A DNA stretch of 64,000 nt from Eutypella sp. D-1 (taxonomy: Eukaryota; Ascomycota; Sordariomycetes; Xylariales; Diatrypaceae). A program made the position numbers and the translations under genes. Positions 1 to 64,000 of this stretch are shown here, piece by piece. Below the pieces are notes generated by a model. That model was not told the origin of the DNA. It saw nothing but the letters and a program-made list of their open reading frames with translations, and did not search any database. The stretch is taken from positions 1-64,000 of the forward strand of contig JAJTTP010000020.1 of assembly GCA_023313575.1 (NCBI GenBank), written 5' to 3'. Numbering within the stretch: position 1 is the first letter of the stretch; the number at the start of each line of letters is the position of its first letter.

Positions 1-41
1 CAATCTTTCATATTTAGTGGTATTCTTCCATCATATCAACA

Positions 42-911
42 ATGGTTGCGTATCAGCTATTATCTACAGCTTCAGAATGCTCTTGCCCCGCAGAAGAACC
101 GTACACAGGTCATAAACGCCAGGGAACACGATGGATCACGTACAGTGTGGTTCTGCTTGTACTCACAAACCTGCTCTCGCTTAGCTGGATCCTCTGGATG
201 CCCCAGGAACTTTATCCATCTCAATTAGGTAAGTCTGCCATTTGCCATTTGCCATTCGCAGCGACGACTCAAATCTTAACGGACAAACAGCTCGCACCGA
301 AGAACTCAACACCGTCTACACACGCTTCTGGTGGAATACAGCGTACAGCCCTGCGAACCGCTCTGATGCTGACAGCCTCTGGGACGAGATCAACCCGGCG
401 CACGGAATTGTGAGCGTGGATCGAGCATGGGCGGCGGCGCAAGGCTGGCCACTGAGCCTTTACCAGCCAGACGACAAGACCAAAGCGGTGTATCTCCTTG
501 AAGCATACCACCTGCTACACTGCCTAGTATGTCTCGTCAGTATGCCAAACTTAAGCGCATTACTAACTTATGTAGCGTATTATGAGATTGACATTGTGGG
601 AGGCAATTGATGGGAAGCCGTTCACCTACCACCCAGGACCGCACGTTGACCATTGTTTCGATGCTCTGCGGCAAAACGTTCAGTGTGCCGCAGACAATAC
701 ACCGCTGTACACGTTCGGTGACCATACAGCCGGCGATGGGCAGCTCCGTCGATGCAGAGACTGGGACCAGCTGCGTGCTTGGGCTTTTGAGAATACCGCA
801 TGTTACCAAGATAGCATTGATGATATACCGCTCAAAGATCACTTTCAGCATTGTAGAGATGATGGAGATGATGGTGTGAAACCCATTGATTACGGAGCAA
901 TCATTTCATAG
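42..911 (+). CDS. UstYa-type DUF3328 oxidase 1
   Basis: Predicted 252-residue single-pass membrane protein with exons 42-228, 291-526 and 576-911; both introns have GTAAGT/GTATGT donors, and the second has a TACTAAC branch point. A hydrophobic segment (about residues 31-53) follows a short cytosolic N-terminus. Two HxxHC motifs, HLLHC at 136-140 and HVDHC at 164-168, are the signature of the UstYa family, followed by the usual CAADNTPLY stretch. Family members perform oxidative cyclisation or halogenation/hydroxylation of RiPP and some non-ribosomal peptides. It lies about 0.9 kb upstream of a KR-repeat precursor on the same strand, which makes peptide crosslinking the likely job. The tail after residue 230 is rich in Asp/His and may vary. 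Family call is firm; the reaction is inferred. Confidence 0.9.
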
Positions 912-1773
912 CACAACGCTTCCCAATACAGGGATTCCGTTGCGATCACGGGCAAAGTATGTAATAGTAGAACACGAAAAGAACACTACACATGCAAATG
1001 AATGTGCAGGAAAGCAGGGGCACAGGTTTGCTTCCCAAGTCTGAAGCGTAAGGTCGCCGCTTACAACCTTTGCCTCACGACTTCTTCCACTAACCCGTAC
1101 CCAGTCTATGCTAGTGGAAATATAGTTTTTTAAATTTTACTAATTACTTCCCTTGCCTCGCATAACGAGCTGTAAGATCAAGGTCTAGTTACCCTTTAAG
1201 ACAGGAACGCGCTACGTGGTTCAATTTATATATACTATATTAAGGATGCCGTAAGCTCACCCCCCACGCAGCTAGCTGGTGTATCCTGTACATAATATGT
1301 GCGGTAATTATACGGGCCCTTTTTCCTCCTATTAGGTGATAAGGCGCGACTGTTTTACCTGCAGCCAACGTGCGATTTTTCACTCGGCGAGTACGATTGA
1401 CAAGTCCTCCCGCTCCACAGTGCTATCACATTTCCACTGGCTGGGAGGCAGTCGTATTCTCTCCATTAATCGATGACCCCCCTCGTCGCAGGCAAGAGGT
1501 TAACTCCATGCATATTCATGTAACATGTAGGTTGTGCAGGGTAGCTGTGCCGCCTTATAGACGTTGCATCACCCGGGTTCTATCTCTTAAGTCCATGTAT
1601 GGAACGACTCTCGGATTTGTTGCCTGGACTCACCGTAGTCTCCAAGGCTTTGGAGAATAATTCTGGGCGCTTATCCTAGGCAAATACGTATATTTAACCT
1701 CCCCTTTCAGCTTTTCTCCTCCTGACATGGTCGACAATGACATATACTTTTCCCTCTTGGTGCAACTCATCTC
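912..1773. other. Intergenic region, no supported gene
   Basis: No exon with recognisable family motifs is seen on either strand. The last 100 bases are CT-rich and form the promoter side of the small precursor gene. Confidence 0.5.
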
Positions 1774-1780
1774 TATAAAA
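1774..1780 (+). promoter_or_regulatory. TATA box of RiPP precursor
   Basis: A TATAAAA heptamer sits 35 bases before the precursor ATG, with a pyrimidine-rich tract upstream and a short CAACATG leader. Few other genes in the window have such a clear TATA box this close to the start, which suggests a strong, tightly placed promoter for this tiny gene. Confidence 0.6.
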
Positions 1781-1808
1781 AGTCTAAATAGTCAACAATT
1801 CTTTCAAC

Positions 1809-2056
1809 ATGCGTTTCATGCCTCTGCTCCTGTTCTACGCCCTTGGCAGCGCGGCCCCGATAAGTTCAACCCGTATGGATTACGCAGCTAAATGCTAGGT
1901 TCAAGCTAACTAAATTTAGGTATTGATTCTGTGAGCGGCAAGAGAAACATCAAGAACCCAGATGATGTCAATTTCGGTGCTGTCGGCGATACCTACAAGC
2001 GGAATATCCTAAGCTCCGACGAGGTGGATTTCAACGCGGTGGGCGACACGTACTGA
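1809..2056 (+). CDS. Dikaritin-like RiPP precursor peptide
   Basis: Predicted 66-residue secreted precursor with exons 1809-1872 and 1920-2056. The intron has a GTATGG donor, a GCTAAC branch point and a TTTAG acceptor; without it the frame stops after 29 codons. The N-terminus is a typical signal peptide (MRFMPLLLFYALGSAAP). After it come a KR site, core 1 (DDVNFGAVGDTY), a second KR, then NI plus core 2 (DEVDFNAVGDTY), which ends at the stop codon. Both repeats begin NI after KR. Signal peptide, Kex2 sites and repeated Tyr-containing cores define the fungal dikaritin/KexRiPP class (ustiloxin, phomopsin, asperipin), and the gene is bracketed by two UstYa-type genes. The core matches none of the ustiloxin, phomopsin or asperipin cores I know. 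An alternative donor at 1864 would shorten the leader by three residues without changing the cores. Confidence 0.85.
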
Positions 2057-2793
2057 GGAAGGCGACAATCCTCTATTCTATTGACCATGAGCACTCCGGC
2101 ATCTTAGGAACGGGGTTTACCTGCACGTTGGCAAGGTCGCAGTGTACTTCTGCCGTTGTTACTTGTTGGCGAGGTGGGGGGCATAAGATCAGTGTGACAT
2201 CGGGGTAGTGATTTTATTTTCATAAATGCAACAACACTCGTTACACCCATATCACAGCACAAGATGATGTGTTATTGCTAGCACTTAGAAAAGCCTGCTC
2301 CTGTAAATGGCGGTGAAGCGCCGAGGAGGTACATTAGATTACGAAGTCGTATTGCTCGACAAAGCTTTTGTTGAAACCCTTGGCTGGGAAGGACGGCTAC
2401 GCCTCCTCAGTTCGTAACCTGTAATACCACTATCTTACATATATATATGCGGTGGGCATTATAATTGCAACGGCAGAATGGGCGCCGGATGTTAAATTCC
2501 GAGAGTTAATACATAGATACTGTGGATCTTATTATCCCCGGTAAAGATCGGGATCAGGAGACTGTGATCTACAAAATGCACCGGTGCAAGGCTATCAGAC
2601 GACATTTGAACTCCTAAATTTCTGACAAACACGCGCTCTCCTTTTTACTGTAGCCTTGCTCTGAGCTGCGTATCTCTCCTATTACCCTGCCTTCCTGTCC
2701 ACTCTCGAGATTACTCACACTCCACCGCGTCCTCGTTTTTTTCTTTCGTCATTTGCTCACTCTAGCTTTATCTTGCTTATCTCGAGCTCCTCC
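2057..2793. other. Intergenic region upstream of UstYa-type gene 2
   Basis: No supported gene. It holds the 3' flank of the precursor and, from about 2640, a CT-rich promoter/leader stretch before the next ATG. Confidence 0.5.
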
Positions 2794-3669
2794 ATGTTTT
2801 CGCAATATTTCCAAAGCCCGCGGTACTCGAAGCTCGAGAACGGCACTGACCAGAGAAGCACTGGACAGAACCCGAGGCGGTTCAAAACTTGGCTTGCGGC
2901 GGCCGTCACGTTGCTGCTCTGCGCTCTCAGTTTTAGCGCTGGTTGGATGTTCGGAGCAGCGAACACCCAAGCACCCGCACTTCCGGATATCATCCCATAT
3001 CGTACGTAATACGCCACTCCGCCGCGGAGTTGCTTACAGCTGGGTAACATTACATTGCGCAGTGCCCGCCACGGGCATTTCTCGACAACAGGTGATGGCC
3101 CGACCCGAAATGCAGGCTGCACCTCCAGCCAATGGGAGCCATGAACCTGCATGGGATACATTGATCCCTAGTAAGGACTAAGCTACTGACCGGCATAACT
3201 ATCATACACTAACTCTCTAATACGATATAGATGGGCTCGGCTACATACAGCATCCCATTTTGGCACCTGAGGTCTCTGTCATCGGCATCTTTCACCAACT
3301 GCACTGTCTGGTAGGTTCTTTCACAGGCGCCAATTCGGATTGGCGGAAGACCCACTCTACTAATTGCCTACGGAATGGAGTTGTTAGTACACAATACGAC
3401 GTGCATATTACGCCGCCTACGCCGCCTCAAACGGGCAGGAATTCAACAGAGCGGGCGTGCGCGAGCCTGATCATATTGCTCACTGCTTTGACTATCTGCA
3501 ACAGAGCCTGGTGTGCACGGCAGACATTGGAATTGAGCCACTGTATGGGGGTCACTACCCCGGCGTCATGTTTGGGCGGCAGTGCCGCGACTTTGTTGAA
3601 ATACGGGAGTGGGCGTCGCAGTGGCGCGTAATCAACGGGTCGGGTTTCATTTTTGATTCCAGACCGTGA
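2794..3669 (+). CDS. UstYa-type DUF3328 oxidase 2
   Basis: Predicted 225-residue membrane protein with four exons: 2794-3001, 3063-3170, 3231-3310 and 3388-3669. One transmembrane helix lies at about residues 36-56 (WLAAAVTLLLCALSFSAGW). The conserved body then follows the family order: AWDTLIPNGLGYI, HQLHC at 127-131, IRRAYYAAY, and HIAHC at 161-165 followed by FDYLQQSLVC. The two HxxHC motifs are thought to carry the catalytic metal site. Splicing was chosen so these blocks join in frame; the 77-base third intron removes in-frame stops. It sits downstream of the precursor and 130 bases before a methyltransferase. Paired UstYa/UstYb proteins act together in ustiloxin-type pathways, so this is probably the partner of the gene at 42-911. 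Confidence 0.9.
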
Positions 3670-3799
3670 TGGAATCCAAATAAGTCAGCGTACCGATTGC
3701 ACTGAGGTAAAGAATAAACTTTCCTATGCATTTATTTTTGAACAATACACCCCATCGTTGGTTGTTGCATGGCACCCTACCGTTCCCTTACATCCAGCT

Positions 3800-5302
3800 A
3801 TGGCTCCGCGTATCGGCCAGTTGGCGACTACTATCACTGCCAACACCAACACTATCGTCGACTACCTGGACCAGAACAGCCTCCCGCACCCATCTTTCGA
3901 CATAGATGGACCCATAACGCTGAAACTCTCGCCACAAGTAGAACGCGCGCGTAGCACTGCGATTGATGCTCTTCAGGAGCTGTTGGACCTGCTGCAAGGG
4001 CCGATCGCTTGCATGTTCCCCAATGTATGCATTCTAGCCAGGCCAGAGGAAGTGTTTAGGAGGTAGACCTATTGACACACATGTAGTATAATGCCACCAG
4101 TCTACAGATCATTTCGCGTTATGACATCGCCCGTAAGGTCCCGATGGAAGGCACAATTTCATTCACGGAGCTGGCCGAAGTTACGGATCTACACGCCAGC
4201 GACTTGAAACGCATTGTACGCTTCGCCATATCTTTCCATAGACTCTTTACGGAGCCTCAAGAAGGCTTCATAGCGCATTCTGCGGGTTCAAGGAAGCTTG
4301 CTACCGATGAGATTGTACACGCTGGTTTGGGACAGTCGTTCGACGACTTTTACCGCTCCTTTGCCAGAGTACGCCCCCCCCCCCCCCCCCTCGCTGACTC
4401 CTTGAACTGCATGAGCGTCAATCATCTAATTGGTTTCGAACAGACGCCAGATGCACTGGGTAGGTTCAAAGATGGCGAGCCTAACCACACGGTACGAGTT
4501 GTGTAAAATGCCTGACCCAAGTTACGGAAGCTGATTTGGAACAGGGATACGCATTGGCACACAACACCGACATGACCATGTTCGACTACCTACGCACGCA
4601 GCCCTCCAAGGCCGACCAGTTCAGCAAGGCGATGCGCTGCTACTCAGCGGGTATACCGGAATACTCGGAGTCGTACCTCATCGAAGGCTATGATTGGAAC
4701 TTACTGGGCGCAGGCACCGTCGTAGACGTCGGGGGCGGAGACGGCCACATTAGCCGAGCGCTCAGCAAGGCGTATCCGCACCTAAATATGGTGGTCGAGG
4801 ACTTACCAGACGTCATAGCAGCAGCAGTGCAACAGACACCTCCGACCAATCACATTCGCTACCAGGCTCACGATTTCTTCTCACCGCAGCCTGTTACGGC
4901 GGCGGACATCTACCTGTTCCGCTGGGTATTCCACGACTGGCCGGACCACTACGTTGTCCGGATTCTGCGGGCACAGGTGCCGGCCCTGCGCAAGGGTTCA
5001 CGGGTTCTTGTGAATGAGAGCCTGAGCCCGCCGCCAGGATCTTTGCCGCTGACGCTCGAGCGAACTATCTGGTGCGTTACGAGTCTTCCGCACTGATTCT
5101 GCAGGCAACCGTTGACACACTTCCCATACTGTGTAGTTTTATTGACTTGCTAATGTTAACGACGAACAATTCGCGACTACGCACCATCGCCGAGTGGCAG
5201 GGCATGTTCAGGGCGGCGGACTCCCGGTTCGGGACTCTCCGCCGTTTCTCCGTTGAGGGAGCTGCCCTTGACATTCTTGAGGCTGTCTGGGAGGGGGATT
5301 AA
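3800..5302 (+). CDS. Class-I SAM O-methyltransferase (Methyltransf_2)
   Basis: Predicted 408-residue O-methyltransferase with exons 3800-4024, 4108-4368, 4444-4491, 4545-5071 and 5137-5302. The N-terminal winged-helix dimerisation region (to about residue 170) is followed by the SAM loop VVDVGGGDG (237-245), the acidic EDLPDV block, and FHDWPDHY with the catalytic-base His at 308. The C-terminal exon restores the family block DLLML...W..MF..AD. Length and order are normal for fungal COMT-like enzymes that methylate phenols or carboxylates of secondary metabolites. As last gene of the co-directional group it may methylate the processed peptide, for example a Tyr oxygen or an acid group; that is inference. 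Intron 2 carries a run of 17 C. The RIP-mutated block begins about 75 bases after the stop. Confidence 0.92.
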
Positions 5303-7324
5303 TTCAGATTGGCTTGTCTAGGTCTGACGGGTACGAGATGGAGTCTGCGACTTAAGAACATAACGACCGCGGTTATTATAAATAGCTGAAATTAATACGT
5401 CGATTTAATTAAATTAAATAAGCAATTTTTAATACGATATTAAAGTACGTAGTTTAACATAAAAAATATTAACGTATATATTTTTATTAAAAAAATAATA
5501 TAATATTATTAAACATTTTTAAAATATTTTTAAAAAATAACTTTTTAACGTTTATACTTTTTAATATTTATAATGTTTTAATTTTAAAATTTCGGTTTTT
5601 ATAATAATTATTACCTTTAATGAATTAACTTTTTATTTTAATAAAATAATATTAATATAATTTTAAATACTTAATAATTCAATGAAATTTATTAATATAA
5701 ATAATAATATTTATTTAATTTTCTTTTTAATACTTACGTTTATAAATATAATTTATATTAATTAATTCTTTATATATTATTATAAAAGCATTATATAATG
5801 GATTAATTATAAAGTAATTTAAATTTTAAATACAAGTATAATATTTATAACGTGTTTAATATTAATATAATAATATATAAAGAATTAACCCCGGGGCGGG
5901 TTTAATTTTGAATATAATATAAAATCTTTTAATTAAGAAAAATTAAAAAAAGTTAATTACTTTATTATATAACTTGTAAAAAATAAACAGTTTTAATATT
6001 TATTAAATATATAAAGCCTTTTATTTATATTTAAAATAAAATCGCCCCGGGACTACTTTTTTTATATTAACATATAATAAATTAAATAATTAAATTATTA
6101 AATACTTTAACTTATTATATATATAATTATATTATAATATTTATTAAATTACTTTTAATAAGCTAGTTTTAATTAAAATTAAAACTTTAAGTTATATATT
6201 TTACTTTTATAAGTTTAATATTATCGAATTTATAAGCTATTTTATAAAGTTTGAAGGTGAGGAGAAAAGGAAGGAAAACGTTAAATTTATAAATAATAAT
6301 ATAAAATCTTTAAAATAAATGCTTAAAGTGGTTAAAGCTTAAAGCTATTACTTATTTATTATTTTATTTCTTAAACGGTAATAACTATGATAGTAATTCT
6401 ACTGTAATAATTTATAATTAAAACTTAAAAATAATATTTTTTAAACTTAATTTTATATTATTAATATAATAATTAAATAAGGTAAGTAATATAAAAAAGG
6501 TAATAATAAAAGATTTAAAATCTTTTATTATTTTATTATATAAGTTATAACTTATTATTAAAATAATAAAGCCTTTAAAAGCTTATATTAATTATATTTA
6601 ATTTATTTTAAAATGACTTTAATTATTATATAATATAAAAATGGTTTGCCTTTTTAAATTTATATTATATATAATAAAATTTAAAATATTAATATATAAT
6701 AATAAGCGTTATTATTATATGGTAATGTTAATGTAAATTTAATATAAACGTTTATAATTATTATTTATAATATAATAATAAAAAACTTTAATATTTTTTA
6801 TCATTACTTTTTTATATTACTTAACCCATTTAATTATTATATTAAACATGTTAAATTTTCACTTTAAACTTTAATAAAGATAACATAATTTATTTATTAA
6901 CCTGTTATTATTTTAAGTATTTTAATTTTTACTTTAAATATATATATTTATATGTATATTTATTATAAATACCGGGCTTTATATTACGTTTTATATTATA
7001 ATTATTATAAAGGCCTAGGTTTTAACGTATAATAAAAGGCTTTTAAAGCCTTTAACGTTGAATAAAAAATACGTAATAAGTTATTATAATACGTAAAGCT
7101 ATAATAATTTATTAAAGATTTTAAATAATTATATAATAATGTATTAAATAGTTTTATAAATTATTATAATTAATATAAATTTAAATAAAGTTAAAATAAG
7201 TAATACTATTTATATAAGTAAAAATCGAGAATTCTTTTAAACTTACTTATTATTAGTTTTTTTTAAAGAGATTTTTAAATAAGTGGGTTTTTTAAGCTGA
7301 CCTGGGTTACCTTAATAATTGTAA

Positions 7325-7354
7325 AAATAATAATAATAATAATAATAATAATAA
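7325..7354. repeat. (TAA)n microsatellite
   Basis: About nine tandem TAA units within the AT-rich block. Confidence 0.8.
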
Positions 7355-8126
7355 TTATAAATTTATAATTTAATTTTATAAACGGTATAATAATATTATA
7401 TTATCACTAATATTAATATTAATAGAAATAAATTAATTTTTATAATATATATAAGTAATAAACGCTATATTAATATTATATTAATATTTATTATTATTAC
7501 CGCCCCCGCCGTTATTATTACCGGCGCTTTATTATTTCTTTTTAAACAAAATATTAATAATAACCGAAAATGCCCGGTAGAATATAAAGTATTTCGTATA
7601 TATTATATTATTATTATTATTACGTTATTTAAATTATTTACGTTATTATTTAAAACAGTAAAAAGAAAATTAAATTTATTTTTACCGAAAAAAGCTTTAT
7701 AAAAATAAGTTATTATTTTTACGTTATTTATTTTACAGCCGATGTTAATTATATATATTAAAACTTTACCGGTAAAACAATATTATATTTTTATATAAAG
7801 TATTAAAATTATTACGGTCTTATTACGTATACGTTACGTGTTTTATGAAATATAAATAGATATAAATTTTAATTATTAAATTATATTAATATGTATTATA
7901 TCTACGTTATTATAAATTACGTATTATTTCTGTATGACGTTAATATTATATATATTTTAATTTTATTAATTTTTATTAAAGTTTTGTTAACTTTATTATT
8001 TAAACCGTTATTTATAACTTTAAAAATATTAATATTATGCTTTTAAACCGTTTTTATTTTTTAAATTACCCGTTATAATGTTATATATACTTTACGTAAA
8101 TATCGCCTTAATAATAATATATAATG

Positions 8127-8260
8127 AAATAGCCCCCGAGCTTTTAAGTTTAAAAGCTATTAGCTAGTGCCCATTTATTAACCGGCAGCTAGTTATTACT
8201 GGTTATTATATAAGGCTTACCGGCTTTAATTATATTTAAACTTATTAAATAAAAGTTTTT
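8127..8260. repeat. Dispersed repeat copy related to 55.84-56.14 kb
   Basis: The stretch beginning AGCCCCCGAGCTTTTAAG and continuing to GGCTTACCGGCTTTAATTA matches, with RIP-type differences, both arms of the inverted repeat at 55835-56140. It looks like one end of a dispersed transposable element. Confidence 0.45.
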
Positions 8261-8429
8261 AATTATATTTATTTTTTAAAATCACTTATTATTACCAGGT
8301 TATTACGTTACGACGCTTATAACCATTTAACCCTTTATACAATATATAATCTTATTACGTTATTATTACGGTATAAGTTATAGCCATAATACGGCCACAT
8401 TTATAATAAGTAAATGGCTTAATAAAATC

Positions 8430-8705
8430 TTTAATACAGTTTTTAAAAAGGGCTGCTTAAATAATAAATAAATAAATACGTAGGTATATAAATGAAGCAT
8501 TATATTTAATATAAGTGGGTCAGTATAACTTACCGGCTGCTGTTAGCCGGTAATAGGTTAATATTTATTTAATAAATATTAAAAGGCCTTTATTTTTTAA
8601 TTTTTAAAAACTTTTTACTTTTTCCTTAAAATTTAAAGAATTTCTTTTAATATATTTTTAATTTTATTACTTTATTAAACTTTATAATAACTTTATTATA
8701 TAATA
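8430..8705. repeat. Direct repeat, left copy (candidate old LTR)
   Basis: About 270 bases matching 16786-17031 in the same orientation. Shared landmarks are AAAAAGGG followed by a TTAAATAATAAA tract, a small palindrome with TTACCGGC and GCCGGTAA arms, and a common pyrimidine-rich tail ending TAATAACTTTATTA. With its partner it brackets about 8.1 kb, the size of a full LTR retrotransposon; this assignment is inference. Confidence 0.5.
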
Positions 8706-10894
8706 TCAATTTTTTCGATTTTTATTATAATGCTATTTAATATATCAGTATTAAAAATATTAAATTAAATGTTTATAATACTTTAATTATCGACCGATCG
8801 ATTTAACGATATTATTATTTTAATTAATTACTTTAAAAGTTTAATAATTATTAAAATTAAGCAGTTATTATAAACTAAACGGTTTTTTTAATAAAACGTT
8901 TAAATTAAGTACTTTGTTTTACGAAAAGCTTCTTAAAAATAAATATTTCTATTTATTTATTTTATAACTTATTAATTCGTATAATATTATTTCTTTTTAC
9001 CTTTTCCTTATAAAAGTTAATCCGGTCGATTATAAAAATAAACTTACTCCGTTTTTATAATTATACCTTTAAATTTTAATCTTTAATTAAATTTAACTTA
9101 AACGTTAAAAAGCATTTACCTGTATTAAATTTTTACGTAACACGTAAAATATTACCTTGAAAACTTTATAAGTTATAAAACCTTTTTTAAAATCGAAAAG
9201 TAATTAATTATAATAATAAGCTATATCAGTAAAAAGCTTTATTATTATTTTTTAATTTACGTTTATTTTTCTAATTTATTTTATACGTATAAGTAAAAAG
9301 AAAAAGAATTTTCGGTACGGAAAATACGTACCGTTATAATAAATAAAAATAATCTATTATTTAACCCGATACCGGGTTAATATAAAAACTTATTATAAAG
9401 ATTTCCTTCTGATATAAATATTTAAAAGCTTATAAATAAATAAATAAATCGTAAAAATTAACATTTTCGAAAAATAAATAAAGTATAAAAAATAAATTAA
9501 CGCCGTGCTTTTATAAATAATATGTATTTATATATATAAAGCCGGGTATCGGAATTATATATAATAAATACCGATTTAAAATAAAAATTTATAACTTTAA
9601 AACCCGATATATTAAACGGTAATAAATAATCCGTTTTATAAATTAAGAACCGAATCTTTAAATTAAAATATCGATAAAAAGCATAATTGGAAAAGTACGG
9701 AATAACGTTTAATAATATAAATAATAATATTATAAAAATTAATAATTTACTTAAAAAGTTCCGTATAATAATAAATAGTTTTATTAAAAAAATTGATTTA
9801 AAAATTAACTTATTAATTAAAAACGTAAATTATAATTTTTTTAATTAAAATATATTTATACGGAATTTAATTAATATAAACGCTTCCGTTTAAAATATAA
9901 AGTTTAATACGTTTAAAACGAATATGTAACTTATAGATTATTTTAAATAAAATATAAATCGTTTAAATAATAATAAAGCCTTAAAAAACCTATAAAATAC
10001 GGCCTGTTTCGGTATTAATAACAGTTATAATAATCCCGACTTTAACAGTTTTAATTACGGATTTTATCCTTTATATTAAATAAAGCCGTTTTATTATAAT
10101 TATAAAATTTATAAATGTTTTTTTTAAACCTGTTTAAATTTTATTAGGTTTTTTTAATTAAATTATTTCCTGATTTATTTAAAAACTTATACGTTAATAT
10201 AAACCTTACCGGCCGAAACGATATTTTAAAGTTTAAATAAAAAGATATCGGTATTTTTAACCCGTATAAAAAAAACCTTACGGATATAAATATAATAGCT
10301 ATAAAAAATCCGGTTATTTTTACCGATTCGATATTATATCGGGATAAATTTAAACCCTTTTTTAAAAATCCCTTTTTTTATAAATTTTATAAAAAGTAAT
10401 TATTAATAATATAATTAACTTTTTTAAATAAAGCCGTTTTTATTTAATAAAATAATAAAATCGTAAAGTATTAACGGTAAAATTTTCATTATTTAAGTTT
10501 TAACGGAATAGCCGATACTTTTATATAAAAACTTAAGCCCGATCCGGTAATAATTATAATGAAATTTATTACTTTTTATTATAACCTTAAAAGAATGGTT
10601 AAAAATCTTAACTTATTTATTACGTATTTTTATAAAAAGTTATAATAAATGTATTATATAAATATTTTAATAAACAATAATTAAAATTAATACAGTATAA
10701 CGTTTAAATTTAAATTAATATTATATTCGATATAAAATAATATCTGTATTTACTTTAATTTAATAAAACTTTAAAAGCATATATATTATAAATAAATAAA
10801 ATAAAGATTATTTTAACTTTAGTTATTATATAGTTTTTGAAATTATAAAACTTATATAAAAAATAAATATAAACCTTATAATAAACCGCGTAAT

Positions 10895-11321
10895 TATGAC
10901 GACCGGTTTATTCCTAACTATTAGTCCAGTCGGGGGGTTTATATTAATAAGAGTATTAAGGGTTTTAAGTAATAAGTAATTACGTTTAATAATAAAAAAA
11001 AAGGGTGCTTTAAATAATTAAGTTATATTATAAGTTAATAAATTTTAAAAACAATTTAAAAAAAAAAGTAATAAATATAGCTATATATTATTTATATCTT
11101 TTATTTTTAATACCGGAATATGATATTAAATATTAAATCGTTAGGATAACTGGTTATCCCAGCTATCCTGGATCACTGGGATAGCTGGCTATCCTGGCTA
11201 TCCTTTTTATCACGTAACCTAAGTATGGCTTATCTTATCATGGCTGTCCCCTTTAATGCCATGGTTAGGGATTGTTTGTGCCAATCCTATTTAGGCCTAA
11301 TGACCTAGCCAGGTCATAACA
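10895..11321 (-). mobile_element. Solo LTR, variant A
   Basis: A 427-base LTR in reverse orientation relative to the element, containing the family block TTCCTAACTATTAGTCCAGT near its left end and CCTAGCCAGGTCATAACA at its right end. It is flanked by a perfect 5-bp target-site duplication GTAAT (10890-10894 and 11322-11326). With no internal sequence between matching duplications it is a solo LTR left by LTR-LTR recombination. Its U3-like part holds repeated CCAGCTATCC/GGATAGCTGG words (about 11140-11205). Confidence 0.85.
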
Positions 11322-13760
11322 GTAATAATAAACCTTATAATAATAAAAATTAAAAATTTAAAAATAAAAATTAATTTAATTGCTTTAAATAAAATAATTT
11401 TCGTAAAATTAATAAAACGCGTTATATCGATAAATACCGCCCCGACCGTAATAATAATTATAATCGTAAAAAAAAAAAAAAAGGTTTATTACGCCGGTAA
11501 CGGTAATAATAATAAATCGTTTATAAAATCGGGTTTTAAAATTTCGGAAATTATTTTAAATAATCTTATTTATATAATAAATATTATATGATTTTTTTAT
11601 TATTTATAAAAAAACGGAGATATATTTATTATTACGTTTTAAAACCCGCTTATAACTTTAAAACTTTATCGTTTATAAAAATAATAAAATGTATTTATTA
11701 TCGATATTATTTTTAATTTATTTCCCGTAATTTAATATTTTAATATATTTAAATAAAAAATATAAAAAAGTAAAATTTACGCTTTAATTAAAGGCTAAAC
11801 AATTAAAAACTAAACGGTTAAAAATTAAATAGCTTATTTTTTAAAAAACGCCGCTTTTTATATCGGAAACCGTAACGGCTTTAACTTTTTATATTTATTT
11901 AAAAATTAAAACGTAAATTATTAAAAAGGCTGGTAAAAATATTAAAATCTATTTCGACCTTAATATAAAATAAACCATAATTAATAAGTTATTTTTATAA
12001 AAGTTATAATATACCGTAATTTAAAGACCCGGGGCGAATTAAAAGAATTAATAATAAAATGTTTAAAGTTTTTAAATAAGTTATTTTTACGTTTTACCTT
12101 TTTAATTACGATAAAAATAATACTTTTATATTAATAAAACTCTTTAAAAAAGAATACATTATTAATAATACGTTTTAACTTAATACTTTTATCGGTAATA
12201 ATATATTATACCCGTATAAAGCTAATATTTTATACGTAAATTTATAAATATCGTTTAATATATTATTAAATAATAAAATTATTACCCGAAAATAATAGAT
12301 TTTAAAAAACTTTTTATCTTTACCGGATAGACTTTATATATCGATATAAAATATAAACCTTTATTTAATAATCGTAATTTTTTTAAGCTATGTATTTATT
12401 AATAATATATACCGTAATTAATACTATAAGTTTATATATAATAATTATAAAACATATTACGAAATTTATTATAATTATTTGTAAAAATATACGTTTAATA
12501 TAATTAAAAAAAGTACCGATATAAATATTATACGGTCGATTAAAGTATAAATATAAAACCTTTAACCTTAAACGCCGTTATAATTTTAATAATTTTAAAG
12601 CTTATTTTATTTAATAAAAATACGTATTTACCGATTTTTTATAACGTTATATCGGTTTTTATCTTTATTAACGTTAAATGTAATATAAATTTAAATATAA
12701 TAACCTTAATCGTAAAAGTTCCGCTTATAATACCGGACCTTATAACGCCGTATATAAATATTATAACTTTAATTATAAATATAATATATAATAATTTATT
12801 TATATTAAGTAATTATAATATTTTTAAAATATTTCCCGATAAATTAATTCTTAATAAGTTTAAAATAATAAATAAATTTTTAATTACCAGCACCGTTATA
12901 CCGTATAGAAAAGTTATTATTAAAAAAGGTTTATTACTAGACCTTAAACTAAATTTTAATAAATTAAAAATATTTAATATTAAAAACCCTGTTATCCTTT
13001 TTAAATAAATTACCGATAAAGATATTTATATATATGTTAAAAACGTTATTTTTATTAATAAATTAATAAATCTTATTACCGTATACTTTAAATTATAAAT
13101 TAATAAAAATATTATTAAAATATTAAAACAAAATTAAATAAAACTCTTTATTATTAAAAAATAATAAAATTAAAAATTAAGCTTTAAGTTATACCTTTTT
13201 AATTATAAAAATAAAAGTTGTTTTAATATAACTTTTAACCGGTTATATAATTTAAATTGTTATAAATAAATTATAAAGCTTTTTTTATTTACGTATTTTA
13301 TTTTTATCATTTAAAAATATATTTACGGTAAAAGAATTAAATAAATTATAATAAATTTATAACCGTTTTATAAAATAATTATATTTAATAATTACTTATT
13401 ATTTTTATAAACCGATATTATCGTTTTTATCCGTAATAAACGGTGTATTATTATAATAAACGTTAAAATATTTTTTTTTAATTTATAATATATTTGAATT
13501 ATCGTAATCGTTTTATAATAATTAGCTTTTAAAATATTAAAGGTTTTATTATAATATTTATAAAATTTCGTAATGTTGTAACTTTTACGTAAAAATATAT
13601 AAATAAGTTATTAAAAAGTTATACGTATTATTAAGCTTTTATTCATAATATTATTAGTTTTTCCAATAATGAAAAAAGCCATTTATAATATTTTAAAATA
13701 GTTTTTAAATGTTTTATTTTAAAAAATATTTTAATTTTATTTAAAAAATTATTTTTCGGG

Positions 13761-14175
13761 TGTGACGGCTGGTCTATTCCTAACTATTAGTCCAGTCGAG
13801 GGGTTTATGTTAACAGGAATGCTGGGGGTTTTAAGTAATAAATAATCACGTTTAGTAATAGTAAAAAAAAAGGTGCTTTAAGTAATTAAGTTATATTATA
13901 AGCTGGTAAGCTTAAAGATTATTTAAAAAAAAGGTAATAAACGTAATTATATATTATTTATATCTTTTATTCCTAATACTGGAATATATAATTATGTTAA
14001 ATCCTTAGATCGTAACGGATTTAACTAATACCTTTAAATCCATGGATCATAACGGATCCATGTATAGCTCTTTTTATAGCTTATTAAATGTGGCTGGCTT
14101 ACGTCTTTATTCTTCCGGCAGTACCGCCAACGAATAGGGTTACCAGCCCCCACTTGGCCTAGTCAGGCCATAACA
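13761..14175 (-). mobile_element. Solo LTR, variant B
   Basis: A 415-base LTR with termini TGTGACGGCTGG and GGCCATAACA and a perfect 5-bp target-site duplication TCGGG (13756-13760 and 14176-14180). The first 240 bases match variant A; the rest differs, containing GGATCATAACGGATCCATG and CTTCCGGCAGTACCGCCAAC. It is clearly less mutated than the surrounding DNA, so the insertion is younger than the host sequence. Confidence 0.88.
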
Positions 14176-16785
14176 TCGGGTACTTTTCGGTAAAGTTATT
14201 AAAATTTTAAATAAACGTATTAAATATGTTTATAATAATAAAACGTATTAAAGCGTTTAAAGTTTTAATATTTTTAAAATAACTTAAAGCGTTAAAGTAA
14301 TATTTTAAAGTTAAGGGTTTTTTATAATATTTATTATTATATTATATATAATATATAAAACTTTTATAAAACAAAATAACATTATTAACTAAAAGTTATA
14401 AAACGGGATAAATAATTACCGGTAATAGAAAAAAATAATAAGTTTATTACTGCTTTATTTATTATAATTTAATTGTTATTAAGTTTAAATTTTTTATAAC
14501 GGTTTATAGTTTTATATATAATAAAATTACTTTTTTTATTAAAATCCCGATTATTACTTTTTTTTAAATCGATAAATTTTTAAAATAAAGTTTTAAGGTT
14601 ATAACTTTTTATTTTAAAATAAATAAATAAATTGCGGGTATAAATATCCCGGTATTATAAATATAATTTATTATATACTTAAATCGATATTGTTTAATAA
14701 CGGAAACCCGGTACGGTTTTTTAAAATTTAAAATCGTTTATTTAATATAAGCTGTTAAAAAAACCCGTATAATAATTTAATCGGTTAATTTCCCGGTTAT
14801 TATATTAACCGATTATTTAATTATAAAAAATATTATTAAATAAATTAGTTTTAATATTTTTAAAAGAAATAAAAACAAACGCTATTTAATTAATGTTTTA
14901 ATAAATTTCTTTAATACGATTTACGTATTTATTATATCCCGAAACGGTTAAACTTTATTTTAAACGTTTTTAACCGTTTATATAACGTATTTAACCGAAA
15001 AAAAAGGGATAATATTAAGCAATTTATAAAAGTACCGATTTTTAATAAAGTAAAAAACGATAATAATAACGGTAATAACGCCGCTTCTTTCCTTAAATTA
15101 ATAAAAATAATTTTATTTAATAATATAAAAGTTAAATTTAAAAGAAATTATGATAATAATATTCGCTATTCCGTTATTATATAAAATTATTACAGGAAAT
15201 TTTTCGCGCGCCGGTTATTTATTTAAAATCGTTAACAGGCTATTTTATAATATTATATAAATAAAAAAACGTAATTTTTATATTTTTTATAGCTTAATTT
15301 TAACGTTTATAATTATAATTTATAATAATAAGTGTTATTTTAAATAAAATCTAATATTATAAAAACTTTATTTTATTAAAAAAGTACATAAGTTATTACA
15401 TTAATTATAACCTTAACCGAATAAATAAATAGCGTTTTTATAATAATTATTAATTTATCCGTTTAAAAAAGATTTTATTAATATAAATTATTATAATAAA
15501 TTTTATAATAAACTTATTTAATTTACCGATTATAAGCATATTTTAATAATTAAATAATAATAAAACGTATTACGATATATATAACATTTTTATAATACTA
15601 AATTACGTTATATTTAAACGGATAACGTTTATCCCGGGGTATTATAAATATATAATAAAAACTTAAATTACCGTATTAATAAAAGTGGTTTTATTAATAA
15701 ATTAAAAAATATTCAAAGTTATTATATTAAACCGGAACCGTAAATTTATATTAACTTTTTAAACGGGTATATAAAAAGCGTTAAAAATAAAAGTATTAAT
15801 AATTATAACTTATTACTTTTAAAAAAAAGATTTCTTTAAGCGAAAAAAGTAAACGGTCGAAATTATTATTTATTATTATTATTATATATATTTTAAATCG
15901 AATTAAGTCTATATTTTTCCTTTTTTTTAATAAAATGTTAATAACGCGTATTTAAAAATAATTATTTAACTTTAAAATATTAAGTTTTATCGATATATTA
16001 ACGGATATTAATAATAATAAATATAGTTTTGTTTTAAATTTAATTAGTTTAAAAATATTTATAAAAAAACGCTTATTATATTTTTAATTTTATAACAAAT
16101 CGCATAAAGCACCGTTATAACTATAGTAATAAAGTAATAAAATTTAATAAAAACGATAATATATATTTACGGCTTTATAATAAATATTATTTACCCGGAA
16201 AACCTTTTAAAAAATACTTTTAATAAAAAGTTAATTTATAAAAAGTTTTATAATAAATCGGACGGTTAATTTACGAAATTAAATTATTACTTATTTTTAA
16301 AATTTATTTTATTATCTCCGTTATTTACGTTTTAATTAAAAGAAATAACGATTTGTTTTAATAATAATAACCTTTACCGGGACCTGTTAAAACCGATTAA
16401 AACGTTAACTTTAATAATAATTAAAGTAATATATATAAAATTAAAATTATTATAAGTTATCCCTTTAATCGCCGTAAAACGGGTTATAAATATTTAATTA
16501 AATAAAAAGGTTACGGTTATAAAAAAAGCTTTCCGGAAAAAAGTTACGTTATTTAATTAATTTAATTAAAAGATATTAAAACTGTAAAAATAAATAATTT
16601 ACTTTATTAATAAACGTTTAAATAAATGCTTAAGCCGATGCTTTAAGCGCTTAAATTAAAACATAATTTAAACGGAAAAGAAATCGTTTTTATAAAATTA
16701 ATAATATAATTAATATCGTTATTATTTTAAATATTTAAATATTTTATTAAAGTTAATAAGTTTCTTTTATTAAACCCGGTATTTT

Positions 16786-17031
16786 AATATAGTCCTTAAA
16801 AAAGGGTATTTAAATAATAAATATATAAATATATAAATAAATTAATATAACTTACCGGCCGTTACTAGCCGGTAACGGGTTAATACTTATTTAATAAATA
16901 TTAAAAAGTTTTTATTTCTTTAATTTTTAAAAACCTTTTGCTTTTTATTTAAGATTTAAAGATTCCTTTTTAATATATCTTCGATTTTATTACTTTATTA
17001 AACCTTATAATAACTTTATTAATCATATAAT
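16786..17031. repeat. Direct repeat, right copy (candidate old LTR)
   Basis: Partner of 8430-8705, same orientation, with the TTACCGGCC...GCCGGTAA palindrome and the same tail. The two solo LTRs at 10.9 and 13.8 kb lie between the copies and would be nested later insertions. Confidence 0.5.
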
Positions 17032-18174
17032 AAAAAAGCGGTAAGCTTTAATAATAACATTATATTTACGGTGCCGCTTACACTTTAAATAGCAGATAAA
17101 CCTTGCTACTTTAATTTATTATTTTTAAGCCAGAGCTTAGCTTTTAATACAACCTGTAAGCTTATATAACTACGCCGTTACAGCTATTATTTTAAGTACC
17201 CCCGTTATTATTATTATTATTTTACCCGGTATTACCCCCGGCTTTATTACCGTTATAATAACGTTATTAAAACACGGCATTACCGCTTTTAAAAGCATTT
17301 TTATAAGTTTTTAAACCGTAATATAAACGTATTAAAAACGCCGTCAACTCGTTATAAAAACGTCCCTTAACATATAGCTCGGGCCGGCCGCCGCGGCCGT
17401 AATATTAACAGTAATAATAATAATAATAACAGTAATAACGGCAGTAACGGTTTTATAATATAAACTTATAAAAGTAATATTTATAAAGATATTATAAATT
17501 AATATTAAAAAAAGGTTTATTATTTTAATATTATTACTTTTTTAATTTAATAATAATTAATCTAATAATTTAACTTTTTATAATTTATATTAAATATAAT
17601 AATAATTTTAAATAACGTTAATAATATTATTATAATTATTACTTAAAATAAAATTTAAGTTTAAACCTTAATAAAATATCCCCGGGGGTAATTATATTAA
17701 AATAATAAATTACGTTTAATACGTTATTATAATATATTTATTTTACTTATAATAAGTTAATTTAATGCGATATAAATAAGTTTAATAAATTTATATTTAT
17801 AAATATAATTATTACGGTATAAATTATAACTTATACCAGCTTATATAATACGGTTATCTTTATAATAAATAATATAATATAATAAGTAAATAACTTAATA
17901 AAATTAATAAACCTTTATAATATAAAAGCGATATGCTTTTATAATATTATTTACATTTAAATAACTGCTTGTATTTTAAATATTAAATAATGTTTATTAC
18001 TTTTAATTTATTATTTTTAAATTATAACTTGACTTTTAATATAACTTATAAGCTTATATAATTACGCCGTTATAATAATATTAAAAAAAACTTTTTAATA
18101 AAAAAGTTATTTTAATATAAAACATATAGCCGTATAATAAAGTTATTATTTAAAAATCTTTTAAAGTTTAATAT

Positions 18175-18555
18175 TGTTATAACCTGGCTAGGTTATTAGG
18201 CTTAAATAGGATTAGTATAAATAATCCCTGACCATAGCATTGGAAAAAACAACCACGATAAGATAAGTTATATTTAAGTTACGTAATAAAAAAATAACTT
18301 AAATAGTTTAATTATTTTAATAGTTTTAAATAACCTGGATAACTTAATTATTTTAACGATTTAATATTTAATATTATATTCCGGTATTAAAAATAAAAGA
18401 TATAAATAATATATAATTATATTTATTACCTTTTTTTAAATAATTTTTAAACTTATTAGCTTATAATATAACTTAATTATTTAAAGCATTTTTGTATTAC
18501 TAAACGTAATTATTTATTATTTAAATTATAAGTTAAAAATAAACCGGCCGTTATA
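18175..18555 (+). mobile_element. Solo LTR, variant A, internally deleted
   Basis: A 381-base copy in element orientation, beginning TGTTATAACCTGGCTAGG and ending CCGGCCGTTATA. It is flanked by a 5-bp duplication AATAT (18170-18174 and 18556-18560). Compared with the 427-base copies it lacks part of the 3' region, including the block around the conserved TAGTTAGGAATAG, and is heavily RIP-mutated. Confidence 0.75.
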
Positions 18556-18759
18556 AATATTATAATATAAGCTTATAAAAGTAATATTTATTTAAATATT
18601 TTTTATTATTACTTTTTTAATTTAATATAAATTAACTTAATAATTTAACTTTTTATAACTTATATTATTTTATTAATCTTTTTAAAATAATTACTTATTA
18701 TAAATATAATTATATTATATATGTTAAAATCATGTTAATAACCACCGTATAATAATAGT

Positions 18760-19150
18760 TTATATTTTTACATAATAATATCTCCGATTTTATCGTACGT
18801 AATATAAGCTAAAAAGAATAAAAGTTTCTTTTAAAATAAATAAAATACAATACCTGTTTTAACCCTTATGTATAAAACCATAATATAATCATATATATAA
18901 CAACTTAAGTTATTTAATAATATAAATAATATAAACTAGTATAAGTTATAATTTATACTTTATTAATAATCATTATACGATAATATCTCGTATTTTATCG
19001 TGCGTAATATAAGGTAAAAAAATAAACCTTTTTTTTTATATAACAATTTAAACTTTTTTTAAATAAATAAAGTTTAATATTTATTTTAACCTTTATATAA
19101 AAATTATAATATAATCGTATATATAATAACTTAAAGTTATTTAATAAATA
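18760..19150. repeat. Two tandem copies of a degraded repeat
   Basis: Two copies (about 18775-18930 and 18980-19145) share ATAATATCTC.GATTTTATCGT.CGTAATATAAG and a tail ending AACTTAAAGTTATTTAATAA. A third copy lies at 56590-56785 in the right-hand AT block. Origin unknown. Confidence 0.5.
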
Positions 19151-19345
19151 TATTAAATAATTATATATTTATTAAATATTAAAAGGTTTAAAAATTAAAA
19201 AGTTTATCTTTTTATTTATAAGTTTTATTTATTTTTAAGTTTTATATGTTTTTAATCTTTTTAAGTTTTTAAAAATTAATTATATAATAACGTAACTTAA
19301 AAATCTTAATCAAATAATTTATAAATAAGGAAAATCTTTATAAAT

Positions 19346-19866
19346 TTAATAAGCATAGCTTTAGCCGTACCCTAGTACACTTTAAGTAGTAAGCAGGGAC
19401 ATAAGCACGGTACATACCCTACGGAGATATTAATAGAACAACTGCTCATGTCCGCTTGCTTTATCCTACCTGGCGACGCAAGGCTTTGCAGGTGTCCGGC
19501 AAAAGCGGGAACTTTTTAAGCTCTCCTCACCATCCTGGAGTACTTCAGTCCCTATGTACATAGGTAGGTGCGTCCCTATGCAGCCAACTGCTCTGAATTT
19601 ACAGGGGATATCAACCGTTCTACTTAAACCCACAATCCTCACATCCAACTCATCTACATATCCATCCTGATAATACGGCAGCCCCATTTTCTGCCACACC
19701 CCTCTGCTCAACTTTTCCTTTAATCTGAGATTTCCTTACAACCGCCGCTTGAAGATTCTCATGTCCGTTCGTGGCTCTACATAATCGTTCAAGCTGCGTG
19801 TCAAGCTGAAAATCGCTGAACAACCAGGCTTCGACGGCCACATACATCATCAACTTCCAAGTCCTA
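19346..19866. other. Boundary of AT block 1 and MetE-like promoter
   Basis: Base composition returns to normal within about 30 bases near 19350. No supported gene; the last part is the promoter and leader of the following gene. Confidence 0.5.
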
Positions 19867-20934
19867 ATGAAGCCCACCGGAGTGCTCATGGTGGGCAGCG
19901 TTCCCGGATCCTCAGCGGAGGAGGTCTTCGCCCGTTTAGCTGCCGCACTCCCTGGTCGCTTGCAAGCTGTACCGGATGGCGAGATCGGCGAACGAGGGAA
20001 CTACATTGGATGGCAGTTGCAACGGTTTCCTCGCGTCGCTTGGCGAAGTGAACTGGGTGGGGCCCCGCTGCCAGAAGCTGGATCTCCACAGCCCACCTTT
20101 ACACTACCCGATATCAAACCAACGGCTTATGATGATGTGGCGCTGGCGTCTTACGTCGAGTTCAAACGGCTTCGTCAAGAACAGAAGATCCCGCCCGGTG
20201 TTCGTTTCCAGATTGGCTTGCCTTCACCGTACTGCGTCTTGGCCGGCCACCTGAAACCGGAGGTAGTCAATGCGATTGAGCCGTTATACGAACACCGCTT
20301 TGCGGACACGCTCGATCGTATCGTGGCGGAGATTCCTCACGATGATTTAGTGATTCAGTGGGATCTATGCTTCGAGGTGACGGCACTTGAATACGATCAA
20401 GGACGGCTTCAGCATCCATTGCACAAACCCTATTTCTCATCGCCCGGAGGCGTGTTACAGGGTCTTGTAGACCGCGTCGTACAGCAATCTGAGCGGATTC
20501 CGGCAGACATTAAGCTTGCCTTTCATCTCTGTTATGGCGATCTTGGGCACAAGCATTTCATTGAGCCCAAGGATACATCTCTCCTCGTCGAACTCGCTAA
20601 TGCCTTACTCGCCCGCGAGACACTTGGCCCACGAACCGAGTGGATTCACCTGCCAGTACCAAAGAACCGGGCAGATTCTGAGTACTTCGCACCGCTGACA
20701 GCCCTGAAGCTGAATAGTTCCGGCTCGAAACCTCCTCAGATATATCTTGGTGTTGTGCACGCCAATGACGAGGCTGGGACCCAGAAACGCATCGAAGCGG
20801 CGCAGGATAGTGTCCCATTTCCATTCGGCGTGGCTACAGAATGCGGCTTAGGCCGAACTCCGCCTGAAGAAATCGACAGTATCTTGCGGATCTGTCGGGA
20901 GGTCACTGCAGAGTGGGGGCAGGAAAACCTGTAA
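19867..20934 (+). CDS. MetE-like (UROD/MetE fold) zinc methyltransferase-type protein
   Basis: Intronless 355-residue protein resembling only the C-terminal catalytic barrel of cobalamin-independent methionine synthase. The opening MKPTGVLMVGSVPGS is like the family's first strand. HLC within AFHLCYGD (H220, C222) and C326 within TECGLGRTP line up with the HxC...C zinc ligands of MetE, so a thiol-activating zinc site is probably kept. The substrate-binding N-terminal half of true MetE is missing, so it is probably not a housekeeping methionine synthase. Stand-alone relatives in fungi and bacteria are annotated only as UROD/MetE-like. It stands beside the AT block with no clear partner genes. 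The natural methyl acceptor is unknown. Confidence 0.85.
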   Translation: MKPTGVLMVGSVPGSSAEEVFARLAAALPGRLQAVPDGEIGERGNYIGWQLQRFPRVAWRSELGGAPLPEAGSPQPTFTLPDIKPTAYDDVALASYVEFKRLRQEQKIPPGVRFQIGLPSPYCVLAGHLKPEVVNAIEPLYEHRFADTLDRIVAEIPHDDLVIQWDLCFEVTALEYDQGRLQHPLHKPYFSSPGGVLQGLVDRVVQQSERIPADIKLAFHLCYGDLGHKHFIEPKDTSLLVELANALLARETLGPRTEWIHLPVPKNRADSEYFAPLTALKLNSSGSKPPQIYLGVVHANDEAGTQKRIEAAQDSVPFPFGVATECGLGRTPPEEIDSILRICREVTAEWGQENL

Positions 20935-22418
20935 GCGGATGGCTTACTGGTGGTGGTACCAACACAGCCGCACAAATAAGTTACCCCTCTTTGTGATCAT
21001 TTGGTTGGATCGGAAACTCAGCCTGATGGCAAGATGCTTATGTGGAACCCGACGGGACACCGCATTAGCATGGAAACATTCGCTAGTTGTTTGCATAACA
21101 AGTACATGGAGCAAGCACTCATTATCATGCTCCTAGCTTTTTAAAATGCTCTTTGAAATTTGCTAGAACCTCCACAATTGCAGATGGAACCTTTCGTTAA
21201 TCAACCACTTATTTTCGACTTGATTGCGGTAGCTCTCCGCAAATTTGGAGTATGTTGTATTCGGGACTTGCAGGTGCTTTATTAAACTGATGAGGCAGTG
21301 AGGGGTATTTCTACGTTCTTCGTTATGCCTTCGGGCCTTCTAAATCGCTGGTTATTAGGCGCTCTAGCCAATCGAATTTCAAGTATCTCTGTACATGTAC
21401 TTAAATTTAACTCCGCTGTACGTATTCATAGAGCTCGTTATTCAGGTAGTACAGCCGTAGATTCCATTGTACTGCGGTACCGAATTAATAAGAGGGCGAT
21501 GGAACCTGTTGTACACTCGCCAGCCTGTATTATTATATGCTGTTATCTGCAATGCCCCCTCACAGTTAGATTACCCATCACTGAAGATCCCTGACACATG
21601 GCCCAACGTGGGTAACCAACCTATCACGCTGAAGTATTACTGGGACACAACTCCAGTGCGCGAGCAGGCTGCGTCCAATGCTCCGATTACTCCAAAAGGC
21701 AACGGTAGCAACGAATTCTGAAGTAATGACCAGAAATACATTATGTCTACCATACAACAAAGAGTACATGGGTCCTTGGCCTTCGCTGCAATAAGGTACC
21801 ATATAGTATCGTACTAACATTGTTACTGTATCATAAAGGGGAGGGTGATGTGCGGTACAGTGGCTAAGAAGGCGAGTCTAAAGGTATAATTAGTGTACAT
21901 AATGAGGGGGTTCCTGGAGGATTATCCTTTGGTGCCCATGTTACATTGTTGTGGATGGCGGTTAGGCACCCGAAATAGGACCAACATACAGCCTGTCTGC
22001 CATAAGGCTTTACACAATTATTGTAATGCCCTTGCGGCATATCACCCATCTGAGCTGATCCCTCGCTGCATTTGCTGTATTAGACATGGAAGCTGCTGAT
22101 GACCTCGCTCGTTCGGAAGTGGCGGTGTCCGGATCAATTTCGAGCGAGGCCAGCCTCATGATTAAATACCAATATCGTTACGGGATTTTCAATTGAAAAA
22201 TGATGTCCTGGCAAGATATTTTTTCGATCTGTCAAATTATTAGTGCGTGCAAAATTCCACCGCGGATCGATGTGTGAGGTGTGAGTAGGTGAATACCATT
22301 TATACAGCAACTACTGGTATGATATCTAGGCCCCCATGAGCTAGTACTTCGCAATGTTGACTTTACAGGACTCCAATTCTCGTGTGGCTATTCTGCGTGC
22401 CTGTTCCACACATTCGCC
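20935..22418. other. Intergenic region, no supported gene
   Basis: No family motifs or convincing multi-exon gene found. A short open stretch at 21467-21721 has no recognisable domain and is not called. Confidence 0.45.
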
Positions 22419-23622
22419 ATGTCGTTATCACCAGAAGAGATCCAGTACTACCAAGAGCATGCGGAAGATAGCTTGCAAGCGAACATCATCGCATCACAGA
22501 CTATAACCCTGGCACTAGCCTACATCGCTGTGGGACTGCGCATCTTCGCCCGCCAGGTGGGCAAGGTGCCGTTCGGTTACGACGATTGGCTGATCATCGC
22601 GGCTCTGGCGTCGCTGACGGCCTACGCGATCATTGGCTATCTCCAGGTCTCGTTCGGTGAGGGCAAGCACATCATCTTCGTCACCAACGTCGCCGGTTTC
22701 ATCAAGAGCTACGTCGCCGTCATCGTAGCCTACTCTATATGCGTCGTCCTGACCAAGATCTCCATCCTGTGCTTCTACTGCCGCCTCTTCTCGCCGAAAA
22801 AGAGTCTGTACTACGTCTCCTGGGGCTTCGGGATCTTAATCGCGGCCTACAACTTGGCCCTCATCTTCGTCGCTGCCTTCCAGTGCATTCCACTATCCGG
22901 CCTTTGGACCGGGGAGCCGGCAACATGTTTCAACACAGTGCCGCCGTTTACTACCCTTGGGTAAGTCTCGTTGGCTTGTCCGTCGCTGTGACTCGACAAC
23001 GATATTCTAACGTGGTCAGCATCGTGAACGTGGTGACCGATGTTGGCATTCTAGCTCTACCCATCCGCCACATCATCCAGCTCCGTCTATCACTTACGCG
23101 ACGGATCCAGGTATGCGGCATCTTTCTGTTGGGTGCCGTGGTATGCGTGTTTGGCATCGTGCGCGTGGTGGCGCTGGCGCAGGCGCCAGAGGGCGATCCC
23201 AGCTGTACGTACTATGATATCCTTAACGTCATTTACTGCACTAACCATTAGCCTTGTCATTGCGGTACTTAGACAACCAAGTGTCGTCCGGCATATGGTC
23301 CTTCTGTGAAATCGCCATCGGCATCGTGGCCGCCTGCCTCCCGACCCTTGCCATCCTAGTCACCCGGTCGCACTTCTCCAAAATCTCGGCCTCCGTCATT
23401 AACCTACTCTCCTCCACCTTCCGTCGCACGAATGGTGGCACCAGCGTTAGCAATACGCGGGTTAGCGGACGCAGCGTTCGCGAGACGCGAGATGACGATA
23501 ACCGGTATGCACGGTTGTCTGAGAGCGAACGAAACCTGGCTACTCAGGTCCCTTTTCCGGACCATTCGTATCATATGGAGGAGTACACTACGAAGGCGCA
23601 TCGAGAGAGTCGAGGGGGGTAG
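22419..23622 (+). CDS. Fungal rhodopsin-fold integral membrane protein 1
   Basis: Predicted 358-residue seven-helix protein with exons 22419-22960, 23020-23204 and 23273-23622. It shows the order typical of the fungal integral membrane (rhodopsin-domain) family: RIFARQVGKVPFGYDDWL after helix 1, LTKISILCFYCRLF in helix 4, IVNVVTDVGILALPI in helix 6 and WSFCEIAIGIVAACLPTL in helix 7, then a polar cytosolic tail from about residue 280. It lacks retinal opsin features; members are thought to be sensors or plasma-membrane receptors of unknown ligand (the PTH11-like group is related). An acceptor at 23251 also keeps the frame and would add seven residues before helix 7. A second member lies at 51087. 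Confidence 0.85.
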
Positions 23623-24240
23623 ATAATCCCGGCAATTCAATAGCGCTGGGTGTGTTGGAGGTCTTTAAGACTTCTCAGGCCGATATGATGTTAAAAGCAA
23701 GTTCTGACCAAACGCGATCGTGCGGAACGGCCCGATATGTGTTCCCCTTGCCGGCGCTAGTGTAAGACGGTACATGGATAGTTAGTGAACACCCCGGGTA
23801 TAAAGAGGATTAATTATGTCAGCCACACCCTTATTTATCTACATATATTTACTTACACCTAGCCATTTACTTATTATTATAAGCACATTATCCATCTTAC
23901 TAATCTTATGAGGTCAGGGGACTAATTTCTAATACTACTGGAGACCACGTGATTTCGTACCTTTCTGGTGTTGAATTTAGGTTTGTCGCGTACGGAGTAT
24001 TCCATATATCTTACGTAATTGATACCCCGTCATGCCCTTCATGTCTCGCCATTGTTCTCCCGCCTCCTCGTCTTCCTCTCATCTTCCTCTCTCACCTACC
24101 CGTCTCACCTTCTGAGGTCCCTCTTTTCTCAACCTCTAGTATCGTCAACACAACACTCGTCCAGTTTTCAATTCGAAATACTCAGTTCTAAAGAGACACT
24201 TAGAACAAGAATTAAATTACAGTCAGATGCTTCCTTCGTC
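23623..24240. other. Intergenic region and CT-rich leader of SWIM/RING gene
   Basis: No gene seen. The stretch 24030-24200 is CT-rich, as in many fungal 5' leaders. Confidence 0.5.
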
Positions 24241-25357
24241 ATGAGTGGATTATCAAGTTTTGGCGCCACATCTCCCACATCTGCCACATCCTCCGCATCC
24301 CGACCTCGTCGAAAGCGAAGGCTCCCCGATAGTTTCCAGATATCGAGTCGACCTGAGAAGACAAGAAAGGGGCGAATACCAGCAGCGGCTAGCGAAGGCG
24401 AAGGCAAAGCGAGGAAAAGATATGATGCATGTGAAGATGAAGATGAAAATGAAGATGAAGATGGAGAAGACGCTGGCGCGACGAAGATGAAAGGAAAGGA
24501 GAAACAAATCACCAAAGCCACCAAAGCCGGTAAACGTCCACCCGAGGAGAAGCGCGCAAAAAGATTCCGTCCTAAGCCTCCCGCAAGCTTCGGTGTCATC
24601 TACGACCGTGCTACGTCGCAGCGATTTTATGTCCTGAGCAGATCGCGATCCGGCGCCCCCGAATGTCCCGAGGAGACCGTCGAGATGACCGGTTCTACCG
24701 GCAACATCTACCACGTCCACGTCGCCCGGATCCCTACATGCACCTGTCCTCATTCCCGAAAAGGTAACCAGTGCAAGCACCTGATCTATGTCATGTCGAG
24801 AGTCCTCCGCGCCCGCTTCGACCTCGTATACCAGCTCGCTTTGCTAGCTTCCGAACTGCGCGAGATCTTCGACCACGCCCCCTCTATCCGAATCGATGGC
24901 GAGGACAGTGGCACCACCGCCGAGGGAGGAGAACGGGGGGACGAGAAGAACCGCAAGTCCATCGAAGGCGATTGCCCTATCTGCTTCACCCCCTTCGAAA
25001 GCCCCGACGATACCGTCTACTGTCGCGCTCAGTGCGGCCAGAATATGCACAAGGAGTGTTTCGAGATGTGGGCGGCTACCAAGCGCAAGAGTCCCAGGGA
25101 TAAGGTGACATGTCCATTCTGCCGAACACCTTGGCAGGGTGATGATGACGTAGTCAAGAAGATCCAAAATACGGGCATTGTAGGCGACGAAGGCTATGTC
25201 AATATTGCCGATCAACTCGGTGTTAGCCGTCATCGAGGTATGCCTAACAATATTTATTTATTGACGATTTTCCCTTGGTTGCTGACTTCCTCCTGTAGAT
25301 GGCAGCACTTACTATGGCGGACCACGGCGAGGTCGACCGTATTTTTCCGCCTGGTGA
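24241..25357 (+). CDS. SWIM and RING zinc-finger protein
   Basis: Predicted 351-residue protein with exons 24241-25237 and 25299-25357. Residues 20-45 are basic (RPRRKRRLP), 64-78 form an acidic Asp/Glu run encoded by GAAGATGA repeats, and 85-112 are basic again. A SWIM finger follows, C167xC169...C178xH180, then a RING with C245, C248, C261, C265, H270, C273, C291 and C294. After the intron the tail reads RDGSTYYGGPRRGR, typical of this conserved fungal family. SWIM-RING proteins are probably E3 ubiquitin ligases (MEX-like). An in-frame extension upstream of the chosen ATG is hydrophobic leader translation and is rejected. It looks like a housekeeping gene rather than a pathway member. It is convergent with the next gene. 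Confidence 0.9.
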
Positions 25358-25986
25358 TCGTGAACGGATATCATCGCGAATTTAACCCTCGGCGATTCAG
25401 CCCTCGACATAGTCTAACTCCTATGACCCTCGAGCTCTACGCCTGTATGTCGTGGCTGTATGTCATGGTAAGCTCATTGCCTCCCTCACCGTGAAGCCAG
25501 CCGAGCATGACAGGTGGACAGTGATTGTCAGCTTTCTGGTACACCCCCACCCTTCCTCAATCTGTAATCAGCAGCATGTTCACTGACCATGTAAGGGGAC
25601 CTAGTTGAGAGCCGGTTATCGCTACTGGCGCATTTAATGCGATACATTGGCAACGAAACTCCTTGCCGCAAGATCATGCTGAGGTTACGACAAGTGCTCG
25701 ACCCTGCTACGAAGTACGGGCGGAACAGCAAAGCACACAAGCGATTTCCAAAATACAGAATGTCTCCATTATCTACGTCGATTCCTAAAAGCGAAAACCA
25801 AATAACTGCTGACCTGGCTGCCGGGGGTGGGCTTTTTGCCCAAGATATCGACAGCAGCCGTCTGTTCCTTTTAGCGTAGAGCCAGCCATTATCCTAACAA
25901 GCACACCCCCTCAGGTGGCTAGAACAAGCTCCCAGGCTAAGGTTCCCGCCAAAAATTTCCAACCTTGTGAGCCGGGCTATGATTCA
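25358..25986. other. Convergent intergenic region
   Basis: 3' flanks of two convergent genes; no supported gene or RNA. Confidence 0.45.
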
Positions 25987-27159
25987 TCACGCCGCCGCTA
26001 GTTTTCCCGGTGGTTGTTTCGGGACGGGGCGAGCACCGGTCCGCCGCGGATCGTTCCACGCCGGAGCTCTTGCTGGGGACTGCTCCCACCCGTCATAGTC
26101 CACTAAGCCATCATCTTTTACCATCGAGAACGTTGGGTAGATCCTTGGGTGGCTCCGGGGAGGCACTGGGCGCTTTGGCGGTTCCGGCATGGTCCGTAGT
26201 TGGTGTCGCTTTGAATTAACCAGCATGTCCTTGGGTTTCTCATCACCGTCGCGCGATTGAGGGCGCATGAGCGGTCCGGAATCCTCCCATTCCGCGGCAG
26301 CATCTTTCCGAACGGCAGTGACCGCCTCTACCGCTACCCGACCTTGGTAGTCCATGCCACGAACCATCTGCCAAGCCAGTGCATTGATAATCTCGTGCCG
26401 CGCTGTTTCCTCGTGGAACCAGGCGTTGTGGTCACTCCACAGGCCCTCATGGTAACCCCACCCCGCGTCATACATCTGGAGAAGCCGCCTCATGGTCTCC
26501 TTCCATGCCCAATAGATGCGCGGCCCGTCGCTGTTGTCCTCCGCATCATGTTGCGCGGGGACCCATACGTCCCGCTGGAGATCCGTCGAGAGCCGAAGGC
26601 CACCAATCTTTTCTAGTATGGCCTTGACTTGAGTTTCGATCGCCATAGCCCGGATGATAGCCTCGGTTCCCGTCGCGGGATCGATCACGGCTATGTGGTT
26701 AACCCGCTTGCCGCCGTCGGTGAGGTGGACGACCGCCAGGACCCAGTGGCTGGAATCGACGTGGAACGCCCACAGAAGATACTCGTAATTCTGCAACGCG
26801 GCCGTCCAGCTACATAGCCGCCGACATGCGTCCCACCAGCGCTGGTCTCCCCACTTGGTAGAGCTCCAGACACCCTTCCCCCGAGGGGTCACCCGGCAGC
26901 TGATGCGGCGGCCCAGGTCTCGCGGGAGCGCATCCCATAGCTTGTTGGCCGCCGCCTCCATGCCCGTGCCGGATATTTCCGTGTCGAGCGAATATTGCAT
27001 TCGAGCCATGTCGCGCGCCGCTTCCTTCCCAATGGGCGCGAGTGCCGGGACCTCATCCGGACCGGGCAGGTTCATGTGATCGAGCTGGCACAACCTGTTC
27101 CCGGGGCACACCACCTGCCCGTGCGTGTAGCACATACTCGATTTCGCCTTGGTGGCCAT
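25987..27159 (-). CDS. Ulp1-like (C48) protein without expected catalytic Cys
   Basis: Intronless 390-residue protein. Residues 125-165 read YLLWAFHVDSSHWVLAVV...NHIAVIDPATG, matching the His-Trp strand and Asp of Ulp1/C48 cysteine proteases (H138-W139, D160). Further on, QHDAEDNSDGPRIYW (203-217) aligns with the usual Q...N..DCG segment, but no Cys stands where the nucleophile belongs. The rest is Pro/Arg-rich C-terminally and has Cys/His clusters near the N-terminus (C10, C18, C24). Such C48-like frames occur in fungi both as single genes and as remnants of transposon-captured proteases. Either it is catalytically dead or the nucleophile lies elsewhere. GC-rich coding and the clean 1.17-kb frame argue that it is expressed. 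Moderate confidence in the fold. Confidence 0.6.
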   Translation of the reverse strand: MATKAKSSMCYTHGQVVCPGNRLCQLDHMNLPGPDEVPALAPIGKEAARDMARMQYSLDTEISGTGMEAAANKLWDALPRDLGRRISCRVTPRGKGVWSSTKWGDQRWWDACRRLCSWTAALQNYEYLLWAFHVDSSHWVLAVVHLTDGGKRVNHIAVIDPATGTEAIIRAMAIETQVKAILEKIGGLRLSTDLQRDVWVPAQHDAEDNSDGPRIYWAWKETMRRLLQMYDAGWGYHEGLWSDHNAWFHEETARHEIINALAWQMVRGMDYQGRVAVEAVTAVRKDAAAEWEDSGPLMRPQSRDGDEKPKDMLVNSKRHQLRTMPEPPKRPVPPRSHPRIYPTFSMVKDDGLVDYDGWEQSPARAPAWNDPRRTGARPVPKQPPGKLAAA

Positions 27160-28033
27160 CTTGAGACGTGCGTTGGTGAAATATGGTTTTTGATCTGATT
27201 GAGACGCCTATTACTGTTTGAGCCGTCGAAAATCGCCTCGCTCGGAGAAAAGTGGAAAGTTGGTCGATGAGCAGGATACTCTTCGCTGTTCCAATTCGGG
27301 CAGCCTGGGGTTTGCTGTAGTTAGTGTAGACTACAGCACGTTGTTCTTGTTTTGATATCAGTAGCTAATACCGGCCCAACAAAGGGTGTTCGTGTTGTGA
27401 GACTAATACAACGACTGTGAGTCTTTCTTGCGACCGCGTTCGGAATTGTCGTTCTTGGCTTTGGGAATCGAGCGCTCCCCTTTGTTTGCATCTAGCACTA
27501 TGTCCTTACCGTCGACTATTAGTCATCTAATAACATGGCCGACCATAAGTTGGCACCCATCCTAGGTATTACTAATGCCTTCCGCTCCACTGATACGTTG
27601 GCCTAATATTTCTGGTAATCCTTGTCATTAGTGATCGCCTCCATTGAGTACGCGATACATTCAATCAAGCGGATAATTAAACTTGTTATTCAAGATGTGT
27701 ACTCCTTATGGGCTTTGCGCTGATTTCTCAATTGGAGAGCTGGCTATAGATGACTAATAATGGCTTACTAGTAATGTAGGGGGTTTCTTAGACCTCTAGC
27801 TTATCTTTCCCCTGCTGAAATGGCTGCAGATGCGGGCGGGCGACAAGTTGTCTCTGTTGGTGGCGGAGTTGTTACTGTCGACCAACTGCATTATGATTCG
27901 AATCTGTATCCAGCTTTATAAACCAGCCTATTTCGTAGCTTGAGTTATAGCGATGAAGGATGGCATCAATCCTTACCAAGCTTAATCTTATTGTATTCGT
28001 TCTCCTTGTCTGTTCGCTTCCATCTTTACCACC
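27160..28033. other. Divergent promoter region
   Basis: Lies between two divergently oriented reading frames; no gene seen. Confidence 0.45.
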
Positions 28034-28573
28034 ATGTCGTTAACATCATCTCCCGGCTATTCCATCACTACTGGCCCACAACAGCTACATCGCTTTGTCT
28101 TTAAGGGCGATACTACCGCACACTGGGCGCTATTTCTCCCGGATAGGGTTGGAAACCCAACCGGACTTGTAGTACATATTGGCGTTTAAAATGGACGGAG
28201 TGGCGTTAAAAGAAACCATAGTCTTATCCCGAGCCACTTTTGGGGTAGGAATAGCAACGCCAGAACTGTGTTTCCAATAGCCCATGCTGTCGTTATCGAA
28301 TACCAGCTGCTGCGGGCTGCTGAAGCTGTATTTGAGCGTAAAGGCTACAGGCTTCTGACCAACAATTGCCAGCACTTTTGCATTGAAGTGGTGACTGAGC
28401 TGAACCGTGTCTGGCCGGAAGTCGTACCCCCCGTGGCCGTTCATGAGGTCCGTTCTAGAGGGACAAGCCTCACGGCTATAGCTGGCGCTCTCAGGCGGGA
28501 CCGGCTGGAGTATCCGCGACCTGAGCCGGCCAGGTATACGCATCAAGGTAGACCTAGGATATCTATCGATTAA
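28034..28573 (+). pseudogene. LRAT/NlpC-P60-like protein with in-frame stop
   Basis: One reading frame of 180 codons from ATG 28034 to TAA 28571-28573 is interrupted only at codon 52 (TAA, 28187-28189). Before the stop, HWALFLPD and GLVVHIG resemble the first catalytic block of LRAT/NlpC-P60 papain-like folds (H-W-A). After it, YRLLTNNCQHFC (105-116) matches the NC(E/Q)HF catalytic-Cys block, with C112 as the candidate nucleophile. The halves fit together in one frame, so the gene appears intact apart from this stop. A CAA-to-TAA change on the coding strand, a RIP-type mutation, would explain it. An intron removing the stop is possible, but no good donor and acceptor pair is visible. Small LRAT-like proteins act as acyltransferases or hydrolases; the role here is unknown. 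Confidence 0.55.
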
Positions 28574-28914
28574 ACGCGCGCGGCCGCCATTGCTCAATGA
28601 CAATTAGGTACGTAGGAACACGCAAGTTGCATCATTGGTATTGCTTGACACTAATTAAAGTTTCTACCTTATAGAATAGGGATTACTAGCGAGCTGGAGG
28701 CGGCATATTTGAAGGAATATGTGATATTGCTCCATCTGGGTTGGGATTGAGTATTATGGTCATTATATATGGCATTTATCGCGGCTGTTCATATGGATGT
28801 ATTGGTATGGAGTTTGTTGTTGTTTGTATGACCATCTAGTTGGGTATATCAAATTCATGTTCTGCTTGCCTCAATGTGTTAAAACGTACACCACCTATCC
28901 TAAGCATGTGTCCA

Positions 28915-29739
28915 TCAGAACCCGTTGTCCTCAACCAGGCGTGTAAATTCAAGCCTTTTTTCAGAGCAAGGCTGCAAGACCTCCTTCAGCACTGGAATCC
29001 ACCACTTCTCGTGCTCATGGCAAAGACACATGGCGAATGCGTACTCGGCGTAGTCAGGGAAAAAGCCGCTATTCTCCCAGTCGACAATGCCAGTGATTCT
29101 ACCGTCCTGTACCAGAATATTGCGCGGAGTGAGATCCCCATGAGTCAGAACAAACTTGGCAGGTGTGTCTCGTCGGCTACGTTTCAGCATCCGCTGCCAT
29201 TTCCACCTGTTAGACCAGTGAAGGCGGGCAAGACACCACTTATCGAATTCCTCCTCGTTGGCGAACGGCCCACAATAGGTCTGGGGAATTCGGTCGTAGA
29301 CGTTGCGCACGTGTTGACGGCCGACGCGCCCAATGAAGGATTGGGTGCATGCACGCATGCGAGTGATCTGCGTACGGAGTTGGTCCTTGATATTGGCCTT
29401 TTGCGCTTCGTTGAGGTCTTCCCAGACATCAACCAGGGGAACTCCTGGCACTAACTCACTGACCAGCACACGGGCGAGAGGCTTGCTAGTGACAATATCA
29501 TAGACCCCACGAACACGGGGGGCTAAAATACCATGGGTTGCGGCATAATGCATCATATCGCCTTCAGAGCGGTCTAGCGAGTCCGTCGGCAGAATTTTGA
29601 TTGCGAGAGCATTGCCGGCTGCTGTCACATGCTCCACAACGCGGTTGCCGAAGAAGTAGTAAATATCCCTGCCCTGAACCGCGTCAACATAGTCCATGCG
29701 ACGAAGAGACGGGAGCTCAGGGGTCGTCAGATCTGTCAT
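28915..29739 (-). CDS. APH-type small-molecule kinase 1
   Basis: Intronless 274-residue protein of the aminoglycoside phosphotransferase/choline-kinase superfamily. It has ALAIKIL (Lys about 48) in the N-lobe, an LVSELVPGVPL hinge (92-102), the catalytic loop THGDLTPRNILV (199-210, catalytic Asp 202 and Asn 207) and IVDWENSG (218-225), whose Asp 220 binds Mg. Fungal genomes carry many such kinases; most phosphorylate small alcohols or amines and few have known substrates. The stop lies beyond VEDNGF. A related but clearly different copy lies across the AT block at 34291. Real antibiotic resistance is not implied. Confidence 0.88.
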   Translation of the reverse strand: MTDLTTPELPSLRRMDYVDAVQGRDIYYFFGNRVVEHVTAAGNALAIKILPTDSLDRSEGDMMHYAATHGILAPRVRGVYDIVTSKPLARVLVSELVPGVPLVDVWEDLNEAQKANIKDQLRTQITRMRACTQSFIGRVGRQHVRNVYDRIPQTYCGPFANEEEFDKWCLARLHWSNRWKWQRMLKRSRRDTPAKFVLTHGDLTPRNILVQDGRITGIVDWENSGFFPDYAEYAFAMCLCHEHEKWWIPVLKEVLQPCSEKRLEFTRLVEDNGF

Positions 29740-30109
29740 GGCTGCTGCCGGCGCTGTTGATCAACCGTAGCCTGAATTAAATGTTCGATTGAACTGGGTT
29801 AAGCGTAGTCTTCTGCAATGGGCGAGAAGACATGGAATAGGTGGAAGAAGATGGAAACCTATGAATATCAGTCTATTTCTATTACGAGTAATAGGAAATC
29901 AATTGTTAGGTCGCGTATTCTTAGTGTCCACAGGTGCCTGTTTATTAGGCTTAATCGCTGCAGGGATTGTCCCGAGGCCTTCCGGTCTGCCTATTAGACC
30001 ATGCTAGGCGCTGTAGTTTGCAGTGGGTCGCGGTTAAAGATTCCTTAATCTTACTTACCTAAGCAGCACGTAAGTCAACCACCCCCTCCCCGCCCTAACC
30101 CCTTCCCGC
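29740..30109. other. APH kinase 1 promoter and boundary of AT block 2
   Basis: No supported gene. AT-rich sequence begins near 30110, after a CCCTCCCCGCCC tract. Confidence 0.4.
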
Positions 30110-30669
30110 TTTATATTTATAAAAATTTAAATATTTAATAACTTTATAAAATAAAATCGTAAAATTATACGGTTTTAAAACTTTAAATCTTTATTTTTTA
30201 TATTATATATATATAATATAATAAAAAATAATATAATATATTTATATTATATATATTTATTTATTTTAATTAAATTTATAATAATTATAATTTATAAATG
30301 GCTTTAATTTTAAGATATATTTTTTTTCTTTACCTTTAAATAATAATATAAAGATTAATAAAACTGGCGTTTTAATTTTAAATCTTATACCTTTTTATTA
30401 TAATTATAATATTATAAACGTTATTACATTTTAAAAATAAAGGTTAATAATATAAAGTAAAAAAGTAAAAAATTAAAGAAAATAAAATAAAAAAATAAAA
30501 AAATAAAAAAAGTAATATATTTAAATTAACTATGGTATAATAACTTGTAATAATTATTTATAATAAGATAAAAAAGTTTAAAACGTGTTAATAAATTAAA
30601 TATTAAAAATAAAAATTTCTTATTTTAATTAAAAAGTAATATAAAGTTATAAAAAAAGTATATCTTATA

Positions 30670-31063
30670 TATAACGGCCGGTTTATTTTTAATTATTAAT
30701 CTTATTAAGGGGTTTATATTAATAAAAATGTTAAAGGTTTTAAGTAATAAGTAATTACGTTTAATAATAATAAAAATGCTTTAAATAATTAAATTAAATT
30801 ATAAGCTAATAAATTTAAAAGTTATTTAAAAAAAAGTAATAAATATAGCTATATATTATTTATATCTTTTACTTTTAATACCGGAATATAATATTAAATA
30901 TTAAATCGTTAAGATAATTAGTTATTTTAGCTATCCTGGTTATCCTTTTTATTACATGACCTAAATATAGCTTATTTTATCGTAGCTGTTTTTTCCAGTG
31001 CTATGGTTAAGGATTATTTATGCTAATCCTATTTAAGCTTAATAACTTAGCCAGGTAATAACA
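30670..31063 (-). mobile_element. Solo LTR, variant A, strongly RIP-mutated
   Basis: A 394-base copy in reverse element orientation, from TATAACGGCCGG to GCCAGGTAATAACA, flanked by the 5-bp duplication TTATA (30665-30669 and 31064-31068). Nearly all CpA sites are changed to TpA. Confidence 0.75.
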
Positions 31064-31491
31064 TTATATTAATGCTAAGGGCAGTGGGCTCTCTGGGTTA
31101 TATGGGCTATAGCCCATAGCCTATCTGGCCCATATCCTGGCCCGTGCTTATAAGCCCGGCATTTATAAAATGCTGGCCATTTAACGTTTTATATAATAAA
31201 ACCTATAAAAAAATAAAGCTCCTTATATAGTAAAAATGCCACCCATTTTACCGACTTAACACCTTAAGTAGCCGCCGTTGTTTTTAATGGTTTTATTATT
31301 TTATTTCTTTTTTTAAGCCCTTTTATAATGCCCAGCCCTGCCTTAAAACAATACTTTATATAATATTAATTAATAAACGTATTAAATAGTTTAAAATAAA
31401 TATTATAATATAAAATAAACGTTAAAATTACTTTCTTTTACTTATTACGATTTAATTTTATTAACTTAATAATATTTCTTTTTAATTTATA

Positions 31492-31922
31492 TGTTATGAC
31501 CGGTCGGGCCATTGGGCCTAATAGGGCTAACACAATAAGAAAAGATCCCTAACTTAAGTTTTAGAGAAGAGATAGCCACACTAAAGTAAGCCATATGCGC
31601 TACACGATTAAGAAGGATCGGTTGGATCGATAATAATCTTAACGATATTGGATCTTTATACTTGGATACGATTTTAACGATTTAACAGCAACTATATATT
31701 TTAATATCAGGAATAAAAGATATAAATAATATATAATTACGTTTATTACCTTTTTTTTAAATAATTTTTAAACTTATTAGTTTATAATATAACTTAGTTA
31801 TTTAAAGCACCTTTCTTTTTATTATTACTAAACGTAATTATTTATTATTTAAAACCTTTAGCACTCCTGTTAACATAAATCCCTCGACTGGACTAATAGT
31901 TAGGAATAGACCAGCCGTCACA
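31492..31922 (+). mobile_element. Solo LTR, weakly mutated
   Basis: A 431-base copy from TGTTATGACCGGTCGGGCC to GACCAGCCGTCACA, flanked by the duplication TTATA (31487-31491 and 31923-31927). The right part is the shared family block; the left (U3-like) part, with GGTTGGATCGATAATC, differs from the other copies. It is much less mutated than its surroundings. Confidence 0.8.
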
Positions 31923-33850
31923 TTATATTAAAACGGTATTTAAAATAAATTATAATTTAATATCAAATTTAATATATTTATCACGGCATTAAAAGGCTAC
32001 GATAATAAATATAACAAATTCTTTAATATTATATAAGATTTTAAAATAAAAAAGAAAGTTTTAAAACTTAAATTTATAAAATGAAGGCATTTAAAAATAA
32101 TATTTAAAAGAAATCCTTAAAATATATAAATACTTAACGTTAATAAAAAGATTTTATTAATATATAAATATTAAATTAATAAAAAGAAACTATTTTATTA
32201 ATAAAGTAAAAGTTTATAAAATCGGATCTTTATTATGGTTATTTTATTTTAAATCGTTATAATAATTATTATTATATCACCTTTTTTTAAAAGAATAAGG
32301 TCCGTCCCGGACCTTTAAGTTATAAAGAAAAATGGCGCCGTTTTAACTTATTACACGTTAATAAAAGGTGCGATAATATCGTTTTTTAATAGAAAAATTA
32401 AATAAACGGGTAATTTATCCGGAGATTAAACCGTAATTAACTTTTAAATAATAAAAAGGTATTTTCGGTTTTACGCGTTAATTATTTAATTATTAAACTT
32501 TTATTATTAACGGTAATTAATTAATACGTATAATATAGTTATTTAATTAATCTTTTATAATTAATTTTTATTTATTATTTAAAACCATTTAACGCTTACG
32601 TAAATAAATTATTATCGTTATAAACAAATCGAATTTATTATATTCGGCCGTTTTATATTAAGCTTTTAATTATTTAAACAGTTTTATTTAATTTAAAGTA
32701 TTATTATAATAACGTTATAAAGTAATAAAATTATTTTTAAACTTATCGGCGTAATATTATTTTAAATTAAAGTTTTAACTATATTATTATATTTAATATT
32801 ATAACTTTCCGTAATAAATTTTAAAAATAAATATTTATTTAATTTTTTACTTTTTAATAGCTTTTTATTATACGTTATAACTTAAACCTTTATAATATTA
32901 AGCTTAAGTTATAATATTTTATATTAAATTGCACTTTTTAATTTATTAAACAAAATTATTAAAAACGTATATAAAATATATAAAATAAAGTTATAATAAT
33001 TTAAATTAATTAAGTTAAAACTTATTTAACTTTTTTACTTATTTAAATTTAAAAAACATTAAATTATTATTTTATTAATTAACTATATTTAATTAAATAT
33101 TATAAAGGTTATTTATTAAATATAAGCTATTATAAAATAATAATGCTATTTTAATAATTATTATTATAACGCAGTAAGTTATAATAAGTTTAATATTATT
33201 AAATTTTTAAAATAATTAATACTTAAAGCTGTTATAATATATAAATAACGATATTATTTATTTCTTAGTTTATTTTTTAAATTGTAATAATTATTATAAT
33301 AATTATCGTTATAGTAATAACCGTACCGTAACAGTTATTTTAACCGATTAATAAAAATAATAACTTATTAATTACGTAATTTTTAAATATGCCGGAGCGG
33401 AGGAATCACGATTAATACAATTGCTTATATTTAATAAATAGCGTTTATAATGCTTAATTAAGTATAATCAATTAATAAAATAATAATTTATTATTTTTTA
33501 TATTTTAATATAAGTAATTATATTACTTATAATGTTTTTACTTACTTATATTTAAAAATTATATAATTAACAAGTTATTATTTTTATTAATATTATAATT
33601 TAAAAAATAAAATAATAAATAAATAATATTATTACTTATATATTATAATAACTTTAAATATTAATTATTTTAAACATTTATTTAAAAAGAAATTTATTAT
33701 TTATAAATTTTACTTTTTTTTCTTTTTCTTTTCTTTTTAAAATTTATAAAATAGCTTAAATTTTTAATAATATTAAACCTATTATAACCTACCGCTTTAT
33801 AATAATTAATCGGTTAAAATAATTATTAAAATAACCCTGTTATTTTATAA

Positions 33851-34290
33851 CTGTTAGTTGTTAGTGGTTAATGGTATGGACCCACATACCAGTAGGAAGT
33901 ACCTATGTACCTATCTCCCGTTTATATAAGGATATGGGCTTCGCCCGTATCCCTCTTAAATAGATAGATAGACCTTAGACCAGAATACCACACCAGTCTC
34001 ACCACCTTTTATTATTGTTATTGTTATTCCTTTTACGTACGTACCTACCAACAATAACATTACCCTCCCGCTTTTTATTTTATTTCTTTTTCTCTTCCTC
34101 TTTTACAGCCACTTATGCACTCACACTTAACTTTAAAGCAGTGGCCACCACTCTTGTCCATATTAAATCCGACCTAGACACTAAAACGGATTACAAACAC
34201 ATACGCCCTATCAAGTAACCCAAAGATGGTAGGTGAATTATTTATTCATTTGATTTTAGTTAGGTTCGAACTAATCGTGGGTCTGTTTAG
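33851..34290 (+). promoter_or_regulatory. Promoter and CT-rich leader of APH kinase 2
   Basis: Normal composition resumes near 33850. TATATAA at 33923-33929 and a long CT-rich stretch (34005-34110) precede the ATG at 34291. GTACGTACC and TTTTACAG within the leader could bound a 5' UTR intron. No separate gene is called. Confidence 0.35.
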
Positions 34291-35175
34291 ATGACGGATA
34301 CTCCCGTGCAACCTGCGGAGACAGAGACACCAGTTCCTCTCCCTTTCTACCTAGATGAATCTCTTCTTCCGGCTCCTCTTCCCAGCATTGAGGAAATCGC
34401 TGCTTCGCCACATGTTCTACATGAGTACCCCAGCCGCCGCATTGTGCGTGTCGGCACACACTTCATCGTCAAGTACGGAGGATCAGTGAGCTTCCTTGAG
34501 GGCGAGAATATGCTTTTCGTCAAGAAATCCACCCCCATCCCTCTCCCCGCTATTTACGCCATGTATTCTCGCCAAGGGTCGCAGATACCCATCAATTACA
34601 TCGTCATGGAATTCATCCCGGGGACATGCTTGCGGGAAAAATGGGCGTCTATGGACGAGTCTTCTAAATCGGCCGTGACAGGCCAGCTCCGAGAGATCTT
34701 TTCTGAATTGCGACAGATACCATCACCAGGCTATTTTGGTGTTATTGGACGCCGACCTTTTGATGATTCCATATTCTGTTCGAACGTTAAGAGTCGACTT
34801 CCAGTGCCAGCAGGACCATTCACGACGGAGCATGAGGTTCTAGGTGCATTGGCCAACAAGTTTTCGCATCACTTCCCGGAACACGGGAAAGGGGCTTTCT
34901 ACAGGCGGGTATTCCCTCTGGTTCTTCGCGGCCACCCACCCGTATTCACTCATGGAGACCTCCAACGGAAGAACGTCGTCGTGCGGGACGATGGTAAAGT
35001 GGTGCTTATCGACTGGGAGGCAGCAGCATGGTATCCGAGCTTCTGGGAATACTCGATGGGGATGTTTTCGTGCGATTTCAAGGATGACTGGCAGTTATGG
35101 CTGGGCACGGTTGTTGATGAGTGTCTGAGTGAATTTTCATGGATGAACATGATTTGGCGGGAGGTTTTCGGTTGA
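34291..35175 (+). CDS. APH-type small-molecule kinase 2
   Basis: Intronless 294-residue protein of the APH superfamily. The N-lobe has VGTHFIVKYGG (Lys 61), the hinge is IVMEFIPGTCL (104-114), the catalytic loop FTHGDLQRKNVVV (219-231, Asp 223, Asn 228), and the Mg-binding VLIDWEAAAWYP follows with Asp 241. It ends with the normal FWEYSMGMF helix region. It differs from the kinase at 28915 in most positions outside the motifs, so this is not a recent duplication. Substrate unknown. It is the first intact gene right of AT block 2. Confidence 0.9.
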   Translation: MTDTPVQPAETETPVPLPFYLDESLLPAPLPSIEEIAASPHVLHEYPSRRIVRVGTHFIVKYGGSVSFLEGENMLFVKKSTPIPLPAIYAMYSRQGSQIPINYIVMEFIPGTCLREKWASMDESSKSAVTGQLREIFSELRQIPSPGYFGVIGRRPFDDSIFCSNVKSRLPVPAGPFTTEHEVLGALANKFSHHFPEHGKGAFYRRVFPLVLRGHPPVFTHGDLQRKNVVVRDDGKVVLIDWEAAAWYPSFWEYSMGMFSCDFKDDWQLWLGTVVDECLSEFSWMNMIWREVFG

Positions 35176-36514
35176 CAGATACGAGTAGATGAAATAAAAT
35201 TCCATTCATCCTTAATACCACATGAGACATGCAGAAATTGCCTGTGATAGAGGAATAGGGTCTAAGAAGAAGAAGAGCTCACTTTATACACGAGAGCGTG
35301 TGCCACCGCTGTTTCTACTCCGTATCCCCAGCATCACCATTGTGTCTAGCCTATCTGTCACCCTATCCCCTATGGAGACAGGCTGAGTGGCTGTGCTGAA
35401 TGCCTGCCTACCCATTATGGCTCTATACCCGTCGCTCACAGCAACCTCCTCAGCCTGTTTGCTACGGACTGGTCACCTGTATCCACTATATACCCAGGAG
35501 TCCTATATATGGCCAGGGAGTCCATATATATATATGGCTGTAAGCACCAGTATGATTGCCAATATTGCAATCATTCACCAATATTTTGGCCCCGATGGTG
35601 CAACGGTGTGGTGCAGCCGTAACACTGTTGATCCGCCCGCAGAAAACCAACAATCATAGTTCACTTGTCAGGTGGCCAAGTGCTCCACTGTTACAAGCGC
35701 AATAATATGTGTTACAACTACTACTAGTAGTGGAGCTCTCCGTTAGGGTTGTGGGGCTCCCTTGCTCCGTGTGGACTTGAATACAGGTAGGCAATCGGTC
35801 TGGTTGACTGCCACGGTGCAACTTCGTGTGGGAGAACCACGCATTTTAAGGCTCAGAGCTACAGACACAGAGGCAATCTTTATTATAGCCTACCAAGCCA
35901 TCAGAGTGTACTGCCAAAGCGTCACGTCTATAGACCGAAGATATTATGTGGGAGAATCGTAAATTGGCATAAATGAGAAAGCGATCTTCTAGCTACAGAA
36001 CGGGGGTGCCCTGGTCCTGTATATACCCTACCGATTCCCGGAGATACGGCTCACGTGATCGCCTATATCCGATTTCCCGTTTTATAATACCCCTATTCTA
36101 GGTGAGGCTCAACAAGCCGTGATACAAAGCAATACGGGCTATTTAGCAGGTTAAGGTCTCGTTCGCTATTGCAATTAAGTAGACGGATCACTCAACCAAC
36201 TAAGAATCGCCATGCACCACCACCCGCAAAATCAAGAATTAGATATTACAGATTCCCACAAGGTATGGAATCATGTGGTGATAATAGGTCATTAGGAACT
36301 GATGATAGATTGCCGATCACACTTCCTAGTGGTAACGTAACCTATGGAATATATAAAAGGAATGGTGTTACGTAGTCTCTTCTTAAGCTAGCGAGCGATC
36401 AATATGAGTAATTACCCCTTTTATATCTTCAGTTGAATAAAATAAAGACCACTGGTAATGGCTTCGTAGTTCCTAAAATCAAGGTTTTTAAATGGCATTT
36501 TTCATTATCCCTAT
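35176..36514. other. Intergenic region, no supported gene
   Basis: Gene-poor. No exon with recognisable motifs. It includes an LTR-like stretch at about 36274-36481 (own entry) and a short repeat of TATATGGCCAGG-like words near 35500-35530. Confidence 0.45.
36274..36481 (+). repeat. LTR-like segment related to 49.65-49.92 kb
   Basis: It contains a TATAAAAGG box (36352) followed by AGTCTCTTCTTAAGCTAGCGAGCGATCAATA and ACCACTGGTAATGGCTTCGT. The same words in the same order and spacing occur at 49815-49910. The organisation resembles the R-U5 part of a Copia-type LTR, but clear ends and a target-site duplication were not found. Confidence 0.35.
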
Positions 36515-38036
36515 TCAAAAGGGTAACTGGCCCATCCAAATTATCTGTATTATAGACAGGGCCGAATAAGGAGGCGAAATAATCGATTCCAGCTTAAAGC
36601 CTTTGTCTGCTGCTGCTAATAGGTCTCCCCACTCCTCTCTAGTCCTCTCCCTTGCGTTTAGAGCCATCTTGACCATCACGTCGTTCGCACTAAGAATAAT
36701 ATTTAGTTAATCAGCATTACCCAACTCCGAGCGTAGGGTGTTGGATTGCTAGAACTTACCTCTGCGTCTGCGTTTTGATAGACGACTTCCAACTAGATGG
36801 CTCGATGCAAATGTCGTTGATAAGGATTTGAGCCCCTTGTTTTAGCGCCGGGATCTGGTTTCGGAGGATTTGCACCGCGTAGCTGTCCGGCCAGTCGTGG
36901 ATCACGGTACGGAACACGTAAACGTCAGCGCCCTTAACTATCTGCTCTGTAAAGAAGTTGTACGCCTGGTACTTGATACGACCCGTCACGTCTTCTGGAG
37001 CCTGGCGTTGTAGGTTCTCCTCGGTGACTTCGGGCAGGTCCTCGACGATAGCCTCCTCAATTCCGGGGTACCGCCTCAGGAGAGACTCGCATAAGCCGCC
37101 ACGGGAGCCACCCACGTCGACCACAACTTTCGGACACTCCGCGCCGGTTTCCGTGTGTGACCACGGCACGTTGTTTAGGAAGTGGTCTACTGACGTCTCG
37201 GGCACTGTCAACACCCAAGACATCTGTATTTAACACCATTGGTTAGCTTACCCACTAGCTGTTCATCAACGGGTAACATTCACCCACAACTACTACTCAC
37301 AGCATTAGCGACGCGGTCAACACGAGTCTTGTCGTGCGATATATGAGAGAAGACATCGCGATCGCCGACGCTCCCATTGAATATGGCGCACGGTGATTCA
37401 TTGGCCTTATCAGAGGCCGGAAATCGCCGGAGCGCCTCTGTGTACCTCACAGCCGCTGGGCCGTATTCCTCCGTCGCGAAGCCAACCGCGTCGTGACCTA
37501 GGCTTGTGGCTAGCACTGAGGAGGCGGCATTGTGTCTCACGAACCCGACGGGCCGCTCCTCGAACACCCGCAGGGAGACTGCTGCGCGCACAATGCGTGT
37601 CGTGTCCGGCTCGGACAGGCCGCAGCGCTGCGAGAGCTCCGCGTAAGATATTGCATCATCATGCTGGGGAATGTGGTGCGCGATCCGGTAATTGTACAGC
37701 ACCGAGAAAACAGCCGTCCACGCGGGCTTTTGCAACGAGATAAGTACAGAGATACCGAGCACAGTCAGAACTGGGCTAGAGTCAACCTACAATGAGCATT
37801 GCATGGTGAAAAATGTATGCTTCCGGGCCAAGGATAGTCGCTCTCAGCTCGTCCAATGTCTCTATAAGTTGGAGACGGCGTTCTTGTATGGAAACAGGAT
37901 AGAGAGCCGGCCGTGACCCGGTAGGGTGAGCAAATGATGGTTGCAGGATGTTTGCCTCTTTTAGTTCATGGCATATGGATGTTATATCGGACTGTACGGC
38001 CTCACCAAGCTCTAGTAAGGAGCGTGGACCGGTCAT
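36515..38036 (-). CDS. Class-I SAM O-methyltransferase (Methyltransf_2), second copy
   Basis: Predicted 436-residue enzyme; exons in order of translation are 38036-37791, 37726-37301, 37223-36760 and 36689-36515. The dimerisation and winged-helix region (to about 200) carries ISYAELSQRCGLSE. The SAM loop is VVDVGGSRGG (258-267), then VEDLPEV, then VIHDWPDSYAVQILRNQIP with the catalytic His at 333. The short last exon restores REEWGDLLAAADKGFKLE. Note S-R in place of the more common G-D in the SAM loop. It belongs to the same family as 3800-5302 but is too different to be a recent duplicate. It is the nearest gene to the prenyltransferase assembly and could methylate its phenolic product; that is inference. 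Confidence 0.9.
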
Positions 38037-40393
38037 TGTGTAATAACGGAGGCCGCGACTGCAAAAGCTGGTAGAAATGAAATGAAATGAGGCGTAATTA
38101 TATTAAACAATTATGAATATAATAATGGGATAGGGCAGCATCGGACTGGTAAGTAACTAAGAAGCGGCAAACACTTGTACTATGCCCTTCCTATTTATGT
38201 CTCAATTTCCCTAAGCGATAGTCAAGGAAGATCTAGCAGCGGCTATACAAAAGGTTACCGGGGCATTTGGAGTCTGTGTGGAAGCACTGAGACTGGAGCG
38301 GCCCAGAGGCCGACCCTAATTGGGAACCTTACTTCAGAGGCAGGCTGCCAGACGAAACTGTATACAGCTCCGAGACGCCAACCTTTATGCCATTTAGACT
38401 ACCAGACAGATCGCAGCTATGATTTTGAAGTAAATTTTACTAGCGAACTCATGTTCATGATGGCATTTTCATTCTACTACACTATACAGGCTTCAGCATG
38501 ACTCGGCAGAACAATATCACGCTGCTCCTAACTACATCGGCACTACCAAAGCGCATCCAATATTCGAGTCTGCTACACATAGTACATGGAAAGGTTCTAC
38601 GGGCCTTGGTTATCGACATAGAAATGGGACAACACGTAATAGGTACGCGAGAGCTGTTATCACTGCACTTGCTATCGTCAATCCATATTGAAGTTCTCAG
38701 GACACATGTTTTATCCAACATAACGTGCATCTTCTCACGAGATATCTCGATACACGAGTACTGCATCCGCAAAGGGTCTTTACTACAAGCTCCTAGCTAG
38801 ACTTTTCATCACGACGAGGCTTGAGCTGCTGACGACCATCCCGCCTGGAGGAAGGTATCCTGCTCTAGTGAACTCCTACTCCTGCAGTGCCTCATTTCCT
38901 TTTCTAGTAATATGTCCGTCGGCGGGTGGGGTCACGCTACGTCCCGGCTGCCACTTTACGAAGTGCGAGATCACGATGAAGGTCGTCATGATCCTCCTGA
39001 CAAAATTCACGACGGGGAGCAGCATTGGACAGGGTAGCACAAAAGGATGAGAAATATGCCGGCGCGGCGGCTTCACCACTCGATCGGGGGATAAGGATCA
39101 GATGGAAACGCCCATGTGAGACATCCACAGTAGATAATCCTAGCCCAGCTGTAGCTTAGATTACGGACGTTGCAATTTACAACAGTGTTGGTAGCCTGCA
39201 TAAATGTCGGTAGGCTGTAGTGATGTCGGTAGGCTGTAGTGATGTCGGTAGGCTGTAGTGATGTCGGTTGGCTATTGGTGGAAAGACCCCCTGGCCCCCG
39301 GGACATTTGACCAAGACTCAACTATTGTGGGAACCGCTTTTGCCGAAATTTATTGCGATCTGGTGATATTACTTCAAACGATAATATACAACGAACTATG
39401 CGATCCTATAACCACGGTATTTGGCTTAAAGGACCGGCATGATCCATTCCCTTCCTTTTGATGATGTGTTACATGCGGATGGTATTATTGTGGCGCTTAC
39501 TTTACCTAATAAGTGGAAATCTACTTCCAAGGTGTTCGACGCTGGAGCCTCGCTTACGCATATGCTACACACTGTATCATCAACCCCCCTATAGCGCGCA
39601 GATGATTATCTGATTATATGGGTGCGTGGTGTGAAATTGTTCAACCATAACAACATTCTTTCTAGCGGAATCCTATGTACCATTTGATCTACTGCGCCGC
39701 CGTAGGCGTCGGGTGAACATAAGCTCCTTGTGGGGGTTGTGTAAGATCACCTGTGATGTGCGTCTCATGCTACGACGTCTTTGACTCAGCATAACGGTGG
39801 ATGCGACATACTCCAAAATCCTGTCAGGCAAAATTAATATCGATCTTATTCGTGTTTGGGCTTGGTACCGTAAACCTTACATTCCAGCAAAATCAGCGAG
39901 CAACGTTACGCATTCGTACCTCGACTTTATCATCATTGCACTACAAGATACAAGTGTCCTAAGCCGACTTTACATAGTCCTCGGTAGTTGTCTTGTATGT
40001 AGGTTGGCTAATGGAAAGTATCCATACTCCAACGATAACCAATGAAGGATGAGCGATGCTACATCGGTAAGGTCAGGATCCAGACGAAGTAAGTGGCGGT
40101 ATAACGTGATGCGTTTGGAAAGGAACTTCGAAGTGACATATTAGCAGAAGAGTAGATTGATAGTTGCTATCGCAAATCTATTGCAGATCACGCATCCAGA
40201 GTATATAGCCCTTCTAGATCGTGGTTTACATCTACGCATTCATATTTCTACCTGAAAGGTCTCGGCTCCTTTTGTCATACTGTTGTGTCAAAGAGAGACA
40301 CAGGTCGAATTCAACACTATACTTTTATCCAATATCCCTTCCTAAACCAAAAGGTCAAATCTCAGCTTCGTCAACGGCCACCGTAGACTAACC
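38037..40393. other. 2.3-kb gene-free region
   Basis: No exon with recognisable motifs on either strand, apart from a minisatellite (own entry). The last 150 bases are the promoter of the prenyltransferase. Confidence 0.45.
39205..39274. repeat. 19-bp minisatellite
   Basis: Three perfect tandem copies of TGTCGGTAGGCTGTAGTGA plus a diverged partial fourth copy (TGTCGGTTGGCTA). Confidence 0.9.
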
Positions 40394-41431
40394 ATGGGGC
40401 AAGAGCGAGAACTATCAAACGAAACCAGCGGAGAAAATGGAAAGACAAAGGAAAGTCTCTCCCAACAGTATGGCGGTATCCACGCGGGTAGTTGGGTCGA
40501 CGTCCTCCCACATCCCTGGGTGCCGTATGTACAGCTCGCGCGCCTTAGCCCACCCGCAGCCCTTTTCTTGATCTACCTACCACACTTATACGGGGCTTTG
40601 CATGCTGCGTTGGTGAGAGATGGCATAAATCCAGGAAACGAGGCGCGAGAGCTATTACGCACCTCAGCCCTGCTTCTCGGCGGCTCCTTCTTCTATTCAA
40701 ACGCAGCGCACGCATGGAACGACCTCATCGATGCACCAGTTGACCGGCGTGTTGAGCGGACTAAGAACCGGCCGATCGCCCGCGGGGACATCACGCCGCG
40801 AGCTGCATTCCTGTTCACAGCCTCACAAGCGCTGGGCGCCGCTACCTTCTTACTATTCCTTCCCCGAGCGACCGCCCTAGCGACCATCCCAAGTATCGTC
40901 GGCGCCACATATTACCCCTGGGCAAAGCTACACACGTACTTCCCACAGGTTGTACTTGGGGCCTGCTTAGCGTGGGGCACTGTGGTAGGGGCGTCGACTT
41001 TAGGCATAAAAGAGCCGTGGGTTAATGGGCCAGTGTTATGCTTAGTCGTGGCTTTGGTACTTTGGACGAGTATTTACGATACTATATATGCTTACCAGGA
41101 TATCATGGATGACGAGAAGGTAGGTGTTAAAAGCACAGCAATTTTATTTAAGGAGAATACCAAAACGCTGCTTTGGATTTTACTTGCTATTAAAGGCGGT
41201 TTCCTGATCTGGTATGGAATGATGATTGGAGTGGGGCCTGGGTACTATGTTATTACGTTCGGGGGCTGCATGTTGTCGTTAGGTGCTATGATAGCGAATG
41301 TGGAGCTTAAGGACCAAGCCAGTTGCTGGTGGTGGTTTTCCATTGGCTTCTGGTTTACGGGGACTTCAATCGGGGCTGGTTTATTGTCCGAATACTTGTT
41401 GGCCTACTTTCAGCTACATGTTATTAATTAG
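40394..41431 (+). CDS. UbiA-type aromatic prenyltransferase
   Basis: Intronless 345-residue membrane enzyme. The first Asp-rich motif NDLIDAPVD (109-117) is followed by RTKNRPIARG, and the second by YQDIMDDEKVGVKSTA (235-249); together they bind the prenyl diphosphate through Mg. About eight hydrophobic helices follow HPWVPYVQLARLSPPAALFL, the usual opening of fungal meroterpenoid UbiA enzymes. A 35-residue polar N-terminus without an obvious mitochondrial presequence separates it from COQ2, which prenylates 4-hydroxybenzoate for ubiquinone. Such enzymes attach DMAPP, GPP or FPP to phenolic acids or polyketides in the ER. It is surrounded by oxidases and is probably the committing enzyme of the right-hand pathway. 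Chain length and acceptor cannot be read from the sequence. Confidence 0.92.
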   Translation: MGQERELSNETSGENGKTKESLSQQYGGIHAGSWVDVLPHPWVPYVQLARLSPPAALFLIYLPHLYGALHAALVRDGINPGNEARELLRTSALLLGGSFFYSNAAHAWNDLIDAPVDRRVERTKNRPIARGDITPRAAFLFTASQALGAATFLLFLPRATALATIPSIVGATYYPWAKLHTYFPQVVLGACLAWGTVVGASTLGIKEPWVNGPVLCLVVALVLWTSIYDTIYAYQDIMDDEKVGVKSTAILFKENTKTLLWILLAIKGGFLIWYGMMIGVGPGYYVITFGGCMLSLGAMIANVELKDQASCWWWFSIGFWFTGTSIGAGLLSEYLLAYFQLHVIN

Positions 41432-42630
41432 CAATTAGCAATTCGCTTGCGTGAAGGGAGCGAGATAGCTGTCAGAACTAGGTCGTTATTGATTTAGCTT
41501 AATTCCAGCACGGTCCGCCGACCATCGGCTCGGCCCGTAATCCGGTATCAGGGGTCATACAAGCCATCACATAAGTAAGCATGGAAAGTGTAGCCTTACT
41601 ATTATTGGTTTTGTCCACCGGGGCTCCTCATACTACCTAGGTAGATGTGAAAAAGTACATGCACAATTGAAGAAAGGATTCCGTTATGTAACTGAGCGGC
41701 AGGGGGTCAGGGTATAAAAGGTGGATGTGTGGTGGGGCAATGCAATAAATCACATTTTGTACTAGCTCCAGCATAATCTATTGGTCCTTATTTACGTCAT
41801 ATATAGTGTATGATCTCACCCAACTCTTCATGAAGTACCACTATGTACCGAACCTTTACAGGTACTGAGCCCAAGGTATGATCCGTGTATCTTTTTGTAC
41901 CTTATGACTTGCGTTAATTTGCGCGGCAGTTAGTTCGACGGATCGCTCTTACATTGCTTGTAGCATCCAACTATAAGTCAATGTATGTTACTATATATAG
42001 TTGCAAATGGTGCAAATCTCTGTGGTAGGCCGAGGCTAGCTTTCAGCACATAAGCAACAATAAGGCAAGGCTGCAGCCTGCTTCGCGTTTGCAAAGGCTT
42101 GGTTACTTACACACCTAAACACGTTGGCCCGGACAGCGTCGTTTTCAGCACTCTAGCTAAAGTAACTTGGGAATCGTAGGCCTTTAGGAAGGATTTAATA
42201 AAGTAGACATGCAACTGGTCGGTAAAGCCCCCCTTCGGTTAAACCACGGATATTCAAAGACAAGAAGGACCGGCTATTAGTTAATCTTCTGTAAAGCCAT
42301 ACACAACACATCCATAGGACAGAAGAGAGGAATATTTGATATATACGAGCAATTAAGGGTAAGTAAGTGTATCTATTTAAAGTGGTAGATCCTTATAAAC
42401 AATCGTTGATCTTGATAGACATGCACAAAACGATGGAACAAACTTAATAAAAGTGAAATGTACTATAATTATCCACGATACTAAACCCAACGCTCCTGCT
42501 TTATAAGACATCTATATCAGTATCCTTTATAGTAAGATACCTTGACAGAATGAGCATAACAAGATGAATGATGTGCTTCAAAGTCCTTATAGAGAAGGTT
42601 TTACTCTATATTCTCCCGGTTATGCTCGGT
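41432..42630. other. Convergent intergenic region
   Basis: No gene seen. A TATAAAAG word at 41713-41720 has no open frame behind it. Confidence 0.45.
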
Positions 42631-44360
42631 CTATGGCAACTTCCAGCCACCAGGCACTAATCTCTGAAACACGAGGTCAGGGTCATACTTGGCTTGTACA
42701 TCCCGGAGTTTTCTCACGTTATCTTCGCCATAAGATGCGATTACATCCTGCTCTCGATTCGCATCATTCATGAACAGATAACGAATAAAGCTGTCCTCTT
42801 TTTTAGACACTTTTATAACCGCGCCTGTCAGGTCCTCAGTGGCGGAGCGAACAAACCCATCGTCGCTTTCCCAATACCACCCTGCATCAATGGCATACCA
42901 CGTCTGGCTAACGTCTTGGAGACCGAGAGCGTTACCACCATTCGCATAGCCAGCCTGGACTGCTGTCGAAGAGATCGGCTGAAGGCCGAACGCCAGAGAC
43001 CCTGAAGTGACTGACCTGACTTCACCCAAAGATGGAGAAGTCGTTAGTATATTATCTAGCGAATGATACACAGCCTCGTTTGGGGTGAAGCTTGTCGTGT
43101 ATAAGTCAATCCTACACTTATTGTCGGTTCTAATCTTGTTTGGACGTCGGGCTAGCTGGATGCATACCGTGGGACGTCTACGGAGCCCTGCGTAGCGAGA
43201 AACTCGTAGTACGTCGAGAGTTTTGTGGAGTCGGAGGTTGTGTTGATAGAATAGAACGGTTCAAAAGCAGGCGGTGACACCTCCGGCTTGAAATAGACGA
43301 TGTTTAATACAATGCCGATAGTCTCATTAATGGGGAAACCCTGTAGCATGACATTTGCATATGGGTCTTTTTGAGGATTTAGTTGATATTCGAGCATAGC
43401 GGCGTGTAACATGGGCAGATTTTCCCAAGCGTACGTCTTGACTCCTCCCCAAACCTGAGGCAGAGGGTACACGGACAGTGTGAATGAGGTCACAATCCCT
43501 GTGGCATAGTGAGTAGAGCCTATTGATATTAGATGCTCCAAAACGTACCAAAGTTATTCCCTGAGCCTTTCAGGGCCCAGAACAAGTCTGAGTTGGATTC
43601 AGAATTGGCATTGGCGAGTGATCCATCGGCAAGAACGACCTGTAGATTGATCAGTATGTGATGAATGCTTGGTAGGGAGATGAATACTTCGAAATTGACG
43701 ACGTTATCGCAAGGCAAGCCATAAAGGTCAGCAAGATAGGAGAGGCCACCTATAAGGTCGGTTAGATGGGGGACAATAACAAAGGAGGAACTAGTTTACC
43801 CCCGAGGATTAGTCCACCTATTCCAACATCTAGAACCCTCCCGCCGACTACCGTGATGTTGTACTCCTCGAGTTGACTGTACACCGCGTCCCATCTCAAT
43901 CCCGCACCTACCGTGACCACATTGCTCTCTGCGTCGTACTCGATGCCGTTGAAGCCAGACATATCTATCAGAACACCATCGTCTATGTTTGCGGCACCCG
44001 GAGCCGGGTTATGGCCTCCGGACCGGACCGCGAATGTGGCATTACCAGCGATGATATATGAAATCCCTTCCTGGAGTTGAGCTACACTCTCGGGTCGAAA
44101 GATACATGCGGGATATAGCCATGAAGTCTGAGACCTGTTTCCGATGAGTATTCGCATTCTTGTGAGAAGTTAGGATGCCAGGTGGGTTGCTACCAATTCT
44201 CTGTCCTAAGGACAGGATACTCCGGATCGGCTGGTGCGAAAACGGCATTGCCAAAATCTGTCTTGAGCTGACTACACACAGACAAAGCATATGATGGCAG
44301 TGAAAGCGTGAGGAAGCAACCAATGGCGCTGAGAGTGTTCTTATTGGTCAATCGCAACAT
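42631..44360 (-). CDS. Secreted berberine-bridge-type FAD oxidase
   Basis: Predicted 488-residue enzyme with six exons in translation order 44360-44194, 44134-43800, 43749-43688, 43639-43549, 43498-43168 and 43111-42631. A signal peptide (about residues 1-26) precedes SQTSWLYPACIFRPESV and the FAD-binding AVRSGGHNP, where H97 is the usual 8-alpha-histidyl attachment site. Next come GGGLSYLADLYGLPCDNV, VVLADGS and DLFWALKGSGNNFGIVT, and the BBE C-terminal block (KYDPDLVFQRLVPGGWKLP) closes the protein. The second flavin link, a Cys in the GGLS loop, is absent, so the flavin is probably singly attached. Members oxidise alcohols or cyclise phenols and prenyl side chains. It is divergently arranged with the SDR, sharing a 617-base promoter region, which suggests co-expression. 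Confidence 0.92.
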
Positions 44361-44977
44361 GTTTCGGGATGGAGCGATCTGTAGAGATTCGTTTTCACTC
44401 TAGCACTTCTAGTCCATAGCAGGCCCCCTCCCACGTCTACCACGGCCATTGCCGCTATTTATTAAGACGTTCGCTATATGCGCCTGTAATGTGTATGTAT
44501 TAATCATGGGCGTAAACTGTTGGGCGGGGGGGGGGGGGGGGGGTGAAGGCTGCCGATCTAACCAGGTTACATCGCATCACGGGTTACCTGCATTAGCGGA
44601 GATTTGCCAAATGTCGGTATTTTGTACTATACTAAATAGTACTTCTATACTTCGCTGCTGGTACTTTCCTTCATCATGGGTATTTAAAAGATATGGGCGA
44701 TGTAACTGATCTTTTGATTTGCCTAGGCTGAGAATGCATCACCTCATATGTAACATTTGCTGCCTGGGAAAAAAAGAGGGGTAATACCTGGGGGGTTCTT
44801 CCCGCTTACCAATAGAATATGGGTAGTCTCAAGAGCTAGGCAGGCAGGGTAGAAGGGAACTGATGTAGTAGGGGATCTGTAGACACGCTAGACCTGTATA
44901 TCTTACTCTATCCCGCGGCTTCACATCAAGAGACAGCACTTCTTAGAACACAGACGGTAGCAGGTCTGCGACAGAGA
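44361..44977. promoter_or_regulatory. Bidirectional promoter between FAD oxidase and SDR
   Basis: A 617-base gap separates divergent start codons. It holds an 18-base G run (44526-44543) and GATA words, but no gene. Confidence 0.5.
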
Positions 44978-46032
44978 ATGGCGGGGACTATTGTGTTCAC
45001 TGGAGCCAATGGCTCCCTTGGGCTGTACGCCGTCGAGCACCTCTTAACCAAGTACCCCGAGCACACAGCTCTCCTTACGGTGAGAAATGCTACGGATGCC
45101 GACCCCAACACCCGGAAGCTACGCGACATGATAGCCCGTTTTCCGAACGCAAAGGCCTCCGTTTATCAGGTCGATCTGAGCCGCCTTTCCGATGTGCACA
45201 AATTTGCTACTGTCGTCGCCGAGCAAGTTGAGAGCAACAAGCTACCCCGTATCATTGGAATTGTCTGCAATGCCTTCTACTGGAACCTTGTTGGGGGTCC
45301 GGATATGACGGTGGACGGCTACGAGAAAAGCTTCGCTGTCTCCCATATCGCACACGTCGCTCTCGTCCTGCGGCTAATAGGATCATTCTCACCGGACGGA
45401 GGTCGTGTCACGCTCCTATCAAGCGACGCGCATTATCCAGGGAAGAACCCTACGGAGAAAATCCCACCGGTCATCCCGGAGGATCTGGATCTATTACCTA
45501 AGCCCAGCGCCACCAAGGGGGATGTATTTGGACTGGGCTACCAGAGATATGCAAACTCCAAGCTTGCCCTTACCGCATGGATGTACGCCCTCAATAGGCG
45601 CCTAGAGAAGGTATGCTCTGTATTGTTGTTACGGTGTCTGAACTCATGATTCTGATGAGGCATTAGGACTCTAACTTGCGCAACATCACGGCCATTGCAT
45701 TGCATCCTGGCTCGCTCGTTGACTCGCGTTCCCTCCGCACAAACGCGCCCGGATATCTAGGAATAGCCCAGACTCTCGTCTTACGGCCTTTCCTACCGAT
45801 CTTGCGTCGGCGAGATCCTACTTTCCGGAAGGCTCGTGACGCTGGGGTTGACACCATGGAGCTTACACTGGGTAAAATTCATCCCGGCGAGCGCGGTTAC
45901 TTCGTTTGCCGAGATCCTGATGAAAGCGCACCACAAAGTCGGAATGCTGAAGTCCAGGAGAAGTTGTGGGCTAAGAGCGCAGAATGGTCAGGCATAACAG
46001 AGGAAAAGACTGCTCTGAAGCTGGGCTCTTGA
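44978..46032 (+). CDS. Short-chain dehydrogenase/reductase
   Basis: Predicted 332-residue NAD(P)-dependent enzyme with exons 44978-45610 and 45667-46032. The cofactor loop TGANGSLG (8-15) opens the Rossmann fold, VCNA (96-99) replaces the common NNAG, LLSSDAH gives the catalytic Ser (148/149), and YANSK (Y191, K195) is the active-site pair. The C-terminal part LHPGSLVDSRSL is typical of retinol-dehydrogenase-like and light-dependent protochlorophyllide-reductase-like fungal SDRs that reduce or oxidise secondary-metabolite alcohols. It is divergent from the FAD oxidase. The specific reaction is unknown; the arrangement suggests consecutive oxidation and reduction steps on the prenylated substrate. 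Confidence 0.92.
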
Positions 46033-46254
46033 GGGTGAATGTATTATGCGAGACCAACCCATGGTGGCTTCGATGAGCTAGGTGGATTAGGATGATCTTC
46101 CTACAATTGGATGCAGCACGGTCGCGTCATCATTGTGGTACTTTCGTCTCTTGACGACAATAGGAATATAATTTGCATCATTAAGAGTACGCTATTAAAA
46201 CTCGACGTGGATGGTGATTAATCCTTCGCGTGGTATTAGCGAATCATAAGGGGT

Positions 46255-46994
46255 TTACGCGCTGTCTTTAATTTGTTGTTGGAAGCTAGACTGTCGCATC
46301 CTGTCGCAAGCAAGTTGCCAATCGGTCGTCCATTCGCGGTAGAATGGCTGGTATCCCAGCAGTCCCCCTATCCACCTACCGACGAAGACACCCATTCCTT
46401 GCGCAATCCGAGCATTGAAAGGAACCCACTCAGGCAAAGACAGGTACGACCCGCCGGCATCAAACATCTAAAATCGAGTTACATAAAGGTGACAGTGCAA
46501 AATGGACGGGTACCTACGTTCATAACCTTTATGAGGTCAAGTTCCTTCTCATGGACTACGACTTCATCCTGGTATGCGTACCAATTCTGGAAGAAGATGA
46601 GATCAAGCTTGAAGGATTCGACCGTATCCTGCGCGGACAGGAAGAACCGGGTTATCCCTGAGCCGGATGACCCGTCATCGCGATCATCCGTGGATGCTGG
46701 CGGCGGTGGATAGAGGCGATGATTCGCCCATCGAGGGAGGCAGAATTCCCCATCTTGTGGCGTCAGTATCCTTTCCTGCCCCCTTAGCTCTATCGCTAGA
46801 CTCCCTTCCAGCACCTCGATGAATTCATTCTGGTTTGGGTGAAAATGTACAGGCGGCTTTTGTTTCGCAACTTTGACCAACTGGGGATGCCCCAGGTAAA
46901 AGGTTACATCAAAAGCAAAGGCTCGCTGGGCGTGGGAAATGACCCTAACGCTGATGCCACCGTTGAAGCTACATAGCGTGAGGCCATGTTTCAT
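46255..46994 (-). CDS. Cupin-domain protein
   Basis: Predicted 229-residue protein; exons 46994-46518 and 46467-46255 with a 50-base intron (GTAGGT donor, TTTTAG acceptor). Cupin motif 1 is HFHPNQNEFIEVLEGSL (H50, H52, E57, G64), giving the metal-binding HxH...E. Motif 2 around GEFCLPRWANHRLYPPP supplies the remaining His. The second half (FFQNWYAYQDEV...) is conserved in single-domain cupins of fungal secondary-metabolite clusters, whose roles range from isomerases to dioxygenases or dehydratases. It lies between the SDR, with which it is convergent, and P450 1, with which it is divergent. No signal peptide. Metal site and fold are clear, reaction not. Confidence 0.88.
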
Positions 46995-47859
46995 GATGAT
47001 GCGGGTAGGATACTTAGCTGGGGGCCCTTACGCCAAGATGGTTGAATCAGACTCCGAGTACTCCATATGTGCGGGTGTGTTAGCTGGCTATAGCACCATA
47101 ATTTGTTATATACCATCTGCATGCGTGTTATATAACAGTACTGGTAATATATTGATGGAACTGATATACAAGCTGACACCTATCAGCACAATAGGCTTAT
47201 CGGATATAACGAAGCCAGCCAAAGTATCTCATGTGCAGGTAATAGACCGAATGCATTGTTATCAGATATCTAGCGAGTTGTTACGGTTTGGGGGTTTATC
47301 TATCACGTAATGAGTGAAGCCTCTTTGGGGTCCGATCCGGCTTATTCGTATTTCACCGACTTTCAATTGTGAAGGGTAGCATTGCAGGAATCCACCGAAT
47401 AATGACGCGCCTGATTTGGGGGTTTTCCATCCATGCCCGCCTGTCACCCTAGAATGAGGGGTGCATCCGCATATTTTCGTAGCCTGCTCTTCCGACCGTG
47501 GGCAATATCGATTTCATCAGGCATTTTCTGTCCGAAAGGAGAGACTGGCATAAGCAGCCCGACTTAAAAGTGTGACACGTCGTAATATAATCATGTGATG
47601 GAGGCAAAATCTATACAAGGCTAGCTAAGGAAATACGGATCCCGCTCTTTTCCCCCAAACCCCTGGAGGAACCCACCCGGCTATCATATAACGTCATGTT
47701 CAGTTACACTTAGTTCTCCACCCCTCCTTTTCAGAAGCCCAAGCAAGCTCTCACTAGGTTCACCAAGATTTCATACATTCATGTCTTTGCGCGTTATCTA
47801 CATTCCCTATGCATTGAGTGTCTAACAGCACTGAGGTACATGATACTCCTCGAGGCAAC
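46995..47859. promoter_or_regulatory. Divergent region between cupin and P450 1
   Basis: An 865-base gap between divergent genes with no open gene. It probably contains both promoters. The P450 side is CT-rich at 47640-47760. Confidence 0.5.
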
Positions 47860-49584
47860 ATGGTTAATGTTATCCAGCTTCATTTAGAATTTCCAGGGGA
47901 TTTCTTGACACTATTCTTAGTCTTTCTAGCTAGCGTTGCAGTACATCGCCGCTGGCTAGCCAACATATACGATATCCCCGGTCCGTTTTGGGCCTCCATC
48001 ACTCGCTTCTGGCATGTGTACCACATATTTCGTGGCGACCAAAATGTACAGATTATCGCATTACACGAAAGACACGGACACTTCGTTCGGATAGCCCCAA
48101 ATGAAGTCAGTGTAAACCACCCGGATGGACCTGATCTTCTGTATCGAGCGGCCCTACGAAAGGTGAGTTAGGCTTGTGCTTAGAAACAAAGTCCATGCTA
48201 ATGAAAAAGTGAAGGGAAACTGGTATCGAGCCTTTGCTATTCCGGACTACCGATATACCACCCCTCATTCCACGCTTGACCCTAAAGAGAAAACGGAGCG
48301 GTCAAAAATGTTCTCCTCGAGTTACGCACTCTCCAGTCTGCTTCGATCGGAGGAACACATAGATAAGAATACCGCGAAACTTTTAGATTGGATGGATCAA
48401 TTCTCCCACAACCGCGAACCCATGGACCTCGACCGATTCTTGGGCTACACGGCGTTCGATAATGTGGGTGAGGCTGTCTTCTCAGAGTCGTTCGGCTTTA
48501 TTTCGTCAGGCCAGGATATCCGTGGCTCGATTAAAAACAACCTCACCCTAACCCCATACGTAGCCGTAGCAGGGTTTTACTACTGGCTGTATGTGGTGTT
48601 GGTTGCCAACCCTGTGATCACCTGGACCGGCCTCATGCCAATGGGGCACCTATTCGACACAGCCCGATCGGCCTTAAACAGACGCAAGGAAAACCCCGAT
48701 GCACGGTTCGACATGGTAGCACATTGGCTTCGCGCACACCAGCGGGATCCAGAGCGCTTGACGATTCGCGACATTGAGGCTCAGACCATGGCAACCGTTG
48801 GGGCCGGCTCTGACACGGTAACTAGTAGGTCTAGACTCAATTTTCCTCCAACGTATCTAACTGTGAATGTAGGTGGCCTTCAAAGCTTTATATATCACAT
48901 GATAAGATACCCACTATCATGGGATCGGGCGCGAGAGGAGATTGGCAAAGCACAGGTTCGGGGATTGTGTCAAGATAGGGTCATCTCCTATCATGACGCT
49001 CAAACATTACCCTATCTTCAAGCATGTATCAAGGAGGCATTGAGACTATTTCCTCCTGGCCCTTTCAGCATGCCACGGGTGTCACCGAAAGGGGGCATCA
49101 CTATCGGAGACAGATATTTTCCGGAGGGGACGGTCCTATCCATACATTACCAGTCAGTGATCAATTCAATTAAAGAAGCTCGTGATAATCCTACACCTCA
49201 CTAATTTAATCATTTAAATACTCAGAGCAATTCAGCTGTCGAAGGAGTGCTGGGGCGAAGACGCCAGAGAATGGAATCCGGAGCGATGGCTTGCTGATGA
49301 CACTGCCTTGAGAGAGAAATACTGGCTGGTTGTAAGTAGTCTCATACTGGCCGAGACATGATATTATAGCTTGCGCTGACAAGCCCCAGTTTGGGTTAGG
49401 ATACAACCGGTGCCCTGGCCATAATCTGGCTAAGTTACAACTTTCCAAGATTGCTGCTACCATCGTCCGCGACTACTCTATTCGTATGGTCAACCCGCAT
49501 AGCGAGTGGAAGTGGAAGGCCTATTTCACGTGCGTGCCTCATTCGTGGCCAGTCTACGTAGAAAGACGACCTGAAGCATCTTAA
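47860..49584 (+). CDS. Cytochrome P450 monooxygenase 1
   Basis: Predicted 497-residue microsomal P450 with exons 47860-48162, 48215-48824, 48873-49152, 49226-49331 and 49390-49584. An N-terminal anchor helix (about residues 11-26) precedes the IPGPFWASITRFW hinge. The I-helix is ATVGAGSDT (AGSDT 298-302), the K-helix is KEALRLFP (E359, R362), then CWGEDAREWNPERW, and the haem loop FGLGYNRCPG has C441. The common Arg two residues before Cys-1 is Asn here, a variant seen in other fungal families. Intron 3 has an unusual GTCAGT donor but joins the frame cleanly. It stands beside the cupin and UbiA group and would hydroxylate, epoxidise or desaturate the prenylated product. Confidence 0.9.
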
Positions 49585-51086
49585 GCAGAGTCCATCACAC
49601 CGTTGGTATCAGAGCTTATGCTAAACCTTGATTGTTTCCATGACATGTTGAACACGACTCATTCCGGCCACCCAGATAACCCCTACCCCTCCTCACGTAA
49701 TAACCATTGCGCTGCCCAGACCCCGATATACCGATATCCCTTGGCAACGCAACCGTATATGGTGATGCCCCTTTTTCATATATATAGGGTATGGTATCGC
49801 ACCCATTATTAGATAGTCTCTCCTTAGATAGCCAGCGATCAATCTACGTATTCAACGGCTCTAAATCTTCTGTTATATGAAATCAATACCAGTGGTGACA
49901 GCTTCGTTCCATTACAGCTATCCGCCACTAACGGGTACTTTAAAACCATTGACTATTTCCCCTAAGTGATACAAACGAGCCCCCATCTCCAGCATCGGCA
50001 CATGCCTCGTCAATAACATAATACACGGCGGACCGAGTCCCGGGGAGGAGCTAGGCCCCATAAAATGGGGCGCAGATTCCTTGAATTGGCCCGAGAATTT
50101 CCAAGTCTGTTCCCTATACAATACGTAAGGTGGTGGCATGCGATCATGCTTTTCCATGGTCATCGCCACTTACCAAATGAACCACTAATCATGTAGTGCC
50201 ACGTGGAGAGTTAGTCTTGGGTCCAAGGGTGAGAGACATAGTCACTCAATCAGGCGGGGAGGTTGCAATGTCCTTGGCCTCATAATCATCCGGAATCCCT
50301 CAACTTGCGCTCATTGGCCAAAGTTCGAATAACTTGTATCGCAGATGGAACCCTACCAATGCTACAAAAATGTGCCGATAGCCTTGTGCTGACAATACAG
50401 GGCTTTTCCAGACTCGAATTACCTAGAAGCCTCGGCTGCATATCTTACGGTAGTATTTGCGATTCTGTAATAAGATAAATGCTGCTAATTAGAGCTACAT
50501 GTCTACCCACAATACGCGCGACCAAAATGTACTCCATATTAATTGAAACCTTAACACCTGCGGGTAGGCAGGGAGTGTTGCAAATGCTGTCGCATATATT
50601 AATAGATATCTTATTATATGTGGCTTTGTTGTGTAGGGACGGCGTGTGAATATAACTGCACATGTTGTTGATACAGATCCAATCTCGAGGCTCTGATGGG
50701 TTACACCCATGGGAGCTGGACCCCAACTGCTTAAATAGGAAGGATTGCCGAACTCTTTAACCACTGCAACCCAAGGTCCTAAAAAGCTGGTCTACAGACT
50801 TCGGTCGAAATCTTGTCCCCACATTAGCTTCCCTATACGTAGTGTAGCAACAGACCGATAAGTTGGAAATGATTGCTTCTATTCTTGACATGAGTACGAC
50901 CGAGCTGACTTAAGCTGTTTAGCTCATCATCCATTGAGCCTTGTTAGAACAAGGCTTCCCAGCATCACCCTTTAAATATACATCTCACCCAGGATCGGGG
51001 TTGAGAAGGCCACCAACACATCGGTTTCTTAACAGACTACTCTTTCCTATCGATTTATCAACTTATTAACGTCAGAGCGCCCAAAG
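49585..51086. other. Intergenic region with LTR-like remnant
   Basis: No supported gene. It contains the LTR-like stretch at 49646-49916. An open minus-strand stretch at 49918-50169 has no recognisable domain. Confidence 0.45.
49603..49916 (+). repeat. Copia-like LTR remnant with PBS-like word
   Basis: TTGGTATCAGAGC at 49603-49615 is the classic initiator-Met-tRNA primer-binding word of Copia elements. The following stretch runs from TGTTGAACACGACTC (49646) to CGTTCCATTACA (49916), with a TATA-like region and the same AGTCTC...AGCGATCAAT words as 36274-36481. This fits a deletion remnant keeping the start of the internal region and a 3' LTR. No target-site duplication was seen, so confidence is low. 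Confidence 0.35.
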
Positions 51087-52583
51087 ATGGATGATCCTGC
51101 TTTCCTTGCACTTCCCTTCGACCAGCAGGTGGCAAGTTTTAACAACCAACCTGCTGCAGCACCTCCTCCAGGCGTCATTCCTGACTATGACCACCCTCAG
51201 CCCCGAAATGATGTGTCAATCACTGTCATTGTCATTGGTCTAACAATTACCACGATCTTATTCTCTCTACGGATCTATGCCAGGAAATTTCGCGTTAAGA
51301 AGATCGGAATTGCAGATTGTAAGCAAGTTCGGTGAAGTTGACATATCAGCTCACAAGCAGCTAACAGCACGTAGATGTAGGCCTGGCTGGCTACGTTAGT
51401 TGATCCATTTCGATATACTACTCGTGCCGAGTGTTTAACGATACCGAGTTAGGTCTGCTATGTTGTCTTGTGTGGTATTGTCTTGTATATGGTCCACTCA
51501 AGGGGGTTTCTTGTCCATCAATATGAAATCATGATGGGGGACATGATAGAAACGGTAAAGGTTAGTACCCCTGTGATCTTAAGGATGCAAGGGTTTTTAT
51601 TAACTGTCAAAAGCTTGCTCAAGTCCAAATGACGTTTTACAATATGACCATGATGTTCTCGAAGGTAGCCATTCTCCTAGAGTGGATCCGCGTCTTTGTC
51701 CCAGATACTCGGAATGCCTTCTTTTGGACTTGTCACACTTTGATATGGTGCAACGTATGTCTGTACGTTTCGGTTACCATAGTCACGCATGTGTCATGTA
51801 TACCATACAGGAAGATATTCTACCCATGGGTTTCCGGTCATTGCATTGAGAGGAAAAAGGTTGATATCTGTGTTCCTGCTTTGAACTTGGCCATCGACCT
51901 CATACTTCTACTTTTCCCTCAGAGGACGATTTGGAAGCTCAACTTACCGCATCAACGGAAGGTTGCTGTTTCATTGATCTTTTCATCAGGACTTCTGTAA
52001 GCTGCCTCGTCTATATAATATCCCCAGTGGATCAGCCTCCCCCCACCCTGGCACTAATACAAGTATCATGTCGTGCCATAGTGCCTGCGCCTGTGCTGCG
52101 GCTCGCACAAACGTTTCTGTACGAGCAATACATTCCCCCGACTTTCTTTGGGAAGGTTCTCAAAGTATCCTCTGGGGATTGGCTGAAATGACGTTCGCGT
52201 TCGTTGTTTTCTGCGTCCCTGCTCTCCCAAAGACGCTGCAGGGATCGCATTTCCCCAACATCCCGAAATATATTTGGTCTAAGCTACGGTCTACTGGAAA
52301 CTTGTCGAAACGGCCCTCGCACGATTCAGACTCATGGCCTAAAACGGACAAGACGCCACTACCCGCGAAGACTTATGTGAAGATGCATGAAGATAACAGC
52401 CAAATCCTTCTCGACAGCATCAGCAAGGTTTCTTCCAAAGCGAAAACCCCGCCAAGTCGACACGGCGAGGTTCTCCAACACACTGACGGAGTCCTTCGCA
52501 CTACGGATATCGCAACTTCAGTAGACACTGGCTCTTTTGAGTTAAATGAGCAGCCTTTGAGGCGACAGCACCCATGGGTATAA
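51087..52583 (+). CDS. Fungal rhodopsin-fold integral membrane protein 2
   Basis: Predicted 418-residue protein; likely exons 51087-51318, 51375-51394, 51453-51554, 51614-51996 and 52064-52583 (total divisible by three). A 40-residue soluble N-terminus leads into helix 1 and RIYARKFRVKKIG. MTFYNMTMMFSKVAILLEW is the helix-4 block, NLAIDLILLLFPQRTIWKL helix 6, and WGLAEMTFAFVVFCVPALPK helix 7; a polar tail follows. The 20-base second exon is a judgement. The stretch 52064-52150 is odd: the spliced frame reads Cys/Ala-rich, whereas the next frame gives PAPVLRLAQTFLYEQ, closer to the family. This is a possible pair of compensating frameshifts or a wrong splice. Receptor-like role presumed; ligand unknown. 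Confidence 0.75.
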
Positions 52584-53808
52584 GGTGTATAATATAGTGG
52601 GGTGAAGAGGGAGATACGGTTGCTTGTGAGATTTGCGCCGTTACAAATAAGTGGGATATCTAGATGCTCCTACGTGTTGTCACAGCGAGTGATAATCATA
52701 GATACATAGTATACCTGATAAGCCATGTCGATGTTACGGGCTTGAGTATTTATTGATTGCTACGTAGTCAGTGGTGTACAACTAGATATATTTCTTCGGT
52801 TATCCTCATCCCCTTTCTCACTTTCATCGCGGCTGTCCTCCAATACACCGAGCATGGCAATGGCTTTTTACTGCTTCGAATCGTGAATCCACCTACAACC
52901 CTACCGCACCCTCCCCCTCCCCCAATCCGGCCCCCCTCCTATCCTCTAAAAGCCTACTCTTCCTTAGAAAGTTCGATATATCGCATGCATTTCCAGCATA
53001 CACAGCCTAGCAATATACATCCTCATCAGGGCTATGAATTGTGTGTACTCTTTGTCACACGGGGGGGGTATCCCCATATAGGATCGGCATTGCCAAGAAC
53101 CTATTGGATCCTAAGAATGGAGACAGGAATGGAGATAAGAATGTACGGCGCCAACAGCCGCTTAGATGGATATAACAGACTGGCGATATAACCACCTTCT
53201 TTGAGATACGTACTCCGTACGATTGTATATAAAATATCAGACCTATTCCTCTGACCACAACCCAGATAGATAGATGGTCATCGCCCTTAAAGGACTCTAG
53301 TCAATTATTAGCTGAATCTGATATACCATGTCCAAGCCTTATCCCTCCTTGTCACATTCTTGGTGTTGTTCTTATGATGGTTGCCTGGATGGATATCTTT
53401 GGTGTGCTTGCGCCCCCGCATGTCTTGGCAATATACTACGTACTTTGATTGCTATTAATATGTTGACAGTCCTTAAGAAATGCCAAGCCGAGCCTACCTA
53501 TCGGGACTCCATGTTTTGTTACATCACATATGTACATCTCGGATGAAAAGAAAATGTGCCTCCGATGTATCATACATCAGATAACAGCACCTAACAAGTT
53601 GCACTTGTATGCAACGGATGGCTTTAAAACCGTGCTGGGGCCAAGCTTAAGCTTGAGCTCTAATTCATCTACAACTTTATGATCTTGACAAAGTTTTAAA
53701 CCATCCATAAGCAGCTATTCCCAATGCTAAGGACCATTGCATCGCAGTAGATAAGTTTGGACTTGTTCATCATCGCCGTTTTTACCAGGCCATCCAAAAG
53801 TCGATACA
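52584..53808. other. Intergenic region, no supported gene
   Basis: No family motifs or convincing exons. It contains a CCCTCCCCCTCCCCC-like pyrimidine tract near 52910. Confidence 0.45.
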
Positions 53809-55627
53809 ATGGGTCTTGCTGAAACGCTCGTCTCGGGAGCAACATACATCGCCTTCACTCTTGGCATATTTGTATGTATTAATCAATATATACATGTAAT
53901 CTAGATGTCATTATTAACGTGGAAACCCATAGTACTCCTTTATCATTCTCTATCGTCTGACCTTTCATCCATTGCGGGAGTACCGAGGCCCGCTACTTGG
54001 GAGGATCTCCGACATCTACGGCGGATACTTGGCCTGGACACGAAGCGACCATCTCGCAATATATCAACAGCATCAGCAATATGGTCAGTAAGAGTCATAA
54101 TCCGTTAACCACGACCGAATACTGATTCTTGCACACTTTTCTCATGCAGGCCCCATAATCCGGTCCGGCCCGAACCGACTGATATTCAATTCCCTGTCTG
54201 CGTTCTATGGTGAGTTGCTAGTATTGAGTGTCGGCCATCTGGAACCTATGACTGAGACAACATAAGATATCTATGCGAACCCGCGGCTTACGAAATCCTA
54301 CTTGTATCTATACTCAAGAGACAATGGGCAGCCGACAAGCTTTAGCACCCTCGATGCTGAGGGTCACCGTCATAAGCGAAAGCTCATTAGCCAGCCTATC
54401 TCAAAACGAGGAATGAAGCTCTTCGAACCCACAATGTTAAAGGAAGTGGACACTTATCTCCGGGGAATATACAAGTCGCGGGGTACAGTAGTGAACATGA
54501 CGGACCGTTGCGAATGGCTTGGAATTGACATCATCGGACTTCTCTCCTTCGGGTACCATCTCAATCTTCAAAGCGAAGAGGAATGGAGGTTCATACCGAG
54601 AGCGTTCGCTGATATCAAGAGCCGCATCAATGTCTTCATGCAATTTCCGGCGCTTGCTTTACTTGCACCGGTAATCACGCCTTTCACGGAGCCCGAAAAG
54701 GGCAAACTTCTGAGTTTGGTTTATAAGATGATGCTGGATAGAGCCGCCCGGGACAAGGATGCGGAAAGAGATTTCTACTCTTTCGCGAAAGGGAGCCTGG
54801 ACTTCACTCCGGATTATTTTGAATATGGCGAGTTTATGGCCGAAGCGGCCTTCTTCGTCACTGCAGGTAATAACCTCCCTTTTGTTTTATTCGGGGTTTC
54901 TTAGTGAGGAGCTAAATTTAAAATAGGGGGTACACCACCCGCCACGGTTATTTCCGCTCTGTTCTTCTATCTTGCCCGATACCCGCAGTGTTATAGGCGA
55001 CTAAGCGAGGAAATTCGAAGCACATTTACATCAGGACATGACATCAAGGGTGACGCACAATTATTTGCGTGTCAGTATCTTCGCGCTTGCATCGATGAGA
55101 CGCTGCGCATTGCTTCACCATCGCTTACGACACTTTGGCGGGAACATGACAAGGACGATGATGATACTAGCCCCTTAATAATCGATGGGCATATCATTCC
55201 CCCAGGCACCCAAGTGGGCGTTAGCCTGTACTCGCTCCATCATAACGAAGACTACTACCCAGACCCGTTTGACTTTATACCCGACCGCTTTCTACCGTCA
55301 TCTGCTTCTCGAAACCCAGAGGAAGAGGCTTCCCGCACCAAAATGCGGAAGGCATTTGTACCTTTTATCGTAGGTGCTCGCTCCTGTGCTGGAAAGGCAA
55401 TGGCCTATGCTGAAGTCAGCATTGTGGTAGCCAAGACGTTATGGTACTTTGACTTCGAGAGCGCGCCGGGAGAACTTGGCAGGCTCGGCGAAGGGACATC
55501 GGGGAGAACTGATGGTAGGCACAGGCCGGGTGAGTACCAGCTCTGGGACTGTAACGCTGCCGTTCATGATGGACCAAACCTGATTTTTCGGCCGCGTAAA
55601 GAAGCAGCCGCGGACCTAGGGACTTAA
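53809..55627 (+). CDS. Cytochrome P450 monooxygenase 2
   Basis: Predicted 524-residue P450 with exons 53809-53871, 53933-54083, 54150-54209, 54267-54866 and 54927-55627. A membrane anchor (residues 5-30) is followed by the tightly conserved LYRLTFHPLREYRGPLLGR. Later come GPIIRSGPNRLIFN and AEGHRHKRKLISQPIS (C-helix), the I-helix FVTAGGTPPAT around G292-G293, DETLRIASP with ExxR at 349-352, and FIPDRF. The haem loop is FIVGARSCAGKAMAY with C445. It belongs to the fungal E-class group I P450s common in secondary metabolism. The I-helix has Thr-Pro-Pro in place of the usual D/E-T, which may affect oxygen activation. The gene ends just before AT block 3, making it the rightmost intact gene. Confidence 0.92.
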
Positions 55628-55834
55628 ACGTAATATGTTATACGGAGGAGCTTTATTAGCTAAGATCTTTATTACTTATATAAAAAGGGGTATATTAATT
55701 TCGTTATAAAAAAACTAATTTTTAAAAAGCTTTTTCTCTTTTTTAAAAAAGCTTTAAACTTATATTAAACCAGGGCTTAAAAAATATAAAAATATAAAAA
55801 CATAACTTTTAACTTTAAAAGTAATTAATTAACG

Positions 55835-56140
55835 CCCGGTTTCCGATTTATAATTAATTATTATTAATTATTATATAAAGCTTACCGGCTTTAATTATAT
55901 TTATATTTTAAAATTAGTTTTTATTATTAAAATATTATATTATAACGTTTAAAATTATAATAAAAAGTTAAATAATTATAAATATTATAATGTAATAACT
56001 TAATAATGATAATAATTTTAAAAAATAAATATAATTAAATACTTTTATTTAATAAATTTAAATTCAGTTAAAGCCGGTAACCATTATATAATAATTAATA
56101 ACTTTTAAGCTTAAAAAGGCTCGAGGGTTATTTTTAATAA
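55835..56140. repeat. Inverted repeat, MITE-like
   Basis: The left arm (ATTATATAAAGCTTACCGGCTTTAATTA) and the reverse complement of the right arm (TTATATAATGGTTACCGGCTTTAACTG, preceded by AACCCTCGAGCC) match each other and the copy at 8127-8260. An element of about 300 bases with terminal inverted repeats fits. No target-site duplication was established. Confidence 0.4.
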
Positions 56141-57619
56141 TTATATTATTTTTATATTTTTATATCTTTAATATTTAACGTAATAACCGGGATAAATAAA
56201 GTAATAAAAATTAAAACTTAATAATTTAATTTTAATATTTATATTATTATTATTATTATTATCATTATTATTATATCGTTTTATTTATATATATAATAAT
56301 ATACGGTACTTTTTTACTTTAATATTTTATATAAAAACTTACCTTTTTTTATATTATAACGGTAACGTTATTTTTTTATAACGGGTTTAACATTTAATTA
56401 TAAATATAATAAATTATTTATAATTAAATTGCTTTAATCCGGGAATTATTATAAACCGGCTAGTTTTAACCTTTTAAAAGTTATACCGTTTTTATTACGC
56501 CGGTATAAGGGTATTAACGTTAAAATAAATATAAGCATTTTTAAATACATAGCTTTTATTAAAATTATAATAATAATCGCCGTATAATAATAACTTATAT
56601 TTTCGCACGATAAAATTTTAAATCTTATCGTATATAATACGGGTTAAAAAAATAAACTTTTTTTTTTCCCGTATAATAGTTAAAACCTTTTTTAAATAAA
56701 TAAAATACGATATTTATTTTAACCTTTATATATAAAACTATAATACGATTATACGCATAACGACTTAAAGTTATTTAATAACTTCGGTTAATATAAGCGG
56801 AGAAGAAAATTATAATATAATTAATAAGTACGCCCCGGTAATTAAACGCTTTTATTAAAGTAATATAACCGTTTTTATATTTAAAAAAAAGTTTTTAATT
56901 AATGTTAATATAAATTTAACGTTATTAGGTAATAATTACTTATTATATACTTTATTTATAATAAGCTTTTTACAGTTATATAAATAAATAAAAAACAGGT
57001 TTTTAATTTATTAATTTAGTTTTAATATATAATTAATTATTATTCGGGCGCGGCGTTTTTCTTTATTATATAATTAACCTATTATTAAAAGCGGGATAAT
57101 TTATTTAAAAGCTTTAAAATTAAATTAAAATAACTTAATAAAATTACGCTTAATATAAAACGGTTATATATTATTATATATAATTAAGTTAAAAACAATA
57201 AAATTAAATAACGGCGTTTATATAACCGGGTAATATAATTATTAATATTATTTTTTTATTTAATAAATCCATTAAGGTTTTAATAATTTAATTAAAAAAT
57301 TAAAAAGTTATTAAAAGATTTAAACTTTTTTTTTTACTTTTTTTATAAACCGAAAAAAAGCATTAAATAATTAACTATTTTATTAAATAACTTTATAATA
57401 TTAATAAATTAAAAATTACAATAATAAAAAAGTGTTATAATATAAATTATAACTTATATTAATTTATATAATACGGCGATTTTTATATTAAATAATATAA
57501 TATAATAAATAAATAATTTAATAAAATCTTAAAATAAAACATATTTATATTTAAATATATAAAGGTTTAAACGTTTCGGCCGTATTATTAAAACTTTAAA
57601 GTTATTAATTAAAACTTTA

Positions 57620-58335
57620 ATATAATAATTAAGCAAGCTAAGCAGTATATTAAAAGGGTAATAATAAAAGATATTAAAGTTTTATACTATTTTATTATAT
57701 ATATTATTAAAGCAGCAAGGCCTTTAAAAGCTTATAATATAATACCGGTTATAAAGGTTTTAAAATAATAACCTTATTATAATATTACGATATAACGCGT
57801 TAAACTTTTTTTTTAAATAAGGTATATAAGAATACTTAAAGTTATACTTTCGTGTTATTATTATTTTAATATTAAACTTATACTTATTTAAAATTTAATA
57901 TAAATTCAATTATTAAGTTTAACTTACCGGATTTTTAATACGCTTAACGTAATATTTATTATTATTATTACGCAATTATAACCATTGTTAATATAGTAGG
58001 AAAGAATTACCGTAAAGTTTTAAAATTACTGCCGTAACGTATTAATTTAAAATTTAATACGTTACCGTAACGGCTGCGGTAAATGATATATCCGTTATAT
58101 TAATTACTTAATTATTACGTAATTTATTTTAAATTAATATAAAGACAGAGCTTAAGTGTTTTTAAACTAGTATAAAAAGTTAATAAGAAAATTATAAAAA
58201 GAAATATTATTATATAATACAGTAATTAAATAAGCCAGGCAGTATATTAAAAAGGTAATAATAAAAGATATTAAAATCTTATACTATTTTGCTATATATA
58301 TTAATAAAGCAGCAAGGCTTTTAAAAGCTTATAAT
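57620..58335. repeat. Duplicated 120-bp tract
   Basis: 57620-57740 and 58212-58335 are direct copies sharing AGCAGTATATTAAAAGG, GTAATAATAAAAGATATTAA and AAAGCAGCAAGGC. A weaker third copy lies at about 6482-6590. Confidence 0.6.
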
Positions 58336-58672
58336 AAATTTATATAAATTATTTAAATAAATAAAGATATTTAAACCTTTTATTTATATAATAATTTTAT
58401 CCCGGGAATTTTTTTAACTTAATAATTATAAAAGATTTTAAATTATATTATAATTTATTTTATATATAAATCTTTATATAATAATATTAATTAATTAAAA
58501 TTATTATTAAATAATTAAACATTTATAATATAATATAAATTGTTAATTATAATAAATTAAAATATTTTTATAATTAAAAATAAACATAACGTTTTAATTA
58601 TTATTAATTAAAAGCGCCGGCGGTTTCTTTAATATTTTTTATAAAAACTTATTATTAATACCAGTAATAACG

Positions 58673-59100
58673 TGTTATGACCTGGCTAGGTCATTGGGCC
58701 CAAATAGGATTGGCACAAACAATCCCTGATCATAGCACTGGAAAGGACATACACGATAAGATAAGCCATACTTGGGTCACGTGACAAAAAAGATAGCCTA
58801 GATAACCCAGCTATCCCAGTAATCCTAAATAGCTTGGATAGCTTAGCTATCCTAACGATCTAACATCTAACATCACATTCTAATATCAGGAATAAAAGAT
58901 ATAAATAATATATAGCCATATTTATTACCTTTTTTTTAAATAATCTTTAAACTTATTAGTTTATAATATAACTTAATTACTTAAAATACTTTTTTTTTTA
59001 TTATTATTAAACGTAATTACTTATTATTTAAAACCCTAGCATTTTTGTTAATATAAACCCTTTAACTGGACTAATAGTTAGGAATAGACCAGCCGTCACA
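58673..59100 (+). mobile_element. Solo LTR, variant A, little mutated
   Basis: A 428-base copy from TGTTATGACCTGGCTAGG to GACCAGCCGTCACA with a perfect 5-bp duplication TAACG (58668-58672 and 59101-59105). It contains the CCCAGCTATCC words of variant A. Its low mutation level inside heavily mutated DNA shows a recent insertion. Confidence 0.9.
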
Positions 59101-59275
59101 TAACGCCAGTAATAATAACGGTACGGTTAAATATTTTTATAAATTTATTACGTTAATTTAAAAGTTTAAAATTTTATAAACCGTTTAAAACCTTTAATAT
59201 AATAATAAAAAAATTAAAAACATTTTAATAAATAAATTTATAAATAAAATATTTATTTATTAAAATATTAATTTA

Positions 59276-59699
59276 TGTGACGGCTGGTTTATTCCTAACT
59301 ATTAGTCCAGTCGAGGGGTTTATATTAGCAGGAATGTTAGGGTTTTAAGTAATAAGTAGTTACGTCTAGTGATAGCAAAAAAAAAAATACTTTAAATAAT
59401 TAAATTATATTATAAACTGATAAGTTTAAAAACTGTTTAAGAAAAAAGTAATAAACGTAATTATATATTATTTATATTTTTTATTCCTAACATTAGAATA
59501 TGTGGTTATGTTAAATTTTTAAATCGTAACAGATCTAATTAATACCTTTAAATCTATAGATTATAACGGATCTATATATAGCTTTTTTTATAACTTATTA
59601 AATATAATTAGCTTATATCTTTATTTTTCCGGCAATACCGTTAACGAATAAGGTTATTAGCCTTTATTTAACTTAATTAAGTTATAATACGATTTTTCC
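59276..59699 (-). mobile_element. 3' LTR (variant B) of minus-strand Gypsy element
   Basis: A 424-base variant-B LTR from TGTGACGGCTGG to GTTATAATA. Unlike the solo copies, the flanks do not match (ATTTA left, CGATT right), as expected when the right side is the element's own interior. The adjoining bases (59700-59716) read AAAAAAGGAAAAATCG on the minus strand, a purine-rich tract like the polypurine primer next to a 3' LTR. Confidence 0.75.
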
Positions 59700-62600
59700 T
59701 TTTTTAAAGTTTTTATTTTTAAAAACCTAACTTCCGTGCTTTTATTTATTTTTTATAAGTTTTTTCCGTCTTTATGTTTTTATTCTTTTTTATTATAATT
59801 AATCGTGTTTTTAAATCTTATCGCTGTTTTAATTAGCGGGAAAGTTATAAAGCTTTTATTTTTTATATTTTATTTTTTAGGTTCGAAATTATATTTTATT
59901 TTTTTTATTTTTATCGTAAAAAATAATACGTAATATCCGAAGGTTTTACTTATTATTAAAATTACATTTTATATAAACGGTAATATAATAACTCGAGGAT
60001 TTTAATTAATTTTTTTTAAAACATCGTTCGTAAATAAGATCGTTTAAAACGTAAAAAGGCGTTAATTAAAAAATAACTCCTTTATTCTTAAAAGGAAATA
60101 AATAAGGCTATTATGCGTTTTTAACGTTTTCGAAAATTATAAAAGTTTCTTTAATATCGTAAAAAAAAGATAATTCGTCGTAATTTTTAATCCTTAAAAA
60201 AGTTAAAAAAGTTAAAAAAAAAAAGCGTTAAACGGAAAACGCACGTTTTATAAAGTTTATTAAAATATCGGTAAATCTTAAAATTGTTTCGGATTTTAAT
60301 TAATTTAAAATAAATATATCGGGTAATTTTAATTAGGATATTATTTTTATTAACGTTTCCGTCGGCGTTAATAAAAATTTTTTAAAAGGCGTTAAACGTT
60401 TATTAAGTAATTAACGGGTTTTTATATATTTTCGGAGTTATTATATCCTTTTTATTTAATTTTATATTTTATTTATCCATTCTTTATTCGCACGTTTAAA
60501 ATTTTCTTTATTTCGTATTTATTTATTTCTATTTCGACGTCGTTTCGTCCTGCTTTTATAACGTTTATATTCGTTACGTTTTTAAATAAGGAAATGTAAA
60601 AAATTAAATAGATTCTGATTTTTAATAATAAGTCCAGTTCGTAATTATTTTTTAATATTTTTTTAATAATTAGGTACGGTCCGATATATTTATAGTTAAG
60701 TTTTTTATTAAATTATTTTATCGTAATATTTTTTATAGTTAAATAAATTATATTTCTTTCCGAAAAAATTAATTTCTTTAACCTTTTTTAGTTATAATAT
60801 CGGTTTATTTATTAACGTATAAATTCGAGTTTTTCCTTTATTTTTTTATATAATTATTTAAGTTATTCTAATATTAATATAGCTTTAATATTATTTAATC
60901 CTTTTTTATAATCGTTTCGATAAACGTTTAAAATAAATCCGAAATTAGCATTAATAAATGTTATCCGTATACTTTTATAATAAGTTATATTATAAGTTAA
61001 TTATGCGATAAATAATTATTTTATTTAATTATTTTATTTATAATTAATATATTATTAAAAGTAAGTTTTTAATATTTAATTAGTTCGTTTTATTTATCCG
61101 TTTATTTAAGGTTTAAAAGCCGTTATAAGCTTAAGGTTTAATTTTAATCTTATTATAAGATTTTATTAAAATTTTAATACGAATGTCGTTTTTTTATCGG
61201 AGATAATTTCGAATAAAAAGCTGTATATTATTATAATATATCGTAAAAAGATATATACTATTTATTTTACATCAGTATCCTCGTTATATAAAATAAAATA
61301 AAAAAATTTTATAAATCGGTTAACGATTACAAATATGTTATTATAACCGTTACGTATTATTAAATCTTTTAATATCGGTAATTTAATAATAAAATTAAAT
61401 GTAACAAACTCCTATAATTATTTATTAATTAATAATGGTTATAATTTTCCGTAAAGTTTATATCGTTTTATTTTAATTTTTCCGTATATATTATATTATC
61501 GTCGTATTTATTATATTATTAATTTCATTTTATCGAATACATAAGTCCGTTATAATCGTTTAAAAATTTTATAATTTTTTAAATATCCGTATAAAAGATA
61601 TTCGTAAATCTCCTGTATTAACTATTCCTACAGTTCTTATGGTACTTATAGCTTTTTTATTTATTTTTTTATTAATAATTCGTTATTATATTATTCGATT
61701 TACTTATATAAATTATTTTAAATAATCTTAATAGTAATAATTTATCGTTATTTTAAATATCCTTTTAGCGTTTATCGGAATACCGCGTATTTAATTAATA
61801 TATATTTTTTTTTATAACAGGTTATTTATTAATAATATTTGTTTATCCGTTTTTTAATCTTTTTTTATAAATAATAATATAATCGAATTCCGTAAAATAT
61901 TTAACGTATCGTAACTGTTTTCCGCTAAAGGTTTAAATAATAAAAAAATATATAATATTCTTATGGTCGGTATAAACTTTAATTTAATACATATTTCTTA
62001 TAAAGTAATATCTAAATTTTTTAAATACGTTAACGATAATAAAAGATTCTTTATCGTAAATCGGATAATTAAGTTCGGTTTTAATAAGTTTATAAAAATA
62101 AAATACGATAAAGTATAATTTTCTTTTTTTATCTCGTTATCTAATTTATGCTCCGAAAGCGTAATCTAAAGCGTCGGTTTTTAACTTAACGGGTTTTTTA
62201 AAATCGTATATAATAAATATTAATTCGTTAATAATAACGTTTTTTAATTTCTTAAAAAATTTATTTACTTTATTAAGCCGAGAAAAGCCTGTATTTCCTT
62301 TATACTAGTAAGCATTTTCTAATCCTTAATAATCGCGATTTTTTTAAGGGTTATTTTAATATGTTCGGGGGTAATAATATATCCGAGGAATTCCATTTTT
62401 TATATATAAAATACACTTTTTTCGGGTTTTATTAATAGGTTAACGTTTTATAATATTTATAATACTTTATATACATACTTTTTATGCTATTTTTTTAATT
62501 CTAAATAAATAAAGATATCGTTAAAATAATAAATAACGAAAATATTAAAATATTTTCGTAATACGTGGTTAATTATGCGTTAAAACAATATTAATACGTT

Positions 62601-64000
62601 AATTAATCCGAAAGGCATAATTAAATATTTAAATAAGCCGTATTTCGTTTTAAAGGCTATTTTTTATTCGTTTCCGGGTTTAATTTTAATATAATAATAT
62701 CCGTCCTTAAGGTTTAAAGTAATAAACTATTTAATTCCGTATAAATAATCCTTTATTTTAATAATAAGTAATAATAATATTCGGTTTTTAACAGTAATTT
62801 TATTTAATTATCGATAATTAATTATTAATCGTAATTTACCGTTTTATTTAGGTATAAATATAATAAGGTATTTTATTAATAATTTTAATTATCGAATATA
62901 TTTTTTTATTAACTTATTTTTAAGGTATTCCCGTAATTCTTTAAATTCGATTTCGTTAAGGTTATAGATTTTATAAAATCGTAACGTTTTTCCTTTTATA
63001 AGGATAATTTTATAATCTTATTTATTACGGTCTAATAGTTTTTCTTTAAATTTTTCGTAAAACATTTTATCGTATTAATAATATTATAATAATACGTTAC
63101 GTATTTATAATGTCGTCGTATTTCTTTTTTTTAAAATGCTGTTAAAAAAGCGGAATCGCTATCGGATAAATGCGATAATTTATTTAATCCTTTTTTTATA
63201 TCTTTTTTTTTTAATTCGTCGTGTTTTTTTTAATAAGGTTTTTATTATATTTTTATATCCGTATTTACTGTTTATTAAATATTAAGATCTTTTTTTTAAA
63301 TTATTATCGGTTTTTAAAAAATAAGGAAATATTATTTAGCCAGTTTTCTAATTAATCGATAAATTATATTAATATAATTATAGTTATTTAAAGATTATGT
63401 CGTATCCTTTTAAAAACATAATATTAAAAATAACGTTTTATTTCTATCTTTCGATATATATATTAAATTAATCGGTTTTTTATAATACTTTTTTTCGTTA
63501 TATTTAAAAGTATAATTTTCGGTTTCCGTTATATTATAAAAGTGTTATTTCTTTTTTTATAATAGCTGTAACTTATTACATAATTTTAAGGTTATATAAT
63601 TACCGTCGGTTCCGTTATTTATTATAACGGTATACCAGTTATTTTTAACCTTTATTTATATTATAATATATCCGTATCGTTTTTAAGCTTTTAAAATGGT
63701 TTATAAATATCGTATTACGTTTTTAAGCTTTATAATACCGTTTTATAGCTTTAATATAAACGGTTTTATCTTTTTAAATTTTTACCGTAAATTTATACGG
63801 CGTTATATAAGTTATTATAAAGTATTTTTTTACTGGATTTTTTTTATACGTACGGTTATTTTTTTGCTATTAAATTTTCGTAAAAATATTTAAAGCTAAT
63901 TTTATTAAAGGTTATTTTTTTTAATAAATTTTTATAAATGTATAAGTCGGCGCTTAATAATTTGTTTTTTTAACATCGGATTTTATATTCCTATTATTCG
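59700..64000 (-). pseudogene. RIP-destroyed Ty3/Gypsy polyprotein
   Basis: On the minus strand, decayed but ordered domains are readable from right to left. A protease-like NGTDGNYI lies near 63.6 kb. Reverse transcriptase near 62.5-62.65 kb has KYGLFKYLIMPFGLINV and a YLDD-type block mutated to YFND. MEFLGYIITPE and the RNase H connection NYPIYDKES lie at 62.0-62.4 kb. An integrase core block, with IN(G)...KRTN and a later FINANFGF, lies at about 60.92-61.13 kb. Many Gln codons have become stops (CAA/CAG to TAA/TAG), the RIP hallmark. The order PR-RT-RH-IN is that of Ty3/Gypsy, not Copia. The 5' LTR must lie right of the window. Nothing here is functional. Confidence 0.85.

Follow-up and report, generated by a model that had tools for sequence, protein, structure and literature searches.

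The window analyzed here (64,000 nucleotides of Eutypella sp. D-1) starts with the first base of contig C13, and four genes, Ya1, the precursor, Ya2 and OMT in this order, were modelled next to this contig end, all on the plus strand within 5.3 kb (42-5302; Table 1). An earlier note on this DNA had proposed a secreted, two-exon precursor of 66 residues with two KR sites and repeats ending AVGDTY, flanked by two proteins with paired HxxHC motifs and followed by an O-methyltransferase, with all the genes on one strand in 5.3 kb. This layout was recovered in full: the two precursor exons, when joined, yield the described peptide, which has a hydrophobic N-terminus compatible with a leader (10-residue mean up to 2.16, hydropathy only), both flanking proteins are above the PF11807 cut-off, and the product of the last gene matches PF00891.

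Table 1. Predicted features of the cluster at the left end of the contig
Feature	Position	Strand	Basis and remarks
UstYa/DUF3328 oxidase 1 (Ya1), 252 aa	42..911 (exons 42-228, 291-526, 576-911)	+	Splice model; PF11807, 1.3e-21
TATAAA, possible core promoter	1774..1779	+	35 bases 5' of the precursor ATG; consensus match only
Precursor gene, 66 aa	1809..2056 (exons 1809-1872, 1920-2056)	+	Splice model; encodes a hydrophobic leader and two repeats, each after a KR site
Intron, 47 nt, directly after the leader	1873..1919	+	GTATGG...GCTAACTAAATTTAG; branch-like GCTAAC; TTTAG; predicted from sequence
Core 1, NIKNPDDVNFGAVGDTY	1946..1996	+	Flanked by KR sites on both sides
Core 2, NILSSDEVDFNAVGDTY	2003..2053	+	Runs from KR to the stop codon
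UstYa/DUF3328 oxidase 2 (Ya2), 225 aa	2794..3669 (exons 2794-3001, 3063-3170, 3231-3310, 3388-3669)	+	Splice model; PF11807, 6.2e-23
PF00891 O-methyltransferase (OMT), 415 aa	3800..5302 (exons 3800-4024, 4087-4368, 4444-4491, 4545-5071, 5137-5302)	+	Splice model; Pfam

The anatomy of the precursor and the clustering of the four genes are read from the sequence, and the intron at 1873-1919 is predicted to be spliced. Without splicing, the precursor frame runs into stops; the intron is of the GT-AG type, as are the other nine in the gene models of the cluster. Both repeats end in AVGDTY, and each is preceded by KR and followed by KR or the stop codon. Comparing the two repeats base by base gives 18 differences in 51, 11 of them at third positions, yet 11 of the 17 residues are kept; when 18 changes were placed at random, as many residues were kept in only 5 of 20,000 trials. 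Furthermore, a pattern consisting of a peptide of 4-8 residues, KR, a spacer and the same peptide followed by KR or a stop has a single occurrence in 37.4 kb of the gene-rich part of the window, and 100 first-order Markov simulations of equal length never produced it.

The precursor produced no match to a Pfam family at E <= 0.001, and a single search of annotated proteins roughly 36-115 residues long detected no homologs at E <= 10; the search returned 11 candidates with shared words, none of which scored. In the genome of the same fungus only the locus itself was retrieved, and the words VGDT, GDTY and AVGD are absent from all 138 oxidase relatives examined. The literature searched contained neither AVGDTY nor dikaritins together with Xylariales.

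Both oxidases contain the paired motif, HLLHC and HVDHC in Ya1, which are conserved among its relatives, and HQLHC and HIAHC in Ya2, whose motif residues do not vary across an alignment of 21 sequences. As judged from sequence comparison, the enzymes belong to conserved families: the best eight relatives of Ya1 are at 60-80% and the best 13 of Ya2 at 60-76%, covering 81-100% of its length. Relatives of both occur in Xylariales and kin, and in seven fungi the Ya1 and Ya2 relatives lie on contigs of identical length. These are Annulohypoxylon moriforme (locus tags F4805DRAFT_459765 and _459767), Nemania serpens, Nemania diffusa, Xylaria telfairii, Xylariomycetidae sp. FL2044, Viridothelium virens and Paecilomyces variotii No. 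5. In Nemania bipapillata, a single gene model (P0005) fuses Ya2 to OMT. For Ya2, one of the two splice combinations tried left the frame open. The predicted structure of a Ya2 ortholog shows two helices that carry the motifs and, at the N-terminus, a single helix long enough to span a membrane; a fold search of this model against the PDB gave 14 matches at E <= 10 but none at E <= 0.001, and the sequence search with Ya2 gave no match at E <= 1. For OMT, 18 splice combinations were tried, of which four left the frame open. A model with exon 2 starting at 4108 (408 residues, PF00891 at 4e-29) was replaced by the one starting at 4087, which agrees with P0005 by eye and with which the best PDB match scores 134 instead of 122 bits.

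Ya1 starts only 41 bases into the contig, and because the window begins with the first contig base, part of the cluster may be missing on the upstream side. None of the four gene models in 42-5302, where the contig ends, is a tyrosinase, transporter or peptidase; the nearest tyrosinase match on the contig, among the best candidates, is at C13:279707. Continuation onto contig C28 was considered, but the precursor there has a different core and nothing ties the two contig ends together. C28 also has an UstYa gene at its left end, together with a repeat precursor. In the genome, 5 of the 11 UstYa neighborhoods, including the present locus, have a repeat precursor of the KR or RR type, and in one other neighborhood the best splice candidate likewise places an intron directly after the leader.

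Collectively, these observations make it likely that the locus encodes a RiPP pathway of the dikaritin type. In it, Kex2 would release two peptides of 17 residues, to be modified by the DUF3328 oxidases and methylated by OMT, the product probably being a modified, possibly ring-shaped peptide derived from a short secreted precursor. We infer the Kex2 cutting, the site and kind of oxidation, the cyclization and the methylation, as follows. The leader would take the 66-residue precursor into the secretory pathway, where Kex2 would cleave after the KR pairs to give two 17-residue peptides ending AVGDTY, and a carboxypeptidase is assumed to trim KR off the first of these. Ya1 and Ya2, membrane-anchored and with HxxHC pairs of the two-copper-binding type, would then act on the peptide as oxidases inside the secretory lumen. 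The most plausible outcome is a bond between the C-terminal Tyr, or the Phe, and a side chain nearby, perhaps giving rings; OMT would afterwards methylate the product or an intermediate. The calculated [M+H]+ values of the unmodified peptides are 1838.856 for core 1 and 1858.834 for core 2; oxidation would shift them by -2.016 or -4.031 Da, and OMT by +14.016 Da. Published data are consistent with this scheme: DUF3328 genes are enriched beside Kex2-repeat precursors (PMC7329392), and the HxxHC pair of CctR is a binuclear copper site (PMC12435403). A copper-dependent DUF3328 cyclase is also cited in the literature (PMC7099791, PMC12186524). The pathway type is known, and the peptide itself was not found described, so that the cluster can be called undescribed, as the earlier note had it, to the extent of the literature searched and of annotated proteins of about 36-115 residues. 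The dikaritin-like reading of that note is partly supported, in that it fits the DUF3328 pair, the Kex2-type repeat precursor, the tight clustering and the conserved enzymes; the KR-core pattern, which by that note should be kept in related genomes, was not recovered among annotated proteins of this size, and conservation was found for the enzymes alone.

An unlikely alternative is that the precursor gives rise to a Kex2-processed signal or defense peptide that escapes DUF3328 modification, the oxidases and OMT having a different substrate. In the survey of PMC7329392, 6120 of the 7878 Kex2-repeat proteins are reported to lack DUF3328 genes in a range of 15 genes, and since the window starts at the contig end, there may be a further core gene outside it. 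On the other hand, the precursor sits directly between two DUF3328 genes of the same strand, and Tyr is next to a cleavage site or the stop in both repeats, a residue that the same source gives as present in 65.6% of the repeats beside DUF3328 genes versus 38.2% elsewhere. Less probable still is that the precursor frame arose by chance within a non-RiPP DUF3328 pathway, as might be suggested by its lack of Pfam matches and of annotated homologs in the size range searched, and by the statement in PMC12048977 that DUF3328 genes also act in non-RiPP pathways, including polyketide and non-ribosomal peptide clusters. The uniqueness of the KR-repeat pattern in the window part and its absence from the simulations, the protein-level constraint between the two repeats and the GT-AG intron with its branch-like site all argue against chance. 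Least probable of all is that the last gene encodes an OMT-like pericyclase instead of a methyltransferase: the best PDB matches are HpiI, 7bqj (same series) and LepI, which we take to be pericyclases, and the two HpiI-type chains still have His at the HDW position, so that His alone does not separate the two classes, but in OMT the glycine-rich segment VVDVGGGDG is present and HDW is intact, in contrast to HKE in the HpiI-type chains and RDF in LepI, the chains from which an altered HDW appears to mark the pericyclase class.

More tentatively, and with less confidence than in the assignment of the locus itself, Ya1, Ya2 and OMT might be the core of an old, widespread fungal RiPP family (Xylariales, lichen-forming fungi, Paecilomyces) whose small, intron-split, two-repeat precursors evade three-repeat surveys and gene prediction, the present one being the first candidate and the missing precursors of lichen Clan R1 being of the same kind. 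If the locus is indeed a dikaritin-type cluster, the fungal DUF3328 RiPPs would gain an O-methyltransferase along with a new core, and the precursors missing from some published clusters may sit between two oxidase genes as short, intron-split reading frames with only two repeats.

The locus resembles the dikaritin pathways (ustiloxin, phomopsin, asperipin-2a) in the secreted precursor, the cores repeated at Kex2 sites, the DUF3328 oxidases and the methyltransferase, which is found in some of them, and differs in having only two repeats, no tyrosinase in view and a core that does not resemble any quoted in PMC7329392. A passage of PMC12048977 describes dikaritin clusters without tyrosinase as not uncommon and states that an O-methyltransferase of the PF00891 type, as found here, has never been reported in dikaritin clusters. 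With Kex2-processed repeat proteins (KEPs), as outlined in PMC7329392, the precursor shares the putative signal peptide and repeats of 8 or more residues between dibasic sites, but it has two repeats, whereas that survey asked for at least three dibasic-flanked tandem repeats of 8 or more residues. The oxidases resemble the CctR-type copper DUF3328 enzymes in the single N-terminal membrane helix and the paired HxxHC on two helices; the CctR substrate is given in PMC12435403 as a non-ribosomal cyclic peptide that is hydroxylated, whereas a ribosomal peptide is the probable substrate here, with copper predicted from the motif. The nearest described arrangement is lichen Clan R1, published, according to PMC12048977, without a repeat precursor. 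Compared by description, both have two distinct DUF3328 genes and an O-methyltransferase; in Clan R1 the latter lies between the DUF3328 genes, accompanied by a tyrosinase and an FGE-sulfatase, whereas here the precursor lies between the oxidase genes, OMT follows them, and tyrosinase and sulfatase are absent from the four modelled genes. Finally, an ustiloxin-like RiPP cluster is mentioned in PMC8403587 for Hypomontagnella species, H. (Hypoxylon) rubiginosum and H. pulicicidum, and this cluster could be related to the present family because Hypomontagnella monticulosa has a Ya2 relative (P0003) at 71%.

The four genes of the cluster (positions 42-5302, + strand) encode the UstYa/DUF3328 oxidase Ya1, a small precursor, a second such oxidase, Ya2, and an O-methyltransferase (OMT); base 1 of the window is also base 1 of its contig, C13, in a fungal assembly of 72 contigs and 48.5 Mb. 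The two-exon precursor with KR sites and two repeats proposed in the earlier note was borne out: joining position 1872 to 1920 by splicing yields MRFMPLLLFYALGSAAPISSTRIDSVSGKRNIKNPDDVNFGAVGDTYKRNILSSDEVDFNAVGDTY, and without splicing the frame meets stop codons. The predicted intron is of the GT-AG type, as are nine other introns modelled in the cluster, with a branch-like site, GCTAAC; by hydropathy only, the leader would be a secretion leader. A peptide of 4-8 residues that precedes KR and recurs before a second KR or a stop is encoded at one place in 37.4 kb of gene-rich sequence of the window; 100 simulations produced no such pattern. Of 17 aligned residues, 11 are common to both repeats, with different codons at seven of them; at the DNA level 18 of 51 bases differ, and 11 of these are third positions. 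When 18 random changes were imposed on repeat 1, in a model that assumes duplication and ignores base bias, at least 11 residues were kept in 5 of 20,000 trials. A search for precursor homologues among 5.8 billion proteins (annotated, about 36-115 residues) produced 11 candidates with shared words, none at E <= 10. The words VGDT, GDTY and AVGD are absent from all 138 Ya1 and Ya2 relatives compared, and AVGDTY, which ends both repeats, was not found in the literature searched.

The flanking HxxHC proteins, read earlier as UstYa-type, both match PF11807 above the curated cut-off. The His and Cys residues of both motifs are invariant among 21 aligned Ya2-type sequences; 16 aligned Ya1-type sequences show no variation in the first motif and almost none in the second, a stretch absent from one gene model. 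An AlphaFold2 model of P0001, a Ya2 orthologue (mean pLDDT 77, pTM 0.67), predicts a helix at 30-52 and places the motifs H123-C127 and H157-C161 on helices 120-141 and 155-172. In the sections of PMC12435403 consulted, the same layout, an N-terminal helix and motifs on two helices, is published for CctR; there the HxxHC motif binds two coppers, the single membrane helix is proposed to place the domain in the organelle lumen, and AprY is cited as a copper-dependent DUF3328 cyclase. The OMT, likewise noted earlier, matches PF00891 above the curated cut-off and retains VVDVGGGDG and HDW. The best solved relatives carry HKE (two HpiI-type chains) or RDF (LepI) at the HDW position; because HDW is intact, the protein would, judging from sequence, more likely act as a methyltransferase than as a pericyclase, even if the His is present in the HpiI-type chains too.

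Of 316 candidates in the Ya2 search, 94 had E <= 0.001, the best 13 being 60-76% identical and coming from species that we take to be Xylariales or near kin; the Ya1 search gave 44 of 241 candidates, the best eight at 60-80%. Since the closest relatives of both oxidases come from this group, the source fungus probably belongs to it as well. Relatives of the two were paired by equal size of each entry's longest contig, and by that size alone they lie on contigs of identical size in seven fungi (see table); in Annulohypoxylon, one locus-tag number is free between their tags. Among the 14 close Ya2 relatives (P0001-P0013, P0019), nine lacked a same-species Ya1 relative in the matches listed, and close Ya1 relatives from Xylaria longipes, X. 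curta and X. flabelliformis had no close Ya2 among the matches. Contig sizes differed between Ya1 and Ya2 relatives in Usnea florida, Massariosphaeria phaeospora, Aspergillus similis, Xylaria curta and the Paecilomyces variotii entries besides No. 5. In Nemania bipapillata, a 393-residue gene model (P0005) fuses Ya2 to the first part of the OMT; therefore, these two genes adjoin there too.

The genome holds at least 21 PF11807 matches, which we grouped into 11 neighbourhoods; the ten other than the cluster were examined over 9-10 kb each. Repeat precursors were seen in five of the 11 (the window cluster, C28, C34, C13 near 133 kb and C5), and three of the five have two repeats only. Five splice candidates for the precursor near 133 kb are open, and the best of them places a probable intron directly after the leader. 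A looser repeat scan of 13 regions had no hit in the 32 kb of gene-rich window sequence that lie outside the cluster; it overlooked the 133 kb precursor, which was detected separately. One scan match, in region L027 (6/12 matches), was judged to be due to chance. On C28, a luciferase-like monooxygenase (L024, 7004-7846) follows the UstYa gene and precursor. On C12 (2684794-2692694), roughly 7 kb separates an UstYa match from tyrosinase matches, two enzyme types that ustiloxin-type clusters are known to combine; no repeat precursor was seen in the UstYa region there (L032), which ends short of the tyrosinase.

The cluster is followed by sequence of 12-21% G+C, from about 5.4 to 19 kb. Across the window, blocks of 12-28% (about 5400-19300, 30000-34000 and 56000-64000) alternate with others of 43-61% that are rich in genes; such two-speed organisation is typical of fungi in which repeat-induced mutation operates. 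A candidate second metabolite cluster occupies 36756-55627.

Features of the window, other repeat precursors of the genome and paired Ya1/Ya2 relatives (L, 9-10 kb regions round other UstYa genes; the number after "contig" is the length of the longest contig of the entry)
Feature	Location	Strand	Details
Ulp1-type protease frame	25987-27207	-	weak match, PF02902 3.3e-4
APH-like kinase frame	28915-29760	-	PF01636 2e-15
OMT-looking frames	36756-37786	-	HDW; judged by eye
UbiA prenyltransferase	40346-41431		PF01040 7e-43
KR/short-chain-reductase-like frame	44864
Cupin-looking frame	46479-47027	-	judged by eye
Cytochrome P450 frames	48167 and 54908		frame at 54266 looks like start of 54908 one
C28 UstYa gene and precursor	L024 1880-4995, left contig end	opposite to each other	precursor with two repeats, KVIYPDY/KVIYHDY before RR
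C34 precursor	L025 about 7170-7457	-	two repeats, VFFYGWGEEAKR/IVFVNWGHEAKR, among several UstYa frames
C13 precursor near 133 kb	L028 about 2260-2699	-	five repeats, QYSPAALRIAE and variants after KR, beside UstYa gene
C5 precursor	L031 5687-6259		five repeats, NPDYIYTDVDAIES and variants; secreted; beside UstYa gene
Annulohypoxylon moriforme, Ya1 + Ya2	contig 288131		tags 459765, 459767
Nemania serpens, Ya1 + Ya2	contig 125105
Xylariomycetidae sp. FL2044, Ya1 + Ya2	contig 2132267
Xylaria telfairii, Ya1 + Ya2	contig 31662		Ya2 match covers 59%
Nemania diffusa, Ya1 + Ya2	contig 210569
Viridothelium virens, Ya1 + Ya2	contig 533224		weaker Ya2 match, 36%
Paecilomyces variotii No. 5, Ya1 + Ya2	contig 122480		weaker Ya2 match, 40%

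The locus is best explained as a dikaritin-type cluster, in our judgement a fairly probable reading; we infer its product, with the ring and the methylation. Ya1 and Ya2 relatives are present in Usnea and Viridothelium, presumably both lichen-forming. The available part of PMC12048977 describes a lichen clan, R1, that combines an O-methyltransferase with two DUF3328 genes and for which no repeat precursor was found; O-methyltransferases are said there never to have been reported in dikaritin clusters. The Ya1/Ya2 relatives of lichen formers might be genes of this clan. The Hypoxylaceae survey, in the portion at hand (PMC8403587), states that precursor similarity is the means by which RiPP pathways are recognised and that its own coverage of real RiPP diversity cannot be estimated. 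It reports a ustiloxin-like cluster, either a relative of the window cluster or unconnected with it, in the Hypomontagnella species, H. rubiginosum and H. pulicicidum. Two-repeat precursors fall short of the three-repeat cut given in the consulted text of the KEP survey (PMC7329392), and the wider interest of the present cluster lies in a precursor of just this kind, with two repeats, split by an intron and flanked by two conserved oxidases.
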